In this document: positions 1 to 64,000 of the stretch, one piece after another
How positions within the stretch are numbered: position 1 is the stretch's first letter
Layout of the letters: each line of letters starts with the position of its first letter
Source: a virus
Virus record (IMG/VR): IMGVR_UViG_3300047319_001872
Coordinates: 248,001 to 312,000 of that record
Direction: 5' to 3' (one strand)
Length of the DNA: 64,000 nucleotides
The notes under the pieces: generated by a model
The model's input: the letters and a program-made list of their open reading frames with translations, nothing else
Told to the model about the DNA's origin: nothing
The model's database searches: none
Position numbers and translations under genes: made by a program

Positions 1-885
1 GGCGCTGATTTCAAGCTCAAGCTGAGCGATCGTATTGGTCGAGGTGATCACCATGTTGGAGGCCGTGGCCACCGACGGGTTGCCCGACAGAATCGCCGAC
101 AGCTGGTTGCCACGCTGGCGCTTGATGATGCTCGCGTAGGTGCCGTCGTCGCTCATCAGGTGCTTCTTGTGCGCGTCGATCAGGTCCAGACACAGCAGGA
201 AATCGCGGAAGAATTCGATGCGACCGGCGCGCCACGCATGGTAGCGCTCTTTCATACTCGTCGACTGCTTGTTGCCAAGGCTAAGAATATGAACCAGGGC
301 TTCTGTGGGCGTATCGATTGCGATCAGTCGCAACGCCACCGGAATGATCCCCTTTTGACCGTTGTCGCTGATTTCCACCGACAGCATCTTGCCCACGGAG
401 AGGCTCGCGACTTCCTTGGCTTCCTTGATCGCGTCCTTACCGACGCCGACGCTGTCTTCCAGCGCGACTTGCTTGCCGAACGCGGGCAGCGCATCTTTGT
501 AGCTTTCTTGCGAGAGCATCGAGATGGCGCCCGCGGCGTTTCCAGCGAGGTTGCCCCACAGGTTACCTGCGGTGCCGCTCGTGATCGGGTCACGGCTGGG
601 GTTAAACTTGTCCAACGTAGCCATCACGTTGACATTGCCGATGTGGGCCGAGAGGGCGATCGCTTGCAGGTAGTAACCCGCAAACATCGACTGCAGGGCT
701 TGCATGGCATCGTACGTAGCGTCATGGTACAGCACATCGGCGTCGACCAAGCAAAGCGGTTCCACGCGGGCGGGTTTGCTGTATTCGACAAGCGAATCCG
801 CACGCATGGCAGCGACTGCGCCGATGGCGTCACGGATAGCGTTGATACCGATGCTTGCACCGGCGACTGCGGCGAGTCCGGTCAT
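1..885 (-). CDS. Unknown protein, C-terminus cut by window edge
   Basis: An open minus-strand frame runs from an ATG at 885 to the window start without a stop, so at least 295 residues are present and the C-terminus is missing. AAGGA lies 9 bases before the ATG. The N-terminus (MTGLAAVAGASIGINAIRDA) is Ala/Gly-rich and the rest is mixed alpha/beta, with no motif I recognise. It is divergent from the probable tail protein at 917, so a virion or assembly role is possible by context only. Two minus-strand frames inside it are shadows. Confidence 0.75.
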   Translation of the reverse strand, partial: MTGLAAVAGASIGINAIRDAIGAVAAMRADSLVEYSKPARVEPLCLVDADVLYHDATYDAMQALQSMFAGYYLQAIALSAHIGNVNVMATLDKFNPSRDPITSGTAGNLWGNLAGNAAGAISMLSQESYKDALPAFGKQVALEDSVGVGKDAIKEAKEVASLSVGKMLSVEISDNGQKGIIPVALRLIAIDTPTEALVHILSLGNKQSTSMKERYHAWRAGRIEFFRDFLLCLDLIDAHKKHLMSDDGTYASIIKRQRGNQLSAILSGNPSVATASNMVITSTNTIAQLELEISA

Positions 886-916
886 GATTTTCCTTCTTTC
901 AGATTAAGGTTTTCAA

Positions 917-2053
917 ATGGCTGATCCATACAACATAACTGTAGACGACATCCTGACGGCGGCCTCAACTGGTCAATCCGTTTCCGATATGGTCGATCAA
1001 GTTTTCCAGCTTGGACCGGCAGGCTCGTTTGATACAGCCATTGGTAACACCGTGTTCGGGCTGAACCATCGGCAACAACCTCCGGCGATCCTCAGCAATC
1101 GTGACCATTACGGGTATACGTTCTTTACGCGTCCCCGCATGAACATGACTGATGAGAACCTTCGGACACAGCGTCGTTTTGGTCCGCTGCTCTCGCAGCA
1201 GGATTACAGCTGGCAACGCGCCGTGCGCTGCACGCTTGACCCCGAGCTCGCCTGGGCAGACACGCCCGTGACGTGTTCACTGGTGGACCGGCAACAAGCG
1301 TTCATACCAATTCTCTCGAACACCCTCCTGTCCATGTCAGGGTGGCCGGACCTGGAAGCCCAGACATTCACCGCGCATGAAGGCATATACAAGGAGTCCT
1401 TCAGCATCGTGGATAGCGTGGTCGACAGGTATGAGACATACGATATAACCGCCAATTTCCGGAACCTGCCGGGCGATCCTGTCACGTTGATGATGATGTC
1501 GTGGCTCTTTTACGAGTCCTACGTCTACCTCGGCGAGCTCGTGCCGTATCCGGACATGCTGATCAATAACGAGATCGATTATCAGACCCGGATTTACCGC
1601 CTGGTGATGGACCCGGATAAGCGGCGTGTGCAAGGCATTGCAGCGTGCGGTGCAGGCTTTCCGGTGACCTGTCCGATTGGGGCGAAGTTTAACTTCGAGT
1701 CGGATCAGCCGTTGAATAAGAACATGGATCAAATCAGCGTGACCTTCCGCTGTGCGGGTGCCATGTACAACGACGACATCCTGATTGATGAATTCAACCG
1801 GACGCAGGCGCTGCACAATAACAACATGCACCCGAGTAACTTCTCGGGCTTTGGACAGAATACGACCAATCCGAATTATCGGCTGCTTCAGCTTAACGAG
1901 GTGGAGCTCTTTAACCACACCGGTTATCCACGCATCGACCCGGTCACCTACGAGTTGCAATGGTGGGTCGATAAGACCACTTACGGGCGCATGCTGCCGA
2001 CACTGAATTACCAGCAGGGGTTGATTCAACGCCTCGCTTCCCCGACGAGCTAA
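917..2053 (+). CDS. Probable virion structural protein (tail/baseplate)
   Basis: A 378-residue protein starting at an ATG with AAGG upstream. It is rich in aromatic and Asn/Asp residues, as in beta-structured virion proteins, and has no enzyme motif or membrane segment. The next gene begins 11 bases after its stop with a clear AAGGA site, so the two are one transcription unit. Its partner is a very large beta-rich protein. Placement with a structural-type gene and the lack of catalytic motifs suggest a tail or baseplate part. The family is not recognised with certainty. Confidence 0.6.
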   Translation: MADPYNITVDDILTAASTGQSVSDMVDQVFQLGPAGSFDTAIGNTVFGLNHRQQPPAILSNRDHYGYTFFTRPRMNMTDENLRTQRRFGPLLSQQDYSWQRAVRCTLDPELAWADTPVTCSLVDRQQAFIPILSNTLLSMSGWPDLEAQTFTAHEGIYKESFSIVDSVVDRYETYDITANFRNLPGDPVTLMMMSWLFYESYVYLGELVPYPDMLINNEIDYQTRIYRLVMDPDKRRVQGIAACGAGFPVTCPIGAKFNFESDQPLNKNMDQISVTFRCAGAMYNDDILIDEFNRTQALHNNNMHPSNFSGFGQNTTNPNYRLLQLNEVELFNHTGYPRIDPVTYELQWWVDKTTYGRMLPTLNYQQGLIQRLASPTS

Positions 2054-2064
2054 AGGAATAGAAC

Positions 2065-4974
2065 ATGGCTGCAACCATCAGCGCATTGCTCTCGAACATG
2101 CAGAACTACCAGAATAACCCTGCGTTGATTCAGCAGGACATTCTGGACCACCTGGACATAGTCACCAGCGGTGAAGTCAATATCGTCGACCCGTCCAACC
2201 CCTTTGTGTTCGGACTGGAGTCAGCGACCGTGTGCACCGCGGGCATGATGAGCAAGAGCGATACCAATACGCGACGTCAGTATCCGCAGTTGGCACAAAC
2301 CCCGGAAGACCTGTATTACCACATGTCGGACTGGGACTACATCAACCGGTTTGCCGCCCCTTCGGTGGCGCTCTTTTCCTTCATCTTCGATAAGGATGAG
2401 TTGATCTCCAAGCTGGTGACTGACCCCGCGACCGGGGTGTCCCAGATCGTGATCCCACGCAACACCGTGGTGATGATTTCGGGCGTGCAGTTTAGTCTGC
2501 AGTACCCGATCGTGATTCGCCAGATGCAACACGGTGGTCTGAATGTGACGTATGACGGCAGCGAGCCGTCGCCGTTGCAGGAACTGACCTCCAATGTGAT
2601 CGACTGGGAAATCCGCACGGTCAATGGCACGAACTGGCTCTTCTTTGATGTGCCACTGTACCAGTTCAATATCCTGTCCACGCAGCAAGGGGTGGTGCTC
2701 GCTACCAAGTGGCAGACCACCATCAGCTTTAGCGACCAGTTCTACTATGCTCGCGTGTGGGCTGAAAACAGTGACGGCACCTGGACTGAACTGCTCACGA
2801 CGCATTCGATCGAAGTCTACGATCCGACCACGCCGACCGCAGTCCTGCAAGTGGTGAACCAGACGCTCACGGTCACGATTCCGCAGATCTATATCACTAG
2901 CGGGCAGGTGAAGACGTCGGTGCGGGTGGACCTGTATCAGACCAAGGGCGACATCAACATGGATCTGTCGTCGTATCCGCAGAGCGCCTATTCGGCGAAC
3001 TGGCTGGCGATCGATGCGAACGACAATCTGCCGACCAACTTCTCGGCACCGCTGAAGGGCTTTAACCAGCTGGCGATCTGGTCCAATGATCGGACCGTGG
3101 ATGGCAATAACGGGCTGACGTTCAGTCAGCTGCGTCAGCGCGTGATGACCAACTCGACCGGTGCGCAGAACCTGCCGATCACCAACGTGCAGGTGCAAGC
3201 GGCATTGCAGAACATCGGCTACGATGTGGTCGAGAATGTGGATAACATCACCAACCGGGTGTTCCTGGCCACACGTGCGATGCCGGACCCGACCAACCCG
3301 GCCTTGATTACGTCTGCGGCGGCTTCGATCGAGACACTCTCGACGACACTTACCGCGCTGACGACACTCGAGTCGGTGATCAATAACGGTAACTCACTCA
3401 CGATCACGCCGGACACCATCTACCAGAGCACCAGTGGTGTGGTGAGCGCGGTGCCCACCGCAGCTGTGAAAGCGTTGCTGGCTCTGCCACCGGATCAACG
3501 GGCACTGGCTGTCACCAAAGGGCAGTACTTCTACTCACCCTGGCATTACGTGCTGGATAACACGGGACCGGAGTTTGAAGTGCGCCCGTACTATTTGGAT
3601 GCGCCGCTCGCGGACACCACGTTCTTTGTCTCGGAGAATGATACGACGCTCTTGCAAGTGAGCACCAAGAGCTACCAGATCACCAAGAACGCTGACGGCT
3701 CAGGCTATACGCTCACGATCAGTACGTCGTCCAACGATGGCTGGAAAGCCCTGGCCGATGACAAGGTGTATGTGCAGCTCGCTTACATCCCGGAAGGCGA
3801 GAGCGGGTATGCTTACCTGATGGGCACGCTGGTCGGGACCAACACCAGCACCAACGAGCGGACCTTCTCGTTTGATCTGTCGTCGAACTTCAATGTCGAC
3901 TCCAACGACATGTTGCAGTTGAAGAAGTTCCTGATGTACACGACCGATCCGATGCTCACTGCCTGTAGTCTCACGCAAACGTTCGAGATTCTGTACGCCG
4001 CGGACGCTGTGATGGATACGCAGTGGAAGCCGGGTGAGATCGACGCGATGCTCGGCATGTTCCTCTTGCCTGCAACCGCGGTGGGTGTGACGCACGAGCA
4101 AATCCGCGTGAAGTTCGGCTCTTCGTTGACGACACTCTGGGCATCGACGCGTACGGTGAATGATGCGGTCACCTATCGGACTTGGCCGATGGACGTGCTC
4201 TCGTACTACACGAACGATGTGTATGGCGACCCGGCGGTGACGATTGTCAATGGTCAGCTGGTGCAAAACATCGTGCACCGTGCAGGCGACCCGGTGATTA
4301 ATCCGGCAACGGGCCAACAGGTCTTGCTGCATGCGACAGGCGATGTGATGAGGGACGTGGATGGCAAGCCGATTCCGATCGGCACGCAAGACACTCTGCG
4401 TCAGATTGACCTGATGTTGCTTGAAGGCGTGTACTGGTTCGCTACCGATGCGATTGCCACGGGCTACCGCACTGAGCTGGTGGATACGGTACTCGCCTGG
4501 TTGACGGAAGACCTGGTGAGCTTCCAGGCGAGGTTGCTGGAGCAGACCCGTATCTACTTCTATCCGAAGGCGACCACGGGGAACATCAACGTGATGATCA
4601 ACGGGGGCTTGAAAACCACCGTCGCAGCTGGTCAGTCGTTTAAGATCACGCTCTATGTTCCGGCTTCCGTCTACAGCAACAGCGATCTGCAGAATCAACT
4701 GGTCAAGACCACGATCAGCACGATCTCGACGCAGCTGGAGAATGCAACCGTCGCCGATTCGGCGCTGAAGGTAGCGCTGATGAAGATCTACGGCGAGGAT
4801 GTGATTGACTGTGAAGTCGCGGGTCTGGGTGGCTCGGGCTCGATCTCGGTGATGACGGTGATTGATGCATCGAACAAGCTCAGCATCCGTAAGCGTCTCT
4901 TTGCCCAGTCGGATAACAGTCTGATTGTTCAGGAAGACGTGAGCGTCAACTTCATCCAGCATCAGCTGAGCTAA
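2065..4974 (+). CDS. Large virion protein, possibly baseplate wedge
   Basis: A 969-residue protein with an AAGGA site before its ATG. The sequence is Thr/Ser/Val/Asn-rich with alternating hydrophobic patterns typical of phage tail and baseplate proteins. The last 150 residues alternate helices and strands ('LKVALMKIYGEDVIDCEVAG'), which resembles the C-terminal part of gp6/J-type baseplate wedge proteins. That likeness is by eye only. It is the second gene of a three-gene plus-strand unit ending at a strong terminator at 5271. A virion role is likely; the exact position in the particle is inferred. Confidence 0.6.
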   Translation: MAATISALLSNMQNYQNNPALIQQDILDHLDIVTSGEVNIVDPSNPFVFGLESATVCTAGMMSKSDTNTRRQYPQLAQTPEDLYYHMSDWDYINRFAAPSVALFSFIFDKDELISKLVTDPATGVSQIVIPRNTVVMISGVQFSLQYPIVIRQMQHGGLNVTYDGSEPSPLQELTSNVIDWEIRTVNGTNWLFFDVPLYQFNILSTQQGVVLATKWQTTISFSDQFYYARVWAENSDGTWTELLTTHSIEVYDPTTPTAVLQVVNQTLTVTIPQIYITSGQVKTSVRVDLYQTKGDINMDLSSYPQSAYSANWLAIDANDNLPTNFSAPLKGFNQLAIWSNDRTVDGNNGLTFSQLRQRVMTNSTGAQNLPITNVQVQAALQNIGYDVVENVDNITNRVFLATRAMPDPTNPALITSAAASIETLSTTLTALTTLESVINNGNSLTITPDTIYQSTSGVVSAVPTAAVKALLALPPDQRALAVTKGQYFYSPWHYVLDNTGPEFEVRPYYLDAPLADTTFFVSENDTTLLQVSTKSYQITKNADGSGYTLTISTSSNDGWKALADDKVYVQLAYIPEGESGYAYLMGTLVGTNTSTNERTFSFDLSSNFNVDSNDMLQLKKFLMYTTDPMLTACSLTQTFEILYAADAVMDTQWKPGEIDAMLGMFLLPATAVGVTHEQIRVKFGSSLTTLWASTRTVNDAVTYRTWPMDVLSYYTNDVYGDPAVTIVNGQLVQNIVHRAGDPVINPATGQQVLLHATGDVMRDVDGKPIPIGTQDTLRQIDLMLLEGVYWFATDAIATGYRTELVDTVLAWLTEDLVSFQARLLEQTRIYFYPKATTGNINVMINGGLKTTVAAGQSFKITLYVPASVYSNSDLQNQLVKTTISTISTQLENATVADSALKVALMKIYGEDVIDCEVAGLGGSGSISVMTVIDASNKLSIRKRLFAQSDNSLIVQEDVSVNFIQHQLS

Positions 4975-4976
4975 TC

Positions 4977-5261
4977 ATGGATACGGAACTCAAACCTGTG
5001 TTCGTGAAGACGATGCCACCGGAGTTGGAGCAGGGCGTGCTTTACGTGTCAGAGGAGTACGAGCTGGCGATCCATCTGTGTGCGTGCGGGTGGTGCAAAG
5101 AAAAGACCGTGACACCGTTCAAAGACTTCCCGAACGATCGCGGCTGGACCTACGCACGGGACGCAGAGGATCGCGTGACGTTGCATCCTTCCATCGGGAA
5201 TTTCCAGATGCCTTGCAAATCGCACTACTGGGTGCGGGAGAACAAGATCGTCTGGTGTTAA
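4977..5261 (+). CDS. DUF6527 family protein (orphan)
   Basis: A 94-residue protein matching the family pattern I know for DUF6527: 'LEQGVLYVSEEYELAIHLCA' near residues 17-36, a Cys pair (CACGWC, 34-39), 'HPSIGNF' (about 70-76), then 'PCKSHYWV' and a terminal 'VWC'. Conserved Cys/His suggest metal binding. In bacteria the family is often found beside ubiquitin-like conjugation genes (multi-ubiquitin, E1/ThiF, E2); that context is recalled, not searched. No such partner is in this window. It sits 2 bases after the 969-residue virion gene and before a terminator, so it would be made with virion proteins. Confidence 0.75.
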   Translation: MDTELKPVFVKTMPPELEQGVLYVSEEYELAIHLCACGWCKEKTVTPFKDFPNDRGWTYARDAEDRVTLHPSIGNFQMPCKSHYWVRENKIVWC

Positions 5262-5270
5262 CGGCATAAG

Positions 5271-5292
5271 GCCCAGGGGGAAACCCCTGGGC
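5271..5292. terminator. Hairpin terminator between convergent genes
   Basis: A 9-bp perfect stem GCCCAGGGG/CCCCTGGGC closes a GAAA tetraloop. It lies between the convergent genes ending at 5261 and 5305 and is flanked by CGGCATA on the left and CTATGACG on the right, the boundary pattern seen at other terminators here. Confidence 0.8.
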
Positions 5293-5304
5293 TCTATGAC
5301 GCGT

Positions 5305-6822
5305 TTACGAGGCTTTGAAGAGGTTCTTCACCGCACTGGCAGCGTGGCGTTGCCGCATGCGCTCAGCCTGCTTAGCGAGCGCCTGGATGGCTTCTGGGGC
5401 CTTGCTGTCATGCGAGGACACTTCCAGGTCCCGATAGATCGCTACCGCAAGTCGATAAGCAAAACCGGTCACGCGGGCCGCCATGGTTTCCACGATGGAA
5501 CGGTACGCATTCATGCGGTTTGCAATCATCGACAGGTCGCGCACATCCTGACGCACCGAGTCCAGCGCTTCACGCATTTCCGAGGCCATCGAGTGCTCCG
5601 GCATGTCTTCGGCGCCATCGGTCAAGATATTGCCAATCCCGACTTCGAGCAGATCCAGCCACTTCTCGATGGTGAGCAAGCGAAAAGCGACATCCCGGCC
5701 GGTTTCGATCAGCTTCTTGGTCGGTCCCGTCGAAAGGGCTTGCGCCATCGAAGCGAACACCATCTCAAACGAAAGCGCCAGATGCGGCTCGCCTTCGCTG
5801 GCCTGCAGGTAGATGTGGTTGTAGTTCGACGCCACATCCTGCAGATTCATCTGACGACCCTGAAAGCTCACCTGCACGCGCTGGTTCAGCACATCCAACG
5901 TGCGGCCTGCGATGAGCTGATCGGCAAACGAGGTCGAGCCCTTATTGGCCAACACGCCCGAGAGCGCGGTAGCTTTCTGGTTCATCACCGAGAGCGCTTG
6001 CTCCATGGTGTCAACGAGGGCTTCGGTGGCTTGTGACCACGGACCGTTATCAACGATGTCGTGAAAGATCGGGTTACGACCTTCCATGAACTGACGCACT
6101 TCGTCACTGGCTTCGGTGTCGTACAGATAGTGCGCGACCAGCTTATCGAAGTCACTGACATGTTGGCTCTGGCCGTGCTGGTCTTTCAACTCGACGCCGC
6201 GTTTGATTTCCTTTACGGCGGCTGAGGCGAGGCTCTTGAGCTCCTCCAGATCCTTGACGATCTCGTCGGCGCGGTACTCCTGCTGCTTGGCGGACTGCGT
6301 GACTTCTGCCAGGATCTGCTCATTGGACTTGCTCATGAGCTTTTCGTTCGGGTCCCGCGAACCCACGAGCCAGAGCACGAAGCGCCGGATCATTTCGCGA
6401 ATGCGCCGAATGAGATCGGCGAAGGTGCTCTTCAGCTTATCCCACAGCGACTCCATCGCGGGCTTGTAGCGCGTGAGGGTGGGTGACTTGCTGTAGTAGT
6501 TCAGGTGCTTATTGCCGTCGAACTCGGGGTAAAGACGCTTGGCTTCCTGGGCGAAAGACTGGTTCATACCGCCGACCTTTTTCAGGTCGGCGAGTACGTA
6601 CTGGAGATCTTCCAGGCAGGCGGACTCCGCCGCGATGATCCTCAGGTCGTCTTTGAGCTCGGGCACTTCACCCGGCACGACTTCCTTAAAGATGTCATGC
6701 GCGGTGAGCTCATCCATGACGGCCACATCAGGCAAAGACTTCACCTCAACGATGTCATCGCCAAGCGTTGCTTCTTCGTCGAGTTCGACCCCGTGATTGA
6801 GGCCGAATTCCGACAGGTCCAT
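5305..6822 (-). CDS. Unknown, helix-rich 505-residue protein
   Basis: The start at 6822 is chosen because its ATG overlaps the stop of the upstream gene (TAATG), indicating coupling; an extension to 6948 would overlap that gene heavily. The protein is mostly alpha-helical and charged, with an acidic N-terminus and a short basic/hydrophobic stretch near residues 130-160 (RRIREMIRRFVLWLVG) that could touch membrane. It ends in a basic tail (ERMRQRHAASAVKNLFKAS). It is the last of three minus-strand genes that include a membrane metallopeptidase. Such helix-rich proteins in jumbo phages are often in the head; that is a guess. Confidence 0.65.
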   Translation of the reverse strand: MDLSEFGLNHGVELDEEATLGDDIVEVKSLPDVAVMDELTAHDIFKEVVPGEVPELKDDLRIIAAESACLEDLQYVLADLKKVGGMNQSFAQEAKRLYPEFDGNKHLNYYSKSPTLTRYKPAMESLWDKLKSTFADLIRRIREMIRRFVLWLVGSRDPNEKLMSKSNEQILAEVTQSAKQQEYRADEIVKDLEELKSLASAAVKEIKRGVELKDQHGQSQHVSDFDKLVAHYLYDTEASDEVRQFMEGRNPIFHDIVDNGPWSQATEALVDTMEQALSVMNQKATALSGVLANKGSTSFADQLIAGRTLDVLNQRVQVSFQGRQMNLQDVASNYNHIYLQASEGEPHLALSFEMVFASMAQALSTGPTKKLIETGRDVAFRLLTIEKWLDLLEVGIGNILTDGAEDMPEHSMASEMREALDSVRQDVRDLSMIANRMNAYRSIVETMAARVTGFAYRLAVAIYRDLEVSSHDSKAPEAIQALAKQAERMRQRHAASAVKNLFKAS

Positions 6823-7277
6823 TACGCGTGCTCCGTCACCGAGATGATGGTCATCGCTTCGCGCACGAGATTGAAGATCTCGTCCTTGTGGTCGTTGACG
6901 AACTGGTGCATGTCGTCCGCAAGCCAGAGCGTAGCACCCGCCCAGCAATCGACGAAGCCGAGCTTGGCTTCCACGTTATACTGCAGGCCCGGATAAGCCG
7001 CCGAGTAACGCAGCAGCCAGAAAGCGCGCATGGCTTCACGGCAGTAGCGCGTGTCGAACACCACTTCTTCGTTGAAGTCCGCGATGTAGTTCGAGGCACC
7101 CAGTGCGACTTGGGTGAGGAAGTAGTTGCTCGGTTCGACTTCGAGCGCCAGCGACGGCAGGCCCAGCTTGTTGGCAATCGCGATACCGACGGCTGCGCCG
7201 ATAATCTTGCCGCGCTCGCTCGGGTCCTTGATATAGGTGTCGGCGTAGCGGGAGAAGCCCAGAAACTTGATGTCCAT
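6822..7277 (-). CDS. Unknown 151-residue protein
   Basis: The ATG at 7277 has only a weak ribosome site. The protein begins MDIKFLGFSRYADTYI, has a Gly/Ala-rich helix (GAAVGIAIANKLG) and several aromatic residues in the middle, and no known motif. It lies between the metallopeptidase gene (25 bases upstream) and the 505-residue gene that overlaps its stop, so the three are co-expressed and may act together. Function not recognised. Confidence 0.65.
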   Translation of the reverse strand: MDIKFLGFSRYADTYIKDPSERGKIIGAAVGIAIANKLGLPSLALEVEPSNYFLTQVALGASNYIADFNEEVVFDTRYCREAMRAFWLLRYSAAYPGLQYNVEAKLGFVDCWAGATLWLADDMHQFVNDHKDEIFNLVREAMTIISVTEHA

Positions 7278-7301
7278 GTTATTCAGTCCAGTGACAGAGG
7301 G

Positions 7302-8615
7302 TTAAAACAGTGTCTTGAGTTCCGCTGACTTGACAAACAAGTCATTGGCGGCGAGGGTTTCCAGTTCTTGCTGGAGCTTCTCTTGCTTCAGACGATTGCG
7401 CTTCTCGCCCGAGAGGAAGTTACCGAGGATGTCAAAGAGCTGGAAGCGATCCTTCACGGTGGCGAGCAGCTTGTCCACCGCGACGATGTCTTCCTTGATG
7501 CGTACGGCCAGTTCCTTGGCGAGATCGCGGTCTTTGAGTTGCTCGACCAGCTGATCGCGAATGCGCTTCAGACGCACACCCGGTCGATCGTAGATGGGGT
7601 CACCCGGACCATCGGCGCAGATCCAGGCCCACAGGAAGAAGACCGGCACCAGGATCGCCCCCACCAGCGGGGTGACTGCCATCCAGAGCGTACCCAACAG
7701 CATCAGCACCTTGATGGACTCCAGCATCACGTACATGCCGGTGGAGCGCACCGAAATGTCCCCCACCAAATGGTGGACCTTATCGAGCGAGGTGATCAGA
7801 TCACGCTGAGCGCCATGGCGCGCGGCAAACTGGTCAGCGAGTTGCTCCCAGTTATTGAAGTCGTACAGCTCCGAGCCGATTTCCGAGCGGGCGTTCTTGG
7901 TGATTTCCTGGATGATCACCACCGTGGCGGTTTTGCCGCCAGCGGTTTGGGCGAGTTCCTTCATGGTGGTCTCGTCCAGGTTCAGCGCCCGTGCTGCCGA
8001 GATGAGGACGAGTTCGCGATCACCCACGTCGGTACTTTCGTCCAGTCCCTTGGCCACCCCTGCCAGCACCTGATTGGTGGTGACCGAATGCCACAGGTAT
8101 TCGAAGCCCGTGAAGAGATGGCCGAGCTCATGCAGGGTAATCGCCGAGAGTTCAGCGGCAGTAAAACCACCACCGGCAAACTTGCCCGAGACCCACCAGT
8201 CCGACATGTTCACGAGACACTCCATCTCGCTGAATACGCCCGACACCGTGCTCTTGGCCAGATTCACCGAACCACGGATCGCGCCGCCCGCTTTCTCGAT
8301 CATCTTGAGCGAGGGGGCATTGGTGTACCATTCGCGATACACGTTGTGGATGAGCGGGTTGTTCTTGTCGACGGTGGGGGGCAGGCAGTAGGCGCCGCCG
8401 TCGTCCATCGTGAACTTGACCTTGATGCCGGTGCGCTTGAAGAGCAAGTCCTCGATGGCGATGGCTTCTTTCGAGGCAGCCATCGCCTTGGTGTCGAGCT
8501 TTTTCATCGCCTCGTAGAGGGCGGTGAGCTCTTTGTGCAGGCTGTCGTCCTGGAACTCGATCATCTCGAGTGCGGCCTGATTTTTGACCGTCAAAAGTTG
8601 AGATTGACTCTTCAT
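7302..8615 (-). CDS. Membrane-bound zinc metallopeptidase
   Basis: A 437-residue protein with the zincin motif HELGH at 162-166 and a downstream 'NWEQLADQFAARHG' segment (about 257-270) whose Glu/Asp fit the third zinc ligand position of M48/gluzincin-like enzymes. A strong hydrophobic segment follows near 298-325 (VLMLLGTLWMAVTPLVGAIL), then a charged coiled-coil tail. The order catalytic domain, membrane span, helical tail suggests a protease held at a membrane or buried in the virion. It is first in a three-gene minus-strand unit. The substrate is unknown: processing of co-packaged proteins or attack on host envelope proteins are both possible. Confidence 0.75.
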   Translation of the reverse strand: MKSQSQLLTVKNQAALEMIEFQDDSLHKELTALYEAMKKLDTKAMAASKEAIAIEDLLFKRTGIKVKFTMDDGGAYCLPPTVDKNNPLIHNVYREWYTNAPSLKMIEKAGGAIRGSVNLAKSTVSGVFSEMECLVNMSDWWVSGKFAGGGFTAAELSAITLHELGHLFTGFEYLWHSVTTNQVLAGVAKGLDESTDVGDRELVLISAARALNLDETTMKELAQTAGGKTATVVIIQEITKNARSEIGSELYDFNNWEQLADQFAARHGAQRDLITSLDKVHHLVGDISVRSTGMYVMLESIKVLMLLGTLWMAVTPLVGAILVPVFFLWAWICADGPGDPIYDRPGVRLKRIRDQLVEQLKDRDLAKELAVRIKEDIVAVDKLLATVKDRFQLFDILGNFLSGEKRNRLKQEKLQQELETLAANDLFVKSAELKTLF

Positions 8616-8710
8616 GATTTCCCTAGGGTGATTTCATCAATAATCAGAAAATACCGAAGGCGGCCATCTTCTGACGTGAATGTCATAGAAATGAAGCCGC
8701 CGGAGCGAAC

Positions 8711-9028
8711 ATGCTACAAATGTTGTTGGAATGGTTGCGTAGTCTGCCACTGGATCAGTGCAATGCCTGTCTGGAACTCGCGGGGGCGGGGCTTCGGATG
8801 CTGGACTGTTACCGGCTCTACCAAGCCAAACGATTCGTAGGAGGATCGATTTTTACGGCCCTGTTCTTTTTTGGCTGGGGCATGTTCAATGTGGTGTATT
8901 ATCCGTCGTTGCACCAGGTCTATAGCTTTGCGGCAGCCCTTGCGCTGACAGCTGTGAACGGCCTGTGGATTGTGATGGCGGTGTTTTATAATTGGCGTTA
9001 CAACAAACAACAGGGTCTATCAGCATGA
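8711..9028 (+). CDS. Small membrane protein with two spans
   Basis: A 105-residue protein with two hydrophobic segments, near 45-62 (GSIFTALFFFGWGMFNVV) and 72-93, and a short basic C-terminus. Its stop overlaps the start of the DNA polymerase gene (ATGA at 9025), so the two are translationally coupled. The 95-base gap upstream is divergent with the metallopeptidase gene and must hold promoters for both directions. No family recognised; the coupling hints at use in the replication phase. Confidence 0.65.
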   Translation: MLQMLLEWLRSLPLDQCNACLELAGAGLRMLDCYRLYQAKRFVGGSIFTALFFFGWGMFNVVYYPSLHQVYSFAAALALTAVNGLWIVMAVFYNWRYNKQQGLSA

Positions 9029-10998
9029 GCGAAGCTACGAACCTTCAGGCAGCGGAAAAGCCGATCGGCTACGAATGCCGGTTCGCTGTGTATTGCCCGC
9101 CGCAAAATGGCAGTGAAGATGACTGGCATTTGGTAAAAGAAATCGCCCACTATGCCCCGAGCCCGGCGCATCCTGAAGGGCGTCGCGAACCGCGCACACG
9201 GCTCGTGAAGAATTACACGTATCCCTTCTACGTTACCAAGAAGGGCGGTCGTAACCACGAGCAGAAGAAAGAGTGGGAAGAGCTCACCATGCTCGATCGC
9301 TTTGAGTCCACCCGCAGTAAGCGCGATCGGGCAATTGCCAAAGCCCTCGGCATGGGTTGGTTCCAGGGTGACCCGCGTCAGTTAGCCCGCAGTCCTTACC
9401 TGTACGGCTCGGACATTCTGTCGACCGCGGTGCTCAAGAAGACGTATCAGCAGAAGTGGCCTAACCTGATGTCCGGGTATTCGGTGGCCTGCTTCGATAC
9501 GGAAAAGGATGTCGTCTACGGCACTGAAGAAATCAACATGGCGACGCTCTCCTTCGGCAAGAAGGTGTTCACCGCTGTGCAGAAGTCGTTCGTGGAAGGG
9601 CTCTCGAATGTACAAGAGCGCGCCCACGAGACCTTCAAGAAGTATCTGTCCGCGATTGACATGAAGGACAAGAAGGGTGAACCGATCACGGTAGACGTGA
9701 TTGAGAAGCGCGGGCTCGAGTGGGAACTCGTTATCGTGGATCGCGAGATCGACGTGATTGTCGAGTGCATGAAGAAAGCGCATGAGTGGAAGCCCGACTT
9801 CGTGGCGATCTGGAACATCGACTTCGACATGCAGATGATGGTCAAGGCGTGTGAGCGTGCCGGTTACGATCCCGCCCACATCTTCAGTGATCCGTCGGTG
9901 CCGCCTGCGTTTCGGCACTTTAAGTACAAGCAAGGTCAGAAGCAGAAGAAGACGGCTTCGGGCAAGCTCACGCCGATTAAACCGGCTGACCAGTGGCACA
10001 GTGTCTTTACCCCGTCGTCGTTTTACTTCATTGACGCGATGTGCGTGTACCGGAAGATCCGAATTGCCAAAGGGGAAGAACCGTCCTACGCCCTGGATGC
10101 GATTCTGGATAAGATCCTCGGGGCGCGCAAGCTCAAGTTCAAAGAAGCCGAGCAGTACACCAAGCTGGAATGGCACCAGTTCATGCAGCTGAACTTCAAG
10201 CTCGAGTATATCGTCTACAACGTGTTTGACTGCGTGTCGATGGAAATGCTCGATGAGACCACGCTCGACTTACAGGTGGCCTTGCCCGGTGGTTCAGGTT
10301 GTTCGGACTTCAGCAACTTTAAGAGCCAGCCGCGTCGTACGGTGGATGACTTGCATTACTTTGCGCTCGATTTGGGCTTAGTGATTGGGTCGACCTCCGA
10401 TGAGATGCAAGTCGATCTGGATAAGCTGACGCTCGGCCTGGAAAACTGGATCGTCACCTTGCCTGCGCATTTGGTGGCGGACAACGGACTCAAGCTGATC
10501 GAGGAGTATCCGGAACTGCGTACCAACATCCGCGTGCACGTGGCGGACTTGGACGTGTCGGCGTCGTACCCGAATGGCGAGGTGGTGTTTAACATTGGCA
10601 AGTGTACCACCAAGAAGGAACTGTGTCGGATCGAAGGAGTACCCGAACAGTTGCAACGTGCGCAGGGTATTAACTTGTCGGGCGGTCACACCAACGCGGT
10701 CGAGTTCTGTGTGGACTTGTATGGGTTGCCTCACATGGAACAGTGGCTTACCGCCTTCCGTCAAAGTCGTGGGATTCCAGTGGTGCGGGATGCCCTGGAG
10801 GATGCAGACCTCGCCAAGATCCAAGCCTGGATTGCACGTGGTGAAACGCTGAATCCGGTGGAACACCTGCCGAATCAGAAGCGTCTGGAAATGACCTTGC
10901 CGGGTGCACACCGTGAGCTGGATGCCGATGGCAACTGGATCGACCTGACAGGCGTTGACGGCGAAGAAGGCACGGCACTGCAACTCGAGCTGGCATAA
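9025..10998 (+). CDS. B-family DNA polymerase, N-terminal half (exonuclease + motif A)
   Basis: The start at 9025 is chosen for its ATGA overlap with the previous stop; a TTG 33 bases upstream is less likely. The 657-residue product carries the proofreading exonuclease motifs: FDTE (157-160), WNIDFDMQM (263-271) and a YNVFD segment further on. Polymerase motif A is near 507-518 (ADLDVSASYPNG, the DxxSLYPS type). It then ends without motif B (Kx6YG) or motif C (DTDS). Those are in the gene at 54908-57037, so the enzyme is made from two genes 44 kb apart on opposite strands. It should be the main replicase inside the phage nucleus. Confidence 0.88.
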   Translation: MSEATNLQAAEKPIGYECRFAVYCPPQNGSEDDWHLVKEIAHYAPSPAHPEGRREPRTRLVKNYTYPFYVTKKGGRNHEQKKEWEELTMLDRFESTRSKRDRAIAKALGMGWFQGDPRQLARSPYLYGSDILSTAVLKKTYQQKWPNLMSGYSVACFDTEKDVVYGTEEINMATLSFGKKVFTAVQKSFVEGLSNVQERAHETFKKYLSAIDMKDKKGEPITVDVIEKRGLEWELVIVDREIDVIVECMKKAHEWKPDFVAIWNIDFDMQMMVKACERAGYDPAHIFSDPSVPPAFRHFKYKQGQKQKKTASGKLTPIKPADQWHSVFTPSSFYFIDAMCVYRKIRIAKGEEPSYALDAILDKILGARKLKFKEAEQYTKLEWHQFMQLNFKLEYIVYNVFDCVSMEMLDETTLDLQVALPGGSGCSDFSNFKSQPRRTVDDLHYFALDLGLVIGSTSDEMQVDLDKLTLGLENWIVTLPAHLVADNGLKLIEEYPELRTNIRVHVADLDVSASYPNGEVVFNIGKCTTKKELCRIEGVPEQLQRAQGINLSGGHTNAVEFCVDLYGLPHMEQWLTAFRQSRGIPVVRDALEDADLAKIQAWIARGETLNPVEHLPNQKRLEMTLPGAHRELDADGNWIDLTGVDGEEGTALQLELA

Positions 10999-11024
10999 AG
11001 CCAAAAAAAAAGAGATGACATACT

Positions 11025-11047
11025 GCCCTCCCCGTAACGGGGAGGGC
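11025..11047. terminator. Strong hairpin terminator
   Basis: A 10-bp perfect stem GCCCTCCCCG/CGGGGAGGGC has loop TAA. It lies between the convergent polymerase gene and the small gene at 11059. An A-run at 11003-11011 gives a T-run on the minus strand, and outer arms GGCATA/TATGCC flank the hairpin. Confidence 0.82.
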
Positions 11048-11058
11048 TTATGCCGCCG

Positions 11059-11292
11059 TTAGCCGACGACTGTCACCCAGCTTCTGCCTTCGCGGGTAAT
11101 AACGTGGTTGTTCACGTCCGTGTGGTCGAGGCTGCCATCGATGAGGCAGAGCACTTGGTCTCGTCCGAGGATGGTGATTTCACCCGCGTGACCGCTTTCC
11201 ATGCTTGTTCCTGCGATGATGATGCCGTGCTTCTTGCACACCTCAGCGATCTCGAGGATCGCTGTTTGAAGTTCTGCTTGGGTCTTTGCCAT
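11059..11292 (-). CDS. Small unknown protein, 77 residues
   Basis: The start at 11292 (MAKTQAELQ) is preferred because AAGGAG precedes it. The product is a compact soluble protein with an N-terminal helix and strands that include 'GRDQVLCLIDGS'. It begins 2 bases after the stop of the NUMOD gene and ends at the terminator at 11025. No family recognised. Confidence 0.6.
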   Translation of the reverse strand: MAKTQAELQTAILEIAEVCKKHGIIIAGTSMESGHAGEITILGRDQVLCLIDGSLDHTDVNNHVITREGRSWVTVVG

Positions 11293-11293
11293 C

Positions 11294-11830
11294 TTACTTC
11301 TCCTTATCAATAAAGAAATACTGTTTCCATTTCTCTGCCTGGCTTTTAACTCTGTACTGAATCGTAGAAAGTGTAACGCCTAGTGCGCGAGCGAGCTCGT
11401 TCATGCTGCTATAGCGAACCCCGTTTGCGCATACTGCTTTTCTATTTGGGTTCGATAACATCATTTTTTCAAGATCCTCTTTGGAATGTTTCCTCCCTGA
11501 AGAACTCACCCGTAGCTTCTCTCGAGTCTGCTCACCCACAACACGATTTCGGCCTGCCAGGCCTATTTTCTTTTTGGTCCCCTCTGAGTGAGTATGACCT
11601 TTTTTGGCTTTCGAAATATTCTCCGAGTGCTTCTGAGTTCTAACTTTGTTCTTCAGCGCTTTGGAAATGCTTTGCTTGCTTTCCTCGGAGTGGGTGCGGC
11701 CGCGCTTGGTGAAGCCTCCTAGACTACCTCGAGTCTTGTCTAGGATTCTCTTATCGTCCGCAGGAGTCCAGTTCTCCACGAGATCAGCAAGAACCTCATT
11801 GATGTCAAGCTTCGGTTTACGTTTGGTCAT
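11294..11830 (-). CDS. NUMOD3/NUMOD1 DNA-binding protein, nuclease domain absent
   Basis: A 178-residue basic protein. Residues about 35-110 hold three or more NUMOD3-type repeats of the form (T/K)HSEExKxxISxAxKx, for example 'THSEESKQSISKALK' and 'HSENISKAKKG'. The C-terminal part ('AVCANGVRYSSMNELARALG' onward) is a NUMOD1-type helix-turn-helix. These modules are the DNA-recognition parts of GIY-YIG and HNH homing endonucleases, but no nuclease motif is visible before or after them. It is either a remnant of a homing endonuclease or a free-standing DNA-binding protein. Confidence 0.72.
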   Translation of the reverse strand: MTKRKPKLDINEVLADLVENWTPADDKRILDKTRGSLGGFTKRGRTHSEESKQSISKALKNKVRTQKHSENISKAKKGHTHSEGTKKKIGLAGRNRVVGEQTREKLRVSSSGRKHSKEDLEKMMLSNPNRKAVCANGVRYSSMNELARALGVTLSTIQYRVKSQAEKWKQYFFIDKEK

Positions 11831-11899
11831 GATTTACTCGTAAAAGAAAAGCAATCTGATAAACCCCCTCTGCACCAAGGGGTTTATCAAACGCTCTAG

Positions 11900-12757
11900 T
11901 TAAGCTGCTTTCAGATGCGAGAGCCAGTGGTCAGGATAGTTCTCCGGATAGTTCACCATCTCGGCTGCCAGCTCCTTGATAGCTCGCATACTGGTGGACG
12001 GTAGATGGTCCCAGTGATTATCCAGGAACTCGACCAGCTCGCGCTTCTGGGTCTTGGTAAGCCCGAAGATGTTATTCTTCATGGTAACCGCCGCAGTCCA
12101 CCCCCAGCTCAGCTCTCGATCGAAGTTATACTCCGCATACGCCACGCGATCGCGAATCGCTGCCTCGTCGATCTGGCGAGCTTTCTTTGGAGCCGGGTTG
12201 GAGGGCGCCAGCGGGTGGTTGGACGTCACGATAAAACTGATGTTATCTGTCGGGATAGCAATGCCGACCCCGTCCTTGGTCTGGTAGTGACGCAGAGCAC
12301 GTGCGCGCAGCTGATCCATCTCGTTCTCACTATTTTCGTAGATCTGGATCTGCGCGGTCATGTTCTTGTTCCACGAGAACACGTTACGATCTTCGTCCAG
12401 CGCGCCCTTCATTACCGATAACGAAATGCGGTCCATGAAGACGGAATCGCAGTCGTCGATCCAGACAAAGATGTCCTTGTCCTTCGCGTCGTAGGCTGCC
12501 GTGGCGAGCTGGATCGCCATCGCGTTCATGGTAGCCACACCAATCACTTCAATCAGCTTGATGCGATGCTTCTTGGCGGTGTTACGCACCGTGACTGACT
12601 TACCGATCCCGGAGGGGCCGACGATGTAATGGTGGCGCTTGGCACGGAACTTCACATCCGTTTTCTTCAGTGCATCAGTGACCTTCAGCTCTAGCTGCTG
12701 AGTCATGATTTCACCGCGCTCCATGTTTTGGCGTTGTTTGGTCGTAAAGGGCTTCAT
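11900..12757 (-). CDS. AAA+ ATPase
   Basis: A 285-residue protein with AAGGAA before the ATG. Walker A is GPSGIGKS (47-54), Walker B is IFVWIDDCD near 94-104, and a sensor-1-like 'FIVTSNHP' lies near 180. A C-terminal helical lid follows. The single AAA+ module has no clear fused domain, so partner or substrate cannot be named. It lies in a run of minus-strand genes downstream of the early-type promoter at 16203, which suggests early action such as host takeover or replication set-up. RFC-like loader or MoxR-like remodeller remain possible. Confidence 0.78.
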   Translation of the reverse strand: MKPFTTKQRQNMERGEIMTQQLELKVTDALKKTDVKFRAKRHHYIVGPSGIGKSVTVRNTAKKHRIKLIEVIGVATMNAMAIQLATAAYDAKDKDIFVWIDDCDSVFMDRISLSVMKGALDEDRNVFSWNKNMTAQIQIYENSENEMDQLRARALRHYQTKDGVGIAIPTDNISFIVTSNHPLAPSNPAPKKARQIDEAAIRDRVAYAEYNFDRELSWGWTAAVTMKNNIFGLTKTQKRELVEFLDNHWDHLPSTSMRAIKELAAEMVNYPENYPDHWLSHLKAA

Positions 12758-12806
12758 TGTAATTTCCTTTTCTATTCTAAGTTGATCAACTCATTCCGGA
12801 CATAAA

Positions 12807-12822
12807 GGAGGCCGAAGCCTCC
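12807..12822 (-). terminator. UUCG-tetraloop hairpin
   Basis: A perfect 6-bp stem GGAGGC/GCCTCC reads on the minus strand as GGAGGC(UUCG)GCCTCC with TTTATG after it. It sits just downstream of the gene at 12840-13298. It is one of several near-identical hairpins between the small genes here. Confidence 0.65.
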
Positions 12823-12839
12823 GATTCCGTGTTACTTTC

Positions 12840-13298
12840 TTATTTCGTGAGGAAGAGCGGACCCTTCCAGTTCATATTGCCGACCGTCATCACGAGATCC
12901 TCGGCGGTCTTGAGCCTGACCTCGGTGAAGTCACCGTTGAGAAAGAAGGTGACGTCGACGTAGCCGATTCCGACCCCCTTTTCTTTCTCGCGCTCGTAAA
13001 TCGAGTAGAGATAGCGCAGGTCATCTTCGCCGTGGTCATGGAACGGGTAGGCGTTATCGACAAAGACTTCGAACAGTACGTCGAGATACTCAAAGGCGTC
13101 AGTCTTCACCATCAACGCCGTCGTGTCGAATTCACCGTCTTCAGACTTCGTAACGGTACGCATTTTAAAGCTGACTTCACTCTCGAAGCTTGCGCTGTGC
13201 TCCATGTGAATGCCCACGCACTTGGCAGCCCGAATGATGAAACCGTCTTCCGGCTTGATGATCTTGTCCAGCATTTGTGATACCGCTTGGTTACTCAT
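12840..13298 (-). CDS. Unknown acidic 152-residue protein
   Basis: AGGAG precedes the ATG at 13298. The protein has an acidic, aromatic-rich middle (VDNAYPFHDHGEDDLRYLYS) and several predicted strands, no membrane segment and no motif I know. Each gene in this 11-16 kb run has its own ribosome site, and most are separated by GGCTTCGGCC-type hairpins. Such modular spacing is typical of exchangeable accessory genes. Confidence 0.6.
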   Translation of the reverse strand: MSNQAVSQMLDKIIKPEDGFIIRAAKCVGIHMEHSASFESEVSFKMRTVTKSEDGEFDTTALMVKTDAFEYLDVLFEVFVDNAYPFHDHGEDDLRYLYSIYEREKEKGVGIGYVDVTFFLNGDFTEVRLKTAEDLVMTVGNMNWKGPLFLTK

Positions 13299-13339
13299 GA
13301 TACTCTCCTGAATTATTGATCAACTCTAAAGGTCATAGG

Positions 13340-13358
13340 CGGGAAGCCGAAGCCTCCC
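13340..13358 (-). terminator. UUCG-type hairpin
   Basis: GCGGGAAGC-CGAA-GCCTCCCGT forms a stem with one mismatch and a UUCG loop on the minus strand. It follows the gene at 13368-14057 and is flanked on the left by GTCATA. Confidence 0.55.
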
Positions 13359-13367
13359 GTTACGTCG

Positions 13368-14057
13368 TTACAGCCACGGCATCCTGGACGGGCTATCTGT
13401 ATCTTTACGCTCGGCTTCGAGACGAGCTGCCGCTGCGTACTGCCCCGCCAACACCCTGGTACGACCAGCGCTCAACCCAAGCGTGGCCGAGATTGTCAGG
13501 TACGTAAAACCGCGCGCGTGCAGATCGTGAATCACCTTGCTCAGCAGCATGGCCGCACAGTGAACCAAGTGATTAGCCCGTTCGACGTCGCGACTGAGAT
13601 AGATAGTGTTATCCGCCTCGGTTACCCAGTCCCATTGTCCGGGTGTCAGCACTTGATCGAGCTTGTGCAGCGAACGAATTCGATTCACGTGCTCTTTAAA
13701 ACGCTGGTGGTAAGTGCGCCGCGCTTTCTCGGTTTTGTCTTTCGCCATCCGGATACGAGCCTCTTCGACCAGTTCGTTGTACTTCTTCATGGCGAACTCA
13801 CCGATACTTTCTAAGTAATCGCGATTGGGATCATGCGGGCTGTGCTCCCAGTCTCGATCAAACTCTTCGGTCCAACTCACGACGAGATCGAACAGTCCCC
13901 GCGAACCGTCCAACAGCTCCATGATGCCGTCGCTCAGGTCCGCCTTCATCTCCGCACAGCGCACGCCGAGGAACATCGAGATGTCAAAGAGAATCTCTTG
14001 TCGGCGCTGATAATCGACAACCGTTTCTTCGGCCGCGCGTTCGTAACCTTTACTCAT
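13368..14057 (-). CDS. Unknown helical protein, 229 residues
   Basis: The start at 14057 (MSKGYERAAEE) is chosen for the AAGGAG site; an upstream ATG at 14081 lacks one. The product is almost wholly helical and charged (EEARIRMAKDKTEKARRTYH), with a segment 'HDLHARGFTYLTISATLGLS' that could be a helix-turn-helix. No family recognised. It belongs to the early-type minus-strand run. Confidence 0.6.
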   Translation of the reverse strand: MSKGYERAAEETVVDYQRRQEILFDISMFLGVRCAEMKADLSDGIMELLDGSRGLFDLVVSWTEEFDRDWEHSPHDPNRDYLESIGEFAMKKYNELVEEARIRMAKDKTEKARRTYHQRFKEHVNRIRSLHKLDQVLTPGQWDWVTEADNTIYLSRDVERANHLVHCAAMLLSKVIHDLHARGFTYLTISATLGLSAGRTRVLAGQYAAAARLEAERKDTDSPSRMPWL

Positions 14058-14087
14058 GTGTTGCTCCTTGTTTCTAATCATTTCAAT

Positions 14088-14390
14088 TTAGTACAGATCG
14101 ATGACCAGCGGGGGATTTTTAATCTTTCCCAGCCAGGCGCGGGCTTTTTGCAGTGAACGTGGCACGAGCTTGGGCTTGAGTCCCATGCCCGGTTCCACCA
14201 GGATGAAATAATAGCCCTCCGGCGTCTTGTAGAGGGTCTGCTTGCCGCCCCAGCGGTTGCCGACAACCCACACCCTCAGAATTGGGTGAGCGGTCTGCAG
14301 GTCGTATGTCCTGCGTCGGTGCACGAGTCGTGCTTGCTCGTAGTCCCAAGGCAGGTCATGACCGTAATGATCGATTTCACTCCAATTCAT
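14088..14390 (-). CDS. Unknown 100-residue protein
   Basis: The ATG at 14390 follows a GAGAGGA site; a longer frame begins at 14411 without a good site. The product (MNWSEIDHYGHDLPW...) is Arg/Trp/Tyr-rich with likely beta strands ('ILRVWVVGNRWGGKQTLY') and a basic C-terminal part. No motif recognised. Confidence 0.55.
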   Translation of the reverse strand: MNWSEIDHYGHDLPWDYEQARLVHRRRTYDLQTAHPILRVWVVGNRWGGKQTLYKTPEGYYFILVEPGMGLKPKLVPRSLQKARAWLGKIKNPPLVIDLY

Positions 14391-14414
14391 TTCCTCTCTC
14401 CTGAGGGTCATAGC

Positions 14415-14432
14415 GGGAGGCCGAAGCCTCCC
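14415..14432 (-). terminator. UUCG-tetraloop hairpin
   Basis: A perfect 7-bp stem GGGAGGC/GCCTCCC has CGAA on the plus strand, UUCG on the minus. It is flanked by GTCATA and TTATGTCG and follows the gene at 14441-15457. Confidence 0.68.
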
Positions 14433-14440
14433 TTATGTCG

Positions 14441-15457
14441 TTAGTCCCGGTATTCAATCCGGAACTTCGTGACGGGGTAGCTGCCATCCCCGCACAGATC
14501 TTCTTCGAGCTCCGACGAATCAAACACACCGGGATACGCTTCGTCGATCGCGTCACGCCGCACGCAGTCGCAGCTCGCGTTGTTCTCTTCCCAGTCGAAG
14601 ATGGCGTAGTGGCCTTCGTAGCCGTAGCCATAGTCCTTGGTGATCTCGTACTCCTTGCCCTTGTAAAGCAGGGAGAGCACCGCAACCGTGCGCTTACGCA
14701 CCAACGGACCTTCCGATTCAGTCCACTCGAGCGTGTTGTAGAACTTCGGCAACAGCTTGAGGAACTCGGTCACCTGGGCTTTGAACATCTCGCGGTCTTC
14801 TGCGCTGTCGAAGTACATCGCGCGCTGGTACATTTCGCCACCAGCACGCGGTACATCGGGCTTGCCGTAGCGCCCCACGAAAAGCGGATTGCCAAACGCC
14901 GCGCCGGTGAAGCTCAGCCGGTATTCCGTCTTACCGAACTTCGACGCTTGCTTGATAAACGCGGCATCTTCATCGCTCACTGCTTCGAAGAGTTCGCGCT
15001 CCGGGATGTACGGACCCGTGAAGGTCTTTTCGAGCACCCATTGCTTAAAGTCCTCAGGCGGCTCGACGTTATGCTCTTTGACGTAGTGCATGAGCCCTTC
15101 CGGCCAGCACCAGTCTTCGATGCGGAACTCTCTGTAGCCATTGCTCTCACCGCAGCACCGGCAGGTCGATGAACCCCGATAGTGCTCGATGAACTGGTAG
15201 ATGAACTGCCAGCGCGGCGTGAGCGAATTGTACTGCCAGAACGGGATCGAAGGCTTACCAGTGATCTGGCGTGCTTCAAAATCATCATTCCAGACCTTTG
15301 ATGCTTTCTGTACCTTGACTAGTTCATTCCAGTAGACCGCTTCGATCCACGCGAGGTTGAGCAGGAACTCATCTTGTCCTACCCACTTCTCTTTCTGCGG
15401 CAACGGCCACGGGAACGTGGGTTCTGCATCGCTATACCAAAATCCAACTTGTTTCAT
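14441..15457 (-). CDS. Unknown 338-residue protein
   Basis: AAGGAG precedes the ATG at 15457. The protein is rich in Trp, Tyr and acidic residues, with one Cys pair motif CRCCGE near residue 97 that could bind metal and a C-terminal acidic part with CDC near 309. Both strands and helices are expected. No family recognised. It is the second gene after the early-type promoter at 16203. Confidence 0.62.
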   Translation of the reverse strand: MKQVGFWYSDAEPTFPWPLPQKEKWVGQDEFLLNLAWIEAVYWNELVKVQKASKVWNDDFEARQITGKPSIPFWQYNSLTPRWQFIYQFIEHYRGSSTCRCCGESNGYREFRIEDWCWPEGLMHYVKEHNVEPPEDFKQWVLEKTFTGPYIPERELFEAVSDEDAAFIKQASKFGKTEYRLSFTGAAFGNPLFVGRYGKPDVPRAGGEMYQRAMYFDSAEDREMFKAQVTEFLKLLPKFYNTLEWTESEGPLVRKRTVAVLSLLYKGKEYEITKDYGYGYEGHYAIFDWEENNASCDCVRRDAIDEAYPGVFDSSELEEDLCGDGSYPVTKFRIEYRD

Positions 15458-15496
15458 GTTCTTCTCCTTGTAATCAACTCATTCCGTACTACGTTT

Positions 15497-16132
15497 TTAA
15501 GCGGCGTACTTGCCGGGGTTGTTCGCCTTGTGACGGCGCACCAAGTGATCCCACGGACAGAAACGACCATCCTTAAACGCTTGGTTGTAACGCGTCTTGA
15601 AAGCCTCGATGAATTCGTCTCCGCCTGCGAGGGCTTCAGCGATCAAAAGGTCTTCATTGGCAGAGGAGGCGCGCCAGCCTGCGTTACTGTCGCTGTATTC
15701 GTAGGTCCAGTCGTGACGATCGAGCTTCTCCTTGAAGTGATCGATCGGCCGCATGAACTTCTCGCGCATCTCCGCAATGCGACGCTTATACATCTCGGCG
15801 GTGTTCTGTTGTGCCTGACGCACGGCGGCATGGACGATCCCCATGATCATGTCTTCGCGGGCCTGGTGAAACGCATCGACGCCGCGAGGACCTAACTGCA
15901 TGGCGCGCGCAAAGAGACGGTCTTCCTCTTTGAAACGCGTGCAGAAGTCGCAGTACGAGTTGCTGAAATTGGACCACTCGTGCTTTTCAAGCGTAGCCAT
16001 GAACTGCTCCAGGCTCTCACTGGGTCGACGTACGTCGCGCTTTGTAGCAGGACGCTCAGTGCGCAGCGTAGGTTCAGTACGCTCGGCGCGACGGGGGTCA
16101 CGTTGTTGCAGTAGTTGGGGTGCACGGATCAC
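15497..16132 (-). CDS. Unknown protein, first gene after an early promoter
   Basis: The GTG at 16132 is preferred because GAAGGA lies 9 bases before it; a TTG at 16153 has no site. The product of about 211 residues has a basic, Arg-rich N-terminus followed by helices with a 'CDFCTRF' Cys pair and a C-terminal 'CPWDHLVRRHKANN'. It is the first gene after the GATTCAAA/TATATTAC promoter (16203-16231), so it should be expressed immediately after infection. Early genes at this type of site often act on the host; the specific function is unknown. Confidence 0.6.
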   Translation of the reverse strand: MIRAPQLLQQRDPRRAERTEPTLRTERPATKRDVRRPSESLEQFMATLEKHEWSNFSNSYCDFCTRFKEEDRLFARAMQLGPRGVDAFHQAREDMIMGIVHAAVRQAQQNTAEMYKRRIAEMREKFMRPIDHFKEKLDRHDWTYEYSDSNAGWRASSANEDLLIAEALAGGDEFIEAFKTRYNQAFKDGRFCPWDHLVRRHKANNPGKYAA

Positions 16133-16202
16133 GATGGTTTTCCTTCTGATCAACGATAATAAAACGGTTTGTATTAGTTGTACTACTCGATGTAGCTGAT
16201 CA

Positions 16203-16231
16203 GTAATATAGATCTATAATTGGTTTGAATC
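16203..16231 (-). promoter_or_regulatory. Early-type promoter (extended)
   Basis: On the minus strand: GATTCAAA (16231-16224), 13 bases, TATATTAC (16210-16203). TATATTAC is the core I know for phiKZ early promoters used by the virion RNA polymerase. The first gene starts 71 bases downstream at 16132. The terminator of the muramidase gene lies immediately upstream. Confidence 0.8.
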
Positions 16232-16234
16232 GAC

Positions 16235-16274
16235 GGCATAGAGGGAGGACCGTAGTCCTCCCAGGCTTTATGCC
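16235..16274 (-). terminator. Hairpin terminator with CATA/TATG arms
   Basis: An 8-bp perfect stem GGGAGGAC/GTCCTCCC (16243-16250, 16255-16262) has loop CGTA. It is enclosed by outer arms GGCATA (16235) and TATGCC (16269). The stop codon of the muramidase gene lies inside the right arm. Confidence 0.75.
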
Positions 16275-17116
16275 CCGTAGAGCTGAGTACATGCCCCGTA
16301 GTTGCTGGCCATCTTGGTGTCGTACTGGTTCGCCGCGTAGTTCGGACCGTTGTAGACCTTCGCAAAGAGGGCCCAGTTACGTGCCTTCAAGGCGGTCTGC
16401 AATTGACCACTTGCGTACTTCTGGCAAAACGAGACGAACGCCATCAGGTGGGTATCTTCAGACTTGCGCATCGCCGTCACAAAGGAGCCAACATCAGCAT
16501 AACCACAGAACGAGAAGTTCTCGCCCATGATCTGGAAAAGTCCCCAGGAAGCGGACATCATCGCACAGTCCTGGTCGATCGCAAATGCCCGGTTAAAGCG
16601 CGGGTACTCACCCGCCCCACCCGAGTAGCCACCCGACTGCGGATTGCAGATGTCGCTGTTGCCTGCTGCCATCAACTTATTGACCTGGGCCTGGCCGTAC
16701 TTCTTCACCAGATAGCCGTAGAACTTGTGGCGCTCAAAGAGGATGATACAGCGACCATCAGGCAAGAAGCCCGCACCACTGGTTTCGGTCATGCACACGG
16801 CGCGCACCGCAGACTGACCAATCCCGAGCAATTGCGCGGCATCTACATAGTCCGGCGTTTGCAGATACTTGCCCGTGATAAACGCATCCAGCAGATTCTG
16901 GGTTGAGGCGTCGTAAAGACCCGAGGCCGGAATGCCTTGCTTGGTCTGGTATTGGGTGAGCGCAGTAATCGAGAGCGGCCCAAAGTTACCGTCCGGTTTT
17001 AGCGGCGGCGTGATGCCCTGTTTTTCATTCAGTGCTTTCTGAATGCCCTTGGTGTAATCGATGTCAAACTGGTTCGGTACTGCAGCACCCAGCTTCACCG
17101 GTGTGATCAGCGTCAT
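16268..17116 (-). CDS. Muramidase endolysin with peptidoglycan-binding domain
   Basis: The start at 17116 (MTLITPVKLG) follows an AAGGGAG site; an in-frame upstream start lacks one. Residues about 20-90 form a peptidoglycan-binding fold of the PGBD-1 type ('PDGNFGPLSITALTQYQ'). The C-terminal half matches the N-acetylmuramidase family (DUF3380/PF11860): 'TETSGAGFLPDGR..ILFERHKFYG', 'SASWGLFQIMG', 'VYNGPNYAANQYD'; the Glu of TETSG is the likely catalytic acid. There is no signal peptide or membrane span, so either a holin or virion placement is needed. It should cut the glycan chain of the cell wall for lysis or DNA entry. Confidence 0.85.
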   Translation of the reverse strand: MTLITPVKLGAAVPNQFDIDYTKGIQKALNEKQGITPPLKPDGNFGPLSITALTQYQTKQGIPASGLYDASTQNLLDAFITGKYLQTPDYVDAAQLLGIGQSAVRAVCMTETSGAGFLPDGRCIILFERHKFYGYLVKKYGQAQVNKLMAAGNSDICNPQSGGYSGGAGEYPRFNRAFAIDQDCAMMSASWGLFQIMGENFSFCGYADVGSFVTAMRKSEDTHLMAFVSFCQKYASGQLQTALKARNWALFAKVYNGPNYAANQYDTKMASNYGACTQLYGA

Positions 17117-17140
17117 CCCTACTCCCTTAACGTAATAGAA

Positions 17141-17182
17141 CCCCCGAGGCATGGAACCCCGCTATAGGATTCCATGACCTCG
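17141..17182 (-). terminator. Hairpin terminator
   Basis: GAGG-C-ATGGAA (from 17146) pairs with TTCCAT-GA-CCTC (to 17181), giving a stem of about 10 bp around a small bulge. ACTATGCCG lies on the right side. It separates the Ala/Pro-rich gene from the muramidase gene. Confidence 0.6.
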
Positions 17183-17214
17183 AGGGCACTATGCCGCTAA
17201 AGCAGCCGTATTAC

Positions 17215-18762
17215 TTACTTGTCAAGCGACTGCAAGTGATCGATCACAGCGTGACGGTGTTTCGGCTCGAGCTTCTCGAGAAAGCCGATAACCGAGTGAA
17301 TCACGCGGTGTTCGAACTCTTCTGCTTCTTGGACGATCTTGTCGATCAGACCCAGACCGGCTTCCGTCACCTGATGTTCCGGTTCAGCCGGGGTTTCCGG
17401 CTCGGACGGCAGTTCGGGGGTCGGGTCGACCGGCACTTCCGGCGTGACCGGTTGGACCGGGTCCGTCGGTTGCGTCGGCTCAGCGGGTGTTTCACCAGCA
17501 GCCGGTTGCTCAGCGCCAGTAGCATCGCCACCAGTCGAAGCATCGGTTGCCGGAGCCGAAGGGTCCGTAGCGTCACCTGCCGCGGGATCAGTCGGTTCTT
17601 GTGCGGGGGTGTCACCACCTTCTGCCGGGGTATCGCTACCTGCGGCTTGGTCGTCTGCGGGCGCAGCCGGTTGTTCCGGGCTCACCGGTTCTGCGGCTTG
17701 ACCAGCGTCCGCTGCATCGCTGTCTCCAGCCGGAGCGCCAGTGTCGGCAGCCGGGGCTTCGGGAGCGGCAGGAACATCACCCGTAGCGACGTCTTGATCA
17801 GCAGCCGGAGCTGCCGGTTCGTCCGTCGTTGCTGCGGGTGCGTCGGCCGGAGCTTCAGCCGACGGATCTTGGACGACAGGTTCGACGCCTGCATTGGCTG
17901 CCGGATCGACTTCTTCCGCAGCAGGATCGACTTCATCGGTAGCAGGCGGAACTTCCGGCGACGGATCGACCACCGGGTCCGTCACAGCAGCTACATCGCT
18001 GGTGGGTTGATCCGCTGCAGGTGCTTCCGGCTGAGCTTCGGCCGGTTGGTCCACAGGTTGTTCTGCGGGCGTGTCCACAGCCGGGGCGACCGGGTCGGTC
18101 GACGACGGCTGGGTGTGCTCGATCACTTCTTCGTCCGAAGGCGAGGCGGGGACAGGTTGAACAGCAACCGGTTCATCCGATTCTGCCGGGGCTTGGGCCG
18201 GATCGACAGCTACGGGAGCTGCCGGATCTTGAGCCGCTGCATCGCCAGCGTCGGTTCCCGAAACGGGTTGCGTCTCTTGTCCAGCATCGACTGCCGGGGT
18301 ATCCGTCGCTGCAGATACGTCCGTGACGACCGGGTCTGCTCCAGCGGGCGCAACTTCAGGCGCCACGACCGGTTCGACCGTGCTGCTATCCACATCTGCA
18401 GAACCTGCTCCTGCGTCAGTGGCGGGTTGTTCTTGGGTTGCATTGGCTTGTGCATCGTCCGTTGCCGGAGCGACGTCCGTCGTGGCCGGGGTAGCAGCTG
18501 CGGTGGCTGCGGCGGCTTGCGCGACGTTGGCAGCAGCTTGCGCGACCGTAATCCCTGCCGGTTGGATCAGCCCGTGACTATCGAGCTCTTCCCCTTCTTG
18601 CAGCGAGTACTGTTGAGCTTGGCCGTTGCTGTCGAGGTACGTCACGACGATTTGGCTTGCGGACGAAACAGGCGCAGACTGGTCTTGATCTGCGGCTGGA
18701 ATGTTATTGGTTTGACCAGCTTCCGCTTGCTGGTCTTGCGTTTGCGCTTGCACGTCCGACAT
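17215..18762 (-). CDS. Ala/Pro/acidic low-complexity protein
   Basis: The start at 18762 (MSDVQAQTQ) follows AGGAG. The 515-residue product has a short ordered N-terminus ('YSLQEGEELDSHGLIQPAGI', about 45-64), then about 380 residues made almost only of Ala, Pro, Asp, Glu, Val and Thr, then an ordered C-terminal helix bundle of about 45 residues. The middle is a disordered, strongly acidic linker. The N-terminal module recurs in the neighbour at 18859-19953. Placement next to a virion RNA polymerase subunit suggests a packaged or scaffold role, but this is inferred. Confidence 0.7.
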   Translation of the reverse strand: MSDVQAQTQDQQAEAGQTNNIPAADQDQSAPVSSASQIVVTYLDSNGQAQQYSLQEGEELDSHGLIQPAGITVAQAAANVAQAAAATAAATPATTDVAPATDDAQANATQEQPATDAGAGSADVDSSTVEPVVAPEVAPAGADPVVTDVSAATDTPAVDAGQETQPVSGTDAGDAAAQDPAAPVAVDPAQAPAESDEPVAVQPVPASPSDEEVIEHTQPSSTDPVAPAVDTPAEQPVDQPAEAQPEAPAADQPTSDVAAVTDPVVDPSPEVPPATDEVDPAAEEVDPAANAGVEPVVQDPSAEAPADAPAATTDEPAAPAADQDVATGDVPAAPEAPAADTGAPAGDSDAADAGQAAEPVSPEQPAAPADDQAAGSDTPAEGGDTPAQEPTDPAAGDATDPSAPATDASTGGDATGAEQPAAGETPAEPTQPTDPVQPVTPEVPVDPTPELPSEPETPAEPEHQVTEAGLGLIDKIVQEAEEFEHRVIHSVIGFLEKLEPKHRHAVIDHLQSLDK

Positions 18763-18858
18763 TACTACTCTCCTGGTTGGGTTATGGAGCATAAGCAGCG
18801 CTCCATAGAATTGGAGCGCTGGAAGTTTATTTTGCTTATGCTTACAACCCGTCTAGGA

Positions 18859-19953
18859 TCAGACGTTGTAGAAGTTAAAGAGCTTCTGCTTGCCTGCTTC
18901 GTTCACGCCGAATTCGAGCGTCTTCTTGAAGTCGACTTGGCGCGTCGCTGCTTGCCGACCTTGCGGGCTGGCGGTGAGTTTGACCAGGTTCAGCAACCGC
19001 TGGAACGCAGCCTGATCTTCCTTCGAGAGCGTCACATGCTCCATCGCACGGAACACGTACGACTCGTGGAACACGCCGTCCTTCTGGCTGTGGAACGCCT
19101 TGAGGATCGTGCCCCAGACGAGGAAGAAGTCGTCGTCCAGGCGGTTGACCGTGTTGCTCAGCACGCGATAGAGCTGCACTTGCCAGCGCACGGTGTCGGC
19201 GGTCGACAGGAGCTTCTTCGGCGCCATGCTGTCGATGTAGCCCTTCAGTTGCTCGAGCACCATTTTGCCGTAGGTGCTGGCTTCTGCTTGGGCCTTCTCG
19301 ATGAGCGCATCAATTTCAGCGAGCACCGGCGCAGCGGGCTTGACCGGCGTCGGCGTGACGACCGCGGCGGTAACAGGCGCTGCCGGAGCAACCGGGACCG
19401 CCGGGGCAATCGGAGTTGCACCCGTTTGCGACGGGCCGGTCTGGGTCACGGTGCCGGACACGCCGCTCGATTGGGGAGCTTCTTGCGGGGCAGGCGTGAT
19501 GGTTTCGATCTTGAGCACGCCGTTGGCGGCTTGCTCTTCGTTCGGTTGCTGCACTTCGTCCTGGGGTTGATTGTCTTGCGTGCTCACTTCTTCTCCTTCG
19601 GAGGGGTTGGTTGCTTGGATGGTGTCACTTTGACTGACACCGGAACTTTGCGGTTCACCACCGCTTGAAACGGACTCGGGTTCATCAGCACTCCCGTTAT
19701 CGGTACCAGCAGCATCCGAGGTCGTCGTGCCAGCGGCGACAGATGCACTTGCGTTTCCCGCCGGTTCAGCCGCATTGACCAAGCCGTTATTGGGCGTGAA
19801 GTCCAGGCGCTTCGCGGCGTCGAGTACGGATAGACCCGCGGGCTGAATCAAACCCGTCACTGGGTCATGCGATTCGCCCGGCTGCAAGATGTAGTACGCC
19901 TTCTTGCCGTCTTCCTGCTCATAGAGAACACGTGCTACAGGAATATTACCCAT
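18859..19953 (-). CDS. Protein sharing the N-terminal module of its neighbour
   Basis: The start at 19953 (MGNIPVARVLYEQ) is chosen for the AAGGAAG site; longer frames extend far into the upstream gene. The 364-residue product starts with 'YYILQPGESHDPVTGLIQPA', aligning with the neighbour's 'LQEGEELDSHGLIQPAG', followed by a Ser/Thr/Ala/Pro linker and a C-terminal helical domain of about 150 residues ending KQKLFNFYNV. The two genes look like a duplication with diverged ends. It is 11 bases downstream of the RNA polymerase gene. Confidence 0.7.
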   Translation of the reverse strand: MGNIPVARVLYEQEDGKKAYYILQPGESHDPVTGLIQPAGLSVLDAAKRLDFTPNNGLVNAAEPAGNASASVAAGTTTSDAAGTDNGSADEPESVSSGGEPQSSGVSQSDTIQATNPSEGEEVSTQDNQPQDEVQQPNEEQAANGVLKIETITPAPQEAPQSSGVSGTVTQTGPSQTGATPIAPAVPVAPAAPVTAAVVTPTPVKPAAPVLAEIDALIEKAQAEASTYGKMVLEQLKGYIDSMAPKKLLSTADTVRWQVQLYRVLSNTVNRLDDDFFLVWGTILKAFHSQKDGVFHESYVFRAMEHVTLSKEDQAAFQRLLNLVKLTASPQGRQAATRQVDFKKTLEFGVNEAGKQKLFNFYNV

Positions 19954-19964
19954 GATTATCTTCC

Positions 19965-21341
19965 TTACTGGATGGCTGTCTTGTAGTCCATGTGAGCGAG
20001 CGCGAGCTGCGTGCCGTGCATCTTCTTCATGAACAAGAGCATGAACTTCGAACCGTATTCCGAGACTGCTGAAGAGAGTGCGGTGGGATTCATCGACAGA
20101 CGCGGACCCACGCACACGGCGCAGTAGTCGGTCTTTTCGAGTCGACAGAACATCGGTGAGCGAATCATCACCTTCTTGCCGAGGTAGTTGCCAATGGATT
20201 CCTCGGTGAGCTTTTCGCTCCCGCCATCGGTCACTACACTAAAGCCCATGTACTTCTTCTTGTTCTCGTCCGAGAGCGCGACCGGATTACCCAGGGTCGA
20301 GTGACAGTCTTCTTGCGTGACCATCATGTTCGACGAAGCACGCAGCAGCCACTTCACGGCTTCACCGCCGAGCATGGTTTCAGCACCCCGGTTGTACGAA
20401 CCGGCCCGCAGCGAATCGTTCATGATCGGGAACTTGTTGATGTCCCAGCCTTCTGACAGCGAGTTCTGGATGAGGTCCACATCAATGCCATCGTCCAGAC
20501 CCGCTTCTGCACCCGTCATCAGGAAGAGCTTACGTCGCACCACCTTACGGGACTTGTTCTCGATCAAGAAGCCTTCAGCATCGTCGCCCTTCAGGTACTC
20601 AGAGTCGAACTTAATCAGCTCGGCGTCGATCTTCGCAATCACCGCCGGATCATGCAGCTTATCCTTGTACTGCTCAAGCAACTGCGCTTTAAGCTCCGCC
20701 AAGCCAGGGGGTGCGGTCATGGCTTTGCGGGTAGCGGCCGGGACCCACAGTTGCGTGAAGCCTGCCAGGTAGAAAGCGGCGTCCGCCATCACCAGGTACT
20801 CTTTCACGTAGATGGGTTGCTTGCGTGGATCACCCAGATCCAGCACGGGCGAACCCGTCTGATCCGCGACTGCCGCATTGGCGGCGAGCACCATCTGGGC
20901 ATTGGGGGTCGGATCATCCTGCAGGCGCGGTAGCACCATCTTCTCGATCGCCCCTGGGCTAATACGGCCCGAGAGGTAGGGGATCTTGTTGCCGAAGGGG
21001 TAGGCGACAATCACCCAGTTAAAGAAGTACTGGCCGTAACTGGTGGGGTGCGGGGTCGACTCCGTGTAGTTCGGAATCTGTCCGGCTTGCAGCAGGAACT
21101 GGTCCTTGCGATTAAACGGTGCGATCGTAGGATCACAGCCTTCCAGCGGCAGGAGTTCGTTCGTGTTCTCCGGATTGACAAAGAAGTACCCCGTGCGTGT
21201 TTGCACGATCCGATACGGGTACATGTCTTTCTGGTAGTCTTCCGGGCCCTCGTTGATGATGGAGAACGCGGAGATGACCCACGCACGGCGCCGGAATAAC
21301 CCTGCGTTCATCGCCGCGATAAAGTAGTCGTGTTTCTTCAT
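19965..21341 (-). CDS. RNA polymerase beta' C-terminal part, probably virion enzyme
   Basis: A 458-residue protein. 'NDSLRAGSYNRGAETMLGG' near 315 corresponds to the beta' MADSGARGS region. 'TQEDCHSTLG' matches the TEDCGT segment. 'RSPMFCRLEKTDYCAVC' (about 394-410) matches the zinc site of cellular beta', so all four zinc Cys are kept. 'MHGTQLALAHMD' sits where the trigger loop GTQLTMRTFH lies. phiKZ has two five/four-piece RNA polymerases; by order this one corresponds to gp80 of the virion enzyme that transcribes early genes. A GAGGTGA site precedes the ATG. Confidence 0.85.
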   Translation of the reverse strand: MKKHDYFIAAMNAGLFRRRAWVISAFSIINEGPEDYQKDMYPYRIVQTRTGYFFVNPENTNELLPLEGCDPTIAPFNRKDQFLLQAGQIPNYTESTPHPTSYGQYFFNWVIVAYPFGNKIPYLSGRISPGAIEKMVLPRLQDDPTPNAQMVLAANAAVADQTGSPVLDLGDPRKQPIYVKEYLVMADAAFYLAGFTQLWVPAATRKAMTAPPGLAELKAQLLEQYKDKLHDPAVIAKIDAELIKFDSEYLKGDDAEGFLIENKSRKVVRRKLFLMTGAEAGLDDGIDVDLIQNSLSEGWDINKFPIMNDSLRAGSYNRGAETMLGGEAVKWLLRASSNMMVTQEDCHSTLGNPVALSDENKKKYMGFSVVTDGGSEKLTEESIGNYLGKKVMIRSPMFCRLEKTDYCAVCVGPRLSMNPTALSSAVSEYGSKFMLLFMKKMHGTQLALAHMDYKTAIQ

Positions 21342-21349
21342 GGTTCACC

Positions 21350-22216
21350 TCACGCCGTCGTGTCGAGCCGACTCTCGTACGCCTGGAAGCGCACCAGCAA
21401 GTCACTCACGGCGATGTCAATCTGCGTGATCTTGTTCACATCCGAGACCAGGTTATCCATCTCGGTCTTGATGACGCCTTGCGGATTGCCAAACCCGTCG
21501 CCCGAGTAGAAGGCCATGCCGAGCATGTTCTGCGCTGCGCTCTCGGCATCGAGCTCTTCGAACTCACGACCGATCATGTTGGCATAGACCACGTACGGGT
21601 AACCTGCGTCGATCCCCATGTGCGCAATCTTTGAGATCGCCAGCTCCGGGTCCGTGAGAAAGTGCATAAAGCGATTAAAGCGCGTGATGCGCGTTTCGCG
21701 GAATTCGCGCTCGCTATCTTCCTCATTGTGGGTCCCAAACTCTTGTGCGCGGGCGAGCTCTTCGATCCGGGTGATCAGTGCGTCCGAGACATAGACGAGG
21801 TCGACCAGATAGTGTTCAGCTTCTTGGCTGCCTACGAGCGCCACCAGTTCACTGAAGAGCTCCTCGGGGTCGTGCTTCTGGGCGCAGATCTTGAGGATCT
21901 CCGGGATGTGGTCCGAGGCCTGTTGCAGTTCCACCAACGCGTCGATGAATTCTGTCAGGATGCTTACCGTCGCCTCATCGCTCACGGTGATGCTGTGCTG
22001 CTTAAGAATCCCATTCGCGAGACTCTTGGTGAGGTCGATGATGCCGCCCAGCGTATCGCCCTGGTCGGCCTCATCATTGATCATTAACAACTGTTCGAAT
22101 CCGGGGTTGTAATCTTGCAACCCAATTCGGTCGAAGGCTTCATGAGCCTTCTCGATGGCGTCGACGTTCTCGGGGGACGTCGCTTCCACCAGATAGTCGC
22201 GAAGAATATCGAGCAT
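21350..22216 (-). CDS. Unknown helical protein upstream of RNA polymerase gene
   Basis: A 288-residue mostly helical acidic protein with GGAG before its ATG; it ends 8 bases before the RNA polymerase gene, so both share a transcript. 'GLQDYNPGFEQLL' near residue 33 resembles 'LDYYNPGFRRVLEDH' in the gene at 35256. By position it would be the phiKZ gp79 counterpart. A virion or polymerase-packaging role is plausible from context only. Confidence 0.65.
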   Translation of the reverse strand: MLDILRDYLVEATSPENVDAIEKAHEAFDRIGLQDYNPGFEQLLMINDEADQGDTLGGIIDLTKSLANGILKQHSITVSDEATVSILTEFIDALVELQQASDHIPEILKICAQKHDPEELFSELVALVGSQEAEHYLVDLVYVSDALITRIEELARAQEFGTHNEEDSEREFRETRITRFNRFMHFLTDPELAISKIAHMGIDAGYPYVVYANMIGREFEELDAESAAQNMLGMAFYSGDGFGNPQGVIKTEMDNLVSDVNKITQIDIAVSDLLVRFQAYESRLDTTA

Positions 22217-22418
22217 GCGGTGCTCCAGAAACCCTGTAAGAAATTACTTGCGGTCGCCATGCTGTAGCTAACATGTTCGCAATCAGGCGATTACGTCATC
22301 GGAAGCTACAGTCCTCTGTGAAATCGAACCACACAACGGGGTCGTTCTTTTCGAGGATAGTCAGATGATTGAGCTATCCGATAGCACTTAACATTTAAAA
22401 CGGTATTTGGGGTTTAGC

Positions 22419-22982
22419 ATGACGAAGAAGAGTCAGGGTCGGTTGATGCGCGACGCGATCAAGAAGGACGCGAAGGAAGAGCTCAACCAGAATCGCAACT
22501 GGGACGAGCTGCACGAGCGCTATGCAGAATGCCGCAACCTACTGTTGATGCATCTGGCTGTCGGGGAAATCCTCCAGCGCCCGGACATCCAGGGGGAGAT
22601 CTACAAGCAAGAAGCCCAGACGGTGATCAGCAACATTCAGCTCCTCACCAAGGACCTGAACGAGCGCGCTCAAGAGCTCACGATGATCTACGGCACGCAC
22701 TCGGATAAGACCGGGGGCTGCGACGAGAACGACATCATGCTCTCGTTTGAGATCATGGAGAAGTACACCGCGTGGCTCTCGCTGATGCAAGCGAACGTGC
22801 AGCCGACGCTCGCGCACATCATGGAAATCACGAGCGAAGTCGAAAAGCGCCTCATCGCCAAAGCAGCCGTGCTCGATCCGAACGTCGTCACCGACGTGGA
22901 AGTGACCGAGTCGACCAAGCACAACGACACGCTCGCCGCCGGGATTGCGGCGGCGGACAAGACCAACCCGAAGGCGGAGTAA
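22419..22982 (+). CDS. Unknown helical protein, 187 residues
   Basis: The ATG at 22419 is chosen over a TTG 12 bases upstream; a G-rich TTGGGG precedes it. The product is a basic-then-acidic helical protein (KKSQGRLMRDAIKKDAKEEL at the N-terminus) with coiled-coil tendency and no known motif. It is followed after 3 bases by the 542-residue gene. The 202-base region upstream (22217-22418) is AT-richer and divergent from the gene at 21350, so it should contain promoters, though no TATATTAC core is present. Confidence 0.65.
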   Translation: MTKKSQGRLMRDAIKKDAKEELNQNRNWDELHERYAECRNLLLMHLAVGEILQRPDIQGEIYKQEAQTVISNIQLLTKDLNERAQELTMIYGTHSDKTGGCDENDIMLSFEIMEKYTAWLSLMQANVQPTLAHIMEITSEVEKRLIAKAAVLDPNVVTDVEVTESTKHNDTLAAGIAAADKTNPKAE

Positions 22983-22985
22983 ACG

Positions 22986-24614
22986 ATGGAAGGTCAAGAG
23001 AACAACAACATTCACACGCCGTCGGTGACCACCGCGGCTGACGTGCCGCCGGAGCTGCGTACACCGACGACGGCAGTCGAACCGGCCGTGATCCAGCCGC
23101 CCGCACCGGACGTCTCGGAAGGCGTGCACGAAGTGCTCGGGGGTTTGCCTGAAGATACGCTGAGTGATGCCGCGGCACCGGCGCAGGAAGACACCGAACT
23201 GAAGGTCGAAGAAACGCCCAAGCGTTTGCCGCAAGCCGATACGACCACCGTCAAGCAAGAACAGGCGGTGTTCATTCCGCTGGGTGTGGCGTTCGACGTG
23301 AACGGTATCACGCTGGCTGTACCGGGTGCGCGGGAAGACGAGCTGCAAGAAGCCCTTGCCAAGATGCCCAACACCGATCTGGGTGCAACGGCTGAAGGTC
23401 GCGAGTGGATTGCCGTGGCGCAGGCAGGCTATCGTAATGCCACGCCGCGTAAGATGCTCACCGACCTCGACGTGCGCGAAGGCTCGCTGTGGGAGCAAGC
23501 AGTCAAGTCCGAGCGCGGTGGCATTCAGGCCTCGCGTCCCAAGCAAGCCGATACCGCTGGTGTCAGTCTGCGTGGCGAAGCCGGGGTGCTGGCCGTGCGT
23601 CAGGAAGTGGGTCTGGGTGGCATCATCCGGATTCCGCTGTGGCACTCGGGCTTTCACATTACGCTCAAGACGCCGAGCGATGCAGCCATCCTGGAACTGG
23701 AACGCCGCATTACTGACGAGAAGGTGCTGCTCGGTCGCATGACCAACGGCATGCTCTTCTCCAACACGTCGGTGTTCATTGCCGAGTACCTGACCGAATT
23801 CGCCATTCGCCATCTGTACGACACGTCGCTGCGTAACAAGGAGAACATCTTCTCCAAGATCGTCTCGCACGACATCCAGCATCTGGCATGGGGACTGGCC
23901 ACGGCGATCTGGCCGACGGGCTTCCAGTACGTGCGGTCAGTGCTGGGCGAAACCGACGCGCAGAACAAGGTGGTGAAGGACAAGATCGCGGTCGGCAAGC
24001 TGCAGTTCACCGATACGTCGCAACTGTCGAAGTGGCAGATCAACCACATGACCTCGGTCACGACGGGCTCGATGACGGACGACTCGATCAAGAAGTACCG
24101 CGAGGAGTTCCTGAATCAGACGCCGCGTAAGGTGCAAGTCACCGACAAGGTCGCGATCACGCTGAAGGTCCCGACGCTCGCCGAGCATATCGCCTCGGGC
24201 CAGAAGTGGGTCAACGGAATCGTCGTGATGACGGACCAGGTCTTCGGCATGGAACAGGACGTCGATGAGCGTAACCGCTTTATCTACGAACAGGGCCAAG
24301 CCACCTACATGCGTCAATACGGGCACTGGATCGAATCGATCGAGCTCTCGAACGGCGCGATTGTGGAAGACCCGGAAACCATCGACCAGACGATCGACGC
24401 GCTCTCCGCGGATGACACGATTCGCAACAAGTTCGTGGACGCGGTGGTGAAGTACATCGAAGATACGACGGTCTCGATGATCGCCGTGCCGACGGTGGCG
24501 GCAAGCGAAGAACAGAAGTACCCGCGCTGGCCGCGGTTGCTGCCGATTGATGCGATGGCAACTTTTTTTACCCTACTCGACCAGAAGGTCTCGCAGATCC
24601 GGGCACGCAGCTAG
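22986..24614 (+). CDS. Probable virion structural protein
   Basis: A 542-residue protein. The first 90 residues are Pro/Thr/Glu-rich and disordered; the rest is ordered alpha/beta with many aromatic residues ('WPTGFQYVRSVLG', 'ATYMRQYGHWIESIEL'). No catalytic motif seen. It lies 3 bases after the previous gene. Near the 3' end a T TTT TTT heptamer (24563-24569) sits in frame and a minus-one shift there would join the next frame; codon choice favours normal reading to the TAG. Structural role is inferred. Confidence 0.6.
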   Translation: MEGQENNNIHTPSVTTAADVPPELRTPTTAVEPAVIQPPAPDVSEGVHEVLGGLPEDTLSDAAAPAQEDTELKVEETPKRLPQADTTTVKQEQAVFIPLGVAFDVNGITLAVPGAREDELQEALAKMPNTDLGATAEGREWIAVAQAGYRNATPRKMLTDLDVREGSLWEQAVKSERGGIQASRPKQADTAGVSLRGEAGVLAVRQEVGLGGIIRIPLWHSGFHITLKTPSDAAILELERRITDEKVLLGRMTNGMLFSNTSVFIAEYLTEFAIRHLYDTSLRNKENIFSKIVSHDIQHLAWGLATAIWPTGFQYVRSVLGETDAQNKVVKDKIAVGKLQFTDTSQLSKWQINHMTSVTTGSMTDDSIKKYREEFLNQTPRKVQVTDKVAITLKVPTLAEHIASGQKWVNGIVVMTDQVFGMEQDVDERNRFIYEQGQATYMRQYGHWIESIELSNGAIVEDPETIDQTIDALSADDTIRNKFVDAVVKYIEDTTVSMIAVPTVAASEEQKYPRWPRLLPIDAMATFFTLLDQKVSQIRARS

Positions 24615-24658
24615 TTGCAAAACACGTCGGTCACCCATTCTTTGGAGAGCATGTCGAT

Positions 24659-25078
24659 GTGGTCGCGAAGCTCAGCGAACTCATTGCCAACGCCCCCAAG
24701 ATGTGCGTGACCGACACGCGACAGTTGTTGTTGCACCGCTACGAGACGGACTTTGGGATTTACAATCACGACATCTCTGATTTCGAGAAGAATCCCTTAG
24801 CCCTTATCCGGATGCATTCTCGTGAGGATTCATACACGGGTAGTCATCTGGCCGAGCGCATCAGGCAGTATCACGAACGGCAAGTGTGGGAAATCACCCA
24901 CGAACCGTTGAGCGCCTTTCTGAACTATCCGCGCCACATGGTGCTGGACATTTTGGAACTGGCCGACAAGGTGTTGCGGGATAAGACCGCAACGTTGGTG
25001 AAAGAAGGCAAGGTCCTGGAGGACCGTGTCGCCGCGCTGAAGGCCACGAACGGCGACATGACTCCACCACCGCACTAA
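24659..25078 (+). CDS. Unknown 139-residue protein
   Basis: A GTG at 24659 is used with GGAG 11 bases upstream; the frame is open further upstream into the previous gene without a good start. The product is soluble and helical, with 'HYETD/HRYETDFGIYNHDI' near 26-40 and a charged coiled C-terminus. It leads directly to the macrodomain genes (12 bases). Start uncertain. Confidence 0.55.
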   Translation: MVAKLSELIANAPKMCVTDTRQLLLHRYETDFGIYNHDISDFEKNPLALIRMHSREDSYTGSHLAERIRQYHERQVWEITHEPLSAFLNYPRHMVLDILELADKVLRDKTATLVKEGKVLEDRVAALKATNGDMTPPPH

Positions 25079-25090
25079 CCGGGGCCGTCA

Positions 25091-25543
25091 ATGATCATTT
25101 ACGATGAACCGCGTAACATCTTTGAAGTAACGGAGCAAACGCTCGTTAATCCCGTGAACACGCAAGGTGTCATGGGTGCTGGCTTAGCGTTGGCTTTTCG
25201 CAGTACCTTTCCCGGTCTGTTTGAAGAGTATCGCGACGCTTGCCAGCAGGAGGTGTTTACGCGGCGAGGTTTCTTCGTGTACGACGTTGACGCTTCGCGC
25301 AAGGTGTTGTGTTTGCCCACTAAGCGAGAATGGCGCCATCCTTCGAGACTGGAATGGATCGAAGAAGGCCTTTGGTATTTGTCGAGAGAGTATGAGCACT
25401 ACGGGATTACCTCACTGGCGATTCCTGAGGTAGGCTGCGGGCGAGGTCAGTTAGGATGGGCAGATGTGCGCCCTCTGATCTATCAGTACCTGGACCCTAT
25501 CGCGTTACCAGTGGGGATTTGTTTAAGCCCCTTTGCAGTCTAA
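25091..25543 (+). CDS. Macrodomain protein (DarG/TARG1-like ADP-ribose hydrolase)
   Basis: A 150-residue single macrodomain. The ADP-ribose loop is 'NPVNTQGVMGAGLALAFR' (20-37), followed by 'CLPTKREWR' with the candidate catalytic Lys at 78 and the second loop 'IPEVGCGRGQLGW' (111-123). This arrangement is that of TARG1 and of DarG, the antitoxin that removes ADP-ribose from DNA modified by DarT. In a phage it could undo host DarT-type defence or recycle ADP-ribose. It is followed after 16 bases by a diverged copy. Family assignment is strong; the defence role is inferred. Confidence 0.88.
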   Translation: MIIYDEPRNIFEVTEQTLVNPVNTQGVMGAGLALAFRSTFPGLFEEYRDACQQEVFTRRGFFVYDVDASRKVLCLPTKREWRHPSRLEWIEEGLWYLSREYEHYGITSLAIPEVGCGRGQLGWADVRPLIYQYLDPIALPVGICLSPFAV

Positions 25544-25559
25544 CTGACTGGGAACGACG

Positions 25560-26018
25560 ATGATCATCTACGAAACAGAGTGCGAACAGTTACGTGCAGA
25601 AGCGCAGACGCTTCTCACGCCCATCAACATCGATGCCGTGGGGGGCGGAGGTTTGCCTGCGGCGTTTCGGTATGGATTCCCCGGACTCTTTAAAGCCTAT
25701 TGCTGGGCCATGAAAAAGGGGATCTTCGAAAACGATAGCCTGTTTGTCTACGACGTGTCGCCCGAGCGGAAAATCGCCTGCATGCCGATGAAGCAGCACC
25801 AGCGGTACAGCACCGAAGAAAAGCTCGAGTACCTCGAAGAAAGTCTGATGGTAGTGGCCACCAGCTACCAGAAGTACGGTATCATCTCCATGGCACTCAA
25901 TGAAATCGGTTACGGTGACACTGCGCTACCATGGGAAAAGGTCAGGCCGGTCATCCAGCGTTGTTTTGGATCGATCGATCTGCCGGTGGGGATTTGTCGG
26001 GGAGTAGTACCTGTGTAA
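25560..26018 (+). CDS. Diverged second macrodomain protein
   Basis: A 152-residue paralogue of the upstream gene that aligns almost without gaps ('MIIY', 'AFR.GFPGLF.AY', 'FVYDV....K..C.P.K'). The first loop is altered: N20 becomes T and 'NTQGVMGAGLA' becomes 'NIDAVGGGGLP'. The second loop GCG becomes GYG. Lys78 is kept at the same position. It may bind a different ligand, have lost catalysis, or act as a partner of the first copy. Confidence 0.82.
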   Translation: MIIYETECEQLRAEAQTLLTPINIDAVGGGGLPAAFRYGFPGLFKAYCWAMKKGIFENDSLFVYDVSPERKIACMPMKQHQRYSTEEKLEYLEESLMVVATSYQKYGIISMALNEIGYGDTALPWEKVRPVIQRCFGSIDLPVGICRGVVPV

Positions 26019-26040
26019 CTATCGCGCCGGAGACCAAACC

Positions 26041-26250
26041 ATGCGATGGCTGATCCAGCAATACCAAGACTGGCGGTTCGCTCGCTACGAGCGAGCTAAG
26101 CTGATCCGTGTCGAAGAAGAGTTGCGTATCCGACGTCAGTTGGACTACCTCGAACAATCCCGTAACGCAACTCGTCCGGGGAAGGTCCTTACGCTCACGG
26201 AAGCGGAGCTGATGGGCCAACAGATGACCGAGCTCAATCGGCGCTGCTAG
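26041..26250 (+). CDS. Small basic coiled-coil protein
   Basis: A 69-residue, Arg/Glu-rich single helix (WRFARYERAKLIRVEEELRI) with no known motif. It follows the macrodomain pair by 22 bases and is the last gene before a strong terminator. The short size and charge pattern suggest a protein-binding peptide. Confidence 0.5.
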   Translation: MRWLIQQYQDWRFARYERAKLIRVEEELRIRRQLDYLEQSRNATRPGKVLTLTEAELMGQQMTELNRRC

Positions 26251-26286
26251 AAGTACAAGAAGCAAAAAAAAAAGACGGGGTCATAG

Positions 26287-26315
26287 AGCCAGGAGCCCTT
26301 ACGGGTCTCCTGGCT
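26287..26315. terminator. Bidirectional hairpin terminator
   Basis: A 9-bp perfect stem AGCCAGGAG/CTCCTGGCT contains a further CCC/GGG. It is enclosed by GTCATAG and CCTATGCC. Ten As at 26264-26273 give the T-run for the minus-strand gene ending at 26332; the plus gene ends at 26250. Confidence 0.85.
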
Positions 26316-26331
26316 CCTATGCCGTCAAGGC

Positions 26332-28170
26332 TTAGTCTGATACACCACGATAAAACAACTCGTGCAGACAACCATTGGTGACTTCAGTCCCCGGCTCGTA
26401 GTAATTGACCCCTTTCTCGATACAGTACTGCTTGTCTTCTGGAGCAGGATCAACCGTTACGCGGTAAGCTGGCATCGTCCCACTGCCGCCGTCGAGCATG
26501 ACCAAGATCGAAAACGCCACGCGATCGCAGCGTTCTTTCACCGTCCCGCCATTAGGCGTAGTCGCCCAGTAGTGCGCCTTATCCCGGAACGCTTGTAAGA
26601 ACTCGTCCCGGACTTCGTCTTCTGTCCGCGCCCTGGGTTCGGGCTTCCTCTCCGACATAGACGGGAGCGTATTCAGATACGCACTGGCTTTGGTTTCTAT
26701 TTCAGCTACAGGCTTCTCCCAGATCACAAACGGATCGCTTTCGTCGTCATTGTGGGTAGCATCCGCCGCGGCATTGATCACCGCGTACAGATCGGCGGAA
26801 AGCGCCAAACTGCTCGGACGCGAGTCGGCTACCAGCGGCGAGGTGAGCGCGTCCGCATACGAGGCGAAGTGGCGTTTACCCTGGTAGCTCGATCCGAACA
26901 GCAGGTTGTACTGGATCGACGTATTGCCGAACACTTCCACGTTAAAGAAGAGGCTGCCACCTTCCAAGCCCATGCGCCGCAGATCCGGGAAGATCTCGCG
27001 GTCCATAACACCTTGCACGTGCTTGATGCGCTCCGCCGTATCCATGGTCCCTGCAAAGCCACGGGTATTGAGGAACGTGAAGGCGGTCGGATCTTCTTGA
27101 TCGTGATACGGAATGTCGACCTGGAACTGCGCCGTGGTGAACCCCATCGAGTGGAACAGCGCCGGGATGGTCTGACCCAGATAGACGAGCGCTTGATTCG
27201 CGCGCTCGCTCACTGGGCTGTCTTCTTCGGGACCGGTGTATTCTTCGAAGGCCACGACACCCTTATCCACTACAGCAGGTAGCACCCGCTGCAGGTCTTC
27301 CATGGTGAAGCGACCCGCGAAAGGCCCGCCTTGCACCTGCGCGAGCGCGCGGAAGAACGAATTGAATGACAGCGCAGGCGGCTCCAGGTGAGTGCGCATC
27401 GTGTTGAAGACGAGATCGTTTTTCAACATCTCATCGGGCGCCACGTCCTCGCCCTGCTCCAGTACCTTGAAGTAACACTGCATCAATTCGGCCAGAAAGC
27501 GCGAAGGCAAGACGTGACGACGATGCACATAGCGCGGCAGGGTAGTAACCATCGTGCGTGTATCGACAACATCCTCCGACCCCGCAAAGTCGAAGGCGGA
27601 AAAGTGGGTGGCCACATCCGACGGGCTCACGCGTGTTTCGCGCTTCGTCAAGTCGCCCGAAGCAAGCACGGCGTCAAAGATCAGGTGCTCAGCCGCTTCC
27701 AGACGGCGATGAACGCGATCGCCGTCCACGGTCCTCGTGACCGACGCATGTTCCACCAGACACGAGTTCACGTAGAAGATCACGCCCGACCAATCGATCC
27801 GATCTGCGAGCTGCACCGGCATGCGATTGGTGTAACCGGCGATGTTGTAAATCGAGTTCACACCGATGGGCGAGACATGTTCCACGGCCAACACAAAGGA
27901 AAGCCGTTGTGCCTCCCAACCGCCATCGATGGGGCGCGCAGGCAACATCTTGCTGCCGTAGCTCAGCAGGCCATCCAGTTCACGGGCGACTGAGCGCGCG
28001 GTGATGCGCGTGCCATCGCGCTCGTCCATGAACTTTTTCACACGGGCGATGGATTCCGGCGTGGCTTCACAGACGAGCTGAGGGCGTTGTTGCGCCTTCA
28101 CGCCGTTGACAGTGCGCAGGACGAAGGCACGCAGTGCGTAGGTGCCATACTGCGATTCTTTACCAAACAT
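26332..28170 (-). CDS. Structural-type protein, paralogue of 37092-38615
   Basis: The start at 28170 (MFGKESQYG) follows CAGGAG. The 612-residue protein shares a long conserved core with the product of 37092-38615: 'QRLSFVLAVEHVSPIGVNSI' versus 'RRLRFMMLLDHIGPAGVEIT', then 'VIFYVNS' versus 'MFFYVNS', and 'DTRTMVTTLP' versus 'DTRTLVTGLP'. No catalytic motif seen. Two copies in one genome suggest related particle or nucleus components. It is last in a four-gene minus unit. Confidence 0.7.
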   Translation of the reverse strand: MFGKESQYGTYALRAFVLRTVNGVKAQQRPQLVCEATPESIARVKKFMDERDGTRITARSVARELDGLLSYGSKMLPARPIDGGWEAQRLSFVLAVEHVSPIGVNSIYNIAGYTNRMPVQLADRIDWSGVIFYVNSCLVEHASVTRTVDGDRVHRRLEAAEHLIFDAVLASGDLTKRETRVSPSDVATHFSAFDFAGSEDVVDTRTMVTTLPRYVHRRHVLPSRFLAELMQCYFKVLEQGEDVAPDEMLKNDLVFNTMRTHLEPPALSFNSFFRALAQVQGGPFAGRFTMEDLQRVLPAVVDKGVVAFEEYTGPEEDSPVSERANQALVYLGQTIPALFHSMGFTTAQFQVDIPYHDQEDPTAFTFLNTRGFAGTMDTAERIKHVQGVMDREIFPDLRRMGLEGGSLFFNVEVFGNTSIQYNLLFGSSYQGKRHFASYADALTSPLVADSRPSSLALSADLYAVINAAADATHNDDESDPFVIWEKPVAEIETKASAYLNTLPSMSERKPEPRARTEDEVRDEFLQAFRDKAHYWATTPNGGTVKERCDRVAFSILVMLDGGSGTMPAYRVTVDPAPEDKQYCIEKGVNYYEPGTEVTNGCLHELFYRGVSD

Positions 28171-28201
28171 TGTAATCTCCTGTTTTACTCTGGGGTGGGG
28201 G

Positions 28202-28732
28202 TTAGGATACAGCATTCAGAAGGCGCACCACTTCTTCGTAGATTTCGCGAAGCGTGCGGTATTCGTTGCCTTGCGTGAACTCCGAGACGTGATAGAACAC
28301 GCCGTCGTCGGCTTCCAGCTGCTGGGTGAGGATGCGCTCCATTTGGAAGATCCCGTTTTCCTGACCCAGTTCGTTGCACAGGTAGGCGAGCCAGACCAGA
28401 TCGCCCAAGGTGAACGCGTCCTTATTCCAGCGGCGCACGGTCGCCAGTTCGATTTGACGACCCGTCACCGTGCCCTTCCAGACACGGGTATTGGCCTCCA
28501 CGATGTCGATCGCCCGCTCAAACGGATTGAACGAACCACCCCGTTGCCGGAAATCCGACTCGACCACCATGCGGTAGAAGTCGTCGCACTCAAAGGCACT
28601 GTTGCTACGCACTCGTTCGATCTGATGGAGGATCTGGATCGGACCCTTGTGCTCGTTGTAGGTGTAGTCAAAGAAGCCATTGAGCAGCAGGCCGACGTTG
28701 TGGCCGATTTGGTCGAGGCGTTGCGGAATCAT
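28202..28732 (-). CDS. Unknown 176-residue protein
   Basis: AAGGAG precedes the ATG, which overlaps the stop of the upstream gene (ATGA). The product begins MIPQRLDQIGHNVGLLLNGF and is mixed helix and strand with an acidic C-terminus. Coupled to its neighbours between helicase and the 612-residue structural-type protein. No motif recognised. Confidence 0.62.
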   Translation of the reverse strand: MIPQRLDQIGHNVGLLLNGFFDYTYNEHKGPIQILHQIERVRSNSAFECDDFYRMVVESDFRQRGGSFNPFERAIDIVEANTRVWKGTVTGRQIELATVRRWNKDAFTLGDLVWLAYLCNELGQENGIFQMERILTQQLEADDGVFYHVSEFTQGNEYRTLREIYEEVVRLLNAVS

Positions 28733-29136
28733 TGTTTCTCCTTGGTTTCTTCTTCAAAGTCTTCGAAGCGCAGGCTCGCGGGCGCCTCCGGGTTATTGCC
28801 GTAGAGCATGTTGAACATGCCCCGCTCGTTGATCGTCAGAAAGCACACCGACGTCACCGGTTGTTCTTCGGTCTGCGGTTGAAACGCGACGCTCTCCCAC
28901 AGGTAACCGAACACCGGGGTGGAACTGCCTGCCACCTTGGCGTGACCCGGAATCAGCGTATTCGCCGAGCGCACGTCCTTGACCAGGTTATCGCCCCCCG
29001 CCATGATAACCACGGACTCGAGGAACATGCTCAGCTTCTTGCGCAGCGGATTGCTCGAGGCTTTGCGCTTGAGCAACTCGATGAAGATGTTCGGGTTCGC
29101 TTCCGCGATGCGTTTATGTTCCAGCAGATTCGCCAT
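28729..29136 (-). CDS. Unknown 135-residue protein
   Basis: The start at 29136 (MANLLEHKRI) follows AAGGAA. The short soluble protein has a C-terminal acidic helix (DFEEETKEKQ) and beta-rich middle ('VCFLTINERGMFNMLYG'). No family recognised. It is separated from the helicase gene by the hairpin at 29165. Confidence 0.6.
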   Translation of the reverse strand: MANLLEHKRIAEANPNIFIELLKRKASSNPLRKKLSMFLESVVIMAGGDNLVKDVRSANTLIPGHAKVAGSSTPVFGYLWESVAFQPQTEEQPVTSVCFLTINERGMFNMLYGNNPEAPASLRFEDFEEETKEKQ

Positions 29137-29164
29137 TTGCGTTCCTTGGTTTTTTAGGGGCATA

Positions 29165-29188
29165 GGGCCAGGAGTTTCCCCCTGGCCC
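29165..29188. terminator. Hairpin terminator after helicase gene
   Basis: GGGCCAGG/CCTGGCCC forms 8 bp closed by a GG/CC inner pair. GGCATA flanks its left side, and TTTTTTAGGGG lies on the plus strand just before it. Confidence 0.7.
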
Positions 29189-29211
29189 CGTTCTTCCCTG
29201 ATTACCTGTAG

Positions 29212-30744
29212 TTATACCAGAATCCCGATGTTATCGCTGCGGTACGAGACGCACAGCGGCTCCATCAGGTTCTTCCGGTGATTGTGGTACTCGACGTGTT
29301 TCTCGATGTCCTGACAGTTCGTCGTGATGAACACAGGGGTACGCCCGTCCGGCAGCTTACGAAGCCGCCCTAGGCCCTGTACGTTCGACTGTGAGGACTT
29401 TACCGCGGTGGTGAGCAGCGTATGCGTCAGTCCTGGGATGTCCACCGCTGTACCCGCCGACATGAGCGTGGTGACCCGGATGTCCGGATTCATCAGCATC
29501 TCGTACGGGTCCTCTTCCACGTAGCGCCCCACTTCCAGTGTCGGGTATTCCCGCGCCAGCCATTTGGTGAACACCGTACACATGTTGATCGAGGCCATGA
29601 AGACGATGAGCTTGTCCCCCGGCTTACGATCCTTAATGTAGGTGGACCGAATGATGGTGTTGAGCAACTGGAAGTAGTTCGCGGTGGTCTGCTCGTTCTT
29701 CAGAATAAACTGCTCGAAGACGTTGTGCGAATAACGCTTACTGCCGTAGTCCGAACACCGAATCTTCTCCGGCTGCTTGAAACTAAAGAACACCGCCCGC
29801 CACGCGATGTACTTGTCGTACTCGGGTCCCTTATGGCGCTGATGACCCGGATAGGCAATCTCGTACATCTGGTTCTTGAAGTCGTCATCCGAAATCAAGG
29901 TCGCCGAGAGGGAGACGGAGTTCTCCACGTGGGTGTAGCAATCCATCTTGAAGTTGCGATGGAAGTCCTGGTGGACCTCATCGATAATCCGAGTCCCGAC
30001 CTTCAGGTGCTCGTAAAACTGATGCGGCAGACAGGCGTAACCAGTCTCCAGCACTTCAGCCGCGACTTCCTCATACAGCTTGAGCCAGTTGGCGAACGTG
30101 ACGTTACTCACGATGATCCAGTAGTAGCTCGGCGTGGTTTCCTGCGCGGCCAGTTCCAGCAACGCCATCAGTTCCGCTGAGCCTTGCGCGACAATCACGT
30201 CACTCACTTCCAGATCGAAGGTCTTGCGCAAGTCGATGAGCCACTTCTCAATGTACATCGGCTTGATCATCAGTAAGCCAATCCGGCGACGCTTGTACTG
30301 CGCGTACATCGCCGTGACGGACTTACCCTTACCCGTTTGAAACTCCACCAGCTTGTTCACGATGCCCGGTGTGTTGATATACTCGATCGCCTCTTCCTGG
30401 TAATCACGCGGGGTGATTCCCTCTTTGATCGGCATGTCGACTTCGGGCAACTGGATAAAGGGTGCGACCGTCCACTCTACCAACTCATTGCGAAGGTAGT
30501 GGAAGTCCAGATGCTCCCTGAACTGCTTCAACAAGTTAATGTGGAACCGGTACTCCTCGCGATCCTTGGTGGCTGCCGCGTAGACCCGGTCAGCGACCTT
30601 GTGCCAACGGTTGCTACGAGGGATCTTCTCCAGTTTGTATTCGACATACCTCCCGGCGAACTTGTTCAGCGCCTCTCGGGCGCGCGTGGTCATCCGCGTG
30701 CACGCGAAATGGTGCGAAAAGATTTCGACATGAAGATCAGCCAT
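29212..30744 (-). CDS. SF2 DNA helicase (UvsW-like)
   Basis: A 510-residue helicase with motif I FQTGKGKS (135-142), motif II DEVH (255-258), motif III SLSATL (278-283) and motif VI QGLGRLRK near 460. About 110 residues precede the helicase core. The architecture is like T4 UvsW, which acts on branched DNA and R-loops. By gene order it fits phiKZ gp75. It is directly downstream of two RNA polymerase genes and may serve replication or recombination in the phage nucleus. Confidence 0.85.
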   Translation of the reverse strand: MADLHVEIFSHHFACTRMTTRAREALNKFAGRYVEYKLEKIPRSNRWHKVADRVYAAATKDREEYRFHINLLKQFREHLDFHYLRNELVEWTVAPFIQLPEVDMPIKEGITPRDYQEEAIEYINTPGIVNKLVEFQTGKGKSVTAMYAQYKRRRIGLLMIKPMYIEKWLIDLRKTFDLEVSDVIVAQGSAELMALLELAAQETTPSYYWIIVSNVTFANWLKLYEEVAAEVLETGYACLPHQFYEHLKVGTRIIDEVHQDFHRNFKMDCYTHVENSVSLSATLISDDDFKNQMYEIAYPGHQRHKGPEYDKYIAWRAVFFSFKQPEKIRCSDYGSKRYSHNVFEQFILKNEQTTANYFQLLNTIIRSTYIKDRKPGDKLIVFMASINMCTVFTKWLAREYPTLEVGRYVEEDPYEMLMNPDIRVTTLMSAGTAVDIPGLTHTLLTTAVKSSQSNVQGLGRLRKLPDGRTPVFITTNCQDIEKHVEYHNHRKNLMEPLCVSYRSDNIGILV

Positions 30745-30828
30745 GCTAAAGCCTATGGTTGGTTTTGAATCTCGAACACAGACTGCCGTACTGCTGCCCC
30801 ACCCACCGAAGTGAGCGGGGCGTCTGGC

Positions 30829-32859
30829 TTAACCCATCCCGAGTACTTCGACGGGGCAAATCAATGCGTCCATCGGGTGATCCGGGCGGTTCTTCTTCGT
30901 GTAGCTTTCCGGCGAGATGAACACGTCGTAGTGACCTTCGTACGCCATCGTTGCCGAGAGCGAGCGTCGATCCATGGTCATGTCCATCACACCCAAGCCG
31001 CGATCCGTCCACGGCTTCGGCAGGCGATAGTCATCTTCTTCTGCGCTGATGATCATCGCCCCGTACAGCACGACTTCCAGCACCGCCAGATTGACAGTGA
31101 GTTTGTCGTTCACGAGGTTGTACAACTCGACCAAGAACGCGTCGGGTGACACGTCCTTATCCCGCGCTTCCATCTGCTTCTTACTCGACTCCAGCATCGA
31201 GGCGATGTCTTTCGAGTGATCGCTCATGTTGAAGTGAATCAGCGGCAGCGTCATCACAGGCTCATTCCAGTCCCAACCCGTCATGTCAATGACGTAGTCG
31301 TTATTGGCATTGAAGTCCCAGCGCACCTTGCGGATATGGCGCAGCATCGGATAGGTGAGCGAGGCGAGGCGCCGATCCTTGGAGGTATTGACACGCTCCG
31401 GATCGAACTCCACATTGCCCTCTTTCACCTGCACCGCGATTTCCCGCATCTCCGACACCTGTCGGATGTTCAGGTCATCGATGCTGTGGTTAGCCAACAC
31501 GTCGGTAATGTTCGGGGCGAACATCGCCGGAATGATCAGCTTCACCGTCTTGCCCTTGAGTCGATCGGCAAGCAGATACGACATGCCATCGGCACTGATC
31601 TTGAAGAACTTCTTCTCATCAGGCGTCAGGCTTGCCGGTTCTACAGCGGCCGAACTATCCAAGTGCTTAACCGACAGCACGGACTGCGAGGACTTCTGCG
31701 TCATCGAGGTGCAACACATGTGACCCAAGTTGGTCCGATCGTCCAGTACGGACAGGCTGAGTTCACCGAAACAGGTGGCACACACCCCATACGGATCAGG
31801 ATGCGCGCAGTGAATCACCGAGCGCAGCCGAATACTCTTGCCGATCAGATTCTCTTGGTCGTACTTGTCGCCACGAATCACCCGCAACCCGCCGGTCTTC
31901 TCGTCGACATAGAACTTGCCGAGGAGCAGAGGCAGGTCACCACCGAAGACTTCATCGCCTTCCTCGTTCACTTCCTTACCCCGCACTTGCCAGCGCAGGG
32001 TTTCGGTCGTGCCACAGTCGCAATTCTGGTGCAAGTTGCGCACCGTCTGACACATCAGCTGCAAGCGGCGGGAGAAATACTCCGCTTCCTGCAACGGCGA
32101 CTTCGAGAACTGCAATGCCTTCGCTGCCGAGCGCGACTCAATCACCGAGTCGTACAGACTGCGAATCCCTTCGACGTAGCCAGGGATGATCGGATAGCGG
32201 AACTGGTCCGAGTCGATGTCGGTCAGATAACCGCGCGGCCCGATCGACTGCTGCACCTGGTTGGCATTCACGAGCTTGGAGCGCAGCGCCAGCGACACTG
32301 CGTTCAGCGGCAAGTCCTGGCCATTGCCGAGCACATCATCGATCACGCCATAGGCTTCCTTGATCATGCGACCGCCTTCGTCCGGGGTCTTGTTGACCGC
32401 GTCCTTGACCTTTTCCTTCATCGCGATGATCTTCGGATGATCGAGCACTTCCATCCAGTCCAAGATGTCCATCGAGCCCACATCGGCTTCGCACCGATAG
32501 CTCATCTCGTTGTAGATGATGTTGTTCAGCTGATAAATACGCTGCGCCAACACATCGCGCCCGACCGCATCGCCGTAGATCTCGTAGACCGACCACATGC
32601 AATTGCCCAACAGATCGAGTGGCGTACTCGCGCTGTACCGCTTCTTGCCCAACACGCCGTCGATATGGTGGTGTTTGAGCAGCGGGGTTTTGCCCCACTG
32701 CCGATGGAACTCCCACGCATACGACGAGATCACTGTCTTGCGCCAGTTGGTTTCCAACTCCTGGTTGTCGTCGAAGATCAGAATGAACCGCCCCGTGAGG
32801 GTGTCCCACAGGTCATCGGTGGTCATCGCGAGCAACTTCCTGGCCCGGATCTTAATCAT
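30829..32859 (-). CDS. Non-virion RNA polymerase beta' C-terminal part
   Basis: A 676-residue protein with AAGGAGG before the ATG. 'QNCDCGTTETLRW' (about 278-290) matches the beta' TEDCGT segment; 'IHCAHPDPYGVCATC' (about 347-361) supplies the other three zinc Cys; 'GHMCCTSMTQKSSQSVLSVK' lies where the bridge/trigger region GEPGTQLTMRTFH sits. The C-terminal 250 residues are more diverged. By order and domain it is the phiKZ gp74 counterpart, part of the enzyme that transcribes middle and late genes. Its beta partner lies 29 bases upstream. Confidence 0.88.
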   Translation of the reverse strand: MIKIRARKLLAMTTDDLWDTLTGRFILIFDDNQELETNWRKTVISSYAWEFHRQWGKTPLLKHHHIDGVLGKKRYSASTPLDLLGNCMWSVYEIYGDAVGRDVLAQRIYQLNNIIYNEMSYRCEADVGSMDILDWMEVLDHPKIIAMKEKVKDAVNKTPDEGGRMIKEAYGVIDDVLGNGQDLPLNAVSLALRSKLVNANQVQQSIGPRGYLTDIDSDQFRYPIIPGYVEGIRSLYDSVIESRSAAKALQFSKSPLQEAEYFSRRLQLMCQTVRNLHQNCDCGTTETLRWQVRGKEVNEEGDEVFGGDLPLLLGKFYVDEKTGGLRVIRGDKYDQENLIGKSIRLRSVIHCAHPDPYGVCATCFGELSLSVLDDRTNLGHMCCTSMTQKSSQSVLSVKHLDSSAAVEPASLTPDEKKFFKISADGMSYLLADRLKGKTVKLIIPAMFAPNITDVLANHSIDDLNIRQVSEMREIAVQVKEGNVEFDPERVNTSKDRRLASLTYPMLRHIRKVRWDFNANNDYVIDMTGWDWNEPVMTLPLIHFNMSDHSKDIASMLESSKKQMEARDKDVSPDAFLVELYNLVNDKLTVNLAVLEVVLYGAMIISAEEDDYRLPKPWTDRGLGVMDMTMDRRSLSATMAYEGHYDVFISPESYTKKNRPDHPMDALICPVEVLGMG

Positions 32860-32888
32860 TACATCCTCCTTGTTTCATGATCCGTTAA

Positions 32889-35114
32889 TTAAGCGGCCAG
32901 TTTCTGGCGCGGCGTGTAACCTTGTTCGGCCTGCTCGTACACGAACTTCCAGCCGCCGCATTGCGCGACGTGCCGTACGAGTTGGAGCGGCTTGGAACCG
33001 CCCAGTGGCACGATGCTACGATCGACCACCTTCTCGATCCCGGTAGGTTTGTCGGCCCGCAGGATTTGCTCGAGGATATGCTTGTGCGTGAACGGATTGT
33101 TGTTGCGATCCAGAATGTCGGCCGTAATGCGTGCGCCTGCATACGACACGGCAATCCGAACTTCCGCCTCACCCCAGGCCCGAATCGCCTGCGTACGCGT
33201 GGGCGCTGCGTACTTGTCGGCATTGGTAACCTGAGAAAGCACCCCAAAGTGCTGCAGCTTACCCGAGGACACCGCCGTCCAGTCATCAGCGATCTTTTCC
33301 AGGATGATGATGTAGACCGAAGCAATCCGCACTGGCTTCTTGGTCACCACCTTCTTGCCTGAGTTGCCGGTATATGCTACCGGACCATACACAGGCGGAT
33401 ACTGCTCCTGGATCGCCCGCACCATCGGGATATACGCCGGGTCGTTTTCCGGTGGCATGAAGAGCTGCAAGCCATCTGCATTCTCAATCGTGCCGTCGTG
33501 GTGCTTGATGATGTGGATCACACTGGCTAAGTGCTCGACGCGTGGGCGCGTATACGAGCCCGTCATGAACCAGCTATGTTGCAACGGGCTCACGATGGCA
33601 TAATAGCCCATCAAGTACTCCCAGACTTCGTCGATCAGCTGGGGCTGTTCGATTTCCATCTGTGCCAGCTTCTTCGTGAGCATGTACTCCGGGTCGGTGC
33701 GATCCACCCCGAGCTTTGCCACGATGCGCTTCATCACGTCACGCGAAGCCGCATTGATGTAGGGCTCGTACAGACGACCGTAATTCATGCGGTTCACGGT
33801 GGACTCACCCGAGACGATGATGTCCGCGCGATTGCCATGTTCGTCGATCGGCATTTCATGCGGTTCGCAGATCTTGCAGATCACACCCTTGCCGCCGAAG
33901 CAGTCCGTCAGCTTAAAGCCGATGGTCGGGGTGATTTCATACTCGATCACGAATTCCACCCGCCAATCATCGAGCGGGGCCTGACGATAGAGCTTCTTGA
34001 TGGATTCGCTCGGGCTGGCGCTGTTCTTGCCGACCACACTGAGGGCTTCCACCACCAACCGATGAAACTCCGGCGACAGCCGCGGCTTGCCATCGGCATA
34101 CTTCGACTTCTGGGAGTTATACAGCTGGATGATTTCCTGATAGAACTCGCGCCGAGCGCGGTCATACCGGGAAGGCTGCGTGTCCATGCCTTCGGGCACA
34201 TTGGTGTTCTGGTTATTCGCATCGTGATGCACGCGAATGTCCACCACCTTGCCGCCAGTCGGCACATAAGTCGCCTTGTCGAACGTGAAGTCCGGACGCC
34301 GCAACGCCGCTGCCGACTGTTCCACCACGGCCAGACTTTCGTCGTAGCTGCGCAGCATCATCAGCAACCCATCTTCACGCACCATTTCGCCGATGTCCGG
34401 AAACGACTTGTACTTCTTATAGTCGCCATACAGGTTCAGCGGAAAGCGCTTGCTGCCCCACTCGACCACGCGGGTTTCATACGTCTTGAAGCTGAAACGA
34501 TCCAGCACGTCGCGCGAGATCACGATGCCGTCCTCAGCCACGCCCGGAATCGACATGTAGGCCACGTTACACTGCACGCCGTACTTGTAGTCACCATCCG
34601 CAGTCACAGACGGGGAATCCAAGAACACCTCACCTTCTTGGATTTCCGCGCCTTGCACCAGCTTACCGCGCGCCGGGCGACTCACAAACGGAAAACCGAA
34701 ATACTGATGCTGTGAACAAAAGCGCGGCATGTTGATCATGCCGATTTCGCTGCCGCCTTCGGTGGTTTTGAAAATCACCACTTGTTGCGGATTTTGCCAC
34801 TGGTCCTGAATGATCGAATCCGCCCCGTAGCTGGTCCGATACCGGTCGATCACTTTCAACACCTGGCCCGTCTTGGGCATTTTCACGTTCCAGGTATACT
34901 TGCCAAACTCACGTTCCATGCCGGTCTGACAGTAACGTGGCGTCGCTCCTTTCACCACCAGCGTCTGACCGATGTGGCTGGAGAACATCTGCTCCCGCGA
35001 AGCAGAGTTGGCCCCCTTCCACGGATTCAACCCACACACACCCAACAGCTGCCGCAGAAGCTGATTAGGTTCCGGAAGCGGTTCATAGACCTTCCGTGCT
35101 GAATGAACGTTCAT
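32889..35114 (-). CDS. Non-virion RNA polymerase beta C-terminal part
   Basis: The start at 35114 (MNVHSARKVY) is chosen for AAGGAAAGG upstream; a longer frame from 35189 has no good site. In 741 residues: 'AEDGIVISRDV' (about 193-203, beta FEDSILVSERV), 'GFKLTDCFGGKGVI' (399-412, beta KMAGRHGNKGVI) and 'RMNYGRLYE' (442-450, beta RMNIGQILE). It corresponds to phiKZ gp71-73 but is here uninterrupted, with no intron or homing gene. A TATATTAC early core lies about 110 bases upstream. Confidence 0.88.
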   Translation of the reverse strand: MNVHSARKVYEPLPEPNQLLRQLLGVCGLNPWKGANSASREQMFSSHIGQTLVVKGATPRYCQTGMEREFGKYTWNVKMPKTGQVLKVIDRYRTSYGADSIIQDQWQNPQQVVIFKTTEGGSEIGMINMPRFCSQHQYFGFPFVSRPARGKLVQGAEIQEGEVFLDSPSVTADGDYKYGVQCNVAYMSIPGVAEDGIVISRDVLDRFSFKTYETRVVEWGSKRFPLNLYGDYKKYKSFPDIGEMVREDGLLMMLRSYDESLAVVEQSAAALRRPDFTFDKATYVPTGGKVVDIRVHHDANNQNTNVPEGMDTQPSRYDRARREFYQEIIQLYNSQKSKYADGKPRLSPEFHRLVVEALSVVGKNSASPSESIKKLYRQAPLDDWRVEFVIEYEITPTIGFKLTDCFGGKGVICKICEPHEMPIDEHGNRADIIVSGESTVNRMNYGRLYEPYINAASRDVMKRIVAKLGVDRTDPEYMLTKKLAQMEIEQPQLIDEVWEYLMGYYAIVSPLQHSWFMTGSYTRPRVEHLASVIHIIKHHDGTIENADGLQLFMPPENDPAYIPMVRAIQEQYPPVYGPVAYTGNSGKKVVTKKPVRIASVYIIILEKIADDWTAVSSGKLQHFGVLSQVTNADKYAAPTRTQAIRAWGEAEVRIAVSYAGARITADILDRNNNPFTHKHILEQILRADKPTGIEKVVDRSIVPLGGSKPLQLVRHVAQCGGWKFVYEQAEQGYTPRQKLAA

Positions 35115-35220
35115 CTCGTACCTTTCCTTGTTGTAACGACCTACGCTATTACCCCGTCTGACTTCCACTAATGCACTCTTGCAATGCATTCGCAGAAATC
35201 ATTTGAGGCTCTTCGTATTA

Positions 35221-35228
35221 GTAATATA
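35221..35228 (-). promoter_or_regulatory. Early-type promoter core
   Basis: TATATTAC on the minus strand followed by TAATACG, 107 bases before the RNA polymerase beta gene at 35114. Unlike four others in the window it lacks the GATTCAAA box 13 bases upstream. Confidence 0.55.
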
Positions 35229-35255
35229 TGTTTGACTTTATTTAGGTGGAATACG

Positions 35256-35594
35256 ATGGATATTAACAAGTATTCGATTGGGCTGGATAACCTGGACTAC
35301 TACAATCCCGGTTTTCGACGGGTCTTAGAAGACCACTTCTCCCTGTTGAAAACACTCGCCTCAACCAAGGCGGTGCCAATTGATGGGTATCTCGCCGTGC
35401 GTTACGAGTATGACTTCTATGGCCTGATGCAGCAGCAAAATGTGCCTCATCAGCTCCATTGGTTGGTGATGCGTTTATCGGGCTATACCTCGCCGGATCA
35501 AATGACGCAGGATTTGCAGTCGTACTACCTGCCGGACCCGAACTACGTGGAGTCGTTGCGCTCGGTGTGGAATGCCAAATCAGGCGTAAAGTGA
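35256..35594 (+). CDS. Small protein, possibly gp53-like baseplate wedge
   Basis: The start at 35256 (MDINKYSIGL) follows AGGTGGAA; the upstream frame is not likely. The 112-residue product has 'LDYYNPGFRRVLEDH' followed by 'RYEYDFYGLM' and 'LHWLVMRLSGYTSPDQ'. The last part resembles the short baseplate wedge proteins of the T4 gp53 kind ('YGxxxLxWxxxxxNxxxDP'), only by eye. It stands alone on the plus strand between minus-strand units and ends at a strong terminator. Confidence 0.6.
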   Translation: MDINKYSIGLDNLDYYNPGFRRVLEDHFSLLKTLASTKAVPIDGYLAVRYEYDFYGLMQQQNVPHQLHWLVMRLSGYTSPDQMTQDLQSYYLPDPNYVESLRSVWNAKSGVK

Positions 35595-35645
35595 GGCAGA
35601 GTCGCTATAGATGACTCCCTGGAATAAAAAAAGAAGATCGGTAAG

Positions 35646-35671
35646 CAGCAGAGGGCCGAAGCCCTCTGCTG
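35646..35671. terminator. Strong hairpin terminator, UUCG on minus strand
   Basis: An 11-bp perfect stem CAGCAGAGGGC/GCCCTCTGCTG has loop CGAA (UUCG on minus). An A-run at 35627-35633 supplies the minus-strand T-run. It ends both the gene at 35256 and the minus gene at 35698; TTATGCCG is on the right. Confidence 0.85.
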
Positions 35672-35697
35672 TTATGCCGTTAAGGGCAACGCCCTAG

Positions 35698-37053
35698 TTA
35701 CAGACGCACTGCCGGTTGCTGATTCCAGCTTCCGCCGCCTTGGTTCCAGCTACCCGCTTGCTGACCCCACTGCTGCTGTTGCGGCTGCCCACCCCACTGA
35801 TTACCCCCACCCCAGCCGGGATTGCCCACCGGACCGACCGGATTGGAGAGCGAGGCGCGTTGCGGCGGCTGCGGTTGCCAGGCCTGACCCGGATTCCAGC
35901 CATGCGAGCTACCGTAACCCACCGCTTGTTGCAGTGCGGGCTTGGAGCGCACGAGCGCTTCGAAGTCCGTACCACCCGTCGCGGTGCGTACCGGCGCACT
36001 GCTGGAGGCCGGAACCGACGGTTGCGCAGCAGGCCAACCCGGTGTGGCGGGCGGAGGCGTAGCCGGGCGCTGCGCTGCCAGCGTAACGCCTGCTGCCCCC
36101 TGAGTCGAGGCACCGGCAGGCGCATTGAAAGCCGTCTGGGTCTGGGTGACCTGTTGTTGCTTCTCGGCTTCCGTCCCCGGTACCGTGCCTTCGTTACCCG
36201 CTTGCATCGGCGTGGAACGAATTTCCGGCAGCAGTTCGTCCAGATTTTCCAGCTGGTCGACCCAGTCCGCGTTCACCAGCAGATTCTCCGGCAAGATGCC
36301 TTCGAAGCGCGAGATCAGATCGTTCAGCGGTGCGGCAATGGCTTTCACCGTCAGCAACAACGCTTCGATGGACGGCGCAATCGTGCTGTTCGAGCCACGG
36401 TTGTACACCCCGGCGATGTCTTGCTCAGGCAGGATGTAGTCCAACAGACCGATCAGGGCTTCACGATCCTTCACGCGCAGCTTCACGCCGTGCAGCTCGT
36501 TTTCGCCCTTCTTCAGTTCGTTGTAGAACGGGAAGTGTGCCACACCCACGCGAGCGTAGCGTTTGTCGCCGACCGTGCCGCCCCGTTTGATGAAGATCGA
36601 CACGAACAGCTTCTGGTGCTGAGTCGCACTGAGGCTATCCATGATTTTCTTCAGCGCAGCGAGCGTCTTCTCGTCGGCGTTCTTCACCTTGGAGAGGAAT
36701 TCGCTTTGCTCGGGGCTGAGCTTGTGCTGCTCGGCCTGGCTGGTGCCCAGTTGCAGGAGCGTATGCACGATGGTGCCAAACACCACGTTCATGCGACCGT
36801 TGATCGCCATGCGAAAGCGCTCGAATACTTCCGATTCGCCGCGCATCACGTTTTCCTGCAACGGATGGAACAGCACCTTGGTGTCCGGGCTCGGATTAGC
36901 CTGGTGTTCGCGCGTGGGCAGAACCAGACGCTTACCCTTCATGGTGAGGGGCTTGCTATCCTTGCTCGTTTTGATCGAGACGCAACCGTCGGTGGTTACG
37001 GTCAACCCTGCCGCATCCAGCACGGCTTCGTAGAACTTCAACATTTTACTCAT
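35698..37053 (-). CDS. Unknown protein with Gln/Trp/Gly-rich tail
   Basis: AGGAG precedes the ATG at 37053. Of 451 residues, the first 280 look ordered (alpha/beta, 'QHQKLFVSIFIKRGG'), then a Pro/Ala/Gln linker, and a C-terminal Trp/Gln/Gly-rich tail (NPGWGGGNQWGGQPQQQQ) that resembles phase-separating or ssDNA-protein-like tails. It lies between two RNA polymerase gene groups. A nucleic-acid binding role is possible from the tail; no family recognised. Confidence 0.65.
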   Translation of the reverse strand: MSKMLKFYEAVLDAAGLTVTTDGCVSIKTSKDSKPLTMKGKRLVLPTREHQANPSPDTKVLFHPLQENVMRGESEVFERFRMAINGRMNVVFGTIVHTLLQLGTSQAEQHKLSPEQSEFLSKVKNADEKTLAALKKIMDSLSATQHQKLFVSIFIKRGGTVGDKRYARVGVAHFPFYNELKKGENELHGVKLRVKDREALIGLLDYILPEQDIAGVYNRGSNSTIAPSIEALLLTVKAIAAPLNDLISRFEGILPENLLVNADWVDQLENLDELLPEIRSTPMQAGNEGTVPGTEAEKQQQVTQTQTAFNAPAGASTQGAAGVTLAAQRPATPPPATPGWPAAQPSVPASSSAPVRTATGGTDFEALVRSKPALQQAVGYGSSHGWNPGQAWQPQPPQRASLSNPVGPVGNPGWGGGNQWGGQPQQQQWGQQAGSWNQGGGSWNQQPAVRL

Positions 37054-37091
37054 TCTTCTCTCCTACCCTAGTTACCTAGGGGGTTCCTTGT

Positions 37092-38615
37092 TTACAGTTG
37101 ACCGAATTGCACCCCGGACGTGCCGTGGTACGACGCACCCGGTGCGATGTCGTTGGAATTCAACACCGCATTAAAGAGGCTATTGAAGTCCGTCGCCAAA
37201 GCGAGCGCGCGCTGATCGTTGTTGGTCACGATCGGCACGAGCAGGGCATCACAGAAGCTCGGCAGCGCGAAGGTCTCGAAAGGTCCACCATTCATCGAGA
37301 TCTCCAGGATCGACTCACCCAGCAAATCGAGCTTCAGGTTGAACGCGTAATCCAGCGTGTTGCTGTACGACACATCGTTCAGCACTTCGTTGGCCACACG
37401 CCACTTGAACTTCTCGATAAACTGCGTCATGTCGATCGTGGTGCCTGCCATCGACGGGAAGTCGCGCATGCCGGAGATGACGATCTGCGGCTCACGGAAT
37501 TCATTGCGGTTCGTACAGTGCACGATGATGTTGGCGATCGCGGACTCGACCATGATAGCCGGGATCGAATGCGCGATGATCGTTGCCACCTGCGTGTACT
37601 GGTTCGAACCACCCCAACCCACTTCACTCGACGTGTTGTTGAAGAAGCCGCCGTGTTGTCCGCCCATCGGATTGATGGGGGACGCTTGCCCCTGATACGA
37701 GAGCAGTGCGATGTCGTCGTCCATCGCGTGCGGGTCCATACGCAGCAGATCGCTGATCGTGAAGGAGTTGCCGTTCTGGCTACCCCGGATCTTGTTGATC
37801 GCGTTCATGAACGGATCTTGCGCCACCGACTGCTCGACCGAATGGCCGCGCGCTTGCGAGAGAATCTGGTCGTGCGACTGACCAAATGCATCGAGCTTCA
37901 TCGCCGTCTGATAGTTTTCAAACAGCGCTGACGCGTAAGCCGTCGTATTGGCATTGCGCCGCCACGACTTTTGCGGCAGTCCCGTGACCAAGGTGCGCGT
38001 ATCGTTCATGTCCGCATTCGTCTCTTGGCCGAGATGGATACGTGTCATGGTCGAATACACATCCGCAGGGCGCATGCGGAATTCCTTGTTCGGCTGATGC
38101 ACGTTCTCCCAGGCATTGTCGACGATCACGTGCGCCGCATCAGCGACGTTGTAATAGTCGCGATTGCCGATCGCGGTGCGGGCCGTGACCCGACGCAGCG
38201 CCATGGTGGAATTCACGTAGAAGAACATGTGCGGGTCGATATTACCCTGCAAGGTCGGATCGAAAAACTCCGAGTAGCCGGTGATGACCTGCGTGATTTC
38301 GACGCCTGCCGGTCCGATGTGGTCCAGCAGCATCATGAAGCGCAGGCGCCGCTCCTGCCAACCGTGCGGAATCACCACTTCTTTTTCGTACGCGGCCGAG
38401 GGCAAGATGAACTGATTTGCCACCCCTGCCAACGATGCCGGAGTAGCCGGTTGCTTCGGGTCCAGCCGGTCCGCCACCAGCTGTTCCACGTTCGGCGTCA
38501 CGACCGTTTCGTACGGTCGACGGTACTGTTGGCCATGACCGCTGGTCTCGACCATGACAAGCTGACGCACGCGAAACTTGTCACCCATCCCGTTACCTAC
38601 GAAGTTGTTCAGCAT
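37092..38615 (-). CDS. Structural-type protein, paralogue of 26332-28170
   Basis: The start at 38615 (MLNNFVGNG) follows CAGGAG. A 507-residue protein with the same conserved core as the 612-residue gene: 'RRLRFMMLLDHIGPAGVEIT', 'MFFYVNSTMALRRV', 'DTRTLVTGLPQKSWRR'. It is rich in Asn, Gln and Met, like capsid-type proteins. It overlaps the region of the gp68-like gene end by spacing of 2 bases. Function is unknown; shared core implies a duplicated ancestral gene. Confidence 0.7.
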   Translation of the reverse strand: MLNNFVGNGMGDKFRVRQLVMVETSGHGQQYRRPYETVVTPNVEQLVADRLDPKQPATPASLAGVANQFILPSAAYEKEVVIPHGWQERRLRFMMLLDHIGPAGVEITQVITGYSEFFDPTLQGNIDPHMFFYVNSTMALRRVTARTAIGNRDYYNVADAAHVIVDNAWENVHQPNKEFRMRPADVYSTMTRIHLGQETNADMNDTRTLVTGLPQKSWRRNANTTAYASALFENYQTAMKLDAFGQSHDQILSQARGHSVEQSVAQDPFMNAINKIRGSQNGNSFTISDLLRMDPHAMDDDIALLSYQGQASPINPMGGQHGGFFNNTSSEVGWGGSNQYTQVATIIAHSIPAIMVESAIANIIVHCTNRNEFREPQIVISGMRDFPSMAGTTIDMTQFIEKFKWRVANEVLNDVSYSNTLDYAFNLKLDLLGESILEISMNGGPFETFALPSFCDALLVPIVTNNDQRALALATDFNSLFNAVLNSNDIAPGASYHGTSGVQFGQL

Positions 38616-38617
38616 GT

Positions 38618-40186
38618 TCAAACGCTCCTGTTTGCTTGGTTCATTGCGATTTCGATCGACAGTTTTGCCATTTTGATTTTTATATCGTAAGGCACCGCGT
38701 ACCGCCGATCATTGGTGTTTTGGACGACCTTCGCGAGCCATCCCGCGGGCACCGTTAAGCGCCACTCATGTTCGCGAAGTTGCTTGGTCACGTGGTCGAT
38801 GCCCAGTACCGCGACATTCTTTTCCTTTTGTGACTTCTGCTTGCCGGACTGCCGTCGTGCGTGCGGATAGAGCTTATTGAGCTCTTCCACCATGTTCGCC
38901 GGAATCCGGGCTTGGGGGATCACACCGGTCAGCTGCAATTCCTGTGCGTTCGACTGGGCCACTGCTGTCATCAACCCAGCCAGCTCGAAGTGTCCCCGTT
39001 GCCAGAGTACTGCCTGCGCTACTCCCATAGCCTCCAGCACGGATTTCTTCGAGAGATACGGAAAAGCACGGGGACTCACGGCGTCTTCCAGCGTCCACTG
39101 GATCAGCGCCAACTGCGGGTCCCAGATGTGTTCGTTGGTCAGTTGTTTGACCGCATCCAACGATTCCAACAAAATCCCGAGGTTCTCCTTAAGCTCCGGG
39201 CACACACGCAACGCCAGTTTGGTGGTGTCGCTGATGTAGTGCTCGACGATCGCGATGTCGCCTGCGGGAATTTCCTGCTTGACCTTGTAGCCTTCCAACT
39301 TCGAGAGATTGTTTTCGCTATCCCCCGACTGGCTTTCCGGAATCTTCGGCTTGACCATCCCCATGAAACTGTGGTCATGGCCCTTGACCTTTTGGCCCAC
39401 GTAGCGGTAGATAAACGCCACCAGGTTAAAGTCCGGGTCCGTCCCGCTGATGTCGCCAATCGTCAGACGACGAATCACCACCAGCGCCAGCACCCAGGTG
39501 GAAAAGTCTTCCGTGGAAATCCCGTCGAGAATCGCCGAATCGAATTCCTTCGTTTGCGGCAAGCTCAATTCCACGTACTTCTGCAAACGCTCCATCGGCG
39601 GGCACTGACCTTCAGCGAGGATGTACGACTGCGAGAGCAACTGGAACGCCTTGTACTCCTTCCAGTTGGTCCCGTGTTCCTTCTCGGTGCGAAACACATA
39701 CTCGCCCCACACCAACAGCATCGGCCGCAGTACGACGCTCAATACCACGAGCTGTTTATAGTCTTCGCGCAGATAGGTACGATCTCGCGTACCGATGGCG
39801 CTGTGACTGTCGCCGTATTCCTCATTGAGGTTGTGCGGCATGGCAATGTCGCTGTGGAAATCAATCCACGAGCGAACATCGTCGAGCTTGTGCAGTGCGC
39901 ACAACTCTGCGATCTGGGGCAAGAGCGCACGGGCCAGATCCTCGGTTTCCCAGATCTCGTCGAAGGTGATGTGAATGCGCTTGTACACCTCGAAGATCTT
40001 ATCCTGGGCTTCCGCTGGCTGCTTCTCCCAGAACCCATTGATCTGGTGGAAGATGTCCACATCAGGCTTGATCGACGCCTTATCAATCAGCTTGATATTC
40101 CACTTCAGTTCCTGATCACGGTGACGTAGGAGCGCAACCGTCTGGTCTCCCAGATGGCCTTCCCGTTCGGTGACTACACGCATCAT
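38618..40186 (-). CDS. Probable fifth subunit of non-virion RNA polymerase (gp68-like)
   Basis: The start at 40186 (MMRVVTERE) is chosen for CAGGAG; the frame is open to 40255. The 522-residue, helix-rich protein has no familiar motif. Its size agrees with the phiKZ gp68 subunit as I recall it, and it lies in the same order between the beta' N-part and the beta C-part genes. gp68 has no cellular homologue and is needed for promoter recognition by the non-virion enzyme. Identity rests on size and order, not on motif. The gene is first after the promoter at 40239. Confidence 0.6.
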   Translation of the reverse strand: MMRVVTEREGHLGDQTVALLRHRDQELKWNIKLIDKASIKPDVDIFHQINGFWEKQPAEAQDKIFEVYKRIHITFDEIWETEDLARALLPQIAELCALHKLDDVRSWIDFHSDIAMPHNLNEEYGDSHSAIGTRDRTYLREDYKQLVVLSVVLRPMLLVWGEYVFRTEKEHGTNWKEYKAFQLLSQSYILAEGQCPPMERLQKYVELSLPQTKEFDSAILDGISTEDFSTWVLALVVIRRLTIGDISGTDPDFNLVAFIYRYVGQKVKGHDHSFMGMVKPKIPESQSGDSENNLSKLEGYKVKQEIPAGDIAIVEHYISDTTKLALRVCPELKENLGILLESLDAVKQLTNEHIWDPQLALIQWTLEDAVSPRAFPYLSKKSVLEAMGVAQAVLWQRGHFELAGLMTAVAQSNAQELQLTGVIPQARIPANMVEELNKLYPHARRQSGKQKSQKEKNVAVLGIDHVTKQLREHEWRLTVPAGWLAKVVQNTNDRRYAVPYDIKIKMAKLSIEIAMNQANRSV

Positions 40187-40238
40187 TTTCTCCTGCGTAA
40201 TAAACGTTGTAACGACTCTTTGGATACTGCTCAGTGTA

Positions 40239-40267
40239 GTAATATAGGTTTTCAACGAGTTTGAATC
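40239..40267 (-). promoter_or_regulatory. Early-type promoter (extended)
   Basis: On the minus strand: GATTCAAA (40267-40260), 13 bases, TATATTAC (40246-40239). The gp68-like gene begins 53 bases downstream. Confidence 0.8.
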
Positions 40268-40322
40268 CTCGAGGGATTCTCGGGTATTCTGTCGTTTTAG
40301 GAAAAGGCTGGATCACCCCCAT

Positions 40323-40350
40323 CAGACCACGCCTACCCAAGCGTGGTCTG
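40323..40350 (-). terminator. Hairpin after SSB gene
   Basis: A 10-bp perfect stem CAGACCACGC/GCGTGGTCTG has an 8-base loop. It follows the SSB-like gene. No T-run is present, so it may be a processing or stability hairpin rather than an intrinsic terminator. Confidence 0.55.
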
Positions 40351-40388
40351 AGGGAGTGTATCCATTAAGCTATGCTACTGCCTGGCGC

Positions 40389-41156
40389 TTAGAAGGGCAG
40401 GTCGTCCCCGGCGCCATCGCTGCCACCAGCGAAGCCCGAATCGTTACCGCCGCCACCGCCACCGCCGCGGTTATATCCGCCGCCACCGCCTTGACCGCCA
40501 CCGCGGTTGTAACCACCACCGCCGCCACCGCCACGATTGAAGCCACCGCCACCCTGACCGCCTTCCTTCGGAATCGGTTCTTCCCAGTGCGAGACTTGCA
40601 TGTGCGCGAGCATCTCGGTGAGAATGTTCCAGTACGCTTCAGCGGCGACCTTCGACGCTTCGGCCGCCGAGTAGTACTCGCCCGTGCCGTGCTTGAGCAA
40701 ATGGAAGTCCGAAAGCTGGAAGTTGAACTTGATGCGCGGCCGATCCTTGGCCATCACACCCATCCACAACACGCCTTCCTTGTCCTTGCCGACGAACAGT
40801 TCGGACTGCACCACCGGCTTTTCGCTGCGCTTGCCGCCGGGGAAGATGAAGTTCTTGTTCTCGATCGAGTTCTTGAACTCGTCCTTGCCGCCCGTGCCGG
40901 GAATGAAGTCGATCGCTTGACGCAGCAGGTTCAGGAAGCCGTAGAATGCGGGCGTGTCCATGTTCGCGCTGATCTTGCCGTAGTTCGTATCGCGGTCGCT
41001 GTCCACGTTCGTGTAAACGGTGATACGCGGGTTGTTCGCGAAAAGCCCCCACTGGAGCGACGCGAATTTGCCTTCCTGGTTCTTCGCCGACATCTGCAGC
41101 TTCTTGTTGTCGAGCGGAGTCTTCTTGCGCGGTGCTGCTTTGAAATCGCCTGCCAT
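40389..41156 (-). CDS. Single-stranded DNA-binding protein (SSB-like)
   Basis: A 255-residue protein. The N-terminal 170 residues are ordered and beta-rich; then a Gly/Arg/Tyr/Asn-rich tail of repeats (GGGGGGYNRGGG) and an acidic end 'GAGDDLPF', the hallmark of SSB C-terminal tips (DDDIPF in E. coli) that bind partner proteins. The N-terminal domain does not show a clear OB-fold signature by eye, so it may be an independent solution to the same task. It should coat ssDNA during replication. Confidence 0.75.
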   Translation of the reverse strand: MAGDFKAAPRKKTPLDNKKLQMSAKNQEGKFASLQWGLFANNPRITVYTNVDSDRDTNYGKISANMDTPAFYGFLNLLRQAIDFIPGTGGKDEFKNSIENKNFIFPGGKRSEKPVVQSELFVGKDKEGVLWMGVMAKDRPRIKFNFQLSDFHLLKHGTGEYYSAAEASKVAAEAYWNILTEMLAHMQVSHWEEPIPKEGGQGGGGFNRGGGGGGGYNRGGGQGGGGGYNRGGGGGGGNDSGFAGGSDGAGDDLPF

Positions 41157-41211
41157 GATGCGTTTTCCTATTGGTTTTATGGTACTCAGACCATAGGTCG
41201 GGTGAATAAAT

Positions 41212-42066
41212 TTACACTAGGATTTCCAGGAGCAGCTTGCGCGTCTCCAAATCCTCCAACTGACCGATGTTCTGGCGGATCTTCTCATCCGTCGTCACTG
41301 CCGACCAGTTGTATTTCGTTGCCAGCTCGATCACCTGTCGCCGGATGCGAATCGGCATCTGGAAAAAGGTGCGCGAATCCCCAAAGACCTGGATGAAATC
41401 TTCCCGAAACGGGATCATCGAGAGTTCACGACCGTTCTGATACTTGGTGTACCATTGCGCTCGCTTCTTGACGTTGCCCGTGTTGGACTCCAGGAGGTCT
41501 AACGAGGAAAAGGCTTTCCACGACAACAGATCGTACGCAAAGTGCGTAAAGATCAGCGTCTTGGCTTGCTGCTGCGGGAAGAGTTTGAGCTTGAACACCC
41601 GAATATCTTCACCGCCTTGTTGCTCCAGGGACTTTAAAAGCAGCTCGAGCGTCTGGTTTTTGATTTCCATATACTCTTGCTGCTTATCCGTGTTAGCTCC
41701 GCGTAGTTTGGCATGCGGATACTTCTCCTTCATGCCCGCGTAGTTGCTCACGTAAAACACGACCTTGCAATGATTGTGCGTAAACTCCTGCACGATCCGC
41801 TTGATCTGATCCATCTCATCACGAATGCCTTCGTCCAGTTGACGCGGCACGACCCCGCCTTGCACCTCCTTCGGTAAGGCACCCATGAAGTTGCGAAACA
41901 GTGTTCGCAGGTTAATCCACAGCTCGCCGTAATCCAACAGCGGGGCTTTCTTGACCTTTGGGTCATGATCCGGGTGCACACCACATGCGCCCTCCAGCGC
42001 AAGCGACGTCGCAACCGAAAGAGGATATTGACCGACTTCCCGTTCTGCAATCGCTTGCTCAAACAT
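41212..42066 (-). CDS. Unknown 284-residue protein
   Basis: AAGGAG precedes the ATG at 42066. The protein has an N-terminal 'EGACGVHPDHDPKVK' segment, then alpha/beta with strands such as 'HCKVVFYVSNYAGM' and 'KTLIFTHFAYDLLSW' that suggest a Rossmann-like core. No motif recognised. It lies between the nuclease and SSB genes, so DNA metabolism is likely by context. Confidence 0.65.
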   Translation of the reverse strand: MFEQAIAEREVGQYPLSVATSLALEGACGVHPDHDPKVKKAPLLDYGELWINLRTLFRNFMGALPKEVQGGVVPRQLDEGIRDEMDQIKRIVQEFTHNHCKVVFYVSNYAGMKEKYPHAKLRGANTDKQQEYMEIKNQTLELLLKSLEQQGGEDIRVFKLKLFPQQQAKTLIFTHFAYDLLSWKAFSSLDLLESNTGNVKKRAQWYTKYQNGRELSMIPFREDFIQVFGDSRTFFQMPIRIRRQVIELATKYNWSAVTTDEKIRQNIGQLEDLETRKLLLEILV

Positions 42067-42084
42067 GACACATTCTCCTTGTTT

Positions 42085-43212
42085 TTACAGTACTTCGGGC
42101 ATGATTGCTTGAGCCATCGCCAGTACATCGGAGGTGGCACCCGCGTTAATCAGGCGGTCCGTGAGTAACGACGTCACGTTGTCCTTGGTGATCGTAATCG
42201 GGACATACGTAATCTCATCATCCAAAGCCGCTTCCGCAGTTTCCACTTCCCCATCATCTACAGGCTGTTTGTCCCAGGTAAACCACGGCCACTTGCGAAT
42301 CAGTGCATCCATGCTCGAGAAGATGGGATTATCCCACGAGCCTCGAACCCGCACGAATGACTCTTCCGGCAAGCCCTCTACTTGCTTGGCGATTTCCGCC
42401 AGCGTATCTTCCAGCGTCATCGCCTCGCACTTTACCGTCACGAAGCGCATCGCGTCGACATTCTCCACAAACACCACATCGTGGTCCTCGCCGCGCCGAT
42501 AGGCACGCACGTGTCCCTTCGGACCCTCTTCGCCATGCGTGAGGCGATCAAAGGAGCCTTGCGCGATAATGCGTTCATAGCGCGAGTGGATGTGCACGTG
42601 ACCGATAAAGATCAGATGCTTGACGATCTTCAAGTACTCTTCGCTCGAGTGCTTCTGAGCTTTCACGATCGGGGGGAGTTGATACTCGAACTGACCGTGC
42701 ATGAAGGCGTAATCGACTTGGGTGAGCCCTTTGGCTCGTAACAGGTCATGAACTTGGCTAAGGGTGGTTTCGGTGGAATTGGTCCACTCATCGGGTACGA
42801 AGAGCAACCACTGATCGTGGCGCTCTTCGTACTCGATGGATAGACTTCTCACGTATTTGAGATCGGCGCCAATGCCTGTTACTTCGTTCAGTGACTCGAA
42901 AATGCGTGACTGTTTCCAGTCATGGCTCGGTGTGCCCTCTAGGACGTACATGCGAATACCGTGCTTCTTGCACAGTCGCAGCATATACGCCACCCACACC
43001 TTGATTTCGGTCACTTCATCATCGGGAAGTTCGAGCAACGTATCAAACACGTCGCCAGCCAACACGATGATGTCCAGCTCGGCGGTCTCGGCGTTATCCG
43101 GAAAAGCAGTGCGGAGGTTCTTAATGATACGCTCCGCGGGATTTCGCGCGTGACCAAGGTGAATATCGCTTACCACTGCGATCTTCAGGTTAGAGGGGTT
43201 CCCATTCATCAT
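42085..43212 (-). CDS. Calcineurin-like phosphoesterase (SbcD/Mre11-like)
   Basis: A 375-residue protein with the metallophosphoesterase motifs: 'VVSDIHLGH' (about 13-21), 'DIIVLAGDVFD' (48-58), an expected GTPSHD (about 99-104) and 'IFIGHVHIHSR' (about 200-210). Length and the C-terminal cap fit the SbcD/Mre11 nuclease group. Its start overlaps the end of the upstream gene. An SbcC/Rad50 ATPase partner is not in this window. It probably processes DNA ends in replication or recombination. Confidence 0.85.
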   Translation of the reverse strand: MMNGNPSNLKIAVVSDIHLGHARNPAERIIKNLRTAFPDNAETAELDIIVLAGDVFDTLLELPDDEVTEIKVWVAYMLRLCKKHGIRMYVLEGTPSHDWKQSRIFESLNEVTGIGADLKYVRSLSIEYEERHDQWLLFVPDEWTNSTETTLSQVHDLLRAKGLTQVDYAFMHGQFEYQLPPIVKAQKHSSEEYLKIVKHLIFIGHVHIHSRYERIIAQGSFDRLTHGEEGPKGHVRAYRRGEDHDVVFVENVDAMRFVTVKCEAMTLEDTLAEIAKQVEGLPEESFVRVRGSWDNPIFSSMDALIRKWPWFTWDKQPVDDGEVETAEAALDDEITYVPITITKDNVTSLLTDRLINAGATSDVLAMAQAIMPEVL

Positions 43213-43852
43213 TTTGCGTCGTCGGTTGGTCGGCGGAATTGCTCACACTATCTTTCTGTGCGGTAACTTCTTCCGTCTCCAACACACCCGGCAAACCATA
43301 ACGCTTAAAGATCGCATCCCAGCGTTCGAGATTGGTTCTAACCGAGGGCGGTAAATCCGCCATGAAGAGCGCGCGTTGCTTCAGGTGGGCGCTCAGATAA
43401 TTGCGACCATCCTGCGGGGAGACCCGTGAACGCAGCTCGGCGTTACGGATGATATTCAGGATGTTGCCACCGGGCATGCGCGTGCGGTCTTTACCCTGGA
43501 TCGCTTTGATACCGCTGCGATCAAACAAAGGCGGCACCGAAAAGAGCACTTCGCCCTTGGCGTTAATGATGTCGACCTCGCGGTATTCGTTACCCGCGTA
43601 GTTCGCCCACATGTCCAGATTTACTTGCGGGTAGAACTCATTTTGGCCTTTATGGAAGACAGCCAGCCAGAGACCGACGAAAATGCGCTCCGGCATGCGT
43701 GCACGAGTTGCAGTTTCTTGTTCATCCAGCGATTGACGAATGGCATTGATTTCCTCCGTTGAGCGACCAGTACCCGTCATGTCGATGTTACGCGTCATCC
43801 ACTCCAGACGACGTTTGGCAGGGTTCTGATCGGGTTGCGTGGGTTGGGTCAT
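43190..43852 (-). CDS. Unknown 220-residue protein
   Basis: The ATG at 43852 overlaps the stop of the upstream gene (ATGA) and its own stop lies 22 bases inside the nuclease gene, so translation of the group is tightly coupled. The N-terminus is Arg-rich, then mixed; the last 30 residues are acidic/polar. No motif recognised. Confidence 0.62.
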   Translation of the reverse strand: MTQPTQPDQNPAKRRLEWMTRNIDMTGTGRSTEEINAIRQSLDEQETATRARMPERIFVGLWLAVFHKGQNEFYPQVNLDMWANYAGNEYREVDIINAKGEVLFSVPPLFDRSGIKAIQGKDRTRMPGGNILNIIRNAELRSRVSPQDGRNYLSAHLKQRALFMADLPPSVRTNLERWDAIFKRYGLPGVLETEEVTAQKDSVSNSADQPTTQNDEWEPL

Positions 43853-44289
43853 GATGGGATGCCTCCTGAGTCAGTGGGTAGCACACCATAATTGATCAAA
43901 CCCATGACGCGTTTAAAGCTCGAGTCGTTCACCTGCACGAGCGAACCCAGCGAGTACTCCTGACCGTTATCGCGAATGGTCGCCTGCACCGTCAAGGTGA
44001 TGGCATTCGTCGGATTCACGCTCGGGTCATTATTGGCGTTGACTTCGACGACGGTCGCATCGAAGTAACCGGCGAAATACGGCTCCAGTATCTGGCGCAG
44101 TTGCAAGCACAGCTGGGGAATGTTGTTACCATACTGCTGAAGGATATTCTGCAAGTTGGCAACATGACCTGGATAGAGATACGTCTGAATCTTGTCAGAT
44201 TCGAAAAAGTGCGACAACATCAGGTCGACCTTCTCGGGCACGGACTTGACCCAGCCCTTCATGCTAATACTCGGAACGGCAGCACCCAT
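43849..44289 (-). CDS. Unknown 146-residue protein, perhaps baseplate-type
   Basis: The protein opens MGAAVPSISMKGW and contains a beta-rich C-terminal half ('AITLTVQATIRDNGQEYSLG') after a helical part 'LQNILQQYGNNIPQLCLQLR'. This layout resembles gp25/GPW-like small baseplate proteins, but the match is weak. There is no good ribosome site. The gene is coupled to the next. Confidence 0.5.
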   Translation of the reverse strand: MGAAVPSISMKGWVKSVPEKVDLMLSHFFESDKIQTYLYPGHVANLQNILQQYGNNIPQLCLQLRQILEPYFAGYFDATVVEVNANNDPSVNPTNAITLTVQATIRDNGQEYSLGSLVQVNDSSFKRVMGLINYGVLPTDSGGIPS

Positions 44290-44400
44290 GGCAGATTCTG
44301 AAAGTTGGTAATGGACATAGAATCCACCCGCTGAAAGAAAAAAAGAGCCTGAGGGATAAAAACCCCCTCGACCACCGTCAGGCAGTCGAGAGGAAAAGCA

Positions 44401-45039
44401 CTACAGCTTGCTGGCGTACGGCGATGTCGGATCTTCCCCGCCATCTGCGATCAAAGCGTTCATGGCATCCCAGCACTTGAAAATATCGTGCTGTTCGAGC
44501 AGATGCAAGTAACGATCGCCTTCGACCGGTTCGTCGAAGAAGAATTCCACATGGAAGCCCCCCTCTTCGTGACCGTCCTTATCTTTTACCACAGGCGTCT
44601 GGACGAAGCCATGCGCGGCCATCTGGTAATCATAGTGCTGCCATCCGATCTTGCCCGGATGCATGTCCACGTAGGTTTCCGAATAGCCGTCAATCCGTTG
44701 GTCGTTATACATCTCCCGCACGACCGGATTAGCCACCAAGAAACGCTGCATCGAAAGCGGTGCCTGCTGAAAGGCACCCATCTCCCAGATGCTACGAATC
44801 TCGTCGCGCTGCCACATGTGAGACACCATGCGCACGGCGGCCTTTGCACGTCGGAAGGCTTCGCTATTGCCAAAGCGCTCCCACGCACTGCGGGCCGTCT
44901 CCATGAAACCCTGACCAAACCCCGCCATCGAGCTCGACATGTTGTCGAACTGATTTTGCAGATAGCTCATGGTTCCCGGATGGGGCTCATGATAAATCAC
45001 AGCGTCAAAGACGTCTGCACCTCCTGTAATTACTCGCAC
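44401..45039 (-). CDS. Unknown 212-residue protein
   Basis: A GTG start at 45039 follows GAGGA. The protein is aromatic and Met-rich ('HMWQRDEIRSIWEMGAF'), with an acidic C-terminal part (FFFDEPVEGDRYLHLLEQHD). It lies 13 bases downstream of the beta' N-part gene. The 111-base gap after it contains a GAGGG/CCCTC hairpin and an A-rich run. No family recognised. Confidence 0.6.
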   Translation of the reverse strand: MRVITGGADVFDAVIYHEPHPGTMSYLQNQFDNMSSSMAGFGQGFMETARSAWERFGNSEAFRRAKAAVRMVSHMWQRDEIRSIWEMGAFQQAPLSMQRFLVANPVVREMYNDQRIDGYSETYVDMHPGKIGWQHYDYQMAAHGFVQTPVVKDKDGHEEGGFHVEFFFDEPVEGDRYLHLLEQHDIFKCWDAMNALIADGGEDPTSPYASKL

Positions 45040-45052
45040 GATGTCCTCCTCG

Positions 45053-46522
45053 TTAAGCGGCTTCAGCCAACAACATCATCTTGTTCCACTTGGCTTGATC
45101 CACCGATTCGTCCGTGTCATGCAAGAAGTTCGCCGTGGTGGCAATCACCGGTTTAGGTTGCGCGAGGTTACTCGACACCTTCTTCGGCTGGTCGAGACCA
45201 AACGTGCTCTTATGCGGCGCCAGGGCCCGCAGTTCTTCGGTCGTGTAGTTATCCAGACACGGCGTGAAGTTCAGCTGGTCACCATCGAAGTCCGCGTTCA
45301 AGCCCTTCACGTCCAGAATACTGATCGAGACGGTCGGGATCTCCACCACAGACTTCACTTGCGTCACATACACGAGCTGCGCCGAGCCGCGTTCCAACGA
45401 GGGGTTACGCTGCATGATACACGGAATGCCTTTGTACGGACATTCTGCGATCAGCTCCTGGAACAACTGATCCAGGTCCTCGTTGTAAATCGACGCGTGC
45501 TTGTTCAGGAACGCGATTCCTTCGTTCGGTGTGTAACCACGCCGTATCAGCTTATTCATCAAGTGGATACGGAACACCGACAGACCGATCCCCCACGGAA
45601 TGTGGATTTCCTCGTAATCGTGCGCATCCGTCAACGACGAGATCACGGCACGGAACGAGAAGTGGGAACGAGAGCCGAACACGTGCTTACGGAAAATCCC
45701 CTGCTTCTTGGCGAGCGTGGTCTTATACAGACCCTCGTAAAACTCCGCCAATTGCGAGATCGTCTTCACGGTCCGATTCTCTTTCACACGCACGGTGTGA
45801 GAGGTCAGGGAGGAATCGATGCCTGCCATCATGCGAATCGCATCCACCGCACCGGTGATGATGGGGTCCACATAGGTGCCGACGTTGCTCTCCTCGATCA
45901 CGAGAAGCGCCCGGTTCGGCAAGGGCAGGTGATCGCTAAACACGCAGTCCCGTTGATTGCGTATCGCCGTCATGAGCTCCAGATGCTCCTCACTCTTGCG
46001 ATACTCCTTGAGATCCATGAGCAACGCCATGATCTCGTCGAACTTGTTCACGAAGTTGTTCAACCCGCGCGGGCAGTTCAACTCCTCCAGCCGATACACG
46101 ACCTGGGGCTTACGCACCGGCGGCGCGTAGTTCGTGTCACAAATCCAGCGAATGATCTCATAACCACTGCGGGTGAATCGCTTCTTCAACATCATCCACA
46201 CGATCGGGTTGATCAGGCCATCGACGCCTTTCGGCCTTCTGATCCACACGATCGGTTCGAGGTCACGCTCCACATGCGAGCGGACTTCTGTGCCGCAGGA
46301 GCCACATACCACACCGACGTTGTAGCCACCAACGATCTCCCCACATTCGCACGACGGCAGATTGCTCAGCAAATCGCCCGAATAGGTGGTATAGATCAGT
46401 CGGTTAAACTCTTGCCGATCCTTCTCCGATGATTCCGCAATCTCGTTGATGATCTTCGGCTCGCGCGTCGAGTGCTGGTAAAACAGCTCGTTGAAATTGA
46501 TCAAACTGAGTCTTACGCCCAC
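45053..46522 (-). CDS. Non-virion RNA polymerase beta' N-terminal part
   Basis: A 489-residue protein with a GTG start after AAGGAG. The catalytic Mg-binding motif NADFDGDQLN is at 409-418. A zinc-ribbon 'CECGEIVGGYNVGVVCGSCG' lies near residues 58-77, as in the N-terminus of cellular beta'. It ends about 70 residues after the active-site loop, where the split occurs; the rest is the gene at 30829. It matches phiKZ gp55, directly downstream of the chimallin gene as there. Confidence 0.92.
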   Translation of the reverse strand: MGVRLSLINFNELFYQHSTREPKIINEIAESSEKDRQEFNRLIYTTYSGDLLSNLPSCECGEIVGGYNVGVVCGSCGTEVRSHVERDLEPIVWIRRPKGVDGLINPIVWMMLKKRFTRSGYEIIRWICDTNYAPPVRKPQVVYRLEELNCPRGLNNFVNKFDEIMALLMDLKEYRKSEEHLELMTAIRNQRDCVFSDHLPLPNRALLVIEESNVGTYVDPIITGAVDAIRMMAGIDSSLTSHTVRVKENRTVKTISQLAEFYEGLYKTTLAKKQGIFRKHVFGSRSHFSFRAVISSLTDAHDYEEIHIPWGIGLSVFRIHLMNKLIRRGYTPNEGIAFLNKHASIYNEDLDQLFQELIAECPYKGIPCIMQRNPSLERGSAQLVYVTQVKSVVEIPTVSISILDVKGLNADFDGDQLNFTPCLDNYTTEELRALAPHKSTFGLDQPKKVSSNLAQPKPVIATTANFLHDTDESVDQAKWNKMMLLAEAA

Positions 46523-46600
46523 TCGTTTCTCCTTGTTTCCTGTTTACTCGGGTACGGAATACCACTAGCTAGATGATACTCCAATAGATACCTCACCCCT

Positions 46601-46636
46601 GTAAAAAGAAAAAAAAGAGGGACCCGAAGGCCCCTC
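46601..46636 (-). terminator. Intrinsic terminator after chimallin gene
   Basis: On the minus strand GAGGGGCC(UUCG)GGTCCCTC, 8 bp with one mismatch, followed by an eight-base T-run and further Ts. It separates the chimallin gene from the RNA polymerase gene downstream. Confidence 0.88.
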
Positions 46637-46687
46637 TTTCGACCGCTTGCGCGGAAATGACTACTGCCGCGCTACGTATTCAGCTGC

Positions 46688-48598
46688 TTACCAGCGCGAG
46701 CTGAAGCCCGTGCGACCCCAGCCAGCGCCTTGGTTCGACTGACCGCCGAAGCCTGCCGCGAACAGACCGGTTGCACCCGGAGCCATGAGCAGGCCGTTGG
46801 CGAACTGCGCCGTTGCACGCTCTTGACCCGCGACGTCGCCGAACGGGTATTGTGCACGCAGGACGAGACCCGCATCCACGCAGCCCTTGGCCAGCGCTTC
46901 CATGAACGCACCGTCCAGCGTTGCACGACGTGCGAAACCCGTGAAGGTTGCGTCGCCGACCAGACCCTGGATGATGTTCTTGCGACGCGCGAGACGCTGC
47001 GCGGGCGAGATTTGCAGATTGACAAACGTGTCGCTCCAGTCCTTGATGACCGTCGGGTCCTTCTCGCCGATCAGGTTCGCTACCGCGAGGTAGTCGATGT
47101 CGCGGATGTCGCGCTTGCGACCTTGCTGGTCGACGTACCAACCCAGGTGAATGCGGTTGTTGTTGTCGAACGCAACGCGGCCCGTGCCGTTCGTGTAGTG
47201 CTTCAGGAAGTTGCCGTTCGTCAGCGTCTGCGCTGCTTCGATGATGAACTCGTTGGCCTTCTGGCTGCCTTCAGCAGCAGCCGCGAACACCGAGTTCGAC
47301 CAGGTCGACGGACCGCATTCCGGCACGTCGATCGAGAGCAGCAGGCCCGGACGCACGAAAGCTTGCAGCAGCTTGTGCAGCGTGCCTTGTGCCGTGAACG
47401 CGTCCGACTTCGTGTCGATGCGCGCGCCGATACCGTTCGCGTTGCCTTCCGGGTTCGCTTCGATACCGATTGCACCGATGTCGTGCATGTCGATGCCTTG
47501 CGCGTAAGGACGCGGTGCGAAACCACGTGCCCAGGCGTTGCCGTCACGCAGCGTGAGTGCCTGAACCAGCGCGAACAGCTGAGCCGGAACGGTCATCAGC
47601 TCGAGCGTTTCCAGGTGCGTCATCACGAAGTGCGTGATGTACAGCGGGTTGAACTGCTGTTGCTGCGACTGACCCCACTGCGCGTACGGGTTCGCGGTCG
47701 GTGCGACCGGGTCCCACACGAGGTCGAGGAAGCCGCCGACTTGCGAGACCTTCGTCGCGCGTGCGTCTGCATTGGCGCCCTGGCCGGTCGTGATTGCCGT
47801 GGCGATCAGGTCGATCATCACGTCGGTGCGGATCGGCTCGCCGACCGGGTCAACCAGCTGGTCGTGGTTGAACGCGACGCGTGCGGTCAGGTTCGAGTCA
47901 CGTGCTGCGCCTGCGAGGTTCAGGTCGCGGAAGTCCGGACGCATGCGGTTCAGTTCGTGGTTCGCTGCAAACAGTGCGTTCGCGGCGAGCTGGTACACGA
48001 GCTGTTCGTCTGCGACGTCGAACGAACGCGGCACGACTTCGGCTTCAGCGTCGATCAGACGCGCGCCGTTGAACGTACGGGCCACGGCATCGGCCACGAC
48101 TTCGCGGAACTTGTCGTCCCACACGTCGCCGTCGACACGCTGGATTTCGACGTTCTGACCGTTGATCTGGTCGTACTTCGGCGGGAACGGTTCGCCCGAG
48201 CCTGCGAGGATCAGCGTGTGGTACGCGACGCCCAGGTCCAGGTCGTTCTTGTCGAACAGGGCCACGATGAGCGCCGAGCGCGCGATCGCCGGGTTGTTGT
48301 TCATGTCGAGCGGGAGCAGCTTGATCTCGAAAGCCGGGTTCGCCGACTTGTACGTTTCGATCAGGGCCTTCTCGAGCTTGACGAGCACTTCAGCAGCCGG
48401 GTTGCGGCCCATCGGTGCGTTGCCCAGGCGGCCGAGCGAGCGGAAGCTGAAGCCCGCCGGTGCGGATTGTTGTTGCTGGTTCATGGTGCCTCGCGGTTGA
48501 GAGTTCTGGTTATCCTTGGCACGGGTGAAACCCGCTGCCATTTGCGTTTCCGCCGGAGCTGCTGCTTGGCCTTCTTGGCCCGGTTGTTCGATTGCCAT
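46688..48598 (-). CDS. chmA: Chimallin-like major nuclear shell protein
   Basis: A 636-residue protein with AAGGAATAG before its ATG. The first 50 residues are Gln/Ala-rich and disordered; the body is alpha/beta; the last 30 are Gly/Gln/Phe-rich and flexible. Size is that of chimallin (about 630 residues in phage 201phi2-1). It has its own early-type promoter 85 bases upstream and a strong terminator, as expected for the most abundant early protein, and lies directly before the gp55-type gene, as phiKZ gp54 does. Chimallin tiles into the lattice that encloses phage DNA. Identity is by size, order and expression signals; no short signature motif exists. Confidence 0.78.
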   Translation of the reverse strand: MAIEQPGQEGQAAAPAETQMAAGFTRAKDNQNSQPRGTMNQQQQSAPAGFSFRSLGRLGNAPMGRNPAAEVLVKLEKALIETYKSANPAFEIKLLPLDMNNNPAIARSALIVALFDKNDLDLGVAYHTLILAGSGEPFPPKYDQINGQNVEIQRVDGDVWDDKFREVVADAVARTFNGARLIDAEAEVVPRSFDVADEQLVYQLAANALFAANHELNRMRPDFRDLNLAGAARDSNLTARVAFNHDQLVDPVGEPIRTDVMIDLIATAITTGQGANADARATKVSQVGGFLDLVWDPVAPTANPYAQWGQSQQQQFNPLYITHFVMTHLETLELMTVPAQLFALVQALTLRDGNAWARGFAPRPYAQGIDMHDIGAIGIEANPEGNANGIGARIDTKSDAFTAQGTLHKLLQAFVRPGLLLSIDVPECGPSTWSNSVFAAAAEGSQKANEFIIEAAQTLTNGNFLKHYTNGTGRVAFDNNNRIHLGWYVDQQGRKRDIRDIDYLAVANLIGEKDPTVIKDWSDTFVNLQISPAQRLARRKNIIQGLVGDATFTGFARRATLDGAFMEALAKGCVDAGLVLRAQYPFGDVAGQERATAQFANGLLMAPGATGLFAAGFGGQSNQGAGWGRTGFSSRW

Positions 48599-48682
48599 AG
48601 TGCTATTCCTTGTTTCAGAATTATCGTTTAATACACTCGAGTGTGTACTAGGGGAAAGCGATTTCCATTCCAGTACAAGTTA

Positions 48683-48711
48683 GTAATATGTCATTGACTT
48701 TTCTTTGAATC
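48683..48711 (-). promoter_or_regulatory. Early-type promoter (extended)
   Basis: On the minus strand: GATTCAAA (48711-48704), 13 bases, CATATTAC (48690-48683). It drives the chimallin gene 85 bases downstream. Confidence 0.78.
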
Positions 48712-48718
48712 ACGCATA

Positions 48719-49324
48719 TCACTCACTTGTATAGAATCCCGTCCACTGCTTGTGGCTGGGACGTTTACCACTCAAGACTTTGGCCAGATTAGCCTGGTCG
48801 AGATTGTGTTGCTTGCAAAACTCTACTACATTTTTACCACGGTGAACCGTACCATCAGGTGCTCTTAGGACGAATTCCTTTGCAAGCTTGTCAGCCTGCG
48901 CGGCGCGACCTTGATCGTTTTCCTTCGTACGACCCGTCTTCTTCTGAGCCATCTTCCGGACACGCTCAGAGGTCTCTTTTGTTTGACCAATCATTGCGGC
49001 ATGGTGTCGATCCAGCGTGCCGTTCTGAATGGCCTCAAAATGATTCTCTCTGGCAGTAATAAAACGACAGTTACCCGTCGTGTAATTCCCTGCATCGCCG
49101 TGGCGAGACAAATGAAACTGCTCAGCACTACGACCAATCTGATCGGGTTTCGTTAATCCAGCTTGGTTAGCCAGATTGAGATACTCCCTGAAACTCAGAT
49201 CGCGTCCAATTCCGCGCTGTTGAGCACTCTGGCGTTGAATCGCGTACTTCTGATACCAGGCTTGCGAATCTGCCTGATCAAACCCCGTTTCAGAACAGAT
49301 TTTAATTTGCTCTTCTACACGCAT
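48719..49324 (-). CDS. HNH-type homing endonuclease
   Basis: The start at 49324 (MRVEEQIK) follows GGAG with 6-base spacing. In 201 residues: 'RGIGRDLSFREYLNLA', 'HLSRHGDAGNYTTGNCRFIT' and 'RENHFEAIQ' make up a phage HNH-like core (His, Asn and final His/Asn placed as usual). The C-terminal 55 residues, 'VLRAPDGTVHRG..NVVEFCKQHN' and on, form a NUMOD1-like DNA-binding helix-turn-helix. It lies immediately upstream of the chimallin promoter. Free-standing genes of this kind spread by cutting related genomes. Confidence 0.82.
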   Translation of the reverse strand: MRVEEQIKICSETGFDQADSQAWYQKYAIQRQSAQQRGIGRDLSFREYLNLANQAGLTKPDQIGRSAEQFHLSRHGDAGNYTTGNCRFITARENHFEAIQNGTLDRHHAAMIGQTKETSERVRKMAQKKTGRTKENDQGRAAQADKLAKEFVLRAPDGTVHRGKNVVEFCKQHNLDQANLAKVLSGKRPSHKQWTGFYTSE

Positions 49325-49412
49325 CTTAAACTCCAACTTGTTACTGTCTAAGAGGGTGATATATTGCCGAGTTTTATTAGAGCAACATCAAACCTCGCTC
49401 ATAGGGGGGTCC

Positions 49413-49439
49413 CCTAGCCAGTGGGTAAGACTGGCTAGG
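49413..49439. terminator. Hairpin in gap before small-gene cluster
   Basis: A 9-bp perfect stem CCTAGCCAG/CTGGCTAGG has a 9-base loop. It is followed by a second GACAG/CTGTC stem. It probably ends transcription of the cluster at 49496-52955; no T-run is present. Confidence 0.55.
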
Positions 49440-49495
49440 AGTAAAGACAGCGGTTTAGACTGTCTCTATACCATAGGCATTATCGCAGTAAGAAT

Positions 49496-50131
49496 TTACT
49501 TCGCCAATTCTGCCTGGCGACGCTGCTTGCGTGGCATCGCTTTGTGTTGCTGGAGCTTCTGGGCAGCGAGCTCTGCGTCCGTGTACTGGACGTTGGTGGT
49601 GACCCCGATGTAGGGACGCTTCAGTGCCACCTTAACTTCGCCGTCGTCTTGACGGTACACCGCGATATTGCCGGTCATGATGCCGTGGTACCACTGGCCG
49701 TCGAAGAGTGCCGCGATTTCCGGTTGATGATCGAACTCGGCCTTCTCGTGACAGATGAGCAAGTACTTGACCAAGCCCCATTCACAGGTGCGTGCGCTCG
49801 CCGGTTGCGGACGGTGGGCCATGAACTGCCAGAAGTGCTGCTGCTTCAGGTAGTTCATGTAGGCTTCTTGCTGCTGAGCCATCTCGAGCGACTTGGCTTG
49901 CTCTTCCGGGGTTTGTTCCGGATTGGCTGCCAGGCCTTCCAGCGTGATCTGTTCCAGTTCATCGGCGTTCATCACGTCGTCGAGCACCGGCACGCTTTTG
50001 CGCGGTTCGGCTTCGGCTTGTTCCTGCATGGCTTGTTCGACCATGAGACCCTCTTGGATCTCTGCCAGTCGTGCAGCATCTTCTTCCGAGACGGGCAGCA
50101 CAGCCTCGCTCTCTACCTTAACATCCATCAT
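49496..50131 (-). CDS. Unknown 211-residue protein, acidic then basic
   Basis: The ATG at 50131 overlaps the upstream stop (TGATG) with GGTGGA as ribosome site. The N-terminal half is acidic and Gln/Glu-rich, predicted disordered or coiled; the C-terminal half is ordered (about 110-185) and ends in a basic tail (HKAMPRKQRRQAELAK). Last gene of the ten-gene cluster. No family recognised. Confidence 0.62.
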   Translation of the reverse strand: MMDVKVESEAVLPVSEEDAARLAEIQEGLMVEQAMQEQAEAEPRKSVPVLDDVMNADELEQITLEGLAANPEQTPEEQAKSLEMAQQQEAYMNYLKQQHFWQFMAHRPQPASARTCEWGLVKYLLICHEKAEFDHQPEIAALFDGQWYHGIMTGNIAVYRQDDGEVKVALKRPYIGVTTNVQYTDAELAAQKLQQHKAMPRKQRRQAELAK

Positions 50132-50907
50132 CAGTTCCACCGATCGCGTTTTCTGTTCTTGGGCAAGGCGGGCCGCCGGGAGCTTTTCCCAGGGTTATTC
50201 ACCTCGAATGCGGGCATAGCGTGTACAACTTCTGCCAAGCCCAATGGCTCGACGTCACTTCTCATGGGATGCACCATCCCAGTAAGTTTTTCCAGGATGT
50301 TGCGCTCACTCATCCCGCGACCGCGCAGTTCTGACTTCAGTTCATCCTGGGTCGCGACCACGATAATGGGTAGATCTGATTGCCTAAGCAGATGCGTGAC
50401 GTGATTCCGAATCAGCATGTGCTCGTCAATATAGAGGATGGGGAGATCCTTTCGATCCAGGCGCCGCAGCATTCCATCTCCATCTGCTTCCACCACGGCC
50501 TTGAGAATATCCTTGACAATCTTCTCATCCGCGGGATCAAGCGCATGCAAGGGGGTGTCGAGTGCGACCTGGAGATCGGAGACGTCCAGACCCGACCGGT
50601 ACTCTACCTTAGTCTCAACTAGGAGCAGGTGCTTTTCCATCCCCTGAACAGGCCGTACACTGTAAGCTTCGATCACAAAAGGCGTCTTGCCTGGCGATTG
50701 CATTATGAACGGATCACGCCATGCACCCTTCTCGTGAGAACTCAGTCGCATTACAACTTGACCGCCCAGCTCAATGTCGACGTGACTGACAGATTGATCG
50801 ATCGGCGCACGGAGTTGTTGCTGGACATGATCAACGATCGCCACAATCCCATCGCCGTATTCCTGTACGATTGAGCGATAGAAGCCAGACTGTTCCGAAT
50901 CGGTCAT
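50131..50907 (-). CDS. Unknown 258-residue protein
   Basis: The start at 50907 (MTDSEQSGFY) overlaps the previous gene's end and has GGGAGGTGG upstream. The protein is alpha/beta with 'LPILYIDEHMLIRNHVTHLL' and 'LPIIVVATQDELKSEL' segments, reminiscent of a receiver- or nucleotide-binding fold, but no P-loop. It ends 'PKNRKRDRWN', one of several basic-Trp tails in this cluster. No family recognised. Confidence 0.6.
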   Translation of the reverse strand: MTDSEQSGFYRSIVQEYGDGIVAIVDHVQQQLRAPIDQSVSHVDIELGGQVVMRLSSHEKGAWRDPFIMQSPGKTPFVIEAYSVRPVQGMEKHLLLVETKVEYRSGLDVSDLQVALDTPLHALDPADEKIVKDILKAVVEADGDGMLRRLDRKDLPILYIDEHMLIRNHVTHLLRQSDLPIIVVATQDELKSELRGRGMSERNILEKLTGMVHPMRSDVEPLGLAEVVHAMPAFEVNNPGKSSRRPALPKNRKRDRWN

Positions 50908-51212
50908 TCCCACCACCTCCCTTTCTTATAGCGTGAGCCGGACTTCGGTCCATTCCGGCGCTTCTTCTTGCCCCGACGTTCATCGCGCGTCCGATAGTCC
51001 TGCATCGGGCCTTGGTTCATGTTGGTGTACGTTTTGGGTTCCGCAGGAGCGTTCCCATACAGCGACATCGAACTGGTATCTTGCGCAGCAACCGCAGCAT
51101 TCAGCGCCGCCAGTTGCATCAGCATGCGAGCCCGGCTGCGAGTACTGCCTGGACTATAGTGAGCGATCGTGCCCACGTTGATGTGGGGCTTGGTGCGTTC
51201 GAACTTAGCCAT
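50904..51212 (-). CDS. Small basic protein with EF-Tu N-terminal mimic
   Basis: A 102-residue protein that starts [18 protein letters not shown]. Beta-proteobacterial EF-Tu begins [20 protein letters not shown]; apart from a two-residue gap the phage protein matches at all but two positions across this stretch. After that the likeness stops: the EF-Tu P-loop (GHVDHGKT) is replaced by 'AHYSPGSTR', so no GTP binding is expected. The C-terminal 35 residues are strongly basic ([10 protein letters not shown]...YKKGRWWE). GAGGGG precedes the ATG, which adjoins the upstream stop. The function is unknown; mimicry of EF-Tu for binding partners or as a decoy is inferred. Confidence 0.85.
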   Translation of the reverse strand: [102 protein letters not shown]

Positions 51213-51482
51213 CTACAACCCCTCGAACCAGGAGACGACCATCGGGATCGCCAACACAAAGAAGAGTGCGACCGCACCGCGCTCGCGCCAATACCACTTG
51301 TCGTCTGGATACTGATAGACAGTGCGCTTCAGCACGTACTCATCGACACCGTGCGTGACGATGCTTTTCGTGGTGACGGGCACTTGCTGGCCCTGGAAGT
51401 AAGCCCGCGTACCCCAGGCGCTGACGATCCACAACAACGAGTAGACGACGCGAAACACCGACCACCAGTTGATGTTATTCAC
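51213..51482 (-). CDS. Small membrane protein, two spans
   Basis: A GTG at 51482 is chosen: GGAG lies 7 bases before it and it overlaps the upstream gene. The 89-residue product has hydrophobic stretches near 8-26 (FRVVYSLLWIVSAWG) and 66-86 (GAVALFFVLAIPMVV), with a polar loop between. Probably inserts in the inner membrane. It adjoins the EF-Tu-mimic gene. Confidence 0.6.
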   Translation of the reverse strand: MNNINWWSVFRVVYSLLWIVSAWGTRAYFQGQQVPVTTKSIVTHGVDEYVLKRTVYQYPDDKWYWRERGAVALFFVLAIPMVVSWFEGL

Positions 51483-51759
51483 TTTTCGTCTCCTCAGGCG
51501 CCGTCGCACAGACCTTACAACACAACCGGCGCTTGTAGCCCAAGAAGTGATGACGGCAATGCAGGCAAATACATTCGTACATGCCGTTTTCATGCGCGAA
51601 GTCTTCCGGCCAGTGACGCTCCGTGCTTTGCGGATGCTTACGATTGAATCCGGCGATAATGGCGGCGTCCAGTTTATCGCGCTGGGCTTCCAGGCGCTGC
51701 ACGATCGCTGCCCTGGCGATCTCGGCAGGTGTGGGGTGGGGCTGGGTCTCGTTGGTCAT
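51475..51759 (-). CDS. Small zinc-ribbon protein
   Basis: A 94-residue protein with Cys pattern 'YECICLHC...RRLCCKVC' near 61-85, a likely zinc ribbon, after a helical N-terminus. The ATG at 51759 overlaps the previous stop (ATGA). Zinc ribbons of this size often bind RNA polymerase or nucleic acid. No family named. Confidence 0.62.
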   Translation of the reverse strand: MTNETQPHPTPAEIARAAIVQRLEAQRDKLDAAIIAGFNRKHPQSTERHWPEDFAHENGMYECICLHCRHHFLGYKRRLCCKVCATAPEETKSE

Positions 51760-51980
51760 GCTGCTTCTCGTTCTTGGTATCGTGCTAATGTGGCTTCGGC
51801 TTCTTCGAGTGCAGCGCGCACTTCTGCTAGGCGATTCGCTGCTTCCTCGACAGTCCAGGCTTCACCACCCCGTTGGGCGCTATGCACGATCCGCCCAAAC
51901 TGATGCTGGATCGCGCGAGCGCCGCGCTCTTGTTCCTGTCGCCATGACGGCGCCCATGATTTGTTCTGACGCTTGGCCAT
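51756..51980 (-). CDS. Small coiled-coil protein, 74 residues
   Basis: The product is basic at the N-terminus (MAKRQNKSWAPSWRQEQERG) then a coiled coil (EEAANRLAEVRAALEEAEAT). Its stop overlaps the next start. No family recognised. Confidence 0.55.
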   Translation of the reverse strand: MAKRQNKSWAPSWRQEQERGARAIQHQFGRIVHSAQRGGEAWTVEEAANRLAEVRAALEEAEATLARYQEREAA

Positions 51981-51986
51981 GCTCGT

Positions 51987-52166
51987 TCACCGATGATTCC
52001 ACCACTGACGACTACGTTGGTTCTTCATGCGCTTAGCCTGTCGCTCTCGGTCTTCTTGACGTTGTTCTGCGGCGGACAATGGCGCTGCCATAAACTCCAG
52101 CTCTTCTTCCGTGGGTGAATTCGGATCTGGCGGAAAGAGTTGGTTGAGAATGCGCTTGACGCTCAT
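51987..52166 (-). CDS. Very small protein, 59 residues
   Basis: The ATG at 52166 (MSVKRILNQL) follows AGGAGG with 4-base spacing. The product is acidic then basic, ending 'RMKNQRSRQWWNHR', a basic tail with a Trp pair like others in the cluster. No family recognised. Confidence 0.55.
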   Translation of the reverse strand: MSVKRILNQLFPPDPNSPTEEELEFMAAPLSAAEQRQEDRERQAKRMKNQRSRQWWNHR

Positions 52167-52174
52167 CACGCCTC

Positions 52175-52354
52175 CTAGAACAAATACCACATCAACCAGG
52201 CTGCCCCGGAGAGCAGAATGCCGATCACCAGAAAAGCCGCGGCGGCGATGCTTTGAAACGGCACCCGCTCAGGGGTGGCGAGGCCCAGTGCGGGCAGACC
52301 CACGCAAAGGACCGTCACCCAGATCGGCAACCAGTAAGAGTGAAAGGAGATCAT
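52175..52354 (-). CDS. Small membrane protein, 59 residues
   Basis: The ATG at 52354 overlaps the previous stop (ATGA). Two hydrophobic segments (PIWVTVLCVGLPALGLA and AAAAFLVIGILLSGAAW) fill most of the protein, which ends MWYLF. Size is within the range of holin-like proteins, but genes of this kind also act as superinfection or membrane-stress factors. Function unknown. Confidence 0.58.
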   Translation of the reverse strand: MISFHSYWLPIWVTVLCVGLPALGLATPERVPFQSIAAAAFLVIGILLSGAAWLMWYLF

Positions 52355-52707
52355 GTCGTGGTAAGGATGCTGGGGAGCTTCAAGATGATGTTCTCGAGTG
52401 CCGTGGGGACACCGCGATCGCGCGCCGAGCCGCGCGACATGGCAAACGAGAAATAGGTACGGATCTTCGCGACCAGTTCCGTATCGGCAACATCGCACGT
52501 GTAGATGCTGGTGTTCGCATTCGGCGTGCCTTGAAACGAATCGATCAGCAGCGCGCAGGCGCGCGACATGTAGGGTTCGGCACTGATGTCTTTCTCATCG
52601 AAGACCTCCGGGTGCTGACGAATGAAACTGGTCCAGCCACGGATAATCCCAACACTGGCGATGAGGTTATCCGGCTCCACGGTTTCCCGTGTTTGATCGA
52701 AATTCAT
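52351..52707 (-). CDS. Unknown 118-residue protein
   Basis: The start at 52707 (MNFDQTRETV) follows GGAG and overlaps the end of the previous gene. The product is a compact mixed alpha/beta soluble protein with 'RACALLIDSFQG' and a C-terminal 'LENIILKLPSILTTT'. No family recognised. Confidence 0.58.
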   Translation of the reverse strand: MNFDQTRETVEPDNLIASVGIIRGWTSFIRQHPEVFDEKDISAEPYMSRACALLIDSFQGTPNANTSIYTCDVADTELVAKIRTYFSFAMSRGSARDRGVPTALENIILKLPSILTTT

Positions 52708-52955
52708 TTGCGTTTTCTCCGGCGTTCTTTCTTGGGGGTATTCCACCACTCGCGCTGACGACTATACTGGGTGTCAAAGATGTTGCTCTTCGGCACCGGT
52801 TCGGTCTCAGCGCAGACGTAGCTGCTATTGGCCAACACTTCGATAATGGCTTTCGTGACGGTGGCGCTGGTACCATGCGAGACCATCAGAATCCGCTGCT
52901 GGCTTGTCGCCGCATGAATCGCCCGCAAGTCATCATCGTCGACAATGGCGGTCAT
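52704..52955 (-). CDS. Small protein with basic C-terminal tail, first in cluster
   Basis: GAAGGAATAG precedes the ATG at 52955. In 83 residues it has 'MVSHGTSATVTKAIIEVLA' and a tail 'YSRQREWWNTPKKERRRKRK', about a quarter of the protein. It is first in the coupled cluster that runs to 49496. No family recognised. Confidence 0.6.
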   Translation of the reverse strand: MTAIVDDDDLRAIHAATSQQRILMVSHGTSATVTKAIIEVLANSSYVCAETEPVPKSNIFDTQYSRQREWWNTPKKERRRKRK

Positions 52956-53174
52956 GAAACTATTCCTTCAAAGACCCAGCGGCGCAAAGCCACTTGGGCA
53001 GCAATCTGGCGATCCAGTGCGCCGCGCCGATACCCGCTCATCGTCTGCGAATTGCCACTGGCGTTGGTATTACGAATCCTGACACGATTCTTTATCGTCG
53101 TGCGTTTGACTACATTCACCCCGAACATCTGCTGGCCTCATCGTATGCTTATCTGACTAATATAGGACGTTTCT
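52956..53174. other. Intergenic region between divergent genes
   Basis: A 219-base gap without a convincing gene. On the minus strand TATATTAG (53164-53157) resembles the early core with one change and could serve the cluster at 52955, though it lies 200 bases away. AGGA for the plus gene is at its right end. Confidence 0.5.
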
Positions 53175-54311
53175 ATGCACGGCCTTTTTAATTTGTTGCC
53201 TGGTGTCAATCTGCCCACCATGTATGCAGCAAATTGGCATTACGCCAAAGAGGGACTCAAACACAACCTCAAAAAGGTCGTGGAGTTCTATCACTCGCAT
53301 TCCATGGCAGTCGAATCGGAGCACTTCCTGATTCGTTTGCTGCAATCCATCAGCACACCTAAAGCCCTGAGCCTCGATCGTTACTACGCAATCGTGGACG
53401 CACTGTCATTGAATCTTGGCATGGCGTTAAAAATGACTTCGTCGATTTCCAAGGGTCACGTGTTTTCCGGGGTGTTCTATGGGCCAGGTTGCACCGAAGT
53501 CTTGATTGCAGAAAATGCTGAGTTCGATCCCGTCGACGCCACCCGTAACTGGGAGCACGTACAGGCTATCCGGGTGTTGCGGCATCCGCGCAGTGATTTG
53601 ATGCTCAATCTCCCCGATGGTAAGAAGACCGGTTCGGAAGAAGGCATCGCTGTGATCGCGATCAATATCCCGATGCTGGCGGTTCAATACCGGGCGTTTC
53701 GCCTACAGGAAGATGCCTATACGGTGCGCACTGGAGAGCCCGGTCGCACTATCCAGCAGTTTGTCCACATGCACGTGTTGCCCAATATGCTCTACACGCA
53801 TCTGGACTATGTGATCCTGAACCGGATCTGGAATCTGCTGCATGGTGCCCCGATGGGCGAAGGTAAACCCCATTCCTTCTACATCACGGACTTTAGCCAG
53901 AAGCTCAATGCCGTGCACACCACCATCCTCACGAATCTGCAAGCAGTGGGCCAGGACTTTACGGGGGTGCTGCGCAGTATTCCGTGCGTGAGCAAAGACA
54001 ATCTGGATGAGGCCCTGGCGATTCCGGAGATGGCCCCCACCCGGCAAGTGGAATGGGCCTTGGCTTTGTCGCGCTTCCCGGCGCTGGATGTGATGGTGGA
54101 TCTCACCGAAGGCGGTAACCAGGGCGGTGCCAATATCCGCAACCAGCAACAGTTAAACATCCTGATGCAGGCCGTGCGTCAGTATCGCTCAGGCGCTTAC
54201 TTCTCAAGTGTACTGACGGGCGATGTGTTGTACGACGTCAATACGGAAATCGATGAGCTGGTCGAGAAGATTCGCCAACGCAGCGGTACCGTACAAGCTA
54301 CGCCGACTTAA
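53175..54311 (+). CDS. Probable virion structural protein
   Basis: AGGA lies 7 bases before the ATG. The 378-residue protein is aromatic and His-rich with helices ('MYAANWHYAKEGLKHNLKKV') and no catalytic motif. It is a single-gene plus-strand unit bounded by the gap at 52956 and the terminator at 54327. Isolated plus-strand genes here are of structural type, which suggests a virion role; not certain. Confidence 0.55.
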   Translation: MHGLFNLLPGVNLPTMYAANWHYAKEGLKHNLKKVVEFYHSHSMAVESEHFLIRLLQSISTPKALSLDRYYAIVDALSLNLGMALKMTSSISKGHVFSGVFYGPGCTEVLIAENAEFDPVDATRNWEHVQAIRVLRHPRSDLMLNLPDGKKTGSEEGIAVIAINIPMLAVQYRAFRLQEDAYTVRTGEPGRTIQQFVHMHVLPNMLYTHLDYVILNRIWNLLHGAPMGEGKPHSFYITDFSQKLNAVHTTILTNLQAVGQDFTGVLRSIPCVSKDNLDEALAIPEMAPTRQVEWALALSRFPALDVMVDLTEGGNQGGANIRNQQQLNILMQAVRQYRSGAYFSSVLTGDVLYDVNTEIDELVEKIRQRSGTVQATPT

Positions 54312-54326
54312 GGGCATAAAAGCCAC

Positions 54327-54352
54327 AGGAGCCAGGGGTACCCCTGGCTCCT
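54327..54352. terminator. Strong bidirectional hairpin terminator
   Basis: A 12-bp near-perfect stem AGGAGCCAGGGG/CCCCTGGCTCCT has a minimal loop (TA or GTAC). GGCATAAAAG is on the left and CTATGACG on the right. It lies between convergent genes ending at 54311 and 54368. Confidence 0.85.
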
Positions 54353-54367
54353 ATGACGTCGCTGCCG

Positions 54368-54649
54368 TTACTTGGTACAACGAGTAATGACCCCGCGCTT
54401 CTTGCGCTCTTGAACTGCCAAACGCAAGATGTCCACGCCCACAATCTTCTTGCAATACAGCTGCTGTCCCGAGTAAGTGGCAGCGATAAAACCATCATCG
54501 CCTGCGTAAACGATTTTTGATAGATACCCGTCGCGTACCAGGGTGTTCACGGCGAGTTTGTCCTCGACATCGTCTTTATGCAAAGGACCTTCCTCGACCA
54601 TTTTCACCATGATCGCGATGTGACTGGTCTCCAACTGTGTTGCGGACAT
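54368..54649 (-). CDS. Small protein with possible winged-helix fold
   Basis: The start at 54649 (MSATQLETSH) is chosen by a TTTGGGGT ribosome-like site. The 93-residue product has helices then 'LVRDGYLSKIVYAGDDGFIA', a helix-hairpin that fits a winged-helix DNA-binding fold, and a basic C-terminus (QERKKRGVITRCTK). The fold suggestion is by pattern only. Confidence 0.55.
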   Translation of the reverse strand: MSATQLETSHIAIMVKMVEEGPLHKDDVEDKLAVNTLVRDGYLSKIVYAGDDGFIAATYSGQQLYCKKIVGVDILRLAVQERKKRGVITRCTK

Positions 54650-54907
54650 TATAACCCCAAAAGTAGCGTATTGTTTCCTTTTCTCGAGTGGCCCGAAACC
54701 CCACTCATAACGATGCACTATTTAACGGCATATGGGGTCGATCACCCACCTCGCCCGGTACAGGACGCGGTCGGTGATCTTTTGCACCCCTCTCCAATTA
54801 ACAGTGAGAGAGGTGCTCGCCCAGACAGCTAGATAGGGTAAGGGTGCACCAAGTGAATCAGGTAAGCCGACGTGAATGTCCTGCTTTCTGCTTACCTGGG
54901 TCGAGTC
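54650..54907 (-). ncRNA. Gene-free stretch with strong helices (structured RNA candidate A)
   Basis: 258 bases without a gene, downstream of the DNA polymerase C-part. It holds CAGGTAAGC/GCTTACCTG (54859-54867, 54890-54898, 9 bp), GCACCCCTCTC/GAGAGAGGTGC (54784-54794, 54806-54816, 10 of 11), and GATCACC/GGTGATC (54740-54746, 54773-54779). Three successive long stems in 160 bases are more than a terminator needs. Strand is assumed minus because both flanking genes are minus. Confidence 0.5.
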
Positions 54908-57037
54908 TTAGTGCGAGTCTGACACGAGGCGTGTCAATTTGTCGTTCGAGAGATAAATCCCGAGCGTTTCGAGGATAATGTAAAATACGCGCGTAGCATC
55001 CGCGACGATCTTACGCACCCCAGCCACCTGGAGGATTTCAGTCGGAATCCCTTTAGTCTGGAGATTCTGTTCCGGCAATTGCACCGAGCCCACATAGCGC
55101 TTACCCATTCGCTTCATGTACGCTTCCATGCGACCTGCCAGTTCCCGATCCTCGAGCGACTCTAACCACTCACGGGTCTTAGTCGGTGTGTCCAGCTCAG
55201 TGGCAATCTTGACACAGGTGTACGGTACAGGGGGGGCGATACCGTACTTGGGACCAAACACCTCATTCCACATCACGTACTGCTGATACGGCGATTCATC
55301 CGCCGACTTCGCATACGAATCGGGCGTTTTAATCTGACCCATCCGGAAAAACTGATAGCCGCCTTCGCCGATCGCCGTAAAGATCTGGCGCTCGATGTCA
55401 GCAATCGTCTTCAGGATGTCGTGGATCTTGATCTTCTCACCCTTCAGGACCGAGTTCATGATAAAGAGCATCATCTTCTCGGCTTCCTTAATTACGAAGC
55501 GCGGGGCGTTCGACGCCTTCAAGTGCACACCCTTGATTTCCTTCTTGTACTCCTTGAAGAGGTTGCCTTCCTGGCAGCCAATCAAGGCGAAGTAGTGCTT
55601 GGCCACTTGGGTCGCGACAAACACATCGAACTTGAATTCGTTCTTCATGGCGACTTTGTGGATGTACTTCTCCACAATGCCAAAGTTCGCACTCATGCGC
55701 GCCAAGACGTGAATGATGGTCTGCGCAGCGAGGTACACCATCGACGCTGCCACCGCATTACACTTCTCGTCAAAACCGAGCCAGCCCTGATGCCAGAGCA
55801 CCCAATCTTGCACGGTAAAGATGGTCGAGTCCGTATCCGACGTAATCGCCGAACGACGAATCGAGTCGGGGAAGAACGCGAGCGAGGCCGGTACATTGGT
55901 CGTCACCCAGAAGGCCGCGATCAGGTCCCGATATTCTTCACCCACATCGCCGATGTTCTTGGCCGTCGAGGCCAGGATACCGCGCGCTTCGCCGACGATT
56001 TCATGCATCTGCAAGCCCTTGGTGTAGCGCTCACAGATTTGGGCTGCCAGGTGCACGTGTTCTTCTTGCACCGTCTTCAAGATGCTGTCCGGCTCCGGAT
56101 GCGGCACTTCCACCAGCATCGACAGCTTGCTGATGAACTTACGCACCACCTCGTCATTAAAACGCATCAGGTGGTACAAGTCACCCGTGTAGACAAAGGC
56201 GGAACGCTGCTCGGGCGAGAGCGTCTTCACCAGGTCATACACCTTTTTCATCTTGAACTTGTCGCGCACATAGAAGTTCGTCGAGTACATGATGCATTCC
56301 ATCGTCTCATCGACCGACGGATGACGAATGCCAAACTTCTGCATCGCCGCAGCTTGCGCTGCATAGTCCGTGTGGTTGATAATCGAGATGATATTCTGCA
56401 TGCAGATCTCGATCGACCAGTAATGGCGATTGCCCGAGAGGAACTTCTCGTTATTCGCATTACCAAAGCCCGAGGTCGAGCGACAGTTCGAGGTGAGCGT
56501 CGAGTGAGCGGTCTTATTGTACAGCGGGGTCGAAGGACTGACGTGCGCACCCGAGATCGAGTTATTCGCCAGCTTCTTATTGGTCTGCTCATTGTCCTTG
56601 ATCTGCATCAGGACGATGTCGCCTTCCATTTCCGCCTTGAACTTTGCCTTCTTTGCCACCCCCCGTGCTTTCACGTTGCCCTCGATGTAGTCGACGAGCG
56701 GTGACTGCTTCTGGTCCGGATGCAAATACGTGGTGAGCGTCGGCGCAATCAGTTCTTTGTTACGGATCGAATCATTCAGGTAGGCCTGCAGCGTGCCTTC
56801 CATCTGGACCCGGTCACCGTTGTCCTGACGCTCGAGGTAGACGATCTTCGGGTCCTTGAATTCAAACTGTCCGCCGGGACGCATCTCCGTTTTCACAAAG
56901 GTCGTGCAGTCCTCGATCGGTGCCCCCGTCATTTGATGCAAATAGGTCGCGCAGTCCTGGACATAATAGCCGAGGACGTTTAGATCGCGCTTGTACTGGG
57001 AAGGCGCCAGTACAAATGGGTTGTTCGCTTCTGACAC
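54908..57037 (-). CDS. B-family DNA polymerase, C-terminal half (motifs B and C)
   Basis: A 709-residue protein with a GTG start after AAGGAG. Motif B is 'KKLANNSISG' (154-163; Kx..NSxYG type) and motif C is SDTDSTIF (400-407). A palm/thumb region follows ('KNEFKFDVFVATQVAKHYFA'). The exonuclease and motif A are in the gene at 9025-10998. The first 150 residues would continue the fingers/palm after the split. Together the two chains should form one replicase. Confidence 0.88.
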   Translation of the reverse strand: MSEANNPFVLAPSQYKRDLNVLGYYVQDCATYLHQMTGAPIEDCTTFVKTEMRPGGQFEFKDPKIVYLERQDNGDRVQMEGTLQAYLNDSIRNKELIAPTLTTYLHPDQKQSPLVDYIEGNVKARGVAKKAKFKAEMEGDIVLMQIKDNEQTNKKLANNSISGAHVSPSTPLYNKTAHSTLTSNCRSTSGFGNANNEKFLSGNRHYWSIEICMQNIISIINHTDYAAQAAAMQKFGIRHPSVDETMECIMYSTNFYVRDKFKMKKVYDLVKTLSPEQRSAFVYTGDLYHLMRFNDEVVRKFISKLSMLVEVPHPEPDSILKTVQEEHVHLAAQICERYTKGLQMHEIVGEARGILASTAKNIGDVGEEYRDLIAAFWVTTNVPASLAFFPDSIRRSAITSDTDSTIFTVQDWVLWHQGWLGFDEKCNAVAASMVYLAAQTIIHVLARMSANFGIVEKYIHKVAMKNEFKFDVFVATQVAKHYFALIGCQEGNLFKEYKKEIKGVHLKASNAPRFVIKEAEKMMLFIMNSVLKGEKIKIHDILKTIADIERQIFTAIGEGGYQFFRMGQIKTPDSYAKSADESPYQQYVMWNEVFGPKYGIAPPVPYTCVKIATELDTPTKTREWLESLEDRELAGRMEAYMKRMGKRYVGSVQLPEQNLQTKGIPTEILQVAGVRKIVADATRVFYIILETLGIYLSNDKLTRLVSDSH

Positions 57038-57106
57038 TTTGTTTTACTCCTTGTCGACCTACATGATCAAGGAGCCCAATAAAAACGAATCAGCGGCATA
57101 AAAAGG

Positions 57107-57145
57107 AAAAAAGGGCGAGGAGCGGTTTCGGGCCGCCACCTCGCC
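57107..57145 (-). terminator. Intrinsic terminator ending a minus-strand non-coding transcript
   Basis: On the minus strand GGCGAGG...CCTCGCC (57145-57139, 57120-57114) contains an inner GCGG/CCGC. It is followed by TTTTTTCCTTTTTATGCCGC. No gene lies just upstream on that strand: the nearest ends at 57605, 460 bases away. Confidence 0.8.
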
Positions 57146-57309
57146 TAAATACAGGTCGTTACAAGTACCGAAAAGGAAAACCAGTCACTGAACATGCCCG
57201 ATCAATTCGGAGCCACAGAGACTCTACTACCACTACCACTTCAACCAAAATCGAGATAGACAGGGGCCAGCTTACTCTTAATCCACGCGATCGACCAACT
57301 TCCACAGGA

Positions 57310-57503
57310 GACTCCTATATTCGCCAAAGAGCGCTTGCGGAGGCGCAGAGCAGCGATAGGAGTAGGATCGATGTACGAGGAAACGCTGGTGCCAGGGGAA
57401 ACAAGGAGGAAACCCCAGCAGCGTGAATAAGCCAGCCCCGCGTCTAGGCATACGGCGCGGTAGCCCGCGGGAGGGCTCGCGCGAGAGTCCTTATCGGCAC
57501 CAG
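57310..57503 (-). ncRNA. Structured RNA candidate B
   Basis: Inside the 567-base gene-free stretch 57038-57604. ACTCCTAT (57311-57318) pairs with ATAGGAGT (57356-57363). CTGGTGCC (57386-57393) pairs with GGCACCAG (57496-57503) and encloses GGGG/CCCC (57395, 57413), ATAAG/CTTAT (57427, 57490), CCGCG/CGCGG (57438, 57456) and AGCCC/GGGCT (57462, 57473). The helices nest properly and make a multibranch fold. The T-run of the terminator at 57107 places it on the minus strand. No open frame with a ribosome site is present. Bounds are approximate. Confidence 0.6.
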
Positions 57504-57604
57504 TCAGGAGGAGGTCTGCTGTCGATGAGGGTACAGGCTTGCCGGGCCTTTCTCTTCAGAACATTACGGATGGGCGATATAAATTAACTAGGGTAAACCC
57601 ACGT

Positions 57605-58006
57605 TTACTTGATCGCTACCGTAACGAAGTTGTAACCGTTGGCGGCCAAAATAGCCTGAACCTTCGGAATGTCCTGCGGGGTCACCTGGGCGATGGTCGC
57701 CGTGATGGTCTGCGCTGTGACGAGCGTCACGGACGAGTCGTCAATCCATGCCACACCCAGAATTTGGGTGTTGCCGTTTTGCGTCTTGACCTTGATGTAC
57801 AGGTACGCGGCCGGATCGTTCGGCGTGTGGGTCTGCGGACCGAAGAACGGATAGAACTGCACGTGCAAGGACGTCATGTCTTCGTCCTTCATCGCGTCTT
57901 CGTACGACATCACCGAGGTGACCTTGACGTTCTGCCAGTCGCTGCCCAGCAGAGGCGGATAGACGTTAAACGAGTACGTCTGCCCGATAGCAAAATTGTA
58001 AGCCAT
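57605..58006 (-). CDS. Unknown beta-rich 133-residue protein
   Basis: The start at 58006 (MAYNFAIGQTY) is preferred over one 24 bases upstream. The product is beta-rich with 'AAYLYIKVKTQNGNTQILG' and 'SSVTLVTAQTITATIAQV', suggesting a small barrel or sandwich. It is the last of the eight-gene row that begins at 61503, and precedes the structured region B. No family recognised with confidence. Confidence 0.6.
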   Translation of the reverse strand: MAYNFAIGQTYSFNVYPPLLGSDWQNVKVTSVMSYEDAMKDEDMTSLHVQFYPFFGPQTHTPNDPAAYLYIKVKTQNGNTQILGVAWIDDSSVTLVTAQTITATIAQVTPQDIPKVQAILAANGYNFVTVAIK

Positions 58007-58040
58007 GGTTTCCCGTGCCCAAATGAACAAAAAAAAAAGA

Positions 58041-58442
58041 TCAGAAGGGCAGGTGATCCAAAATCACGTCGTCACCGAGAAACTGGTGGACGTAGTACGG
58101 GAAGCCGTAGCCGCTACCGGCCGCTCCTGTACGTAGTCCACGCAATCCCTCGAGACGCGCGTACACACTCTGTGCCAGATTTTGAACCGCTGCCCGCAAT
58201 CGCTGATACTCGCTAGACGCCGTGTTTTCATAAACCGGGTCTACTATACGATTGGTAATGGGCAGCGCCTCGAGTCGGGCAGGACCGTTTGCTGAATAGT
58301 CCAAAAACACTTCGAAGATCTGCGTGATGATTTCGCGCTTATCGTTGAAGTGAATAGGCAAACCTTGCACTTCAAACAGAAACTGCGCCCAGAGATCCGC
58401 CGTCTCAACGATCATGAGTCTGCTGTAATGCTCGTTTGCCAT
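58041..58442 (-). CDS. Small protein of the 57.6-61.5 kb row
   Basis: The ATG at 58442 (MANEHYSRL) is 8 bases after the stop of the upstream gene. In 133 residues: a helical body and a C-terminal 'GYGFPYYVHQFLGDDVILDH', similar to ends of two neighbours. Function unknown. Confidence 0.6.
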   Translation of the reverse strand: MANEHYSRLMIVETADLWAQFLFEVQGLPIHFNDKREIITQIFEVFLDYSANGPARLEALPITNRIVDPVYENTASSEYQRLRAAVQNLAQSVYARLEGLRGLRTGAAGSGYGFPYYVHQFLGDDVILDHLPF

Positions 58443-58449
58443 AGTCAAT

Positions 58450-58926
58450 TCACAGGTTAGGGATGTGCTCAGCATGCAGGTGTCGCAGCACCATGTCACG
58501 ACCGAGCCAGTCGTGGAACTGATAATACAGGTAACCGTTCTGGTAGGCCCGCATCATGCGCAGCTTCTCGAGCACCTCTTCGCCAAAGCGATTCAAGAGC
58601 CCGGCAAAACGCCGATACGAGTCCTCGCACGAGGAACCCAATTCATTCAGGAACATCTCGGCACAGGCGAAGTTCAACTCATCACGGGCTGTGCGCTCGT
58701 AGTGGATCGACTCCATCACGATCTGGGCGACCATGTCCATCACCGTGTGGGGAAACTTATCCACCAGCATGACGGGCGTATCCGGAATCAATGACTCCAG
58801 ATCTCGAGCTTTCCACAGCAGCGTGGCCAACTCAGAGTCGGTATCCAGAACCAAAAAGGTCGAAGGAGGCTGGCGGTTGACCGAACTCCTCAAAATCGGC
58901 CTTGGCAAACCGGACAAGATGGTCAC
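58450..58926 (-). CDS. Small protein of the row, start inside upstream gene
   Basis: A GTG at 58926 with GGAGG 6 bases upstream is the best start, so the gene overlaps the upstream gene by about 95 bases; a later start would shorten the overlap. The 158-residue helical product ends 'LYYQFHDWLGRDMVLRHL...', the same motif as in the gene at 58041. Function unknown. Confidence 0.55.
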   Translation of the reverse strand: MTILSGLPRPILRSSVNRQPPSTFLVLDTDSELATLLWKARDLESLIPDTPVMLVDKFPHTVMDMVAQIVMESIHYERTARDELNFACAEMFLNELGSSCEDSYRRFAGLLNRFGEEVLEKLRMMRAYQNGYLYYQFHDWLGRDMVLRHLHAEHIPNL

Positions 58927-59287
58927 TGTGGACCTCCGCAAAAAGATAGGGAAAATAGCCGTCAGGCGGCAGATAAGCGTTGTACTCAAAGCGCAACCGA
59001 TCTCGCATGGCGAGTCCCATCTTCATCACGGCTTCAAACATATCGCGATGAGGACCACGGGGAATATCGGCTTCCTCGATGCGGAACTCCTGGTAGCCGC
59101 AGTCGTATGCCAGTACGATCGCCACTTCCGTGAGCTCAGACTCTGCACAATCATACACGCTAATTGCGCCAAACACGCTCGCCAGCACTTCGCTCAAATC
59201 AAAGGGCGGACGAAAAGGCTGGGTCGCCACGCGCAGAAACCCATGGATCTCTTGCGTGAAGTCGATCAATAGGTTTTCAGTATACAC
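58832..59287 (-). CDS. Small protein of the row, 151 residues
   Basis: A GTG at 59287 (VYTENLLIDF) follows GGGGAA and lies at the end of the upstream gene. The product has 'FRPPFDLSEVLASVFG', a helix, 'FEYNAYLPPDGYFPYLFAEV' and a C-terminal 'DHLVRF' reminiscent of the family ending. Its last 95 bases are shared with the next gene in another frame. Confidence 0.55.
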   Translation of the reverse strand: MYTENLLIDFTQEIHGFLRVATQPFRPPFDLSEVLASVFGAISVYDCAESELTEVAIVLAYDCGYQEFRIEEADIPRGPHRDMFEAVMKMGLAMRDRLRFEYNAYLPPDGYFPYLFAEVHSDHLVRFAKADFEEFGQPPASFDLFGSGYRL

Positions 59288-59762
59288 GGCGTTTTCCCCA
59301 ATTGTTGGTGAGGACCTCGATACCCACCACCAGATCTCGACCGATCCAGCGCGGACTTTGGTCATCGATCTGGTAAGGTCGAGTGCTAAAGAGATCTTGC
59401 ATGATGAGCAATACTTGCTCTTCAATGGATTGCGTGATCATCTCCAGCTCACCCACCCGGCTCATGTATTCGCTTAAGTCCACGGACGTATGTTTGATAC
59501 GGCCCGTACGCTCATCGAACTGTTCATGACGCCGGTTAACGTAACTGTCAAACTTCTTCAACACGAAATCCACCAACTCACTGTGGTGATGCTGCAGCGA
59601 GCGCTGGTACTCAGTGTACGGCGAGGTTTCCTGAAACGACGTACCCAAGACTGCATTCTTCACGACGGAATGCACACCGCCCTTCAGAAAGAGCTTGAAC
59701 AACTCATCGTACACCATGGATTCCGTGATCAGATCACACGTCGGCAATATGAAAACGGACAT
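59277..59762 (-). CDS. Small protein of the row, 161 residues
   Basis: AAGGAATAG precedes the ATG at 59762. The helical product has 'VVKNAVLGTSFQETSPYTEY' and ends 'SPRWIGRDLVVGIEVLTNN', again a W/F-(L/I)-G-x-D-x-V end. Function unknown. Confidence 0.6.
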   Translation of the reverse strand: MSVFILPTCDLITESMVYDELFKLFLKGGVHSVVKNAVLGTSFQETSPYTEYQRSLQHHHSELVDFVLKKFDSYVNRRHEQFDERTGRIKHTSVDLSEYMSRVGELEMITQSIEEQVLLIMQDLFSTRPYQIDDQSPRWIGRDLVVGIEVLTNNWGKRRVY

Positions 59763-59800
59763 GGTTGCTATTCCTTGTTTCGATTGTAATGACCTGTTAC

Positions 59801-60268
59801 TTATAGTCGTACGGGCGCGTTGATGAGATCTTCCATCGGGAGGCGTTCAATCGTGTCCATGTAGTTCGGGAATTCCGTCACCACCACATCCCACGAGCCC
59901 GTAAGATCAGCGTACGCCTGGGTCGACGTATCGTTTATTTTCAGGTGCGGCAACACCGCGCCGATGTAATCGACGATCATGTCAAACGCACGGTTGCATA
60001 ACTGGTGCGCGGCATTATGATTCATGCCCGAATTCTGCAACAGGGCTTTGGCCGCGACCAGGTATTCGGAAGGATGCGCCTCACACGTGTTGTCAAACAC
60101 GTCCTTGAGCAAGGCTTCCAGGAGCGGGCCACTGTCGTAGCTTCTCCAGTTCGGATCAAGTGCGGCTTCCGGATTGCGTGGGTTACGCTTGCGTGCTTGA
60201 TACAGAGCCAGCTCGCGTTGCACGAACATGCCCACATCCAGCAGCGAAATCACCGTACTGCTTTTCAT
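59801..60268 (-). CDS. Small protein of the row, 155 residues
   Basis: The ATG at 60268 (MKSSTVISLL) has a purine-rich leader. The product is helical and acidic with 'NHNAAHQLCNRAFDMIVDYI' near the middle. Lacks a clear copy of the family C-terminal motif. Function unknown. Confidence 0.58.
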   Translation of the reverse strand: MKSSTVISLLDVGMFVQRELALYQARKRNPRNPEAALDPNWRSYDSGPLLEALLKDVFDNTCEAHPSEYLVAAKALLQNSGMNHNAAHQLCNRAFDMIVDYIGAVLPHLKINDTSTQAYADLTGSWDVVVTEFPNYMDTIERLPMEDLINAPVRL

Positions 60269-60295
60269 CTCTACTCATCCCCGCCACGCGCTCTG

Positions 60296-61105
60296 TTAAT
60301 CTTCAAAATCGCGGCCGTGCTCCATCATCCACGAATAGATCCGATAGTCGATGGTCTTTTCCACCCGCACCACCGTGTTATCCACTTTCATGAAGTGCAT
60401 GATCCAGCGATCTTGTCCCAAGAAGTCTGTCAACTGATGTAGCATGTCGCTCAATTGCAGCGTGATGCTCTCACAGATCTCCTGCGACGCGTAAAAAAGT
60501 TGCTTGTCCTGTTCCGAGATGCGCGCGCGGCCCAGGTCATCCGTGGGTTCATGCTCCACGGCGACGATGTTGCCGGTTTCCCCCCAGCTAAAATTGGCGT
60601 CATTCGGATCTTTCGGATACTGGAACACCGAATCGACCGTGATGCCCGAGCGCTGGAACTGCTCGAAAAGAAACGGACGGATCACCGCGTCGAAATTCAG
60701 CTTCTTGTGGCCGCGACGAATCCGGCCTTGGCTGGACCACTTCGCATGGTTGATCACCATGTGGTCAATCAGCTCGATGAGCAAATTGCGTGCGCGCAGT
60801 GAAAAGCGTGACTGCGGCTTCAGATACGGCAGATGCACCTTGGGTACGACCAGATCGGCTTTCGCATCGTAGACTTCGTCGCGCAACGGCAACTCGAAAG
60901 ACGTAATCGGGATCGGTGTGGCGACATTGTTGACCGCTTCACCTGCGTAGAAATACGGCTGTCCCGCGACCATCACCGGCTCACACTGAGTCGGCAGGTA
61001 CAAGCCTTCCGGATTGGGCAACATGTAGGGACCTGCGGCAGCTTCCACCGCGTCGACCCAGTCTCCCAGATCCAGCACCAGCGTTCCAGTGATTTTCAGT
61101 TCCAT
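60296..61105 (-). CDS. Unknown 269-residue protein of the row
   Basis: The ATG at 61105 overlaps the end of the upstream gene (AAAATGGAACTGA), so it is translationally coupled. The N-terminal part is beta-rich ('MELKITGTLVLDLGDWVDAV'); the C-terminal part is helical and contains 'LTDFLGQDRWIMHFMKVDN', related in layout to neighbours. Function unknown. Confidence 0.6.
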   Translation of the reverse strand: MELKITGTLVLDLGDWVDAVEAAAGPYMLPNPEGLYLPTQCEPVMVAGQPYFYAGEAVNNVATPIPITSFELPLRDEVYDAKADLVVPKVHLPYLKPQSRFSLRARNLLIELIDHMVINHAKWSSQGRIRRGHKKLNFDAVIRPFLFEQFQRSGITVDSVFQYPKDPNDANFSWGETGNIVAVEHEPTDDLGRARISEQDKQLFYASQEICESITLQLSDMLHQLTDFLGQDRWIMHFMKVDNTVVRVEKTIDYRIYSWMMEHGRDFED

Positions 61106-61503
61106 TTTCTTTGGTAGTCGTAGTTCGTATTGGCAGGGCGATTGTGCACGTAGTACCACATGTACAAGTCAATCCCGCGGATTTCTAAGTCGATGAAGCA
61201 GTTGTCGCCGTACAGCTGCGGCACCTTGATGTATTGGCCGGTGTAGTAATCCAGGTCCAACTCGGAGCGGATCTGGGCATGCAGTCGGGCAAAGCGCCAG
61301 TCCTGCGGGTCGTGGTTCACCGAGAACAAATGATACACCTGCTCAATCTGTTCTTTGACGATCCATTCGATTAAGCGCTCTTCAGTCAACCCGGAGAAGA
61401 TCAGTTGACTCGCAACTGCCCTCGTAGCGCCCTTTAAGACGCTCAGGAAGTCATGGATCTCCTGGATCAATAGCGCCCTAGGTTCGACGGTTAAGAGGTT
61501 CAT
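61096..61503 (-). CDS. Small protein of the row, first gene
   Basis: AAGGAG precedes the ATG at 61503. The 135-residue product has helices then 'VPQLYGDNCFIDLEIRGIDL'. It starts the row directly after the terminator at 61568. Function unknown. Confidence 0.6.
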   Translation of the reverse strand: MNLLTVEPRALLIQEIHDFLSVLKGATRAVASQLIFSGLTEERLIEWIVKEQIEQVYHLFSVNHDPQDWRFARLHAQIRSELDLDYYTGQYIKVPQLYGDNCFIDLEIRGIDLYMWYYVHNRPANTNYDYQRKWN

Positions 61504-61567
61504 GGCGGCTCCTTATACACAGTATCCAGCGGCTACGTTTGTTTTGACTATTTGTGTAACTGCGGCA

Positions 61568-61622
61568 TAAAAAAATAATCAGTCCCTTTTGCACCCTCCC
61601 GTAGGAAGGCATAAAAGGGACT
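61568..61622 (-). terminator. Intrinsic terminator ending a minus-strand non-coding transcript
   Basis: AGTCCCTTTT (61581-61590) pairs with AAAAGGGACT (61613-61622), 10 bp. On the minus strand it is followed by GATTATTTTTTTATGCCGC. It closes the 740-base gene-free stretch after the tubulin gene. Confidence 0.8.
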
Positions 61623-61740
61623 CGCCTCGTCCGATGCTCACCCAAACAGCTACCCGTAAAACGGACTGTGGTATTGTTGCGGTCGGAACTGAGGCGGTCT
61701 GGACATCTCAAGCTGCGAGCCAAGTGTTAGGCCCTAGTGC

Positions 61741-62153
61741 TAATTTTTAGACAGTCCATGGACCTCTAAACAATTGCTTCGGGTACTCCCTTGAAAACTG
61801 TCGCACTTATTGCCTCCTGCGCACCAGTAGGCGGCAGGCCATTACTCACGGAATGTAAAAGACCCTAGCCCCCGATGCACCCCCTGCGCCTGATGCGCGG
61901 TTCGGCTGGAATGGGACTAAAGTCTGCGCATGGCCAAATCATCGGTCCGAGTCAACGGGCCAAGCGCATCGCCTCAATGGCTGAAGGTACTACGAGCACC
62001 CTTAGCTCGCGTTGCCTTCCCCAGCTGGGGACGTCGCGCATGATGTCTATTCACCCTCGCATGCGCCTGCAAGGGTGAGGACCGATGAACTTTACGAGTG
62101 GCGGCGGCCTGAATGGACGGGAACCACGAAAAATCGTGATAGATAAACCGTCC
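61741..62153 (-). ncRNA. Large structured RNA candidate C
   Basis: Part of the 740-base gene-free stretch 61504-62243. Helices seen: TCATCGGTCC/GGACCGATGA (61939-61948, 62079-62088, 10 bp), TCACCCT/AGGGTGA (62051, 62072), CCCC(AGCT)GGGG (62019), CGAGC/GCTCG (61993, 62005), GGACGG/CCGTCC (62115, 62148) around CACGA/TCGTG, GACAGT/ACTGTC (61750, 61797), GCCTCCTGC/GCGGCAGGC (61812, 61831; 8 of 9). GATGCGC/GCGCATC (61892, 61964) crosses the 10-bp helix, a pseudoknot if real. No gene with a ribosome site fits. Strand is minus by the terminator at 61568. Confidence 0.6.
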
Positions 62154-62243
62154 AAAGTCAGACCACCACCACCGGGCCAGAGAGCTGATCTGGCTAAACA
62201 TCGGTTCTTATTGCTTTCCTTATCGTGTCGTCCAGCGTTGTTG

Positions 62244-63248
62244 TTAGAGGATCAGCCCCGTTTCATCCGCACGGTCGCCTGCGCCCAGAATGGACTTGTG
62301 CGCGACGCGCGACTGCTGTTCCTCGCTCAGGTGCGAGAGCACCTTTTGCACGTTGGCCACGGCTTCGTGGATCACCCGGTCGCCCGTGATGTAATGCACC
62401 GGCGATTCCTTGGCGATGTTCTCGGGCATGTCGGCCGGGAACAGTCCGAGAAAGCGCACTTCGGGCATGAACGGTAGCGTCGCATCAGCGCCCGCTTTCG
62501 CCAGCGTCGCAACGCTGATGACATTGCCCACGTGAGCGTGCGATTCGCCGTTCTTGACGATGTGCAGGCCTGCGAGCATCGGCTGCTTGAAGGTGGTGAC
62601 CTTGTCGAAGCGCAACCAGTTGTAGAGGTCACGTGTATCGAGCTCGGTGTTCTCGCGGCTAAAGAGCGCAGCGAGGCCGACCACGACGGTTTCGATTTCA
62701 GCGTCCACCGCAGCGCGCGGGGTGTCTTGCGTGTTCTGCAGATAGGCGATGACGATCGGGGCGCCCGCGGCCTTGGCGATGGCTTCGTAGGACTTGATCG
62801 TGTTGAGCGTGTTCTCCGCGTACAGCCGGGTCGAGGCATCGCCCACCATGACCACCACCACCGGCACGTCACGTGCGAGCAGCTCTTGCGTAAGAATCGG
62901 GCCGATCACCGAACCCGAACCACCCGACGCCGAATGCAACACCAGTGCCAGGTTACCCGGCTTGTGCGCGTGCAGGATTTCCTTGACGCGTTCCTTCACG
63001 ACAGCGGCATGTTCGCGGCGCACTTGTCCAGAACCGTCGAGGCCCTGGAAGTGGTAGATCGCGTTCGCATCGATGTTCGCGTTGAGCATGTTCGACTTGC
63101 TGGTGTCGATATACGTCGGCTCGACGACAGCCATGCCAGCTTGTGCTTTACCGCGGTACTTCTCGAAGCGCGTCGCAATGTTCGTGCCAGCTCCGCCCGC
63201 TGCGTAGATGCTGATACGACCTTTGACTTTCTCGATGATTTCGGACAT
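62244..63248 (-). CDS. phuZ: PhuZ phage tubulin
   Basis: A 334-residue tubulin/FtsZ-fold GTPase. The N-terminal strand-loop 'YAAGGAGTNIA' (15-25) is the first nucleotide-binding loop; 'HSASGGSGSVIG' (105-116) is the tubulin signature G-loop. The C-terminal acidic tail is the type used for lateral contacts. In phiKZ-like phages PhuZ filaments form a spindle that centres the phage nucleus and carry capsids to it. AGGAAAG precedes the ATG. It is second after the promoter at 63802. Confidence 0.9.
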   Translation of the reverse strand: MSEIIEKVKGRISIYAAGGAGTNIATRFEKYRGKAQAGMAVVEPTYIDTSKSNMLNANIDANAIYHFQGLDGSGQVRREHAAVVKERVKEILHAHKPGNLALVLHSASGGSGSVIGPILTQELLARDVPVVVVMVGDASTRLYAENTLNTIKSYEAIAKAAGAPIVIAYLQNTQDTPRAAVDAEIETVVVGLAALFSRENTELDTRDLYNWLRFDKVTTFKQPMLAGLHIVKNGESHAHVGNVISVATLAKAGADATLPFMPEVRFLGLFPADMPENIAKESPVHYITGDRVIHEAVANVQKVLSHLSEEQQSRVAHKSILGAGDRADETGLIL

Positions 63249-63334
63249 GTTTCTTTCCTAGTTTTTTCAAATTGAAGCACTCCTACATAGTAGGGGATGT
63301 GCTCGTAAAAAATGCCCGTGGTGAAACGGGCACC

Positions 63335-63745
63335 TTAGACTGCAACCGCTTCCGAGCTCAGGACGTCAGCCGTGATGATGAGGGTCGACATCGGCTTGTG
63401 TTCAGCGATGAAGAACTCTTCAAACTTCGATTCATGGAAGTGCATTTCGAGCGGGGTGAGTTCCGTCGATTGGCGATCCTTCGCGTTCAGGTAGTCAAAC
63501 ACCTTGCGCTTGGAACCGGCCCACAGCACGCCAGCTTCGAGTTCGCCCTTGAAAGTCTTGTTTGCGCCATCAGCCATCGATGCGCGAAATCCTTCAATCA
63601 CGAAGTCACCGTTGGCGTTTTGCGACACACGGTACAGGATAGTAGCGCCATCGGTGGACACTTCGTCCACCACATAGTGCTTGTTCATGTACACGAGAGC
63701 GGAGAGGTTAGCTGCGTAAGCCTTGATGTTAGCAACGTTGTTCAT
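63335..63745 (-). CDS. Early-type small protein before phuZ
   Basis: AGGAG precedes the ATG at 63745. The 136-residue product has 'MNKHYVVDEVSTDGATILYR' and a beta-rich N-terminal half with C-terminal helices. It is first after a full early-type promoter and directly before phuZ, so it should be made at once on infection. No family recognised. Confidence 0.65.
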   Translation of the reverse strand: MNNVANIKAYAANLSALVYMNKHYVVDEVSTDGATILYRVSQNANGDFVIEGFRASMADGANKTFKGELEAGVLWAGSKRKVFDYLNAKDRQSTELTPLEMHFHESKFEEFFIAEHKPMSTLIITADVLSSEAVAV

Positions 63746-63801
63746 GGTAATGCTCCTGATAGGTTAGATAATCTTAGAAGCTTCTGCTTCTGTCTACGTG
63801 C

Positions 63802-63830
63802 GTAATATAGGTCTGAAATTGTTTTCAATC
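63802..63830 (-). promoter_or_regulatory. Early-type promoter (extended)
   Basis: On the minus strand: GATTGAAA (63830-63823; one change), 13 bases, TATATTAC (63809-63802). It serves the gene at 63745 and phuZ. Confidence 0.78.
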
Positions 63831-63882
63831 GACTTTTAACACGCGATCCTATGTAGATTCTTTTTTTGAGCGGAGGCCTAGA

Positions 63883-64000
63883 GTGAATCCTATCACCCGA
63901 GCTGTGGATGATCTGAAGTTCCGGATTCCACGGCGTGTATTGGAAGAGGTGTTTGTCGAGCGCACGGCCCGTTGGCGCACAGCCCCGCGTTCGATCGACG
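63883..64000 (+). CDS. Unknown protein, cut by window end
   Basis: A GTG at 63883 follows GGAGG with 6-base spacing and the frame is open to the window end (39 codons). The visible part begins MNPITRAVDDLKFRIPRRVL. It is divergent from the early unit at 63745. Function cannot be judged from this fragment. Confidence 0.6.
   Translation, partial: MNPITRAVDDLKFRIPRRVLEEVFVERTARWRTAPRSID

Follow-up and report, generated by a model that had tools for sequence, protein, structure and literature searches.

Which functions could two adjacent macrodomain genes, one with a catalytic-looking active site and the other with an altered one, serve in a single phage? The question is raised by the window analyzed here, i.e., the whole stretch of 64,000 nucleotides, taken from a virus record of 313,315 bases, in which the genes termed m1 and m2 are separated by 16 nt within a same-strand gene run at 22407-26250 (Table 1). 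The answer tentatively favored here, with somewhat less than an even chance of being right, is that m1 would be a thymidine de-ADP-ribosylating enzyme that counters DarT2 in the phage nucleus and that m2 would serve as a non-hydrolytic binder or adaptor.

Table 1. Features of the macrodomain locus and of related genes (window positions unless marked G000)
Feature	Position	Strand	Remarks
542-aa gene	22986-24614	+	phiKZ gp77 homolog (phrog_4585); landmark of the conserved locus
139-aa gene, upstream in the same run	24659-25078	+	phrog_12109, function unassigned; no DarT match
m1	25091-25543	+	150 aa; stand-alone DarG-type macrodomain, predicted active ADP-ribosyl hydrolase (N23, K78, W81, G115/G117/G119 kept)
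m2	25560-26018	+	152 aa; tandem-duplicated, diverged macrodomain
69-aa ORF after m2	26041-26250	+	conserved in FLC9
Strong hairpin between convergent genes	26274-26326		z -5.87
Divergent second PicA-like gene	26332-28215	-	phrog_3141, phiKZ gp69 family; convergent with the macrodomain pair
Canonical PicA homolog	37092-38621	-	phrog_3141, E 2.5e-83
Chimallin/nuclear shell homolog	46709-48589	-	phrog_4795; converted from G000:294709-296589
NADAR gene outside the window	G000:180475-180975 (L059 976-1476)	-	

An earlier note, made from the sequence alone, had described tandem macrodomain genes at this locus. Both open reading frames are confirmed, and searches against PHROG, PADLOC and PDB place the two products among DarG-like macrodomains. 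The same gene order recurs in Burkholderia phage FLC9 and in three IMG/VR contigs, so that the two frames are not a product of chance. The note's claim that the two proteins align without gaps does not hold, as pairwise alignment yields 42% identity with one two-residue gap, caused by an insertion in m2 just after the catalytic region. The hairpin downstream of the gene run is preceded by an A-run on the plus strand and is therefore consistent with a terminator of the gene on the minus strand. The 542-aa neighbor was considered as a PicA candidate and rejected, since it is a homolog of phiKZ gp77 and the PicA-like gene is the one that lies beyond the hairpin.

Judged from its sequence and predicted structure, m1 looks like an active ADP-ribosyl hydrolase of the DarG type. 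It matches the Pfam Macro family (PF01661) with an E value of 2e-11 and 44.3 bits, above the curated cut-off of 22; its best family is DarG in PADLOC (2.5e-46), which is also the top family in NCBIfam. The best matches in sequence and structure are DarG macrodomains (Thermus aquaticus 5M31/5M3E, M. tuberculosis 5M3I and Thermosipho DarTG 7OMU), followed among the solved structures by TARG1. The predicted model (pLDDT 93.9) superimposes on ADP-ribose-bound TaqDarG with a Z score of 22.9 and 1.8 A over 147 residues, and more weakly on TARG1 (Z 19.4). Residues K78, N23 and W81 of m1 align with K80, N22 and W83 of TaqDarG, as do the loop-2 glycines G115/G117/G119 with G117/G119/G121, and both glycine loops are intact. 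Mutation of K80 and N22 affects TaqDarG activity hardest (PMC5179494), and W83 is the residue proposed to stack on thymine. Within the pair, a DarG-type macrodomain with the catalytic Lys, Asn and Trp is found in m1 only. Several other DarG ligand contacts are altered in m1 (T20 to P, Q34 to A, K29 to A and N120 to R). The combined TARG1/DarG signature that had been ascribed to m1 is upheld for DarG but not for TARG1 (C6orf130), which shares the fold and the catalytic lysine (Lys84) while its Asp125 aligns with Gly119 of m1. Judging from these families, m1 may use Lys78, as DarG does with its lysine, to remove ADP-ribose from nucleic acids, with thymidine of the phage DNA as the most likely target.

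Nevertheless, m1 falls short of a complete DarG antitoxin, because the C-terminal, DarT-binding domain is absent and the genome record contains no DarT gene. Against the NCBIfam equivalog of full-length DarG, m1 scores 147 bits (cut-off 250) in a match that spans only positions 7-138 of 338. The search for DarT (PF14487) gave no match in the genome record, and the same search recovered DarT in Thermus phage phiMa. In phiMa (L008 3291-5047), the DarT gene lies beside a DarG-like gene of 357 aa, an arrangement that represents a phage-borne DarTG.

A role of m1 against DarT is plausible from gene content, since the genome encodes a NADAR protein as well as a macrodomain, the two types of DarT antitoxin: NADAR and macrodomain proteins act as antitoxins of guanine- and thymidine-modifying DarTs, respectively (PMC11543638). 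A NADAR homolog is also encoded by FLC9 (L060 552-1052), where the flanking genes are the same as in the window phage. The argument is weakened by the fact that the NADAR protein of this genome is nearer to models of riboflavin-intermediate N-glycosidases.

Alternatively, though with a probability that we consider rather low, m1 might target not DNA but free ADP-ribose derivatives such as ADP-ribose 1''-phosphate, O-acetyl-ADP-ribose or cyclic ADP-ribose signals. Macrodomains act on many ligands of this kind, and those of phages have been proposed to process soluble derivatives (PMC9503650); phage relatives of m1 are annotated as phosphatases, and related phages encode fusions of a macrodomain to SLOG (YAcAr). 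However, the genome gave no match to the KptA and sirtuin families, which mildly disfavors a by-product of RNA repair as the ligand, and both the clear affinity of m1 to DarG and its retention of W81 speak for the DNA substrate.

If m1 acts as a counter-DarT2 enzyme, its site of action would be the phage nucleus. The phage very likely forms such a nucleus, as it encodes homologs of both chimallin and the canonical PicA. In phiKZ, import of the macrodomain protein gp104 into the phage nucleus depends on PicA (PMC11087766). Like m1, gp104 and gp167 of phage 201phi2-1 are single-domain macrodomain proteins of nucleus-forming phages with the catalytic lysine, and gp104 also keeps the tryptophan; they differ from m1 in genome position and in the lack of a tandem copy. 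In a tree of 32 macrodomains they form a separate clade with a long stem (1.3), to which m1 does not belong. Nuclear import of m1 would thus be proposed by analogy and not by orthology, and from this location m1 would counter host DarT2-type ADP-ribosylation.

The comparison with gp104 also allows for the reading that m1 is a housekeeping nuclear protein and no counter-defense factor, which we regard as unlikely. Macrodomains are widespread in phiKZ-like phages, and when phiKZ104 was knocked down, chimallin fell, whereas the numbers of phages and cells did not change greatly (PMC12571901). Yet the same study classes phiKZ104 among the non-core genes, which it suggests to be of importance in competition or where the host carries other defenses (PMC12571901), and the active site of m1 resembles that of DarG.

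With macrodomains present in 56% of jumbo phages (PMC9503650), m1 on its own is ordinary; it is m2 that sets the locus apart. In the tree, m2 is the sister of m1 with a support of 98/95 and has a far longer stem (0.89 vs. 0.19), which places its origin in a tandem duplication within this phage lineage, after which one copy changed rapidly. Between the same neighbors, two contigs of related phages (L023 and L042) carry a single macrodomain gene. Apart from the window record, FLC9 and three close IMG/VR contigs were the only places where the pair turned up. Other jumbo phages were searched for the pair, as had been suggested: matches to m1 occurred at 266 places in 264 records, and two of these records carried two matches, namely FLC9 with tandem genes and Salmonella phage SA002 with a partial second copy fused to SLOG. 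The idea that the pair is widespread among phages was therefore not supported; it was found in the FLC9-like lineage only, and a single macrodomain gene is common. Scans whose reach was restricted to close relatives returned no m2 relatives in bacterial genomes, no further relatives of FLC9 m2 in viral contigs and, with narrow patterns, no cellular relatives of m1. The uncommon part is therefore the retained, catalytically relaxed twin, which was seen nowhere outside the lineage in the collections searched.

Other two-part arrangements differ from the m1/m2 pair. The macrodomain-SLOG (YAcAr) proteins of Erwinia, Salmonella and Proteus jumbo phages contain a macrodomain that is about 40-44% identical to m1 but is fused to SLOG and is not accompanied by a complete second macrodomain gene in tandem. 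Such proteins lie at L003 4001-5290, L007 4001-4831 and L004 4001-5877; they comprise fusions in Erwinia and Proteus jumbo phages and, in SA002, a partial second macrodomain that is joined to SLOG and located behind the first. A LucasX-like contig (G004; L061 482-1153) contains a second, different macrodomain-family match, and its candidacy as an m2 relative was not supported. The tandem macrodomains of betacoronaviruses are extremely divergent copies like m1 and m2 (PMC9503650), but they are of unrelated origin and form domains of one polyprotein, so that the likeness is one of analogy only.

The fold of m2 is predicted to be retained, with a model that matches DarG at a Z score of 17.2. By sequence, the window copy reaches 19.3 bits (E 0.0012) with Pfam Macro, just below the cut-off of 22, and the orthologs in G001 and G002 lie above it with 24.8 bits. 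As had been claimed, the ADP-ribose loop is altered in m2, where loop 2 reads GYGDTALPW in place of GCGRGQLGW in m1, and m2 lacks the tryptophan and canonical loop 2 of DarG. The claim that m2 keeps Lys78 is valid for the window, where both proteins have this residue, but not for the m2 lineage, as FLC9 m2 carries arginine. Loop 1 of m2 has become a fixed new motif, TPINIDAxGGGGLP.

Overall, m2 is under purifying selection that is relaxed at the catalytic-lysine region and at loop 2. Its dN/dS ranges from 0.08 to 0.17 in the more distant pairs, compared with about 0.03 for m1; where FLC9 is involved, the m1 value is saturated and that of m2 rough. A value of 0.43 in the nearest m2 pair is based on very few changes. 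Between the window phage and FLC9, identity in the catalytic region is 14/16 for m1 and 7/18 for m2 (p 0.005), and in loop 2 it is 16/18 and 7/18 (p 0.0045). No significant drop was found in loop 1 (21/23 in m1, 20/23 in m2) or in one long helix (16/19 and 17/19), and most other regions are about equally conserved in both proteins. These figures refer to a single phage pair and to seven regions picked after inspection of the alignment, and the p values near 0.005 rise to about 0.03 after Bonferroni correction. Given the relaxation of both regions and the loss of the lysine in the FLC9 ortholog, m2 is probably no hydrolase, whatever its ligand, and this is the best-supported part of the interpretation. 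The reading given in the earlier note is upheld in part, namely in that m1 looks catalytic and m2 is an altered copy.

That m2 might instead be an active hydrolase, neofunctionalized for a new substrate, has a low probability in our estimate. Both K78 and N23 are kept in the window copy and in three relatives, and a fixed loop 1 motif would suit a new specificity; on the other side stand the K78R exchange and the loop 2 shortened by two residues in FLC9, together with the variation of the W81 position and of loop 2 among m2 copies. The simplest reading of the conservation pattern is a macrodomain freed from catalysis and retained for another purpose. Selection would largely have ceased to act on loop 2 and around the catalytic lysine, with the fold, loop 1 and the long helix kept, and m2 would most likely act as a non-hydrolytic binding partner or adaptor, either for m1 or for a nucleic acid or nucleotide ligand. 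A role as a sensor or binder of a new ligand, as envisaged earlier, is possible.

A narrower version, in which m2 is a pseudo-enzyme that serves m1 as an adaptor for nuclear import or for DNA or nucleotide binding, possibly together with the second PicA-like protein, appears improbable. This protein is 23% identical to the canonical PicA, and its gene is also present in the IMG/VR relatives G001 and G002, with no counterpart found in FLC9, LucasX, G004 or G005. Strict co-occurrence with the macrodomain pair was rejected: FLC9 has the pair and the canonical PicA only, and the second PicA-like gene is therefore no fixed partner. Equally improbable is that m2 is a decaying relic heading for loss, as its faster evolution and changed catalytic features would suggest, since its frame is open and of full length in all copies, the more distant pairs give a dN/dS far under 1, its loop 1 and helix are as conserved as those of m1 and it has been retained since before the FLC9 split.

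If m2 were such an adaptor for its active twin, a nucleus-forming phage would supply its nucleus with a de-ADP-ribosylation module of its own. If m1 erases ADP-ribosylation of DNA within the phage nucleus, nucleus-forming phages would possess a macrodomain-based counter-defense that is combined with a NADAR eraser. The relaxed twin m2 would provide a natural case in which an enzyme was duplicated and catalysis was then lost while the scaffold was kept, and it makes the function of jumbo-phage macrodomains directly testable.

Follow-up and report, generated by a model that had tools for sequence, protein, structure and literature searches.

An EF-Tu-like segment in a small jumbo-phage protein and in many otherwise dissimilar phage proteins

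The locus in a phiKZ-type jumbo phage

The window, that is, the whole stretch of 64,000 nucleotides analysed here, covers bases 248001-312000 of a virus record of 313,315 bp. The record encodes chimallin, a phage RNA polymerase subunit and a divergent DNA polymerase, which together identify it as a nucleus-forming jumbo phage of the phiKZ type. The gene for chimallin, the shell protein of the phage nucleus, is located at 46688..48598 on the minus strand (PF25677, E 2.6e-55), and a phage RNA polymerase beta-type subunit is encoded at 45053..46522 on the same strand (phrog_2987, E 3.5e-158). Directly upstream of the chimallin gene lies an HNH endonuclease-type gene (phrog_2081, 48719-49336, minus strand), possibly a homing element. 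An island of small co-directional genes (49496..53128, minus strand) is found between these HNH and chimallin genes and a phrog_3938 gene. Burkholderia phage FLC9 has the same island arrangement, while the equivalent interval is organised differently in the more distant phages SURPRISE13, LucasX and PhiPA3.

The island contains the gene for a 102-residue protein with an EF-Tu-like head (50904..51212, minus strand), with strand, length and sequence as in the first-pass annotation. Its ATG immediately follows the stop codon of the preceding gene (TAGATG), a GAGGGG Shine-Dalgarno sequence precedes it in the window copy, and all relatives use the same start, in agreement with translation from the start originally proposed. 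The mimic is present as a single copy in the genome and has relatives in six IMG/VR loci and in phage FLC9 (gp386). The mimic was not found anywhere in the genomes of SURPRISE13, LucasX and PhiPA3, which are related nucleus-forming phages.

Three parts can be distinguished in the protein. Codons 1-18 (51159..51212, minus strand) form the EF-Tu-like block, corresponding to strand 1 and the start of the P-loop. Codons 24-44 (51081..51143, minus strand) form a variable stretch in which the P-loop GKTT is replaced and for which AF2 predicts a helix, at low overall confidence. Codons 59-102 (50907..51038, minus strand) comprise a second conserved block (KTYTNMN...) and a basic, Trp-containing tail ending in YKKGRWWE, with a tail charge of +10 against a genome mean of -0.03 (SD 2.6). 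The AF2 model of the window family, with a single helix at 24-44, is disordered for the most part (mean pLDDT 56), and the mimic is probably a small, mostly disordered protein. Its final codons overlap the Shine-Dalgarno-like GGGAGGTGG of the next gene, which accounts at the DNA level for some of the conservation seen in the tail. More specifically, the codons GGG AGG TGG of the KGRW tail overlap that Shine-Dalgarno in the window family, whereas HKGRW in Shewanella phage 1/4 and Vibrio phage F96 lies apart from the ribosome site, so the shared KGRW tail is only possibly a pure protein signal.

Basic C-termini (tail charge >=5) occur in five of the eight called genes of the island, and four of these have a tryptophan near the end (RKRDRWN, RSRQWWNHR, QREWWNTPKKERRRKRK and KKGRWWE), three of the four endings having close counterparts in FLC9. 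Tails combining a charge >=5 with a nearby terminal tryptophan were found in 8 of the 365 called genes of the window phage, four of them in the eight-gene island (enrichment p about 6e-6, in a test chosen after the data had been seen). A binding partner common to the basic-tailed proteins of the island is possible. PADLOC returned no defence model among the neighbouring genes except one weak orphan-methyltransferase match.

EF-Tu likeness and selection on the peptide

In a phmmer search against PDB sequences, residues 2-36 of the mimic match EF-Tu 4-38 (E 3e-6), with nothing else of note; within this range, residues 3-18 correspond to EF-Tu 5-20. The helix predicted after this block resembles helix 1 of EF-Tu in its placement, in a low-confidence model. 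Unlike EF-Tu, the mimic lacks GKTT, the other G motifs and domains II and III, and has no match to Pfam GTP_EFTU (PF00009). The early description of a non-GTPase with a lost P-loop and a basic tail is accordingly upheld.

The relatives are 92-52% identical to the mimic overall and keep the EF-Tu block. In FLC9 and the IMG/VR locus L004, a 16-residue stretch is exactly as in EF-Tu, and the relative in locus L007 matches 20 of the first 21 residues of beta-proteobacterial EF-Tu, including the two residues absent from the window copy. The two-residue gap and two changes first described are indeed present in the window copy, but comparison with these three closer sequences indicates that they are slight drift inside its sub-lineage, away from a closer match.

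Codon analysis covered six coding sequences, all from the window family. For residues 3-18 the dN/dS is 0.047, with an amino-acid identity of 0.90 and a pS of 0.56, compared to 0.27 for residues 19-58 and 0.094 for residues 59-102. Residues 3-18 are therefore the most constrained part of the protein, and the 18 N-terminal residues, whose loss in close relatives had been named as grounds for refutation, are retained there. As codons change while amino acids stay, selection acts on the peptide itself and not on the DNA. The conservation is thus not mainly due to a role of the RNA or in translation start, and the dN/dS pattern also argues against a neutral remnant.

Recurrence of the segment in phage proteins

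The 24-residue start of EF-Tu was used as a query against 50,697 phage records at E<=10 and matched 124 of them, while the reversed 24-residue peptide had no match in the same records at that threshold. A chance match is thereby ruled out, as the original note had argued from the length of the likeness. EF-Tu residues 67-396, a query nearly fourteen times longer, matched 97 records; every one of the 60 listed is either a complete translational GTPase or a record of a host contig, and the ten genus names counted include neither Vibrio nor Erwinia nor Aeromonas. Capture of a whole tuf gene is ruled out as well, since the remainder of EF-Tu is absent among the matches listed. A minority of the 124 records are host tuf or other GTPases in phage-labelled contigs: the Mcat7 and MD-2021a matches were discarded as host tuf inside phage-labelled records, and the unannotated OR84x/OR85x matches look like host tuf, since they also match the rest of EF-Tu. 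The remaining records, about 75 by organism name, include hypothetical proteins (about 25 inspected). Among the weaker carriers, Muldoon, pir03, F96 and V1.187 each have an E of 1-10 and depend mainly on the absence of background matches and on a reading frame that agrees with an annotated gene.

Among the carriers are phages of Vibrio, Erwinia, Aeromonas, Pseudomonas, Serratia, Shewanella, Aggregatibacter and Burkholderia. The segment is N-terminal in Aaphi23 ORF27, henriette, 1.244.A, Va2, 150E35-1 and Jeremy, internal in the 109-residue proteins of Erwinia Machinavirus, PaBG gp192, Shewanella phage 1/4 and pir03, and C-terminal in Muldoon gp023 and L041. The IMG/VR scans added L036, L038, L041, L090, L091/L092 and L093. 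When the segment was masked, 28 proteins fell into 14 clusters between which no similarity was detected; L090, L091/L092 and L093, found after the clustering, could bring the total up to 17. Judged by sequence similarity, at least ten groups is the safer count, as short proteins may hide distant kinship. Exactly one copy of the segment is present in each of 20 carrier phage genomes. The protein first described is thus real, but it represents a module that recurs in many phages, which suggests that an EF-Tu look-alike evolved repeatedly in viruses. In the full-text literature on EF-Tu in phages, from whose coverage most subscription journals and preprints are absent, no description of the module was found.

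The common core is NVGTIGH, corresponding to EF-Tu strand 1 leading into the P-loop, and carriers tend toward the form of the host clade (NVGTIGH, or NIGTIGH in L038); the window protein likewise contains N[VI]GTIGH with its flank. This core is the buried strand 1 plus the start of the P-loop, and the hosts of many carriers are marine Vibrio, Aeromonas, Pseudomonas or oral Aggregatibacter, so that the initial suggestion of a link to the elf18 region sensed by plant immune receptors finds no support. The P-loop GKTT is intact in none of the 27 tabulated motifs, so the carriers are not GTPases and the segment does not serve to bind nucleotides. The C-terminus is strongly basic in many carriers, and several of these C-termini end in R/K-W (e.g., YKHWR). 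An RGITI-like switch-1 sequence, the region that the Lit protease cleaves, is present only in Va2, 150E35-1 and Aeromonas phage D6.

Some carriers belong to the following PHROG families of unknown function: phrog_27465 (Aaphi23 ORF27 / S1249, 59 residues), phrog_12626 and phrog_28329 (the 109-residue Machinavirus proteins), and some members are annotated as 'elongation factor Tu' or 'GTPase'. These families contain the same EF-Tu segment but have no similarity to the window protein beyond it, and the window protein matches the 59-residue phrog_27465 profile over residues 3-25 only (E 1.5e-4) rather than over its full length. The proteins of Vibrio phages Va2 and 150E35-1, one of which is annotated as 'elongation factor Tu', come closer in their layout, with an EF-Tu-like N-terminus, an altered P-loop, a variable middle and a strongly basic C-terminus, and the tails of L007 and 150E35-1 are weakly similar (E 0.011). 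Unlike the window protein, they are longer and retain an RGIT(I/V) motif and most of the P-loop.

Several further observations concern the surroundings of the segment. Aeromonas phage D6 (L029, 2495-2905, plus strand) combines the EF-Tu head with an EF-G-like C-terminus, and so does the 229-kb IMG/VR phage L041; the respective ends, ERILFYTG / ERMLFYTG, were spotted by eye. A separate class of EF-G head mimics was rejected, as everything that an EF-G alpha-1 query matched was a whole EF-G gene, a host contig or a weak unannotated place. In three Machinavirus genomes (L027, L028 and L031) an acetyltransferase-type gene immediately precedes the segment gene, and an annotated macrodomain-type gene is found a few genes away from the latter. 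The window itself contains two tandem macrodomain (ADP-ribose-binding) genes at 25145-25474 and 25623-25952 on the plus strand, the second of which is under the Pfam cut-off here and over it in two related phages. An ADP-ribosylation theme built on the macrodomain near the Machinavirus gene was dropped, because macrodomains are also found in mimic-free phages and are absent from many carriers.

Possible roles of the segment

In the preferred reading, to which we assign a probability of roughly 0.35, the mimic acts as a decoy for, or competes for, a host factor able to recognise the EF-Tu start, and this factor is most likely a defence effector. The mimic would present the first 16-35 EF-Tu residues in imitation (strand 1, plus an altered P-loop and helix 1), fused to the basic tail, and by occupying the host factor it would keep translation protected during infection. 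The likeliest factor would be an abortive-infection or toxin-type effector attacking EF-Tu, and the basic tail may keep the peptide close to RNA or ribosomes. A host imitation that is under selection, catalytically stripped and set in different protein bodies looks like bait or a competitor. This reading draws on the peptide-level purifying selection, on the 14 masked clusters without detectable similarity and the carriers found after them, and on the single copy in each of 20 genomes together with the absence from three related nucleus-forming phages. It is further consistent with the lack of reversed-peptide matches and with the finding that, among the matches listed, EF-Tu 67-396 gives only whole GTPases or host contigs. 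That GKTT is never intact fits bait or a pseudo-substrate and excludes a working GTPase.

Defence effectors come first among the possible targets, since attacks on the G domain of EF-Tu are known for both Lit and an Rhs toxin. In the Lit/Gol system, a known phage-triggered attack on EF-Tu, the Lit protease cleaves EF-Tu after a capsid-peptide signal (as cited in PMC9712102). The window family differs in lacking the RGITI cleavage-site sequence and gives no sign of contact with Lit; as RGITI is absent from most carriers, a decoy for Lit cleavage does not fit most of them. According to its title, the work of Jurenas et al. 2022 (cited in PMC13324451 and PMC12396204) describes an Rhs toxin that ADP-ribosylates the EF-Tu P-loop. 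This ADP-ribosyltransferase targets the segment that the phage peptides imitate but is an interbacterial toxin. Its target is reportedly the P-loop aspartate of EF-Tu, which is missing from the window family, and the loss of the D21 region is at odds with a simple decoy substrate for a factor that modifies the P-loop. Furthermore, strand 1 is buried in folded EF-Tu and would scarcely be accessible to a factor acting on that form; the factor would have to recognise EF-Tu that is nascent, unfolded or cleaved. The macrodomain genes, not being specific to carriers, also count against the decoy reading, as does the lack of PADLOC defence models among the neighbouring genes beyond the one weak match. 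The broader proposal that many phage lineages independently acquired a 12-20-residue EF-Tu head as bait against a widespread, undescribed system recognising the nascent or unfolded start of EF-Tu is slightly less likely.

Close behind the decoy reading ranks a role in host takeover, which we consider a tentative alternative. Here the head would bind a normal partner of EF-Tu (a folding helper, EF-Ts, the ribosome, or, through strand exchange, EF-Tu itself) and the basic tail would bind RNA, so that the phage tunes host translation without any defence decoy. Basic tails in many carriers point in this direction, as do the early proteins that phiKZ-type phages send to ribosomes (PMC10914614). The EF-G-like pieces in D6 and L041 hint at translational GTPases more generally, but the Machinavirus proteins, V1.187, D6 and Muldoon have no basic tail. 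In addition, we know of no ribosome contact that uses EF-Tu strand 1 as a linear peptide. Among the roles proposed at the outset, a decoy or the binding of EF-Tu partners thus remain the best candidates, whereas a captured tuf 5' end acting as a leader for efficient translation is rejected in view of the varying codons with fixed residues (pS 0.56) and of the internal and C-terminal copies.

It is improbable that the segment is a handling tag, which a general chaperone or a factor acting on nascent chains would take for the beginning of nascent EF-Tu and which would steer the folding, stability or location of diverse phage proteins. Its N-terminal, internal or C-terminal position in differing protein bodies would suit such a tag, but internal and C-terminal copies do not resemble a nascent N-terminus, and a single copy per phage genome is unlike a general tag. 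Slightly less credible is a remnant, a tuf 5' end picked up by chance and reused as raw coding sequence with no EF-Tu-related function. EF-Tu is among the most abundant proteins and its gene is highly expressed, broken tuf starts are common in assemblies, and the carriers tend to the host-clade form; against this stand the dN/dS of 0.05 in the block, the internal and C-terminal copies and the lack of matching fragments from the other 330 EF-Tu residues among the matches listed. A host-evolved trigger or trap on mobile elements, with the peptide marking competing phages or prophages instead of protecting its carrier, is very unlikely: Aaphi23 and S1249 do carry the segment in the nin region of lambdoid-type genomes, but most carriers are large myovirus-type or jumbo phages, lytic-looking, in which self-harm would not persist.

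If the broader proposal is correct, the carriers would constitute a new class of counter-defence proteins and point to an unknown defence; as bait, the module would lead to a bacterial factor recognising the beginning of the cell's most abundant protein and would offer a ready affinity probe for it. Even without bait, the repeated imitation of one short, buried housekeeping segment by otherwise dissimilar phage proteins is unusual and open to direct testing, and would put right the database entries in which such proteins are named 'elongation factor Tu' or 'GTPase'.

Beyond phages, 40 sampled plasmid matches were whole translational GTPases or unannotated places, with no short mimic seen among them, and most matches in bacterial genomes were broken tuf starts. 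In two gut Bacilli/Tenericutes MAGs (L066, 1481-1753, plus strand; L072, near 3620-3850, minus strand), a short EF-Tu-head ORF with a lysine-rich end lies between fusA and tuf and could be a degraded tuf duplication. In a Pelagibius MAG (L079, 6051-6287, minus strand), an apparent signal peptide is followed by a 21-residue EF-Tu-head stretch and a Pro/Lys-rich tail, and the product is possibly a secreted EF-Tu-head protein of a bacterium.

Follow-up and report, generated by a model that had tools for sequence, protein, structure and literature searches.

The gene of a structured noncoding RNA directly upstream of the DNA polymerase gene of a jumbo phage, in the region 57146-57604 (region B), is well supported and in our judgment very likely. 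A pyrimidine-rich hairpin loop within it is exactly complementary to a frequent leader motif of this phage lineage. The function that we favor, for which we see about an even chance on the basis of sequence comparison, is that the RNA forms a transcription unit of its own and would pair in trans with the ribosome-binding leaders of the phage. Such an RNA may act as a switch for the replication program of the virus.

Genomic setting

The stretch of DNA analyzed here (the window) comprises 64,000 nt and corresponds to positions 248001-312000 of a 313,315-base virus record (G000); its relevant features are compiled in Table 1. Matches to the phage tubulin PhuZ (62244-63248) and to the nuclear shell protein (46691-48598), together with those of the polymerase and the SH3-fold protein, identify the phage as a phiKZ-like jumbo phage of the nucleus-forming type. 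Among named phages, Burkholderia phage FLC9 was the nearest relative found, and its polymerase is 86.3% identical. The remaining seven small genes between region B and a further region (region C) had no Pfam or PHROG match at an E value of 0.001.

Table 1. Positions (window numbering) of the predicted RNA, its elements, and adjacent features
Feature	Position	Strand	Basis or remark
Divergent family B DNA polymerase (PF20286)	54908..57037	-	Gene downstream of the RNA region
ACAAGGAG, DNA polymerase ribosome-binding site	57047..57054	-	Complementary to 8 nt of the loop
TTTATGCCG, post-hairpin signature	57094..57102	-	Genome-wide
Predicted structured noncoding RNA, ~440 nt	57110..57551	-	Covariation, G-U bias, no shared ORF; ends inferred
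Terminator hairpin, T-runs after it	57114..57145	-	Taken as the 3' end of the RNA
Near-invariant 3' block UUGUAACGACCUGUAU/G	57149..57164	-	Ahead of the terminator, unpaired in the model
Stem ACTCCTAT/ATAGGAGT enclosing inner hairpins	57311..57363 (arms 57311-57318, 57356-57363)	-	Compensatory changes
Hairpin GGGG-UUUCCUCCUUGUUU-CCCC, exposed pyrimidine loop	57395..57416	-	Predicted fold and alignment
5' hairpin RGGC-CCGGCAA-GCCY	57535..57549	-	Outer pair A-U -> G-C between relatives
Promoter-like element: AT tract AGTTAATTTATATCG, then CCGTAATGTTCTGAAGAG	57552..57590	-	Sequence comparison
SH3-fold protein associated with phage DNA polymerases (PF20287)	57605..58009	-	Gene upstream of the RNA region
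Conserved unannotated ORF in region C	61974..62201	-	74-81 aa, MFSQISSLARWWW..., Trp-rich start, basic end

Conserved fold of a predicted minus-strand RNA

In a blastn search for distant relatives of the region (E value of 1), FLC9 was the sole match among 50,697 phage records, with 68.0% identity across 91% of the query and no annotated feature at this site. Relatives in IMG/VR (L003-L012, L022, and L031) share 69-100% identity, and their alignment consists of invariant blocks between variable, gap-rich stretches. The fold was modeled, excluding the promoter-like part, from six sequences (window, L022, L009, L011, L012, and FLC9; 68-100% identity), which represent five effective lineages because the window and L022 are 98% alike. 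It contains 89 pairs in 17 helices, and 97.0% of 531 cells are paired. Changes on both sides were found in 25 pairs, amounting to 55 cells compared with a shuffled mean of 21.9 (0/500 shuffles); the number dropped to 2-11 when the helix partners were slid as a control, a comparison in which the fold has the advantage of having been derived from the same alignment. There was no excess of further pair types (63 versus 61.7 in shuffles). Read on the minus strand, the fold comprises 75 G-U cells versus 4 A-C cells, and due to this asymmetry the RNA was assigned to the minus strand. The covariation term amounts to -12.31 for the minus strand versus -3.35 for the plus strand, and a plus-strand RNA was rejected on the basis of its weaker covariation and of the G-U/A-C counts.

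The sequence-only reading had proposed a multibranch fold with a minus-strand terminator but without a gene, in which a helix of CTGGTGCC and GGCACCAG encloses nested stems next to a separate stem. Covariation backs a structured minus-strand RNA of this kind, and the inverted pairs and the terminator-type hairpin are indeed present. As proposed, the fold is of the multibranch type, but the long-range helices that are conserved in it pair columns 159-180 with 334-358 of alignment A2 (UAGAC/GUCUA and GGGGCUG.../...CAGCCCC) and are not those that had been named. The pairing of CTGGTGCC (57496-57503) with GGCACCAG (57386-57393, minus strand) lost its enclosing role, since 8, 8, 7, 1, 1, and 3 of its 8 pairs are kept across the six sequences, i.e., the helix is preserved in three sequences of one clade and lost in the other three. 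The separate stem ACTCCTAT/ATAGGAGT proved to be conserved, with 8, 8, 8, 8, 7, and 7 of 8 pairs. The comparison with random shuffles that had also been suggested gave only a mildly low folding energy (z of -1.91 on the minus and -2.27 on the plus strand, with 3/100 dinucleotide shuffles as good on either strand); by itself it is a weak case, whereas conservation is a strong one.

No minus-strand ORF of at least 20 aa with start and stop columns common to all six sequences was found, and a protein-coding reading of this strand was discarded for this reason. A 54-aa plus-strand GTG ORF (57423-57587), ahead of which the complement of the loop resembles a ribosome-binding site, was judged unlikely by eye on the plus-strand alignment, where single-base gaps among relatives shift its frame and L012 has no start. 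Region B contained no tRNA. Covariance models of Rfam 15 gave no match at the gathering score in the whole window, none up to an E value of 5 in 57040-62243, and none in the loci of six relatives.

Predicted ends of the transcript

Comparison of the relatives predicts that the RNA has a promoter and a terminator of its own. The motif CCGTAATGTTCTGAAGAG, which follows the AT tract and precedes the 5' hairpin, is invariant among the aligned relatives. By eye, a similar AT arrangement is seen ahead of the 5' hairpin in many distant relatives, and a similar promoter-like arrangement, TTTTTATT...ATCATGTAGG, also stands ahead of the polymerase gene, after the terminator of the RNA. Of 22 relatives, 12 have a T tract ending in A at most 65 nt from the hairpin, compared with an expectation of 3.8 based on shuffles; the window itself lies outside this strict form. 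A variable-gap promoter pattern had no match, but the pattern itself does not fit the promoter-like element of the polymerase, so that this negative carries no weight. In the promoter passage of PMC7598289, the middle promoters of phiKZ are described as having a weak AT-rich motif and the late ones as showing nothing but a TATG that overlaps the start. The terminator hairpin was not listed by a simple terminator scan, probably because its stem is interrupted.

The sequence TTTATGCCG occurs in 22 copies in record G000 (e.g., at 57094-57102 and 61563-61571 of the window), whereas its reversal occurs in 5. Hairpins with 5 or more pairs end at most 18 nt before it in 18/22 cases and at most 2 nt before it in 12, a spacing observed at 16% and 5% of random sites, respectively. 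It resembles a phage terminator signature and includes the TATG that PMC7598289 mentions for phiKZ late promoters.

An antisense role of the near-invariant 3' block is a lead only. As a second antisense element the block was rejected, because its mean duplex over the leaders was no better than that of shuffled blocks; its best duplex in G000 (-19.0 kcal/mol) was matched by 10/200 shuffled blocks and that in FLC9 by 126/200. The near-complements of the block (UUGUAACGACCUGUAG) are a small-gene leader at 59784-59799 (minus strand), which also bears GAAACAAGG, and the leader of the RNA-polymerase beta-type subunit gene 32889-35114 (minus strand); the complementarity of neither is significant against shuffled blocks. 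The leader of the gene 59277-59762 reads ACAGGTC(A/G)TTA in four relatives shown alongside the window and ACTAGGTCGTTA in FLC9.

Complementarity of the loop to ribosome-binding leaders

The pyrimidine loop reads UUUCCUCCUUGUUUC in the window and UUUCUUCCUUGUUUC in FLC9; CCTTGTTTC is identical in 9/9 aligned rows and forms an open loop in the predicted fold of the window. Its invariant part CCUUGUUUC (57398-57406, minus strand) is the exact complement of GAAACAAGG. This 9-mer, which was chosen after matches of the loop complement at start sites had appeared, has 9 copies in the whole record, whereas the reversed control has none. One copy is the loop, and each of the other eight is located 11-19 nt ahead of a start codon whose ORF has a length of at least 161 aa. 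Among the NNNNNAAGG 9-mers at start sites, GAAACAAGG ranks at the top both in the window (5/5 copies; runner-up 2) and in 62 kb of FLC9 (4/4; runner-up 3).

The shorter motif AAACAAGG accounts for 12/66 AAGG leaders in 184 kb of G000 (193 predicted genes) and for 14/69 in FLC9 (151 genes), with a runner-up of 3 in each. Sampled copies outside the loop stand ahead of an ORF of at least 60 aa in 14/16 cases in G000 and in 21/24 cases in FLC9, where two copies precede one and the same gene. The genes marked in this way include the nuclear shell protein, two RNA-polymerase beta-type subunits, and a ribonuclease with an uncertain start codon, in FLC9 also PhuZ and thymidylate synthase, and many are without known function; five marked gene pairs are orthologous between the two phages. 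All 14 G000 leaders with an ORF are located on the minus strand, as are 145/193 predicted genes, and the sampled FLC9 (LC667451.1) leaders with an ORF are likewise all on the minus strand.

Several leaders thus match the loop, as is looked for in a trans-acting small RNA. Predicted duplexes of the loop with the 14 G000 leaders range from -10.3 to -21.2 kcal/mol, and the mean for the complete set of 193 leaders is -8.00 versus -6.86 kcal/mol for shuffled loops, with 1/200 as low. The sequence AAACAAGGAG has 12 copies in FLC9 (control, 1) and 0-2 per record in 13 others, two of which are short.

The locus in other jumbo phages

A gene for the SH3-fold protein at most 2.5 kb upstream of the polymerase was found in 87/93 phages or contigs, and the gap between both genes measures 200-1000 nt in 64/87, some with inserted ORFs. 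Hairpins with TCCTT in a loop of 8-20 nt are present in 42 of these 64 gap regions, compared with 20.0 expected and 15 on the reverse strand. The excess was found in the regions seen before the motif was stated (22/30 versus 9.9 expected; reverse strand, 3) and in those fetched afterward (20/34 versus 10.2 in shuffles, 0/200; reverse strand, 12/34). A stricter rule applied to 60 regions (32.9 kb) yielded 37 pyrimidine-loop hairpins on the RNA strand versus 2 on the other strand, compared to 35 and 51 in 389 kb of flanks. The 5' hairpin in relatives was assessed by pattern counts with controls: a GGG hairpin followed by GGNTYGC, a rule that the window lineage itself does not satisfy, was counted 18 times versus once in the regions and 19 and 16 times in the flanks. 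Both rules were set post hoc with all regions already seen, and nested matches were counted repeatedly. The composition of the pyrimidine-rich loops predicts 9.3 occurrences of UCCUU, and 26 were observed. In phiKZ, phiPA3, Phabio, Psa21, 201phi2-1, Totoro, SURPRISE13, and SNUABM_54, the gap either does not exceed about 200 nt or is occupied by annotated genes. A locus with pyrimidine-loop hairpins is hence common among the relatives, but not universal.

For 11 other records, 8-mers predicted from their loops were fixed beforehand and ranked among the sampled leaders. The predicted 8-mer was at the top or tied for it in G007 and G002, was present on one or two leaders in G003 (percentile of 0.98), G004 (0.94), and G008 (0.95), and was absent among the sampled leaders of G001, G005, G006, G009, and Goslar. 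In G010 the 8-mer of the first loop was likewise absent and that of the second tied for the top with two. The top leader of G004, AAACAAGG, is not the one predicted from the loop of that record. The mean percentile was 0.73 for own versus 0.55 for swapped predictions with the window phage and FLC9 included, and 0.68 once these two phages, from which the motif was discovered, were removed. A 10-mer of G001, TGTAAAGGAG, has 5 copies versus none in the control (one in a loop, three in leaders including that of the polymerase, and one in neither), and a loop 9-mer of G002 has two sites (control, 1), the loop itself and a non-leader. Due to these mixed results across the 11 records, a co-adaptation of loop and leader across lineages is not established. 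A search of genome contigs with the loop 19-mer yielded four scattered matches, which were taken as chance given the size of the collection.

Proposed function and alternatives

Pairing with ribosome-binding sites appears to be the best-supported function of the RNA and is borne out only in part in other lineages. In FLC9-like nucleus-forming jumbo phages, an RNA of about 440 nt would be transcribed as a separate unit from the minus strand, and one of its hairpins would expose the loop UUUCYUCCUUGUUUC in the cell. This loop would pair with core-gene leaders of the type GAAACAAGG(AGG), i.e., those of the nuclear shell protein, RNA-polymerase subunits, PhuZ in FLC9, and partly the DNA polymerase, and pairing would repress or time the translation of these genes. 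A point against it is that the leader motif may just be the strong ribosome-binding site of the lineage, which any anti-Shine-Dalgarno loop would fit. The timing of translation of mRNAs leaving the phage nucleus is a standing question for nucleus-forming phages; an antisense RNA directed at the start sites of the genes for shell, polymerase, and tubulin would, if confirmed, represent a testable post-transcriptional switch and an unannotated gene at one locus across many jumbo phages. A whole RNA family at a fixed locus ahead of the polymerase, with a loop adapted in each lineage and serving as a master regulator for the translation of shell, RNA-polymerase, tubulin, and replication genes, is a tentative extension that we consider possible, if rather doubtful.

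The RNA might instead be a cis-acting leader of the DNA polymerase gene, similar to an attenuator or riboswitch, whose terminator decides on expression. Its location on the same strand directly upstream of the polymerase with a terminator ahead of the gene, also in the aligned relatives, the 8-nt match of the loop to the ribosome-binding site of the polymerase itself, and a duplex of the 3' block with the polymerase leader of -11.6 kcal/mol (rank 9/193; in FLC9 -13.6 kcal/mol, rank 3/165) would agree with such a leader, and the 180-nt 5'-UTR RNA of phiKZ p40, thought in the relevant passage of PMC8545117 to arise from premature termination, offers a precedent. A cis-acting leader is nevertheless unlikely, if not negligible, given the promoter-like element seen by eye between the terminator and the polymerase start, the many relatives with a polymerase but without such a region, and the better fit of the loop to the leaders of other genes (the polymerase ranks 16/193 and, in FLC9, 29/165). 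An architectural or protein-binding RNA, e.g., in a ribonucleoprotein of the phage nucleus or virion or as a host-factor decoy, in which proteins would bind the pyrimidine loops, would account for the large size, the many helices, the invariant unpaired blocks, and the U-rich loops of relatives that often have no match among the sampled leaders. It leaves the exact complementarity to the commonest AAGG leader of the lineage unexplained, and we regard it as quite unlikely. Both readings are compatible with pairing to ribosome-binding sites and do not exclude it.

Two further explanations concern the origin of the sequence. That the sequence is the 3' untranslated region of the small-gene operon, from which processing would at most release a stable fragment, is suggested by the position directly behind the last gene of the operon and by the terminator at its end, and the approximately 100-nt phiKZ RNA from the 3' UTR of PHIKZ298 is a precedent in the noncoding-RNA passages of PMC8545117. 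We consider it improbable, since a conserved multi-helix structure of about 440 nt exceeds the needs of a terminator and the operon is separated from the RNA by a promoter-like element; processing would in any case give the same RNA. That there is no functional RNA at all, but chance-structured intergenic DNA or an unrecognized coding sequence, would fit a folding energy near that of shuffles and is scarcely credible in view of the covariation, the G-U asymmetry, the invariant blocks, and the absence of a shared ORF.

Relation to known RNAs

Trans-acting bacterial small RNAs are known to block ribosome-binding sites via C/U-rich loops, e.g., staphylococcal RNAIII. With its structure, an anti-Shine-Dalgarno loop that is predicted to be exposed, and several mRNA targets proposed here from sequence, the RNA of region B would act in the manner of RNAIII. 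Unlike RNAIII, it is encoded by a phage and would be aimed at the leaders of the phage itself, and its complementarity, known here from sequence alone, includes GAAAC beyond the Shine-Dalgarno core. Antisense oligomers that can be programmed against phage mRNAs are reportedly aimed at start sites. The large RNAs GOLLD, ROOL, and OLE have Rfam models, whereas the RNA of region B matches no Rfam family. They are comparable to it as large, conserved, many-helix noncoding RNAs that are partly phage borne, according to the passages of PMC12286853 that treat them. The antisense oligomers described in the corresponding part of PMC12571901 silence phage genes, and phiKZ is one of the subjects of that work; they are man-made, whereas the antisense element proposed here would be phage encoded.

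Noncoding RNAs of phiKZ were detected by Grad-seq in the 3' UTR of PHIKZ298 and the 5' UTR of p40, the latter also as a band of about 180 nt on a Northern blot (results passages of PMC8545117). Like the predicted RNA of region B, they are structured, terminator-ended, and of gene-free origin in a related nucleus-forming phage; no pairing target is proposed for them in these passages, whereas the loop of region B matches leaders. The loci differ, p40 (PHIKZ117.2) being located at 114533-114628 and the polymerase at 40578-42773 of phiKZ, and the p40 5'-UTR RNA shares neither the locus nor, by blastn against 50,697 phage records at an E value of 1, the sequence. In the phiKZ genome (NC_004629.1), an unannotated gap of 685 nt (114629-115313) is found upstream of p40, source of a published noncoding RNA, and a second one of 578 nt (35763-36340) is located between PHIKZ042 and PHIKZ043. 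Expression of noncoding RNAs by phiKZ is also stated in the pertinent part of the review PMC13282480, and a search of the review PMC12908238 gave no passage on phage noncoding RNAs. No title describing this RNA was among the matches listed for the jumbo-phage and structured-RNA literature, mainly non-subscription and without preprints.

Region C

Regions B and C bracket the small-gene cluster, as had been noted, and do so in FLC9 as well, but region C is not wholly gene-free: the ORF of Table 1 is conserved in 6/6 compared sequences, with a codon-sized gap between relatives, and FLC9 has no CDS annotated there. The search for shared sequence that had been suggested was negative, with no region B match for region C as a blastn query (E value of 0.001), and the idea that both regions are copies of one RNA was abandoned on these grounds. 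The element common to both is TTTATGCCG 3' of a terminator, which is found genome-wide. A counterpart of the phiKZ p40 RNA in region C was rejected because p40 is located elsewhere. The remainder of region C (61504-61970, minus strand) has 70-75% DNA identity in FLC9, L012, and L031. A consensus fold predicted for all of region C contains 211 pairs, 43 of them compensatory and partly over the ORF, and 61504-61970, located between phuZ and the operon of small genes, possibly encodes another structured RNA.

Follow-up and report, generated by a model that had tools for sequence, protein, structure and literature searches.

GOLLD and ROOL are large structured RNAs of phages and prophages that are frequently encoded near tRNA genes and that, as a class trait, form RNA-only multimeric cages. 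To our knowledge, large structured phage RNAs comprise only a few families with no known function and are a long-standing puzzle. Large intergenic RNAs of lytic phages include the ~800-nt ncRNA of ICP1 and lnc001 and lnc002 of phage K (PMC7567579, PMC9241854), and Grad-seq identified ncRNAs of about 100 and 180 nt in phiKZ (PMC8545117). Here, we describe a locus behind the phage tubulin gene phuZ that almost certainly encodes a real, new, clade-restricted structured RNA matching no catalogued family. As in the case of GOLLD and ROOL, this RNA is phage-encoded, falls in the range of 500-800+ nt, is multibranched, and is supported by covariation; unlike them, it has no Rfam similarity, carries a conserved ORF, and is located behind phuZ in a jumbo phage. 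While the ICP1 and phage K RNAs were found by expression, the RNA described here was found by conservation and covariation. phiKZ is likewise a phuZ-bearing jumbo phage with ncRNAs; however, our covariance models R1 and R2 find nothing in phiKZ. We also considered that the phiKZ ncRNA in the 5' UTR of "p40" could be syntenic with phuZ-gp40 but rejected this candidate because the phiKZ039-040 gap is only ~55 nt; "p40" is presumably a differently numbered locus tag.

The window, i.e., the whole 64,000-nt stretch of DNA analyzed, spans positions 248001-312000 of a virus record of 313,315 bases. Because a phiKZ-type DNA polymerase and phuZ are among its minus-strand genes, we assign the genome to a 313-kb phiKZ-like jumbo phage, and the same two genes suggest that this phage is presumably nucleus-forming. 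Among cultured phages, Burkholderia phage FLC9 is the closest relative, with 61% identity in PhuZ. The region of interest lies on the minus strand between phuZ and a gene for a hypothetical protein, and the main features are:

54908 to 57037, minus strand: gene for a phiKZ-type divergent DNA polymerase of family B (Pfam divDNApol)
61096 to 61503, minus strand: next gene after the RNA, encoding a 135-aa hypothetical protein and having its own probable promoter
61569 to 62214, minus strand: conserved, structured, multibranched RNA of ~645 nt (192-pair consensus; alifold z -14.9)
62244 to 63248, minus strand: phuZ, encoding the phage tubulin, upstream of the RNA (PHROG 4733, tubulin PhuZ; E 1.4e-82)

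The 135-aa protein has homologs with 56-58% identity in FLC9 and in the metagenomic contig L020 and has no match in Pfam or PHROG. The first-pass annotation, made from the sequence of the window alone, had described positions 61504-62243 as a gene-free candidate large RNA resembling GOLLD and ROOL. The large structured RNA is strongly supported by our data, with its coordinates corrected to about 62214-61569 on the minus strand; the resemblance to GOLLD and ROOL holds in kind, while a scan of Rfam for GOLLD, ROOL, and other large RNAs gave no match, neither at the gathering threshold nor at E <= 5. Judged by sequence, GOLLD and ROOL are therefore analogues only. No tRNA genes are present anywhere in the 64-kb window and hence none beside the RNA, and the tRNA cluster of FLC9 is ~120 kb away from the RNA in record coordinates. 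This FLC9 cluster (L117:27624-29822; 127.6-129.8 kb) is itself unannotated, contains eight tRNA genes according to ARAGORN and gives 10 Rfam matches, and has a counterpart in the genome of the window (G000:118775-119982).

Using blastn against 50,697 phage records, we obtained one real match to the region, namely FLC9, with 75% identity over 97% of the region; the FLC9 counterpart carries no annotation. Among IMG/VR contigs, two copies (L002 and L003) are near-identical to the window, three (L004-L006) are 90% identical, and two more are present in L020 and L007. The RNA of the window is 77% identical to that of FLC9 and 69% identical to that of L007, while the identity at fourfold-degenerate sites in the neighboring phuZ gene is 52% and 46%, respectively. 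Thus, the RNA exceeds neutral DNA in conservation, arguing that it is under selection. Scans of viral contigs for exact patterns returned the known members of the clade and one new contig, L020, and nothing else; scans of genome contigs with the RNA pattern and with the next gene returned none. Applied to 19 whole records, models R1 and R2 detected the RNA only in the L004 and L006 genomes and in FLC9 and detected nothing in the 16 other records, including phiKZ, LucasX, FLC8, SURPRISE13, and Eowyn; a single R1 match with an E value of 0.32 is at chance level and was disregarded. By sequence and covariance searches, the RNA is known from the FLC9-like clade only.

Several other stretches came to light during these searches. 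In phages with a PhuZ that is 42-44% identical, ~600 nt behind phuZ are conserved and have no clear codon signature (L031:6982-7640, L032:6991-7650, L033:6985-7650, and L036:6994-7600); these stretches contain a 31-nt block (GGATACCGC..AGGA..GTATGGA) that is identical in two of them, with a covarying hairpin that resembles the hairpin at 62010-61992 of the window. The covariance model scores them only at E 0.35-1, single-sequence z-scores are mostly weak, and profiles of the small ORF described below have no match there. These stretches may be distant relatives of the RNA, with scores that fall short of significance. At L032:7890-8070 and its counterpart in L033, the sequence behind an acyl-carrier-protein-like gene (AACCGGCGCGCGCCGCTTGCGGGT..) is nearly identical, and the preceding gene less so. 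Two IMG/VR contigs from different samples (L028 and L095) contain related phuZ genes, which would represent an additional lineage, and end inside phuZ, so that the RNA region is cut off. Finally, another conserved gap, ~720 bases long and flanked by divergent genes (L010:13729-14447; FLC9 13752-14470), is 72-88% identical to metagenomic relatives, with a G+C content of 0.47 compared with about 0.55 in other gaps, and may be a regulatory region, an origin, or an RNA.

The many helices noted in the first-pass annotation do exist on the minus strand, at a level clearly above chance. The minimum free energy of the minus strand (661 nt) is -290.8 kcal/mol compared with -231 +/- 5.3 for dinucleotide shuffles (z -11.4), while the z-score of the plus-strand fold is -4.5. 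For the seven aligned sequences, the consensus fold has an energy of -221 compared with -123 +/- 6.6 in column shuffles that preserve conservation (z -14.9), and it comprises 192 pairs with 97.2% of the cells paired. Covariation in homologous regions, which had been named beforehand as the refutation test, was found in the form of two-sided compensatory changes in 40 of these 192 pairs. In controls in which one strand was slid by 1-3 columns, 36-44% of the cells were paired and two to six pairs had two-sided changes; because the structure was derived from the same sequences, this control flatters the percentage paired, and the two-sided changes are the stronger evidence. The independent lineages are few, and support for pairs is given as counts of two-sided changes. 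An energy-free de novo search gave weaker evidence, with seven covarying helices compared with a mean of 1.3 and a maximum of five in shuffles; on the opposite strand, it identified six, as expected from symmetry. The minus-strand model has more G-U and fewer A-C cells. Because the first half of the ORF evolves as a protein (see below), we repeated the test without the putative coding part, and two-sided changes were present in 35 of the 142 pairs. The following parts of the RNA are distinguished:

62051 to 62078, minus strand: hairpin of 10 bp, seven pairs with two-sided changes, invariant GGCGC loop
61992 to 62010, minus strand: hairpin with a 7-nt UAARGGN loop, four of six pairs with two-sided changes, 100% paired
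61925 to 61968, minus strand: 10-bp hairpin with element C (see below) in its loop, 100% of cells paired, z -3.4 on its own
61702 to 61814, minus strand: long 3' arm with several covarying helices
61623 to 61696, minus strand: 3' module of two types with the same covarying closing helix
61569 to 61622, minus strand: terminator-like hairpin followed by GAUUAUUUUUUU, with a U-A to A-U compensatory pair

The clearest compensatory helices are those at 62078-62051 and 62010-61992, in the arm at 61814-61702, in the stem at 61696-61623, and in the terminal hairpin. At the tip of the 3' arm (61764-61753), most relatives have a hairpin that covaries and whose loop is self-complementary; in L007, it is absent as such. 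An alternative in which the region acts as a DNA element, i.e., an origin or a packaging or recombination site, could accommodate that several modules look recombined between relatives; however, the compensatory changes, the asymmetry in favor of the minus strand, and the strand-specific terminator-like end argue for an RNA and make this alternative the most improbable of those considered here.

To relate the RNA to transcription, we analyzed promoter motifs and the RNA end, which involves two further features:

63286 to 63289, minus strand: TATG within TACTATGTAG upstream of phuZ, a phiKZ-type late promoter motif
61563 to 61569, minus strand: TATGCCG directly after the U-run, invariant, the probable late promoter of the next gene

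In phiKZ, late promoters consist of TATG with the G as the start site (PMC4666361). The TATG before phuZ is conserved in FLC9, L004, and L007 and is likely the joint promoter of phuZ and the RNA. In the window and the FLC9 stretches, the sequences upstream of genes are enriched in TATGCCG (8 found versus 0.69 expected) and in TATATTAC, which we take to be the phiKZ early promoter motif. In the window, TATATTAC is present at 16210, 35228, 40246, and 63809 (minus strand), and these sites are candidate early promoters. Neither of these two promoter motifs is present between phuZ and the RNA; therefore, the simplest reading would be that the phuZ transcript includes the RNA at its 3' end, perhaps followed by processing. 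A simple scan, the scope of which is bacterial rather than phage promoters, identified no consensus sigma-70 promoter on either strand. The intrinsic terminator proposed in the first-pass annotation is borne out in that the 3' hairpin at 61622-61581 with its U-run is conserved and covaries, whereas a strict terminator scan calls nothing because the U-run begins only after GAUUA.

The absence of a recognized promoter between phuZ and the RNA, together with a conserved end hairpin just ahead of the promoter motif of the next gene, is also what would be expected if the RNA were a long structured 3' UTR with no function in trans, which would stabilize the mRNA of phuZ and provide insulation from the next gene. 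However, a stabilizer would need neither sequence-invariant blocks nor an embedded ORF. Moreover, the gap downstream of phuZ is short in most other chimalliviruses, including phiKZ (~55 nt), LucasX, FLC8, SURPRISE13, and Eowyn. We consider it improbable that the RNA is only a 3' UTR.

Contrary to its description as gene-free, the region contains an ORF on the minus strand, the first half of which evolves in the manner of a coding sequence:

61974 to 62201, minus strand: unannotated 75-aa ORF (ATG to TGA), open in all seven aligned relatives

All seven sequences share the start codon and also the stop codon, except that the latter is shifted in L007. In the first half of the ORF (alignment columns 51-164), 26 of the 47 variable positions are at codon position 3 (p 0.0016), and the sole indel is 3 nt long and in frame; based on this codon bias and this indel, we suggest that the first half evolves as a protein. 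In columns 111-155, a sub-range picked after inspection, 13 of 16 variable positions are at codon position 3 (p 0.0001). After column 165, there is no excess at codon position 3, the covarying helices begin, and the ORF appears to evolve mainly as RNA with the frame still open. Continuation of the ORF by a -1 or +1 frameshift was rejected upon inspection of the alignment, as both frames close soon after column 165. With a cruder coding score for the whole region, the best segment is in the ORF frame and scores above 95% of column shuffles, not all. The consensus of the N-terminal half is MFSHVRSLARWWLSEMKWxYHDFSWFPSIQAAAxRKVHR, while the C-terminal half is basic and overlaps the RNA core. An AlphaFold model has low confidence (mean pLDDT 58) and is helical in the N-terminal half only, suggesting that the conserved first half is probably helical. 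The protein has no match in Pfam or PHROG and no convincing tblastn homolog outside FLC9, and the Shine-Dalgarno sequence ahead of the ORF is weak or too distant. Altogether, it is likely that the RNA also carries an overlooked small gene.

With this ORF, the RNA has the covarying fold of several hundred nucleotides of a large structured phage ncRNA and is probably not noncoding. Nevertheless, a serious possibility, if not a probable one, is that the RNA is large, noncoding, and free-standing like those of the GOLLD/ROOL kind, stable and perhaps self-assembling, with an ORF that is a leftover or only marginally translated. Such an RNA would fit the strong covariation seen in columns 165-709, where no codon signature is present, and would have precedents in the large, abundant RNAs of the phages ICP1 and K; moreover, the self-complementary loop of the tip hairpin would suit homodimer kissing, which has been seen in OLE and GOLLD (PMC12286853). 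On the other hand, this loop is lost in L007, and selection on a protein is needed to explain the excess at codon position 3 and the in-frame indel found in columns 51-164. The codon signature stops near column 160, where the compact RNA begins, and the core contains a pseudoknot (see below), both of which could also indicate a self-splicing intron or other ribozyme in a small gene, with the coding first half as exon 1. However, no group I or group II intron or other ribozyme family matches in Rfam at E <= 5, and there is no codon signature of a second exon anywhere before the terminator, leaving this explanation very improbable.

Three invariant elements connect the start codon of the ORF to the core of the RNA:

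62199 to 62206, minus strand: element A, AACCGAUG, the ORF start codon and 5 nt upstream; invariant in 7/7
62079 to 62088, minus strand: element B, UCAUCGGUCC, which pairs with A or C; invariant in 7/7
61939 to 61948, minus strand: element C, GGACCGAUGA, which forms 10 bp with B and is situated within the hairpin loop of 61968-61925; invariant in 7/7

A-B pairing comprises 7 bp, covers the AUG of the ORF, and has a calculated energy of -10.3 to -11.2 kcal/mol, while B-C pairing comprises 10 bp at -18.9 to -19.2 kcal/mol. The latter is the 10-bp long-range pair (61939-61948 with 62079-62088) of the first-pass annotation, which is indeed present and does not vary among the seven aligned relatives; this pairing is a pseudoknot, because C is located in the loop of the well-supported and fully paired 61968-61925 hairpin. 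The competition among A, B, and C at the start codon, like the ORF itself, had not been noticed. Because the three elements never vary, neither pairing shows covariation. When the RNA is folded up to just after B, the AUG is paired in 7/7 sequences; in pseudoknot-free folds of a longer stretch, the pairing partners of the AUG region are partly different. Based on these elements, we hypothesize that a switch dependent on folding order controls translation initiation of the small ORF, a reading that we consider natural and yet somewhat unlikely. Metastable hairpins at start sites have been described for toxin mRNAs of the aapA3 and hok types (PMC6733600). As would be the case here, the start region in these mRNAs is first hidden and later freed by an alternative pairing in the same mRNA; however, there is no sequence relation, no antisense RNA was seen here, and the likeness is one of logic only and does not imply toxicity.

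Considering the evidence together, we tentatively favor, at somewhat less than even confidence, that the region forms the 3' portion of the transcription unit of phuZ and has two jobs, folding into a structured RNA and encoding a small protein under the control of a switch. According to this model, transcription from the phuZ promoter would generate a multibranched, conserved RNA of ~645 nt with its 3' end at the terminator-like hairpin, and the first third of this RNA would also serve as the mRNA of the 75-aa protein. In the emerging RNA, B would pair with A and hide the start codon; C, which would be transcribed ~140 nt later, would then capture B in the longer 10-bp pseudoknot and free the start codon. 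Thereby, the small protein would be made only from an RNA with a folded core, and we speculate that this core would then persist as a stable RNA or as the scaffold of an RNP.

Parts of the RNA have different histories. In the N-terminal half of the ORF, the window is 80% identical to FLC9 and 69% identical to L004, while phuZ and the remaining RNA show the opposite order. Across the variable arm, L006 shares 95% identity with L020 and 72% with the window, and the two types of the 61696-61623 module are 34-41% identical between and 82-95% identical within types. These comparisons suggest that modules are exchanged between relatives by recombination. Speculatively, such exchange may fit recombination under selection for diversity, e.g., for specificity between related phages. 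It is conceivable, if rather doubtful, that the RNA represents a new class in phuZ-bearing jumbo phages in which an ornate RNA is also the mRNA for a small protein, a pseudoknot times the availability of the start codon, and exchangeable modules (the N-terminus of the protein, the variable arm, and the 3' domain) may set specificity between competing related phages.

Our findings place a new large structured RNA immediately downstream of phuZ in presumably nucleus-forming phages. Because FLC9 is a cultured carrier, and because the RNA contains a pseudoknot that is conserved and a probable small gene, its function is directly testable. Moreover, it appears that seemingly "empty" intergenic regions in jumbo phages with annotated genomes can conceal a gene as well as an RNA.
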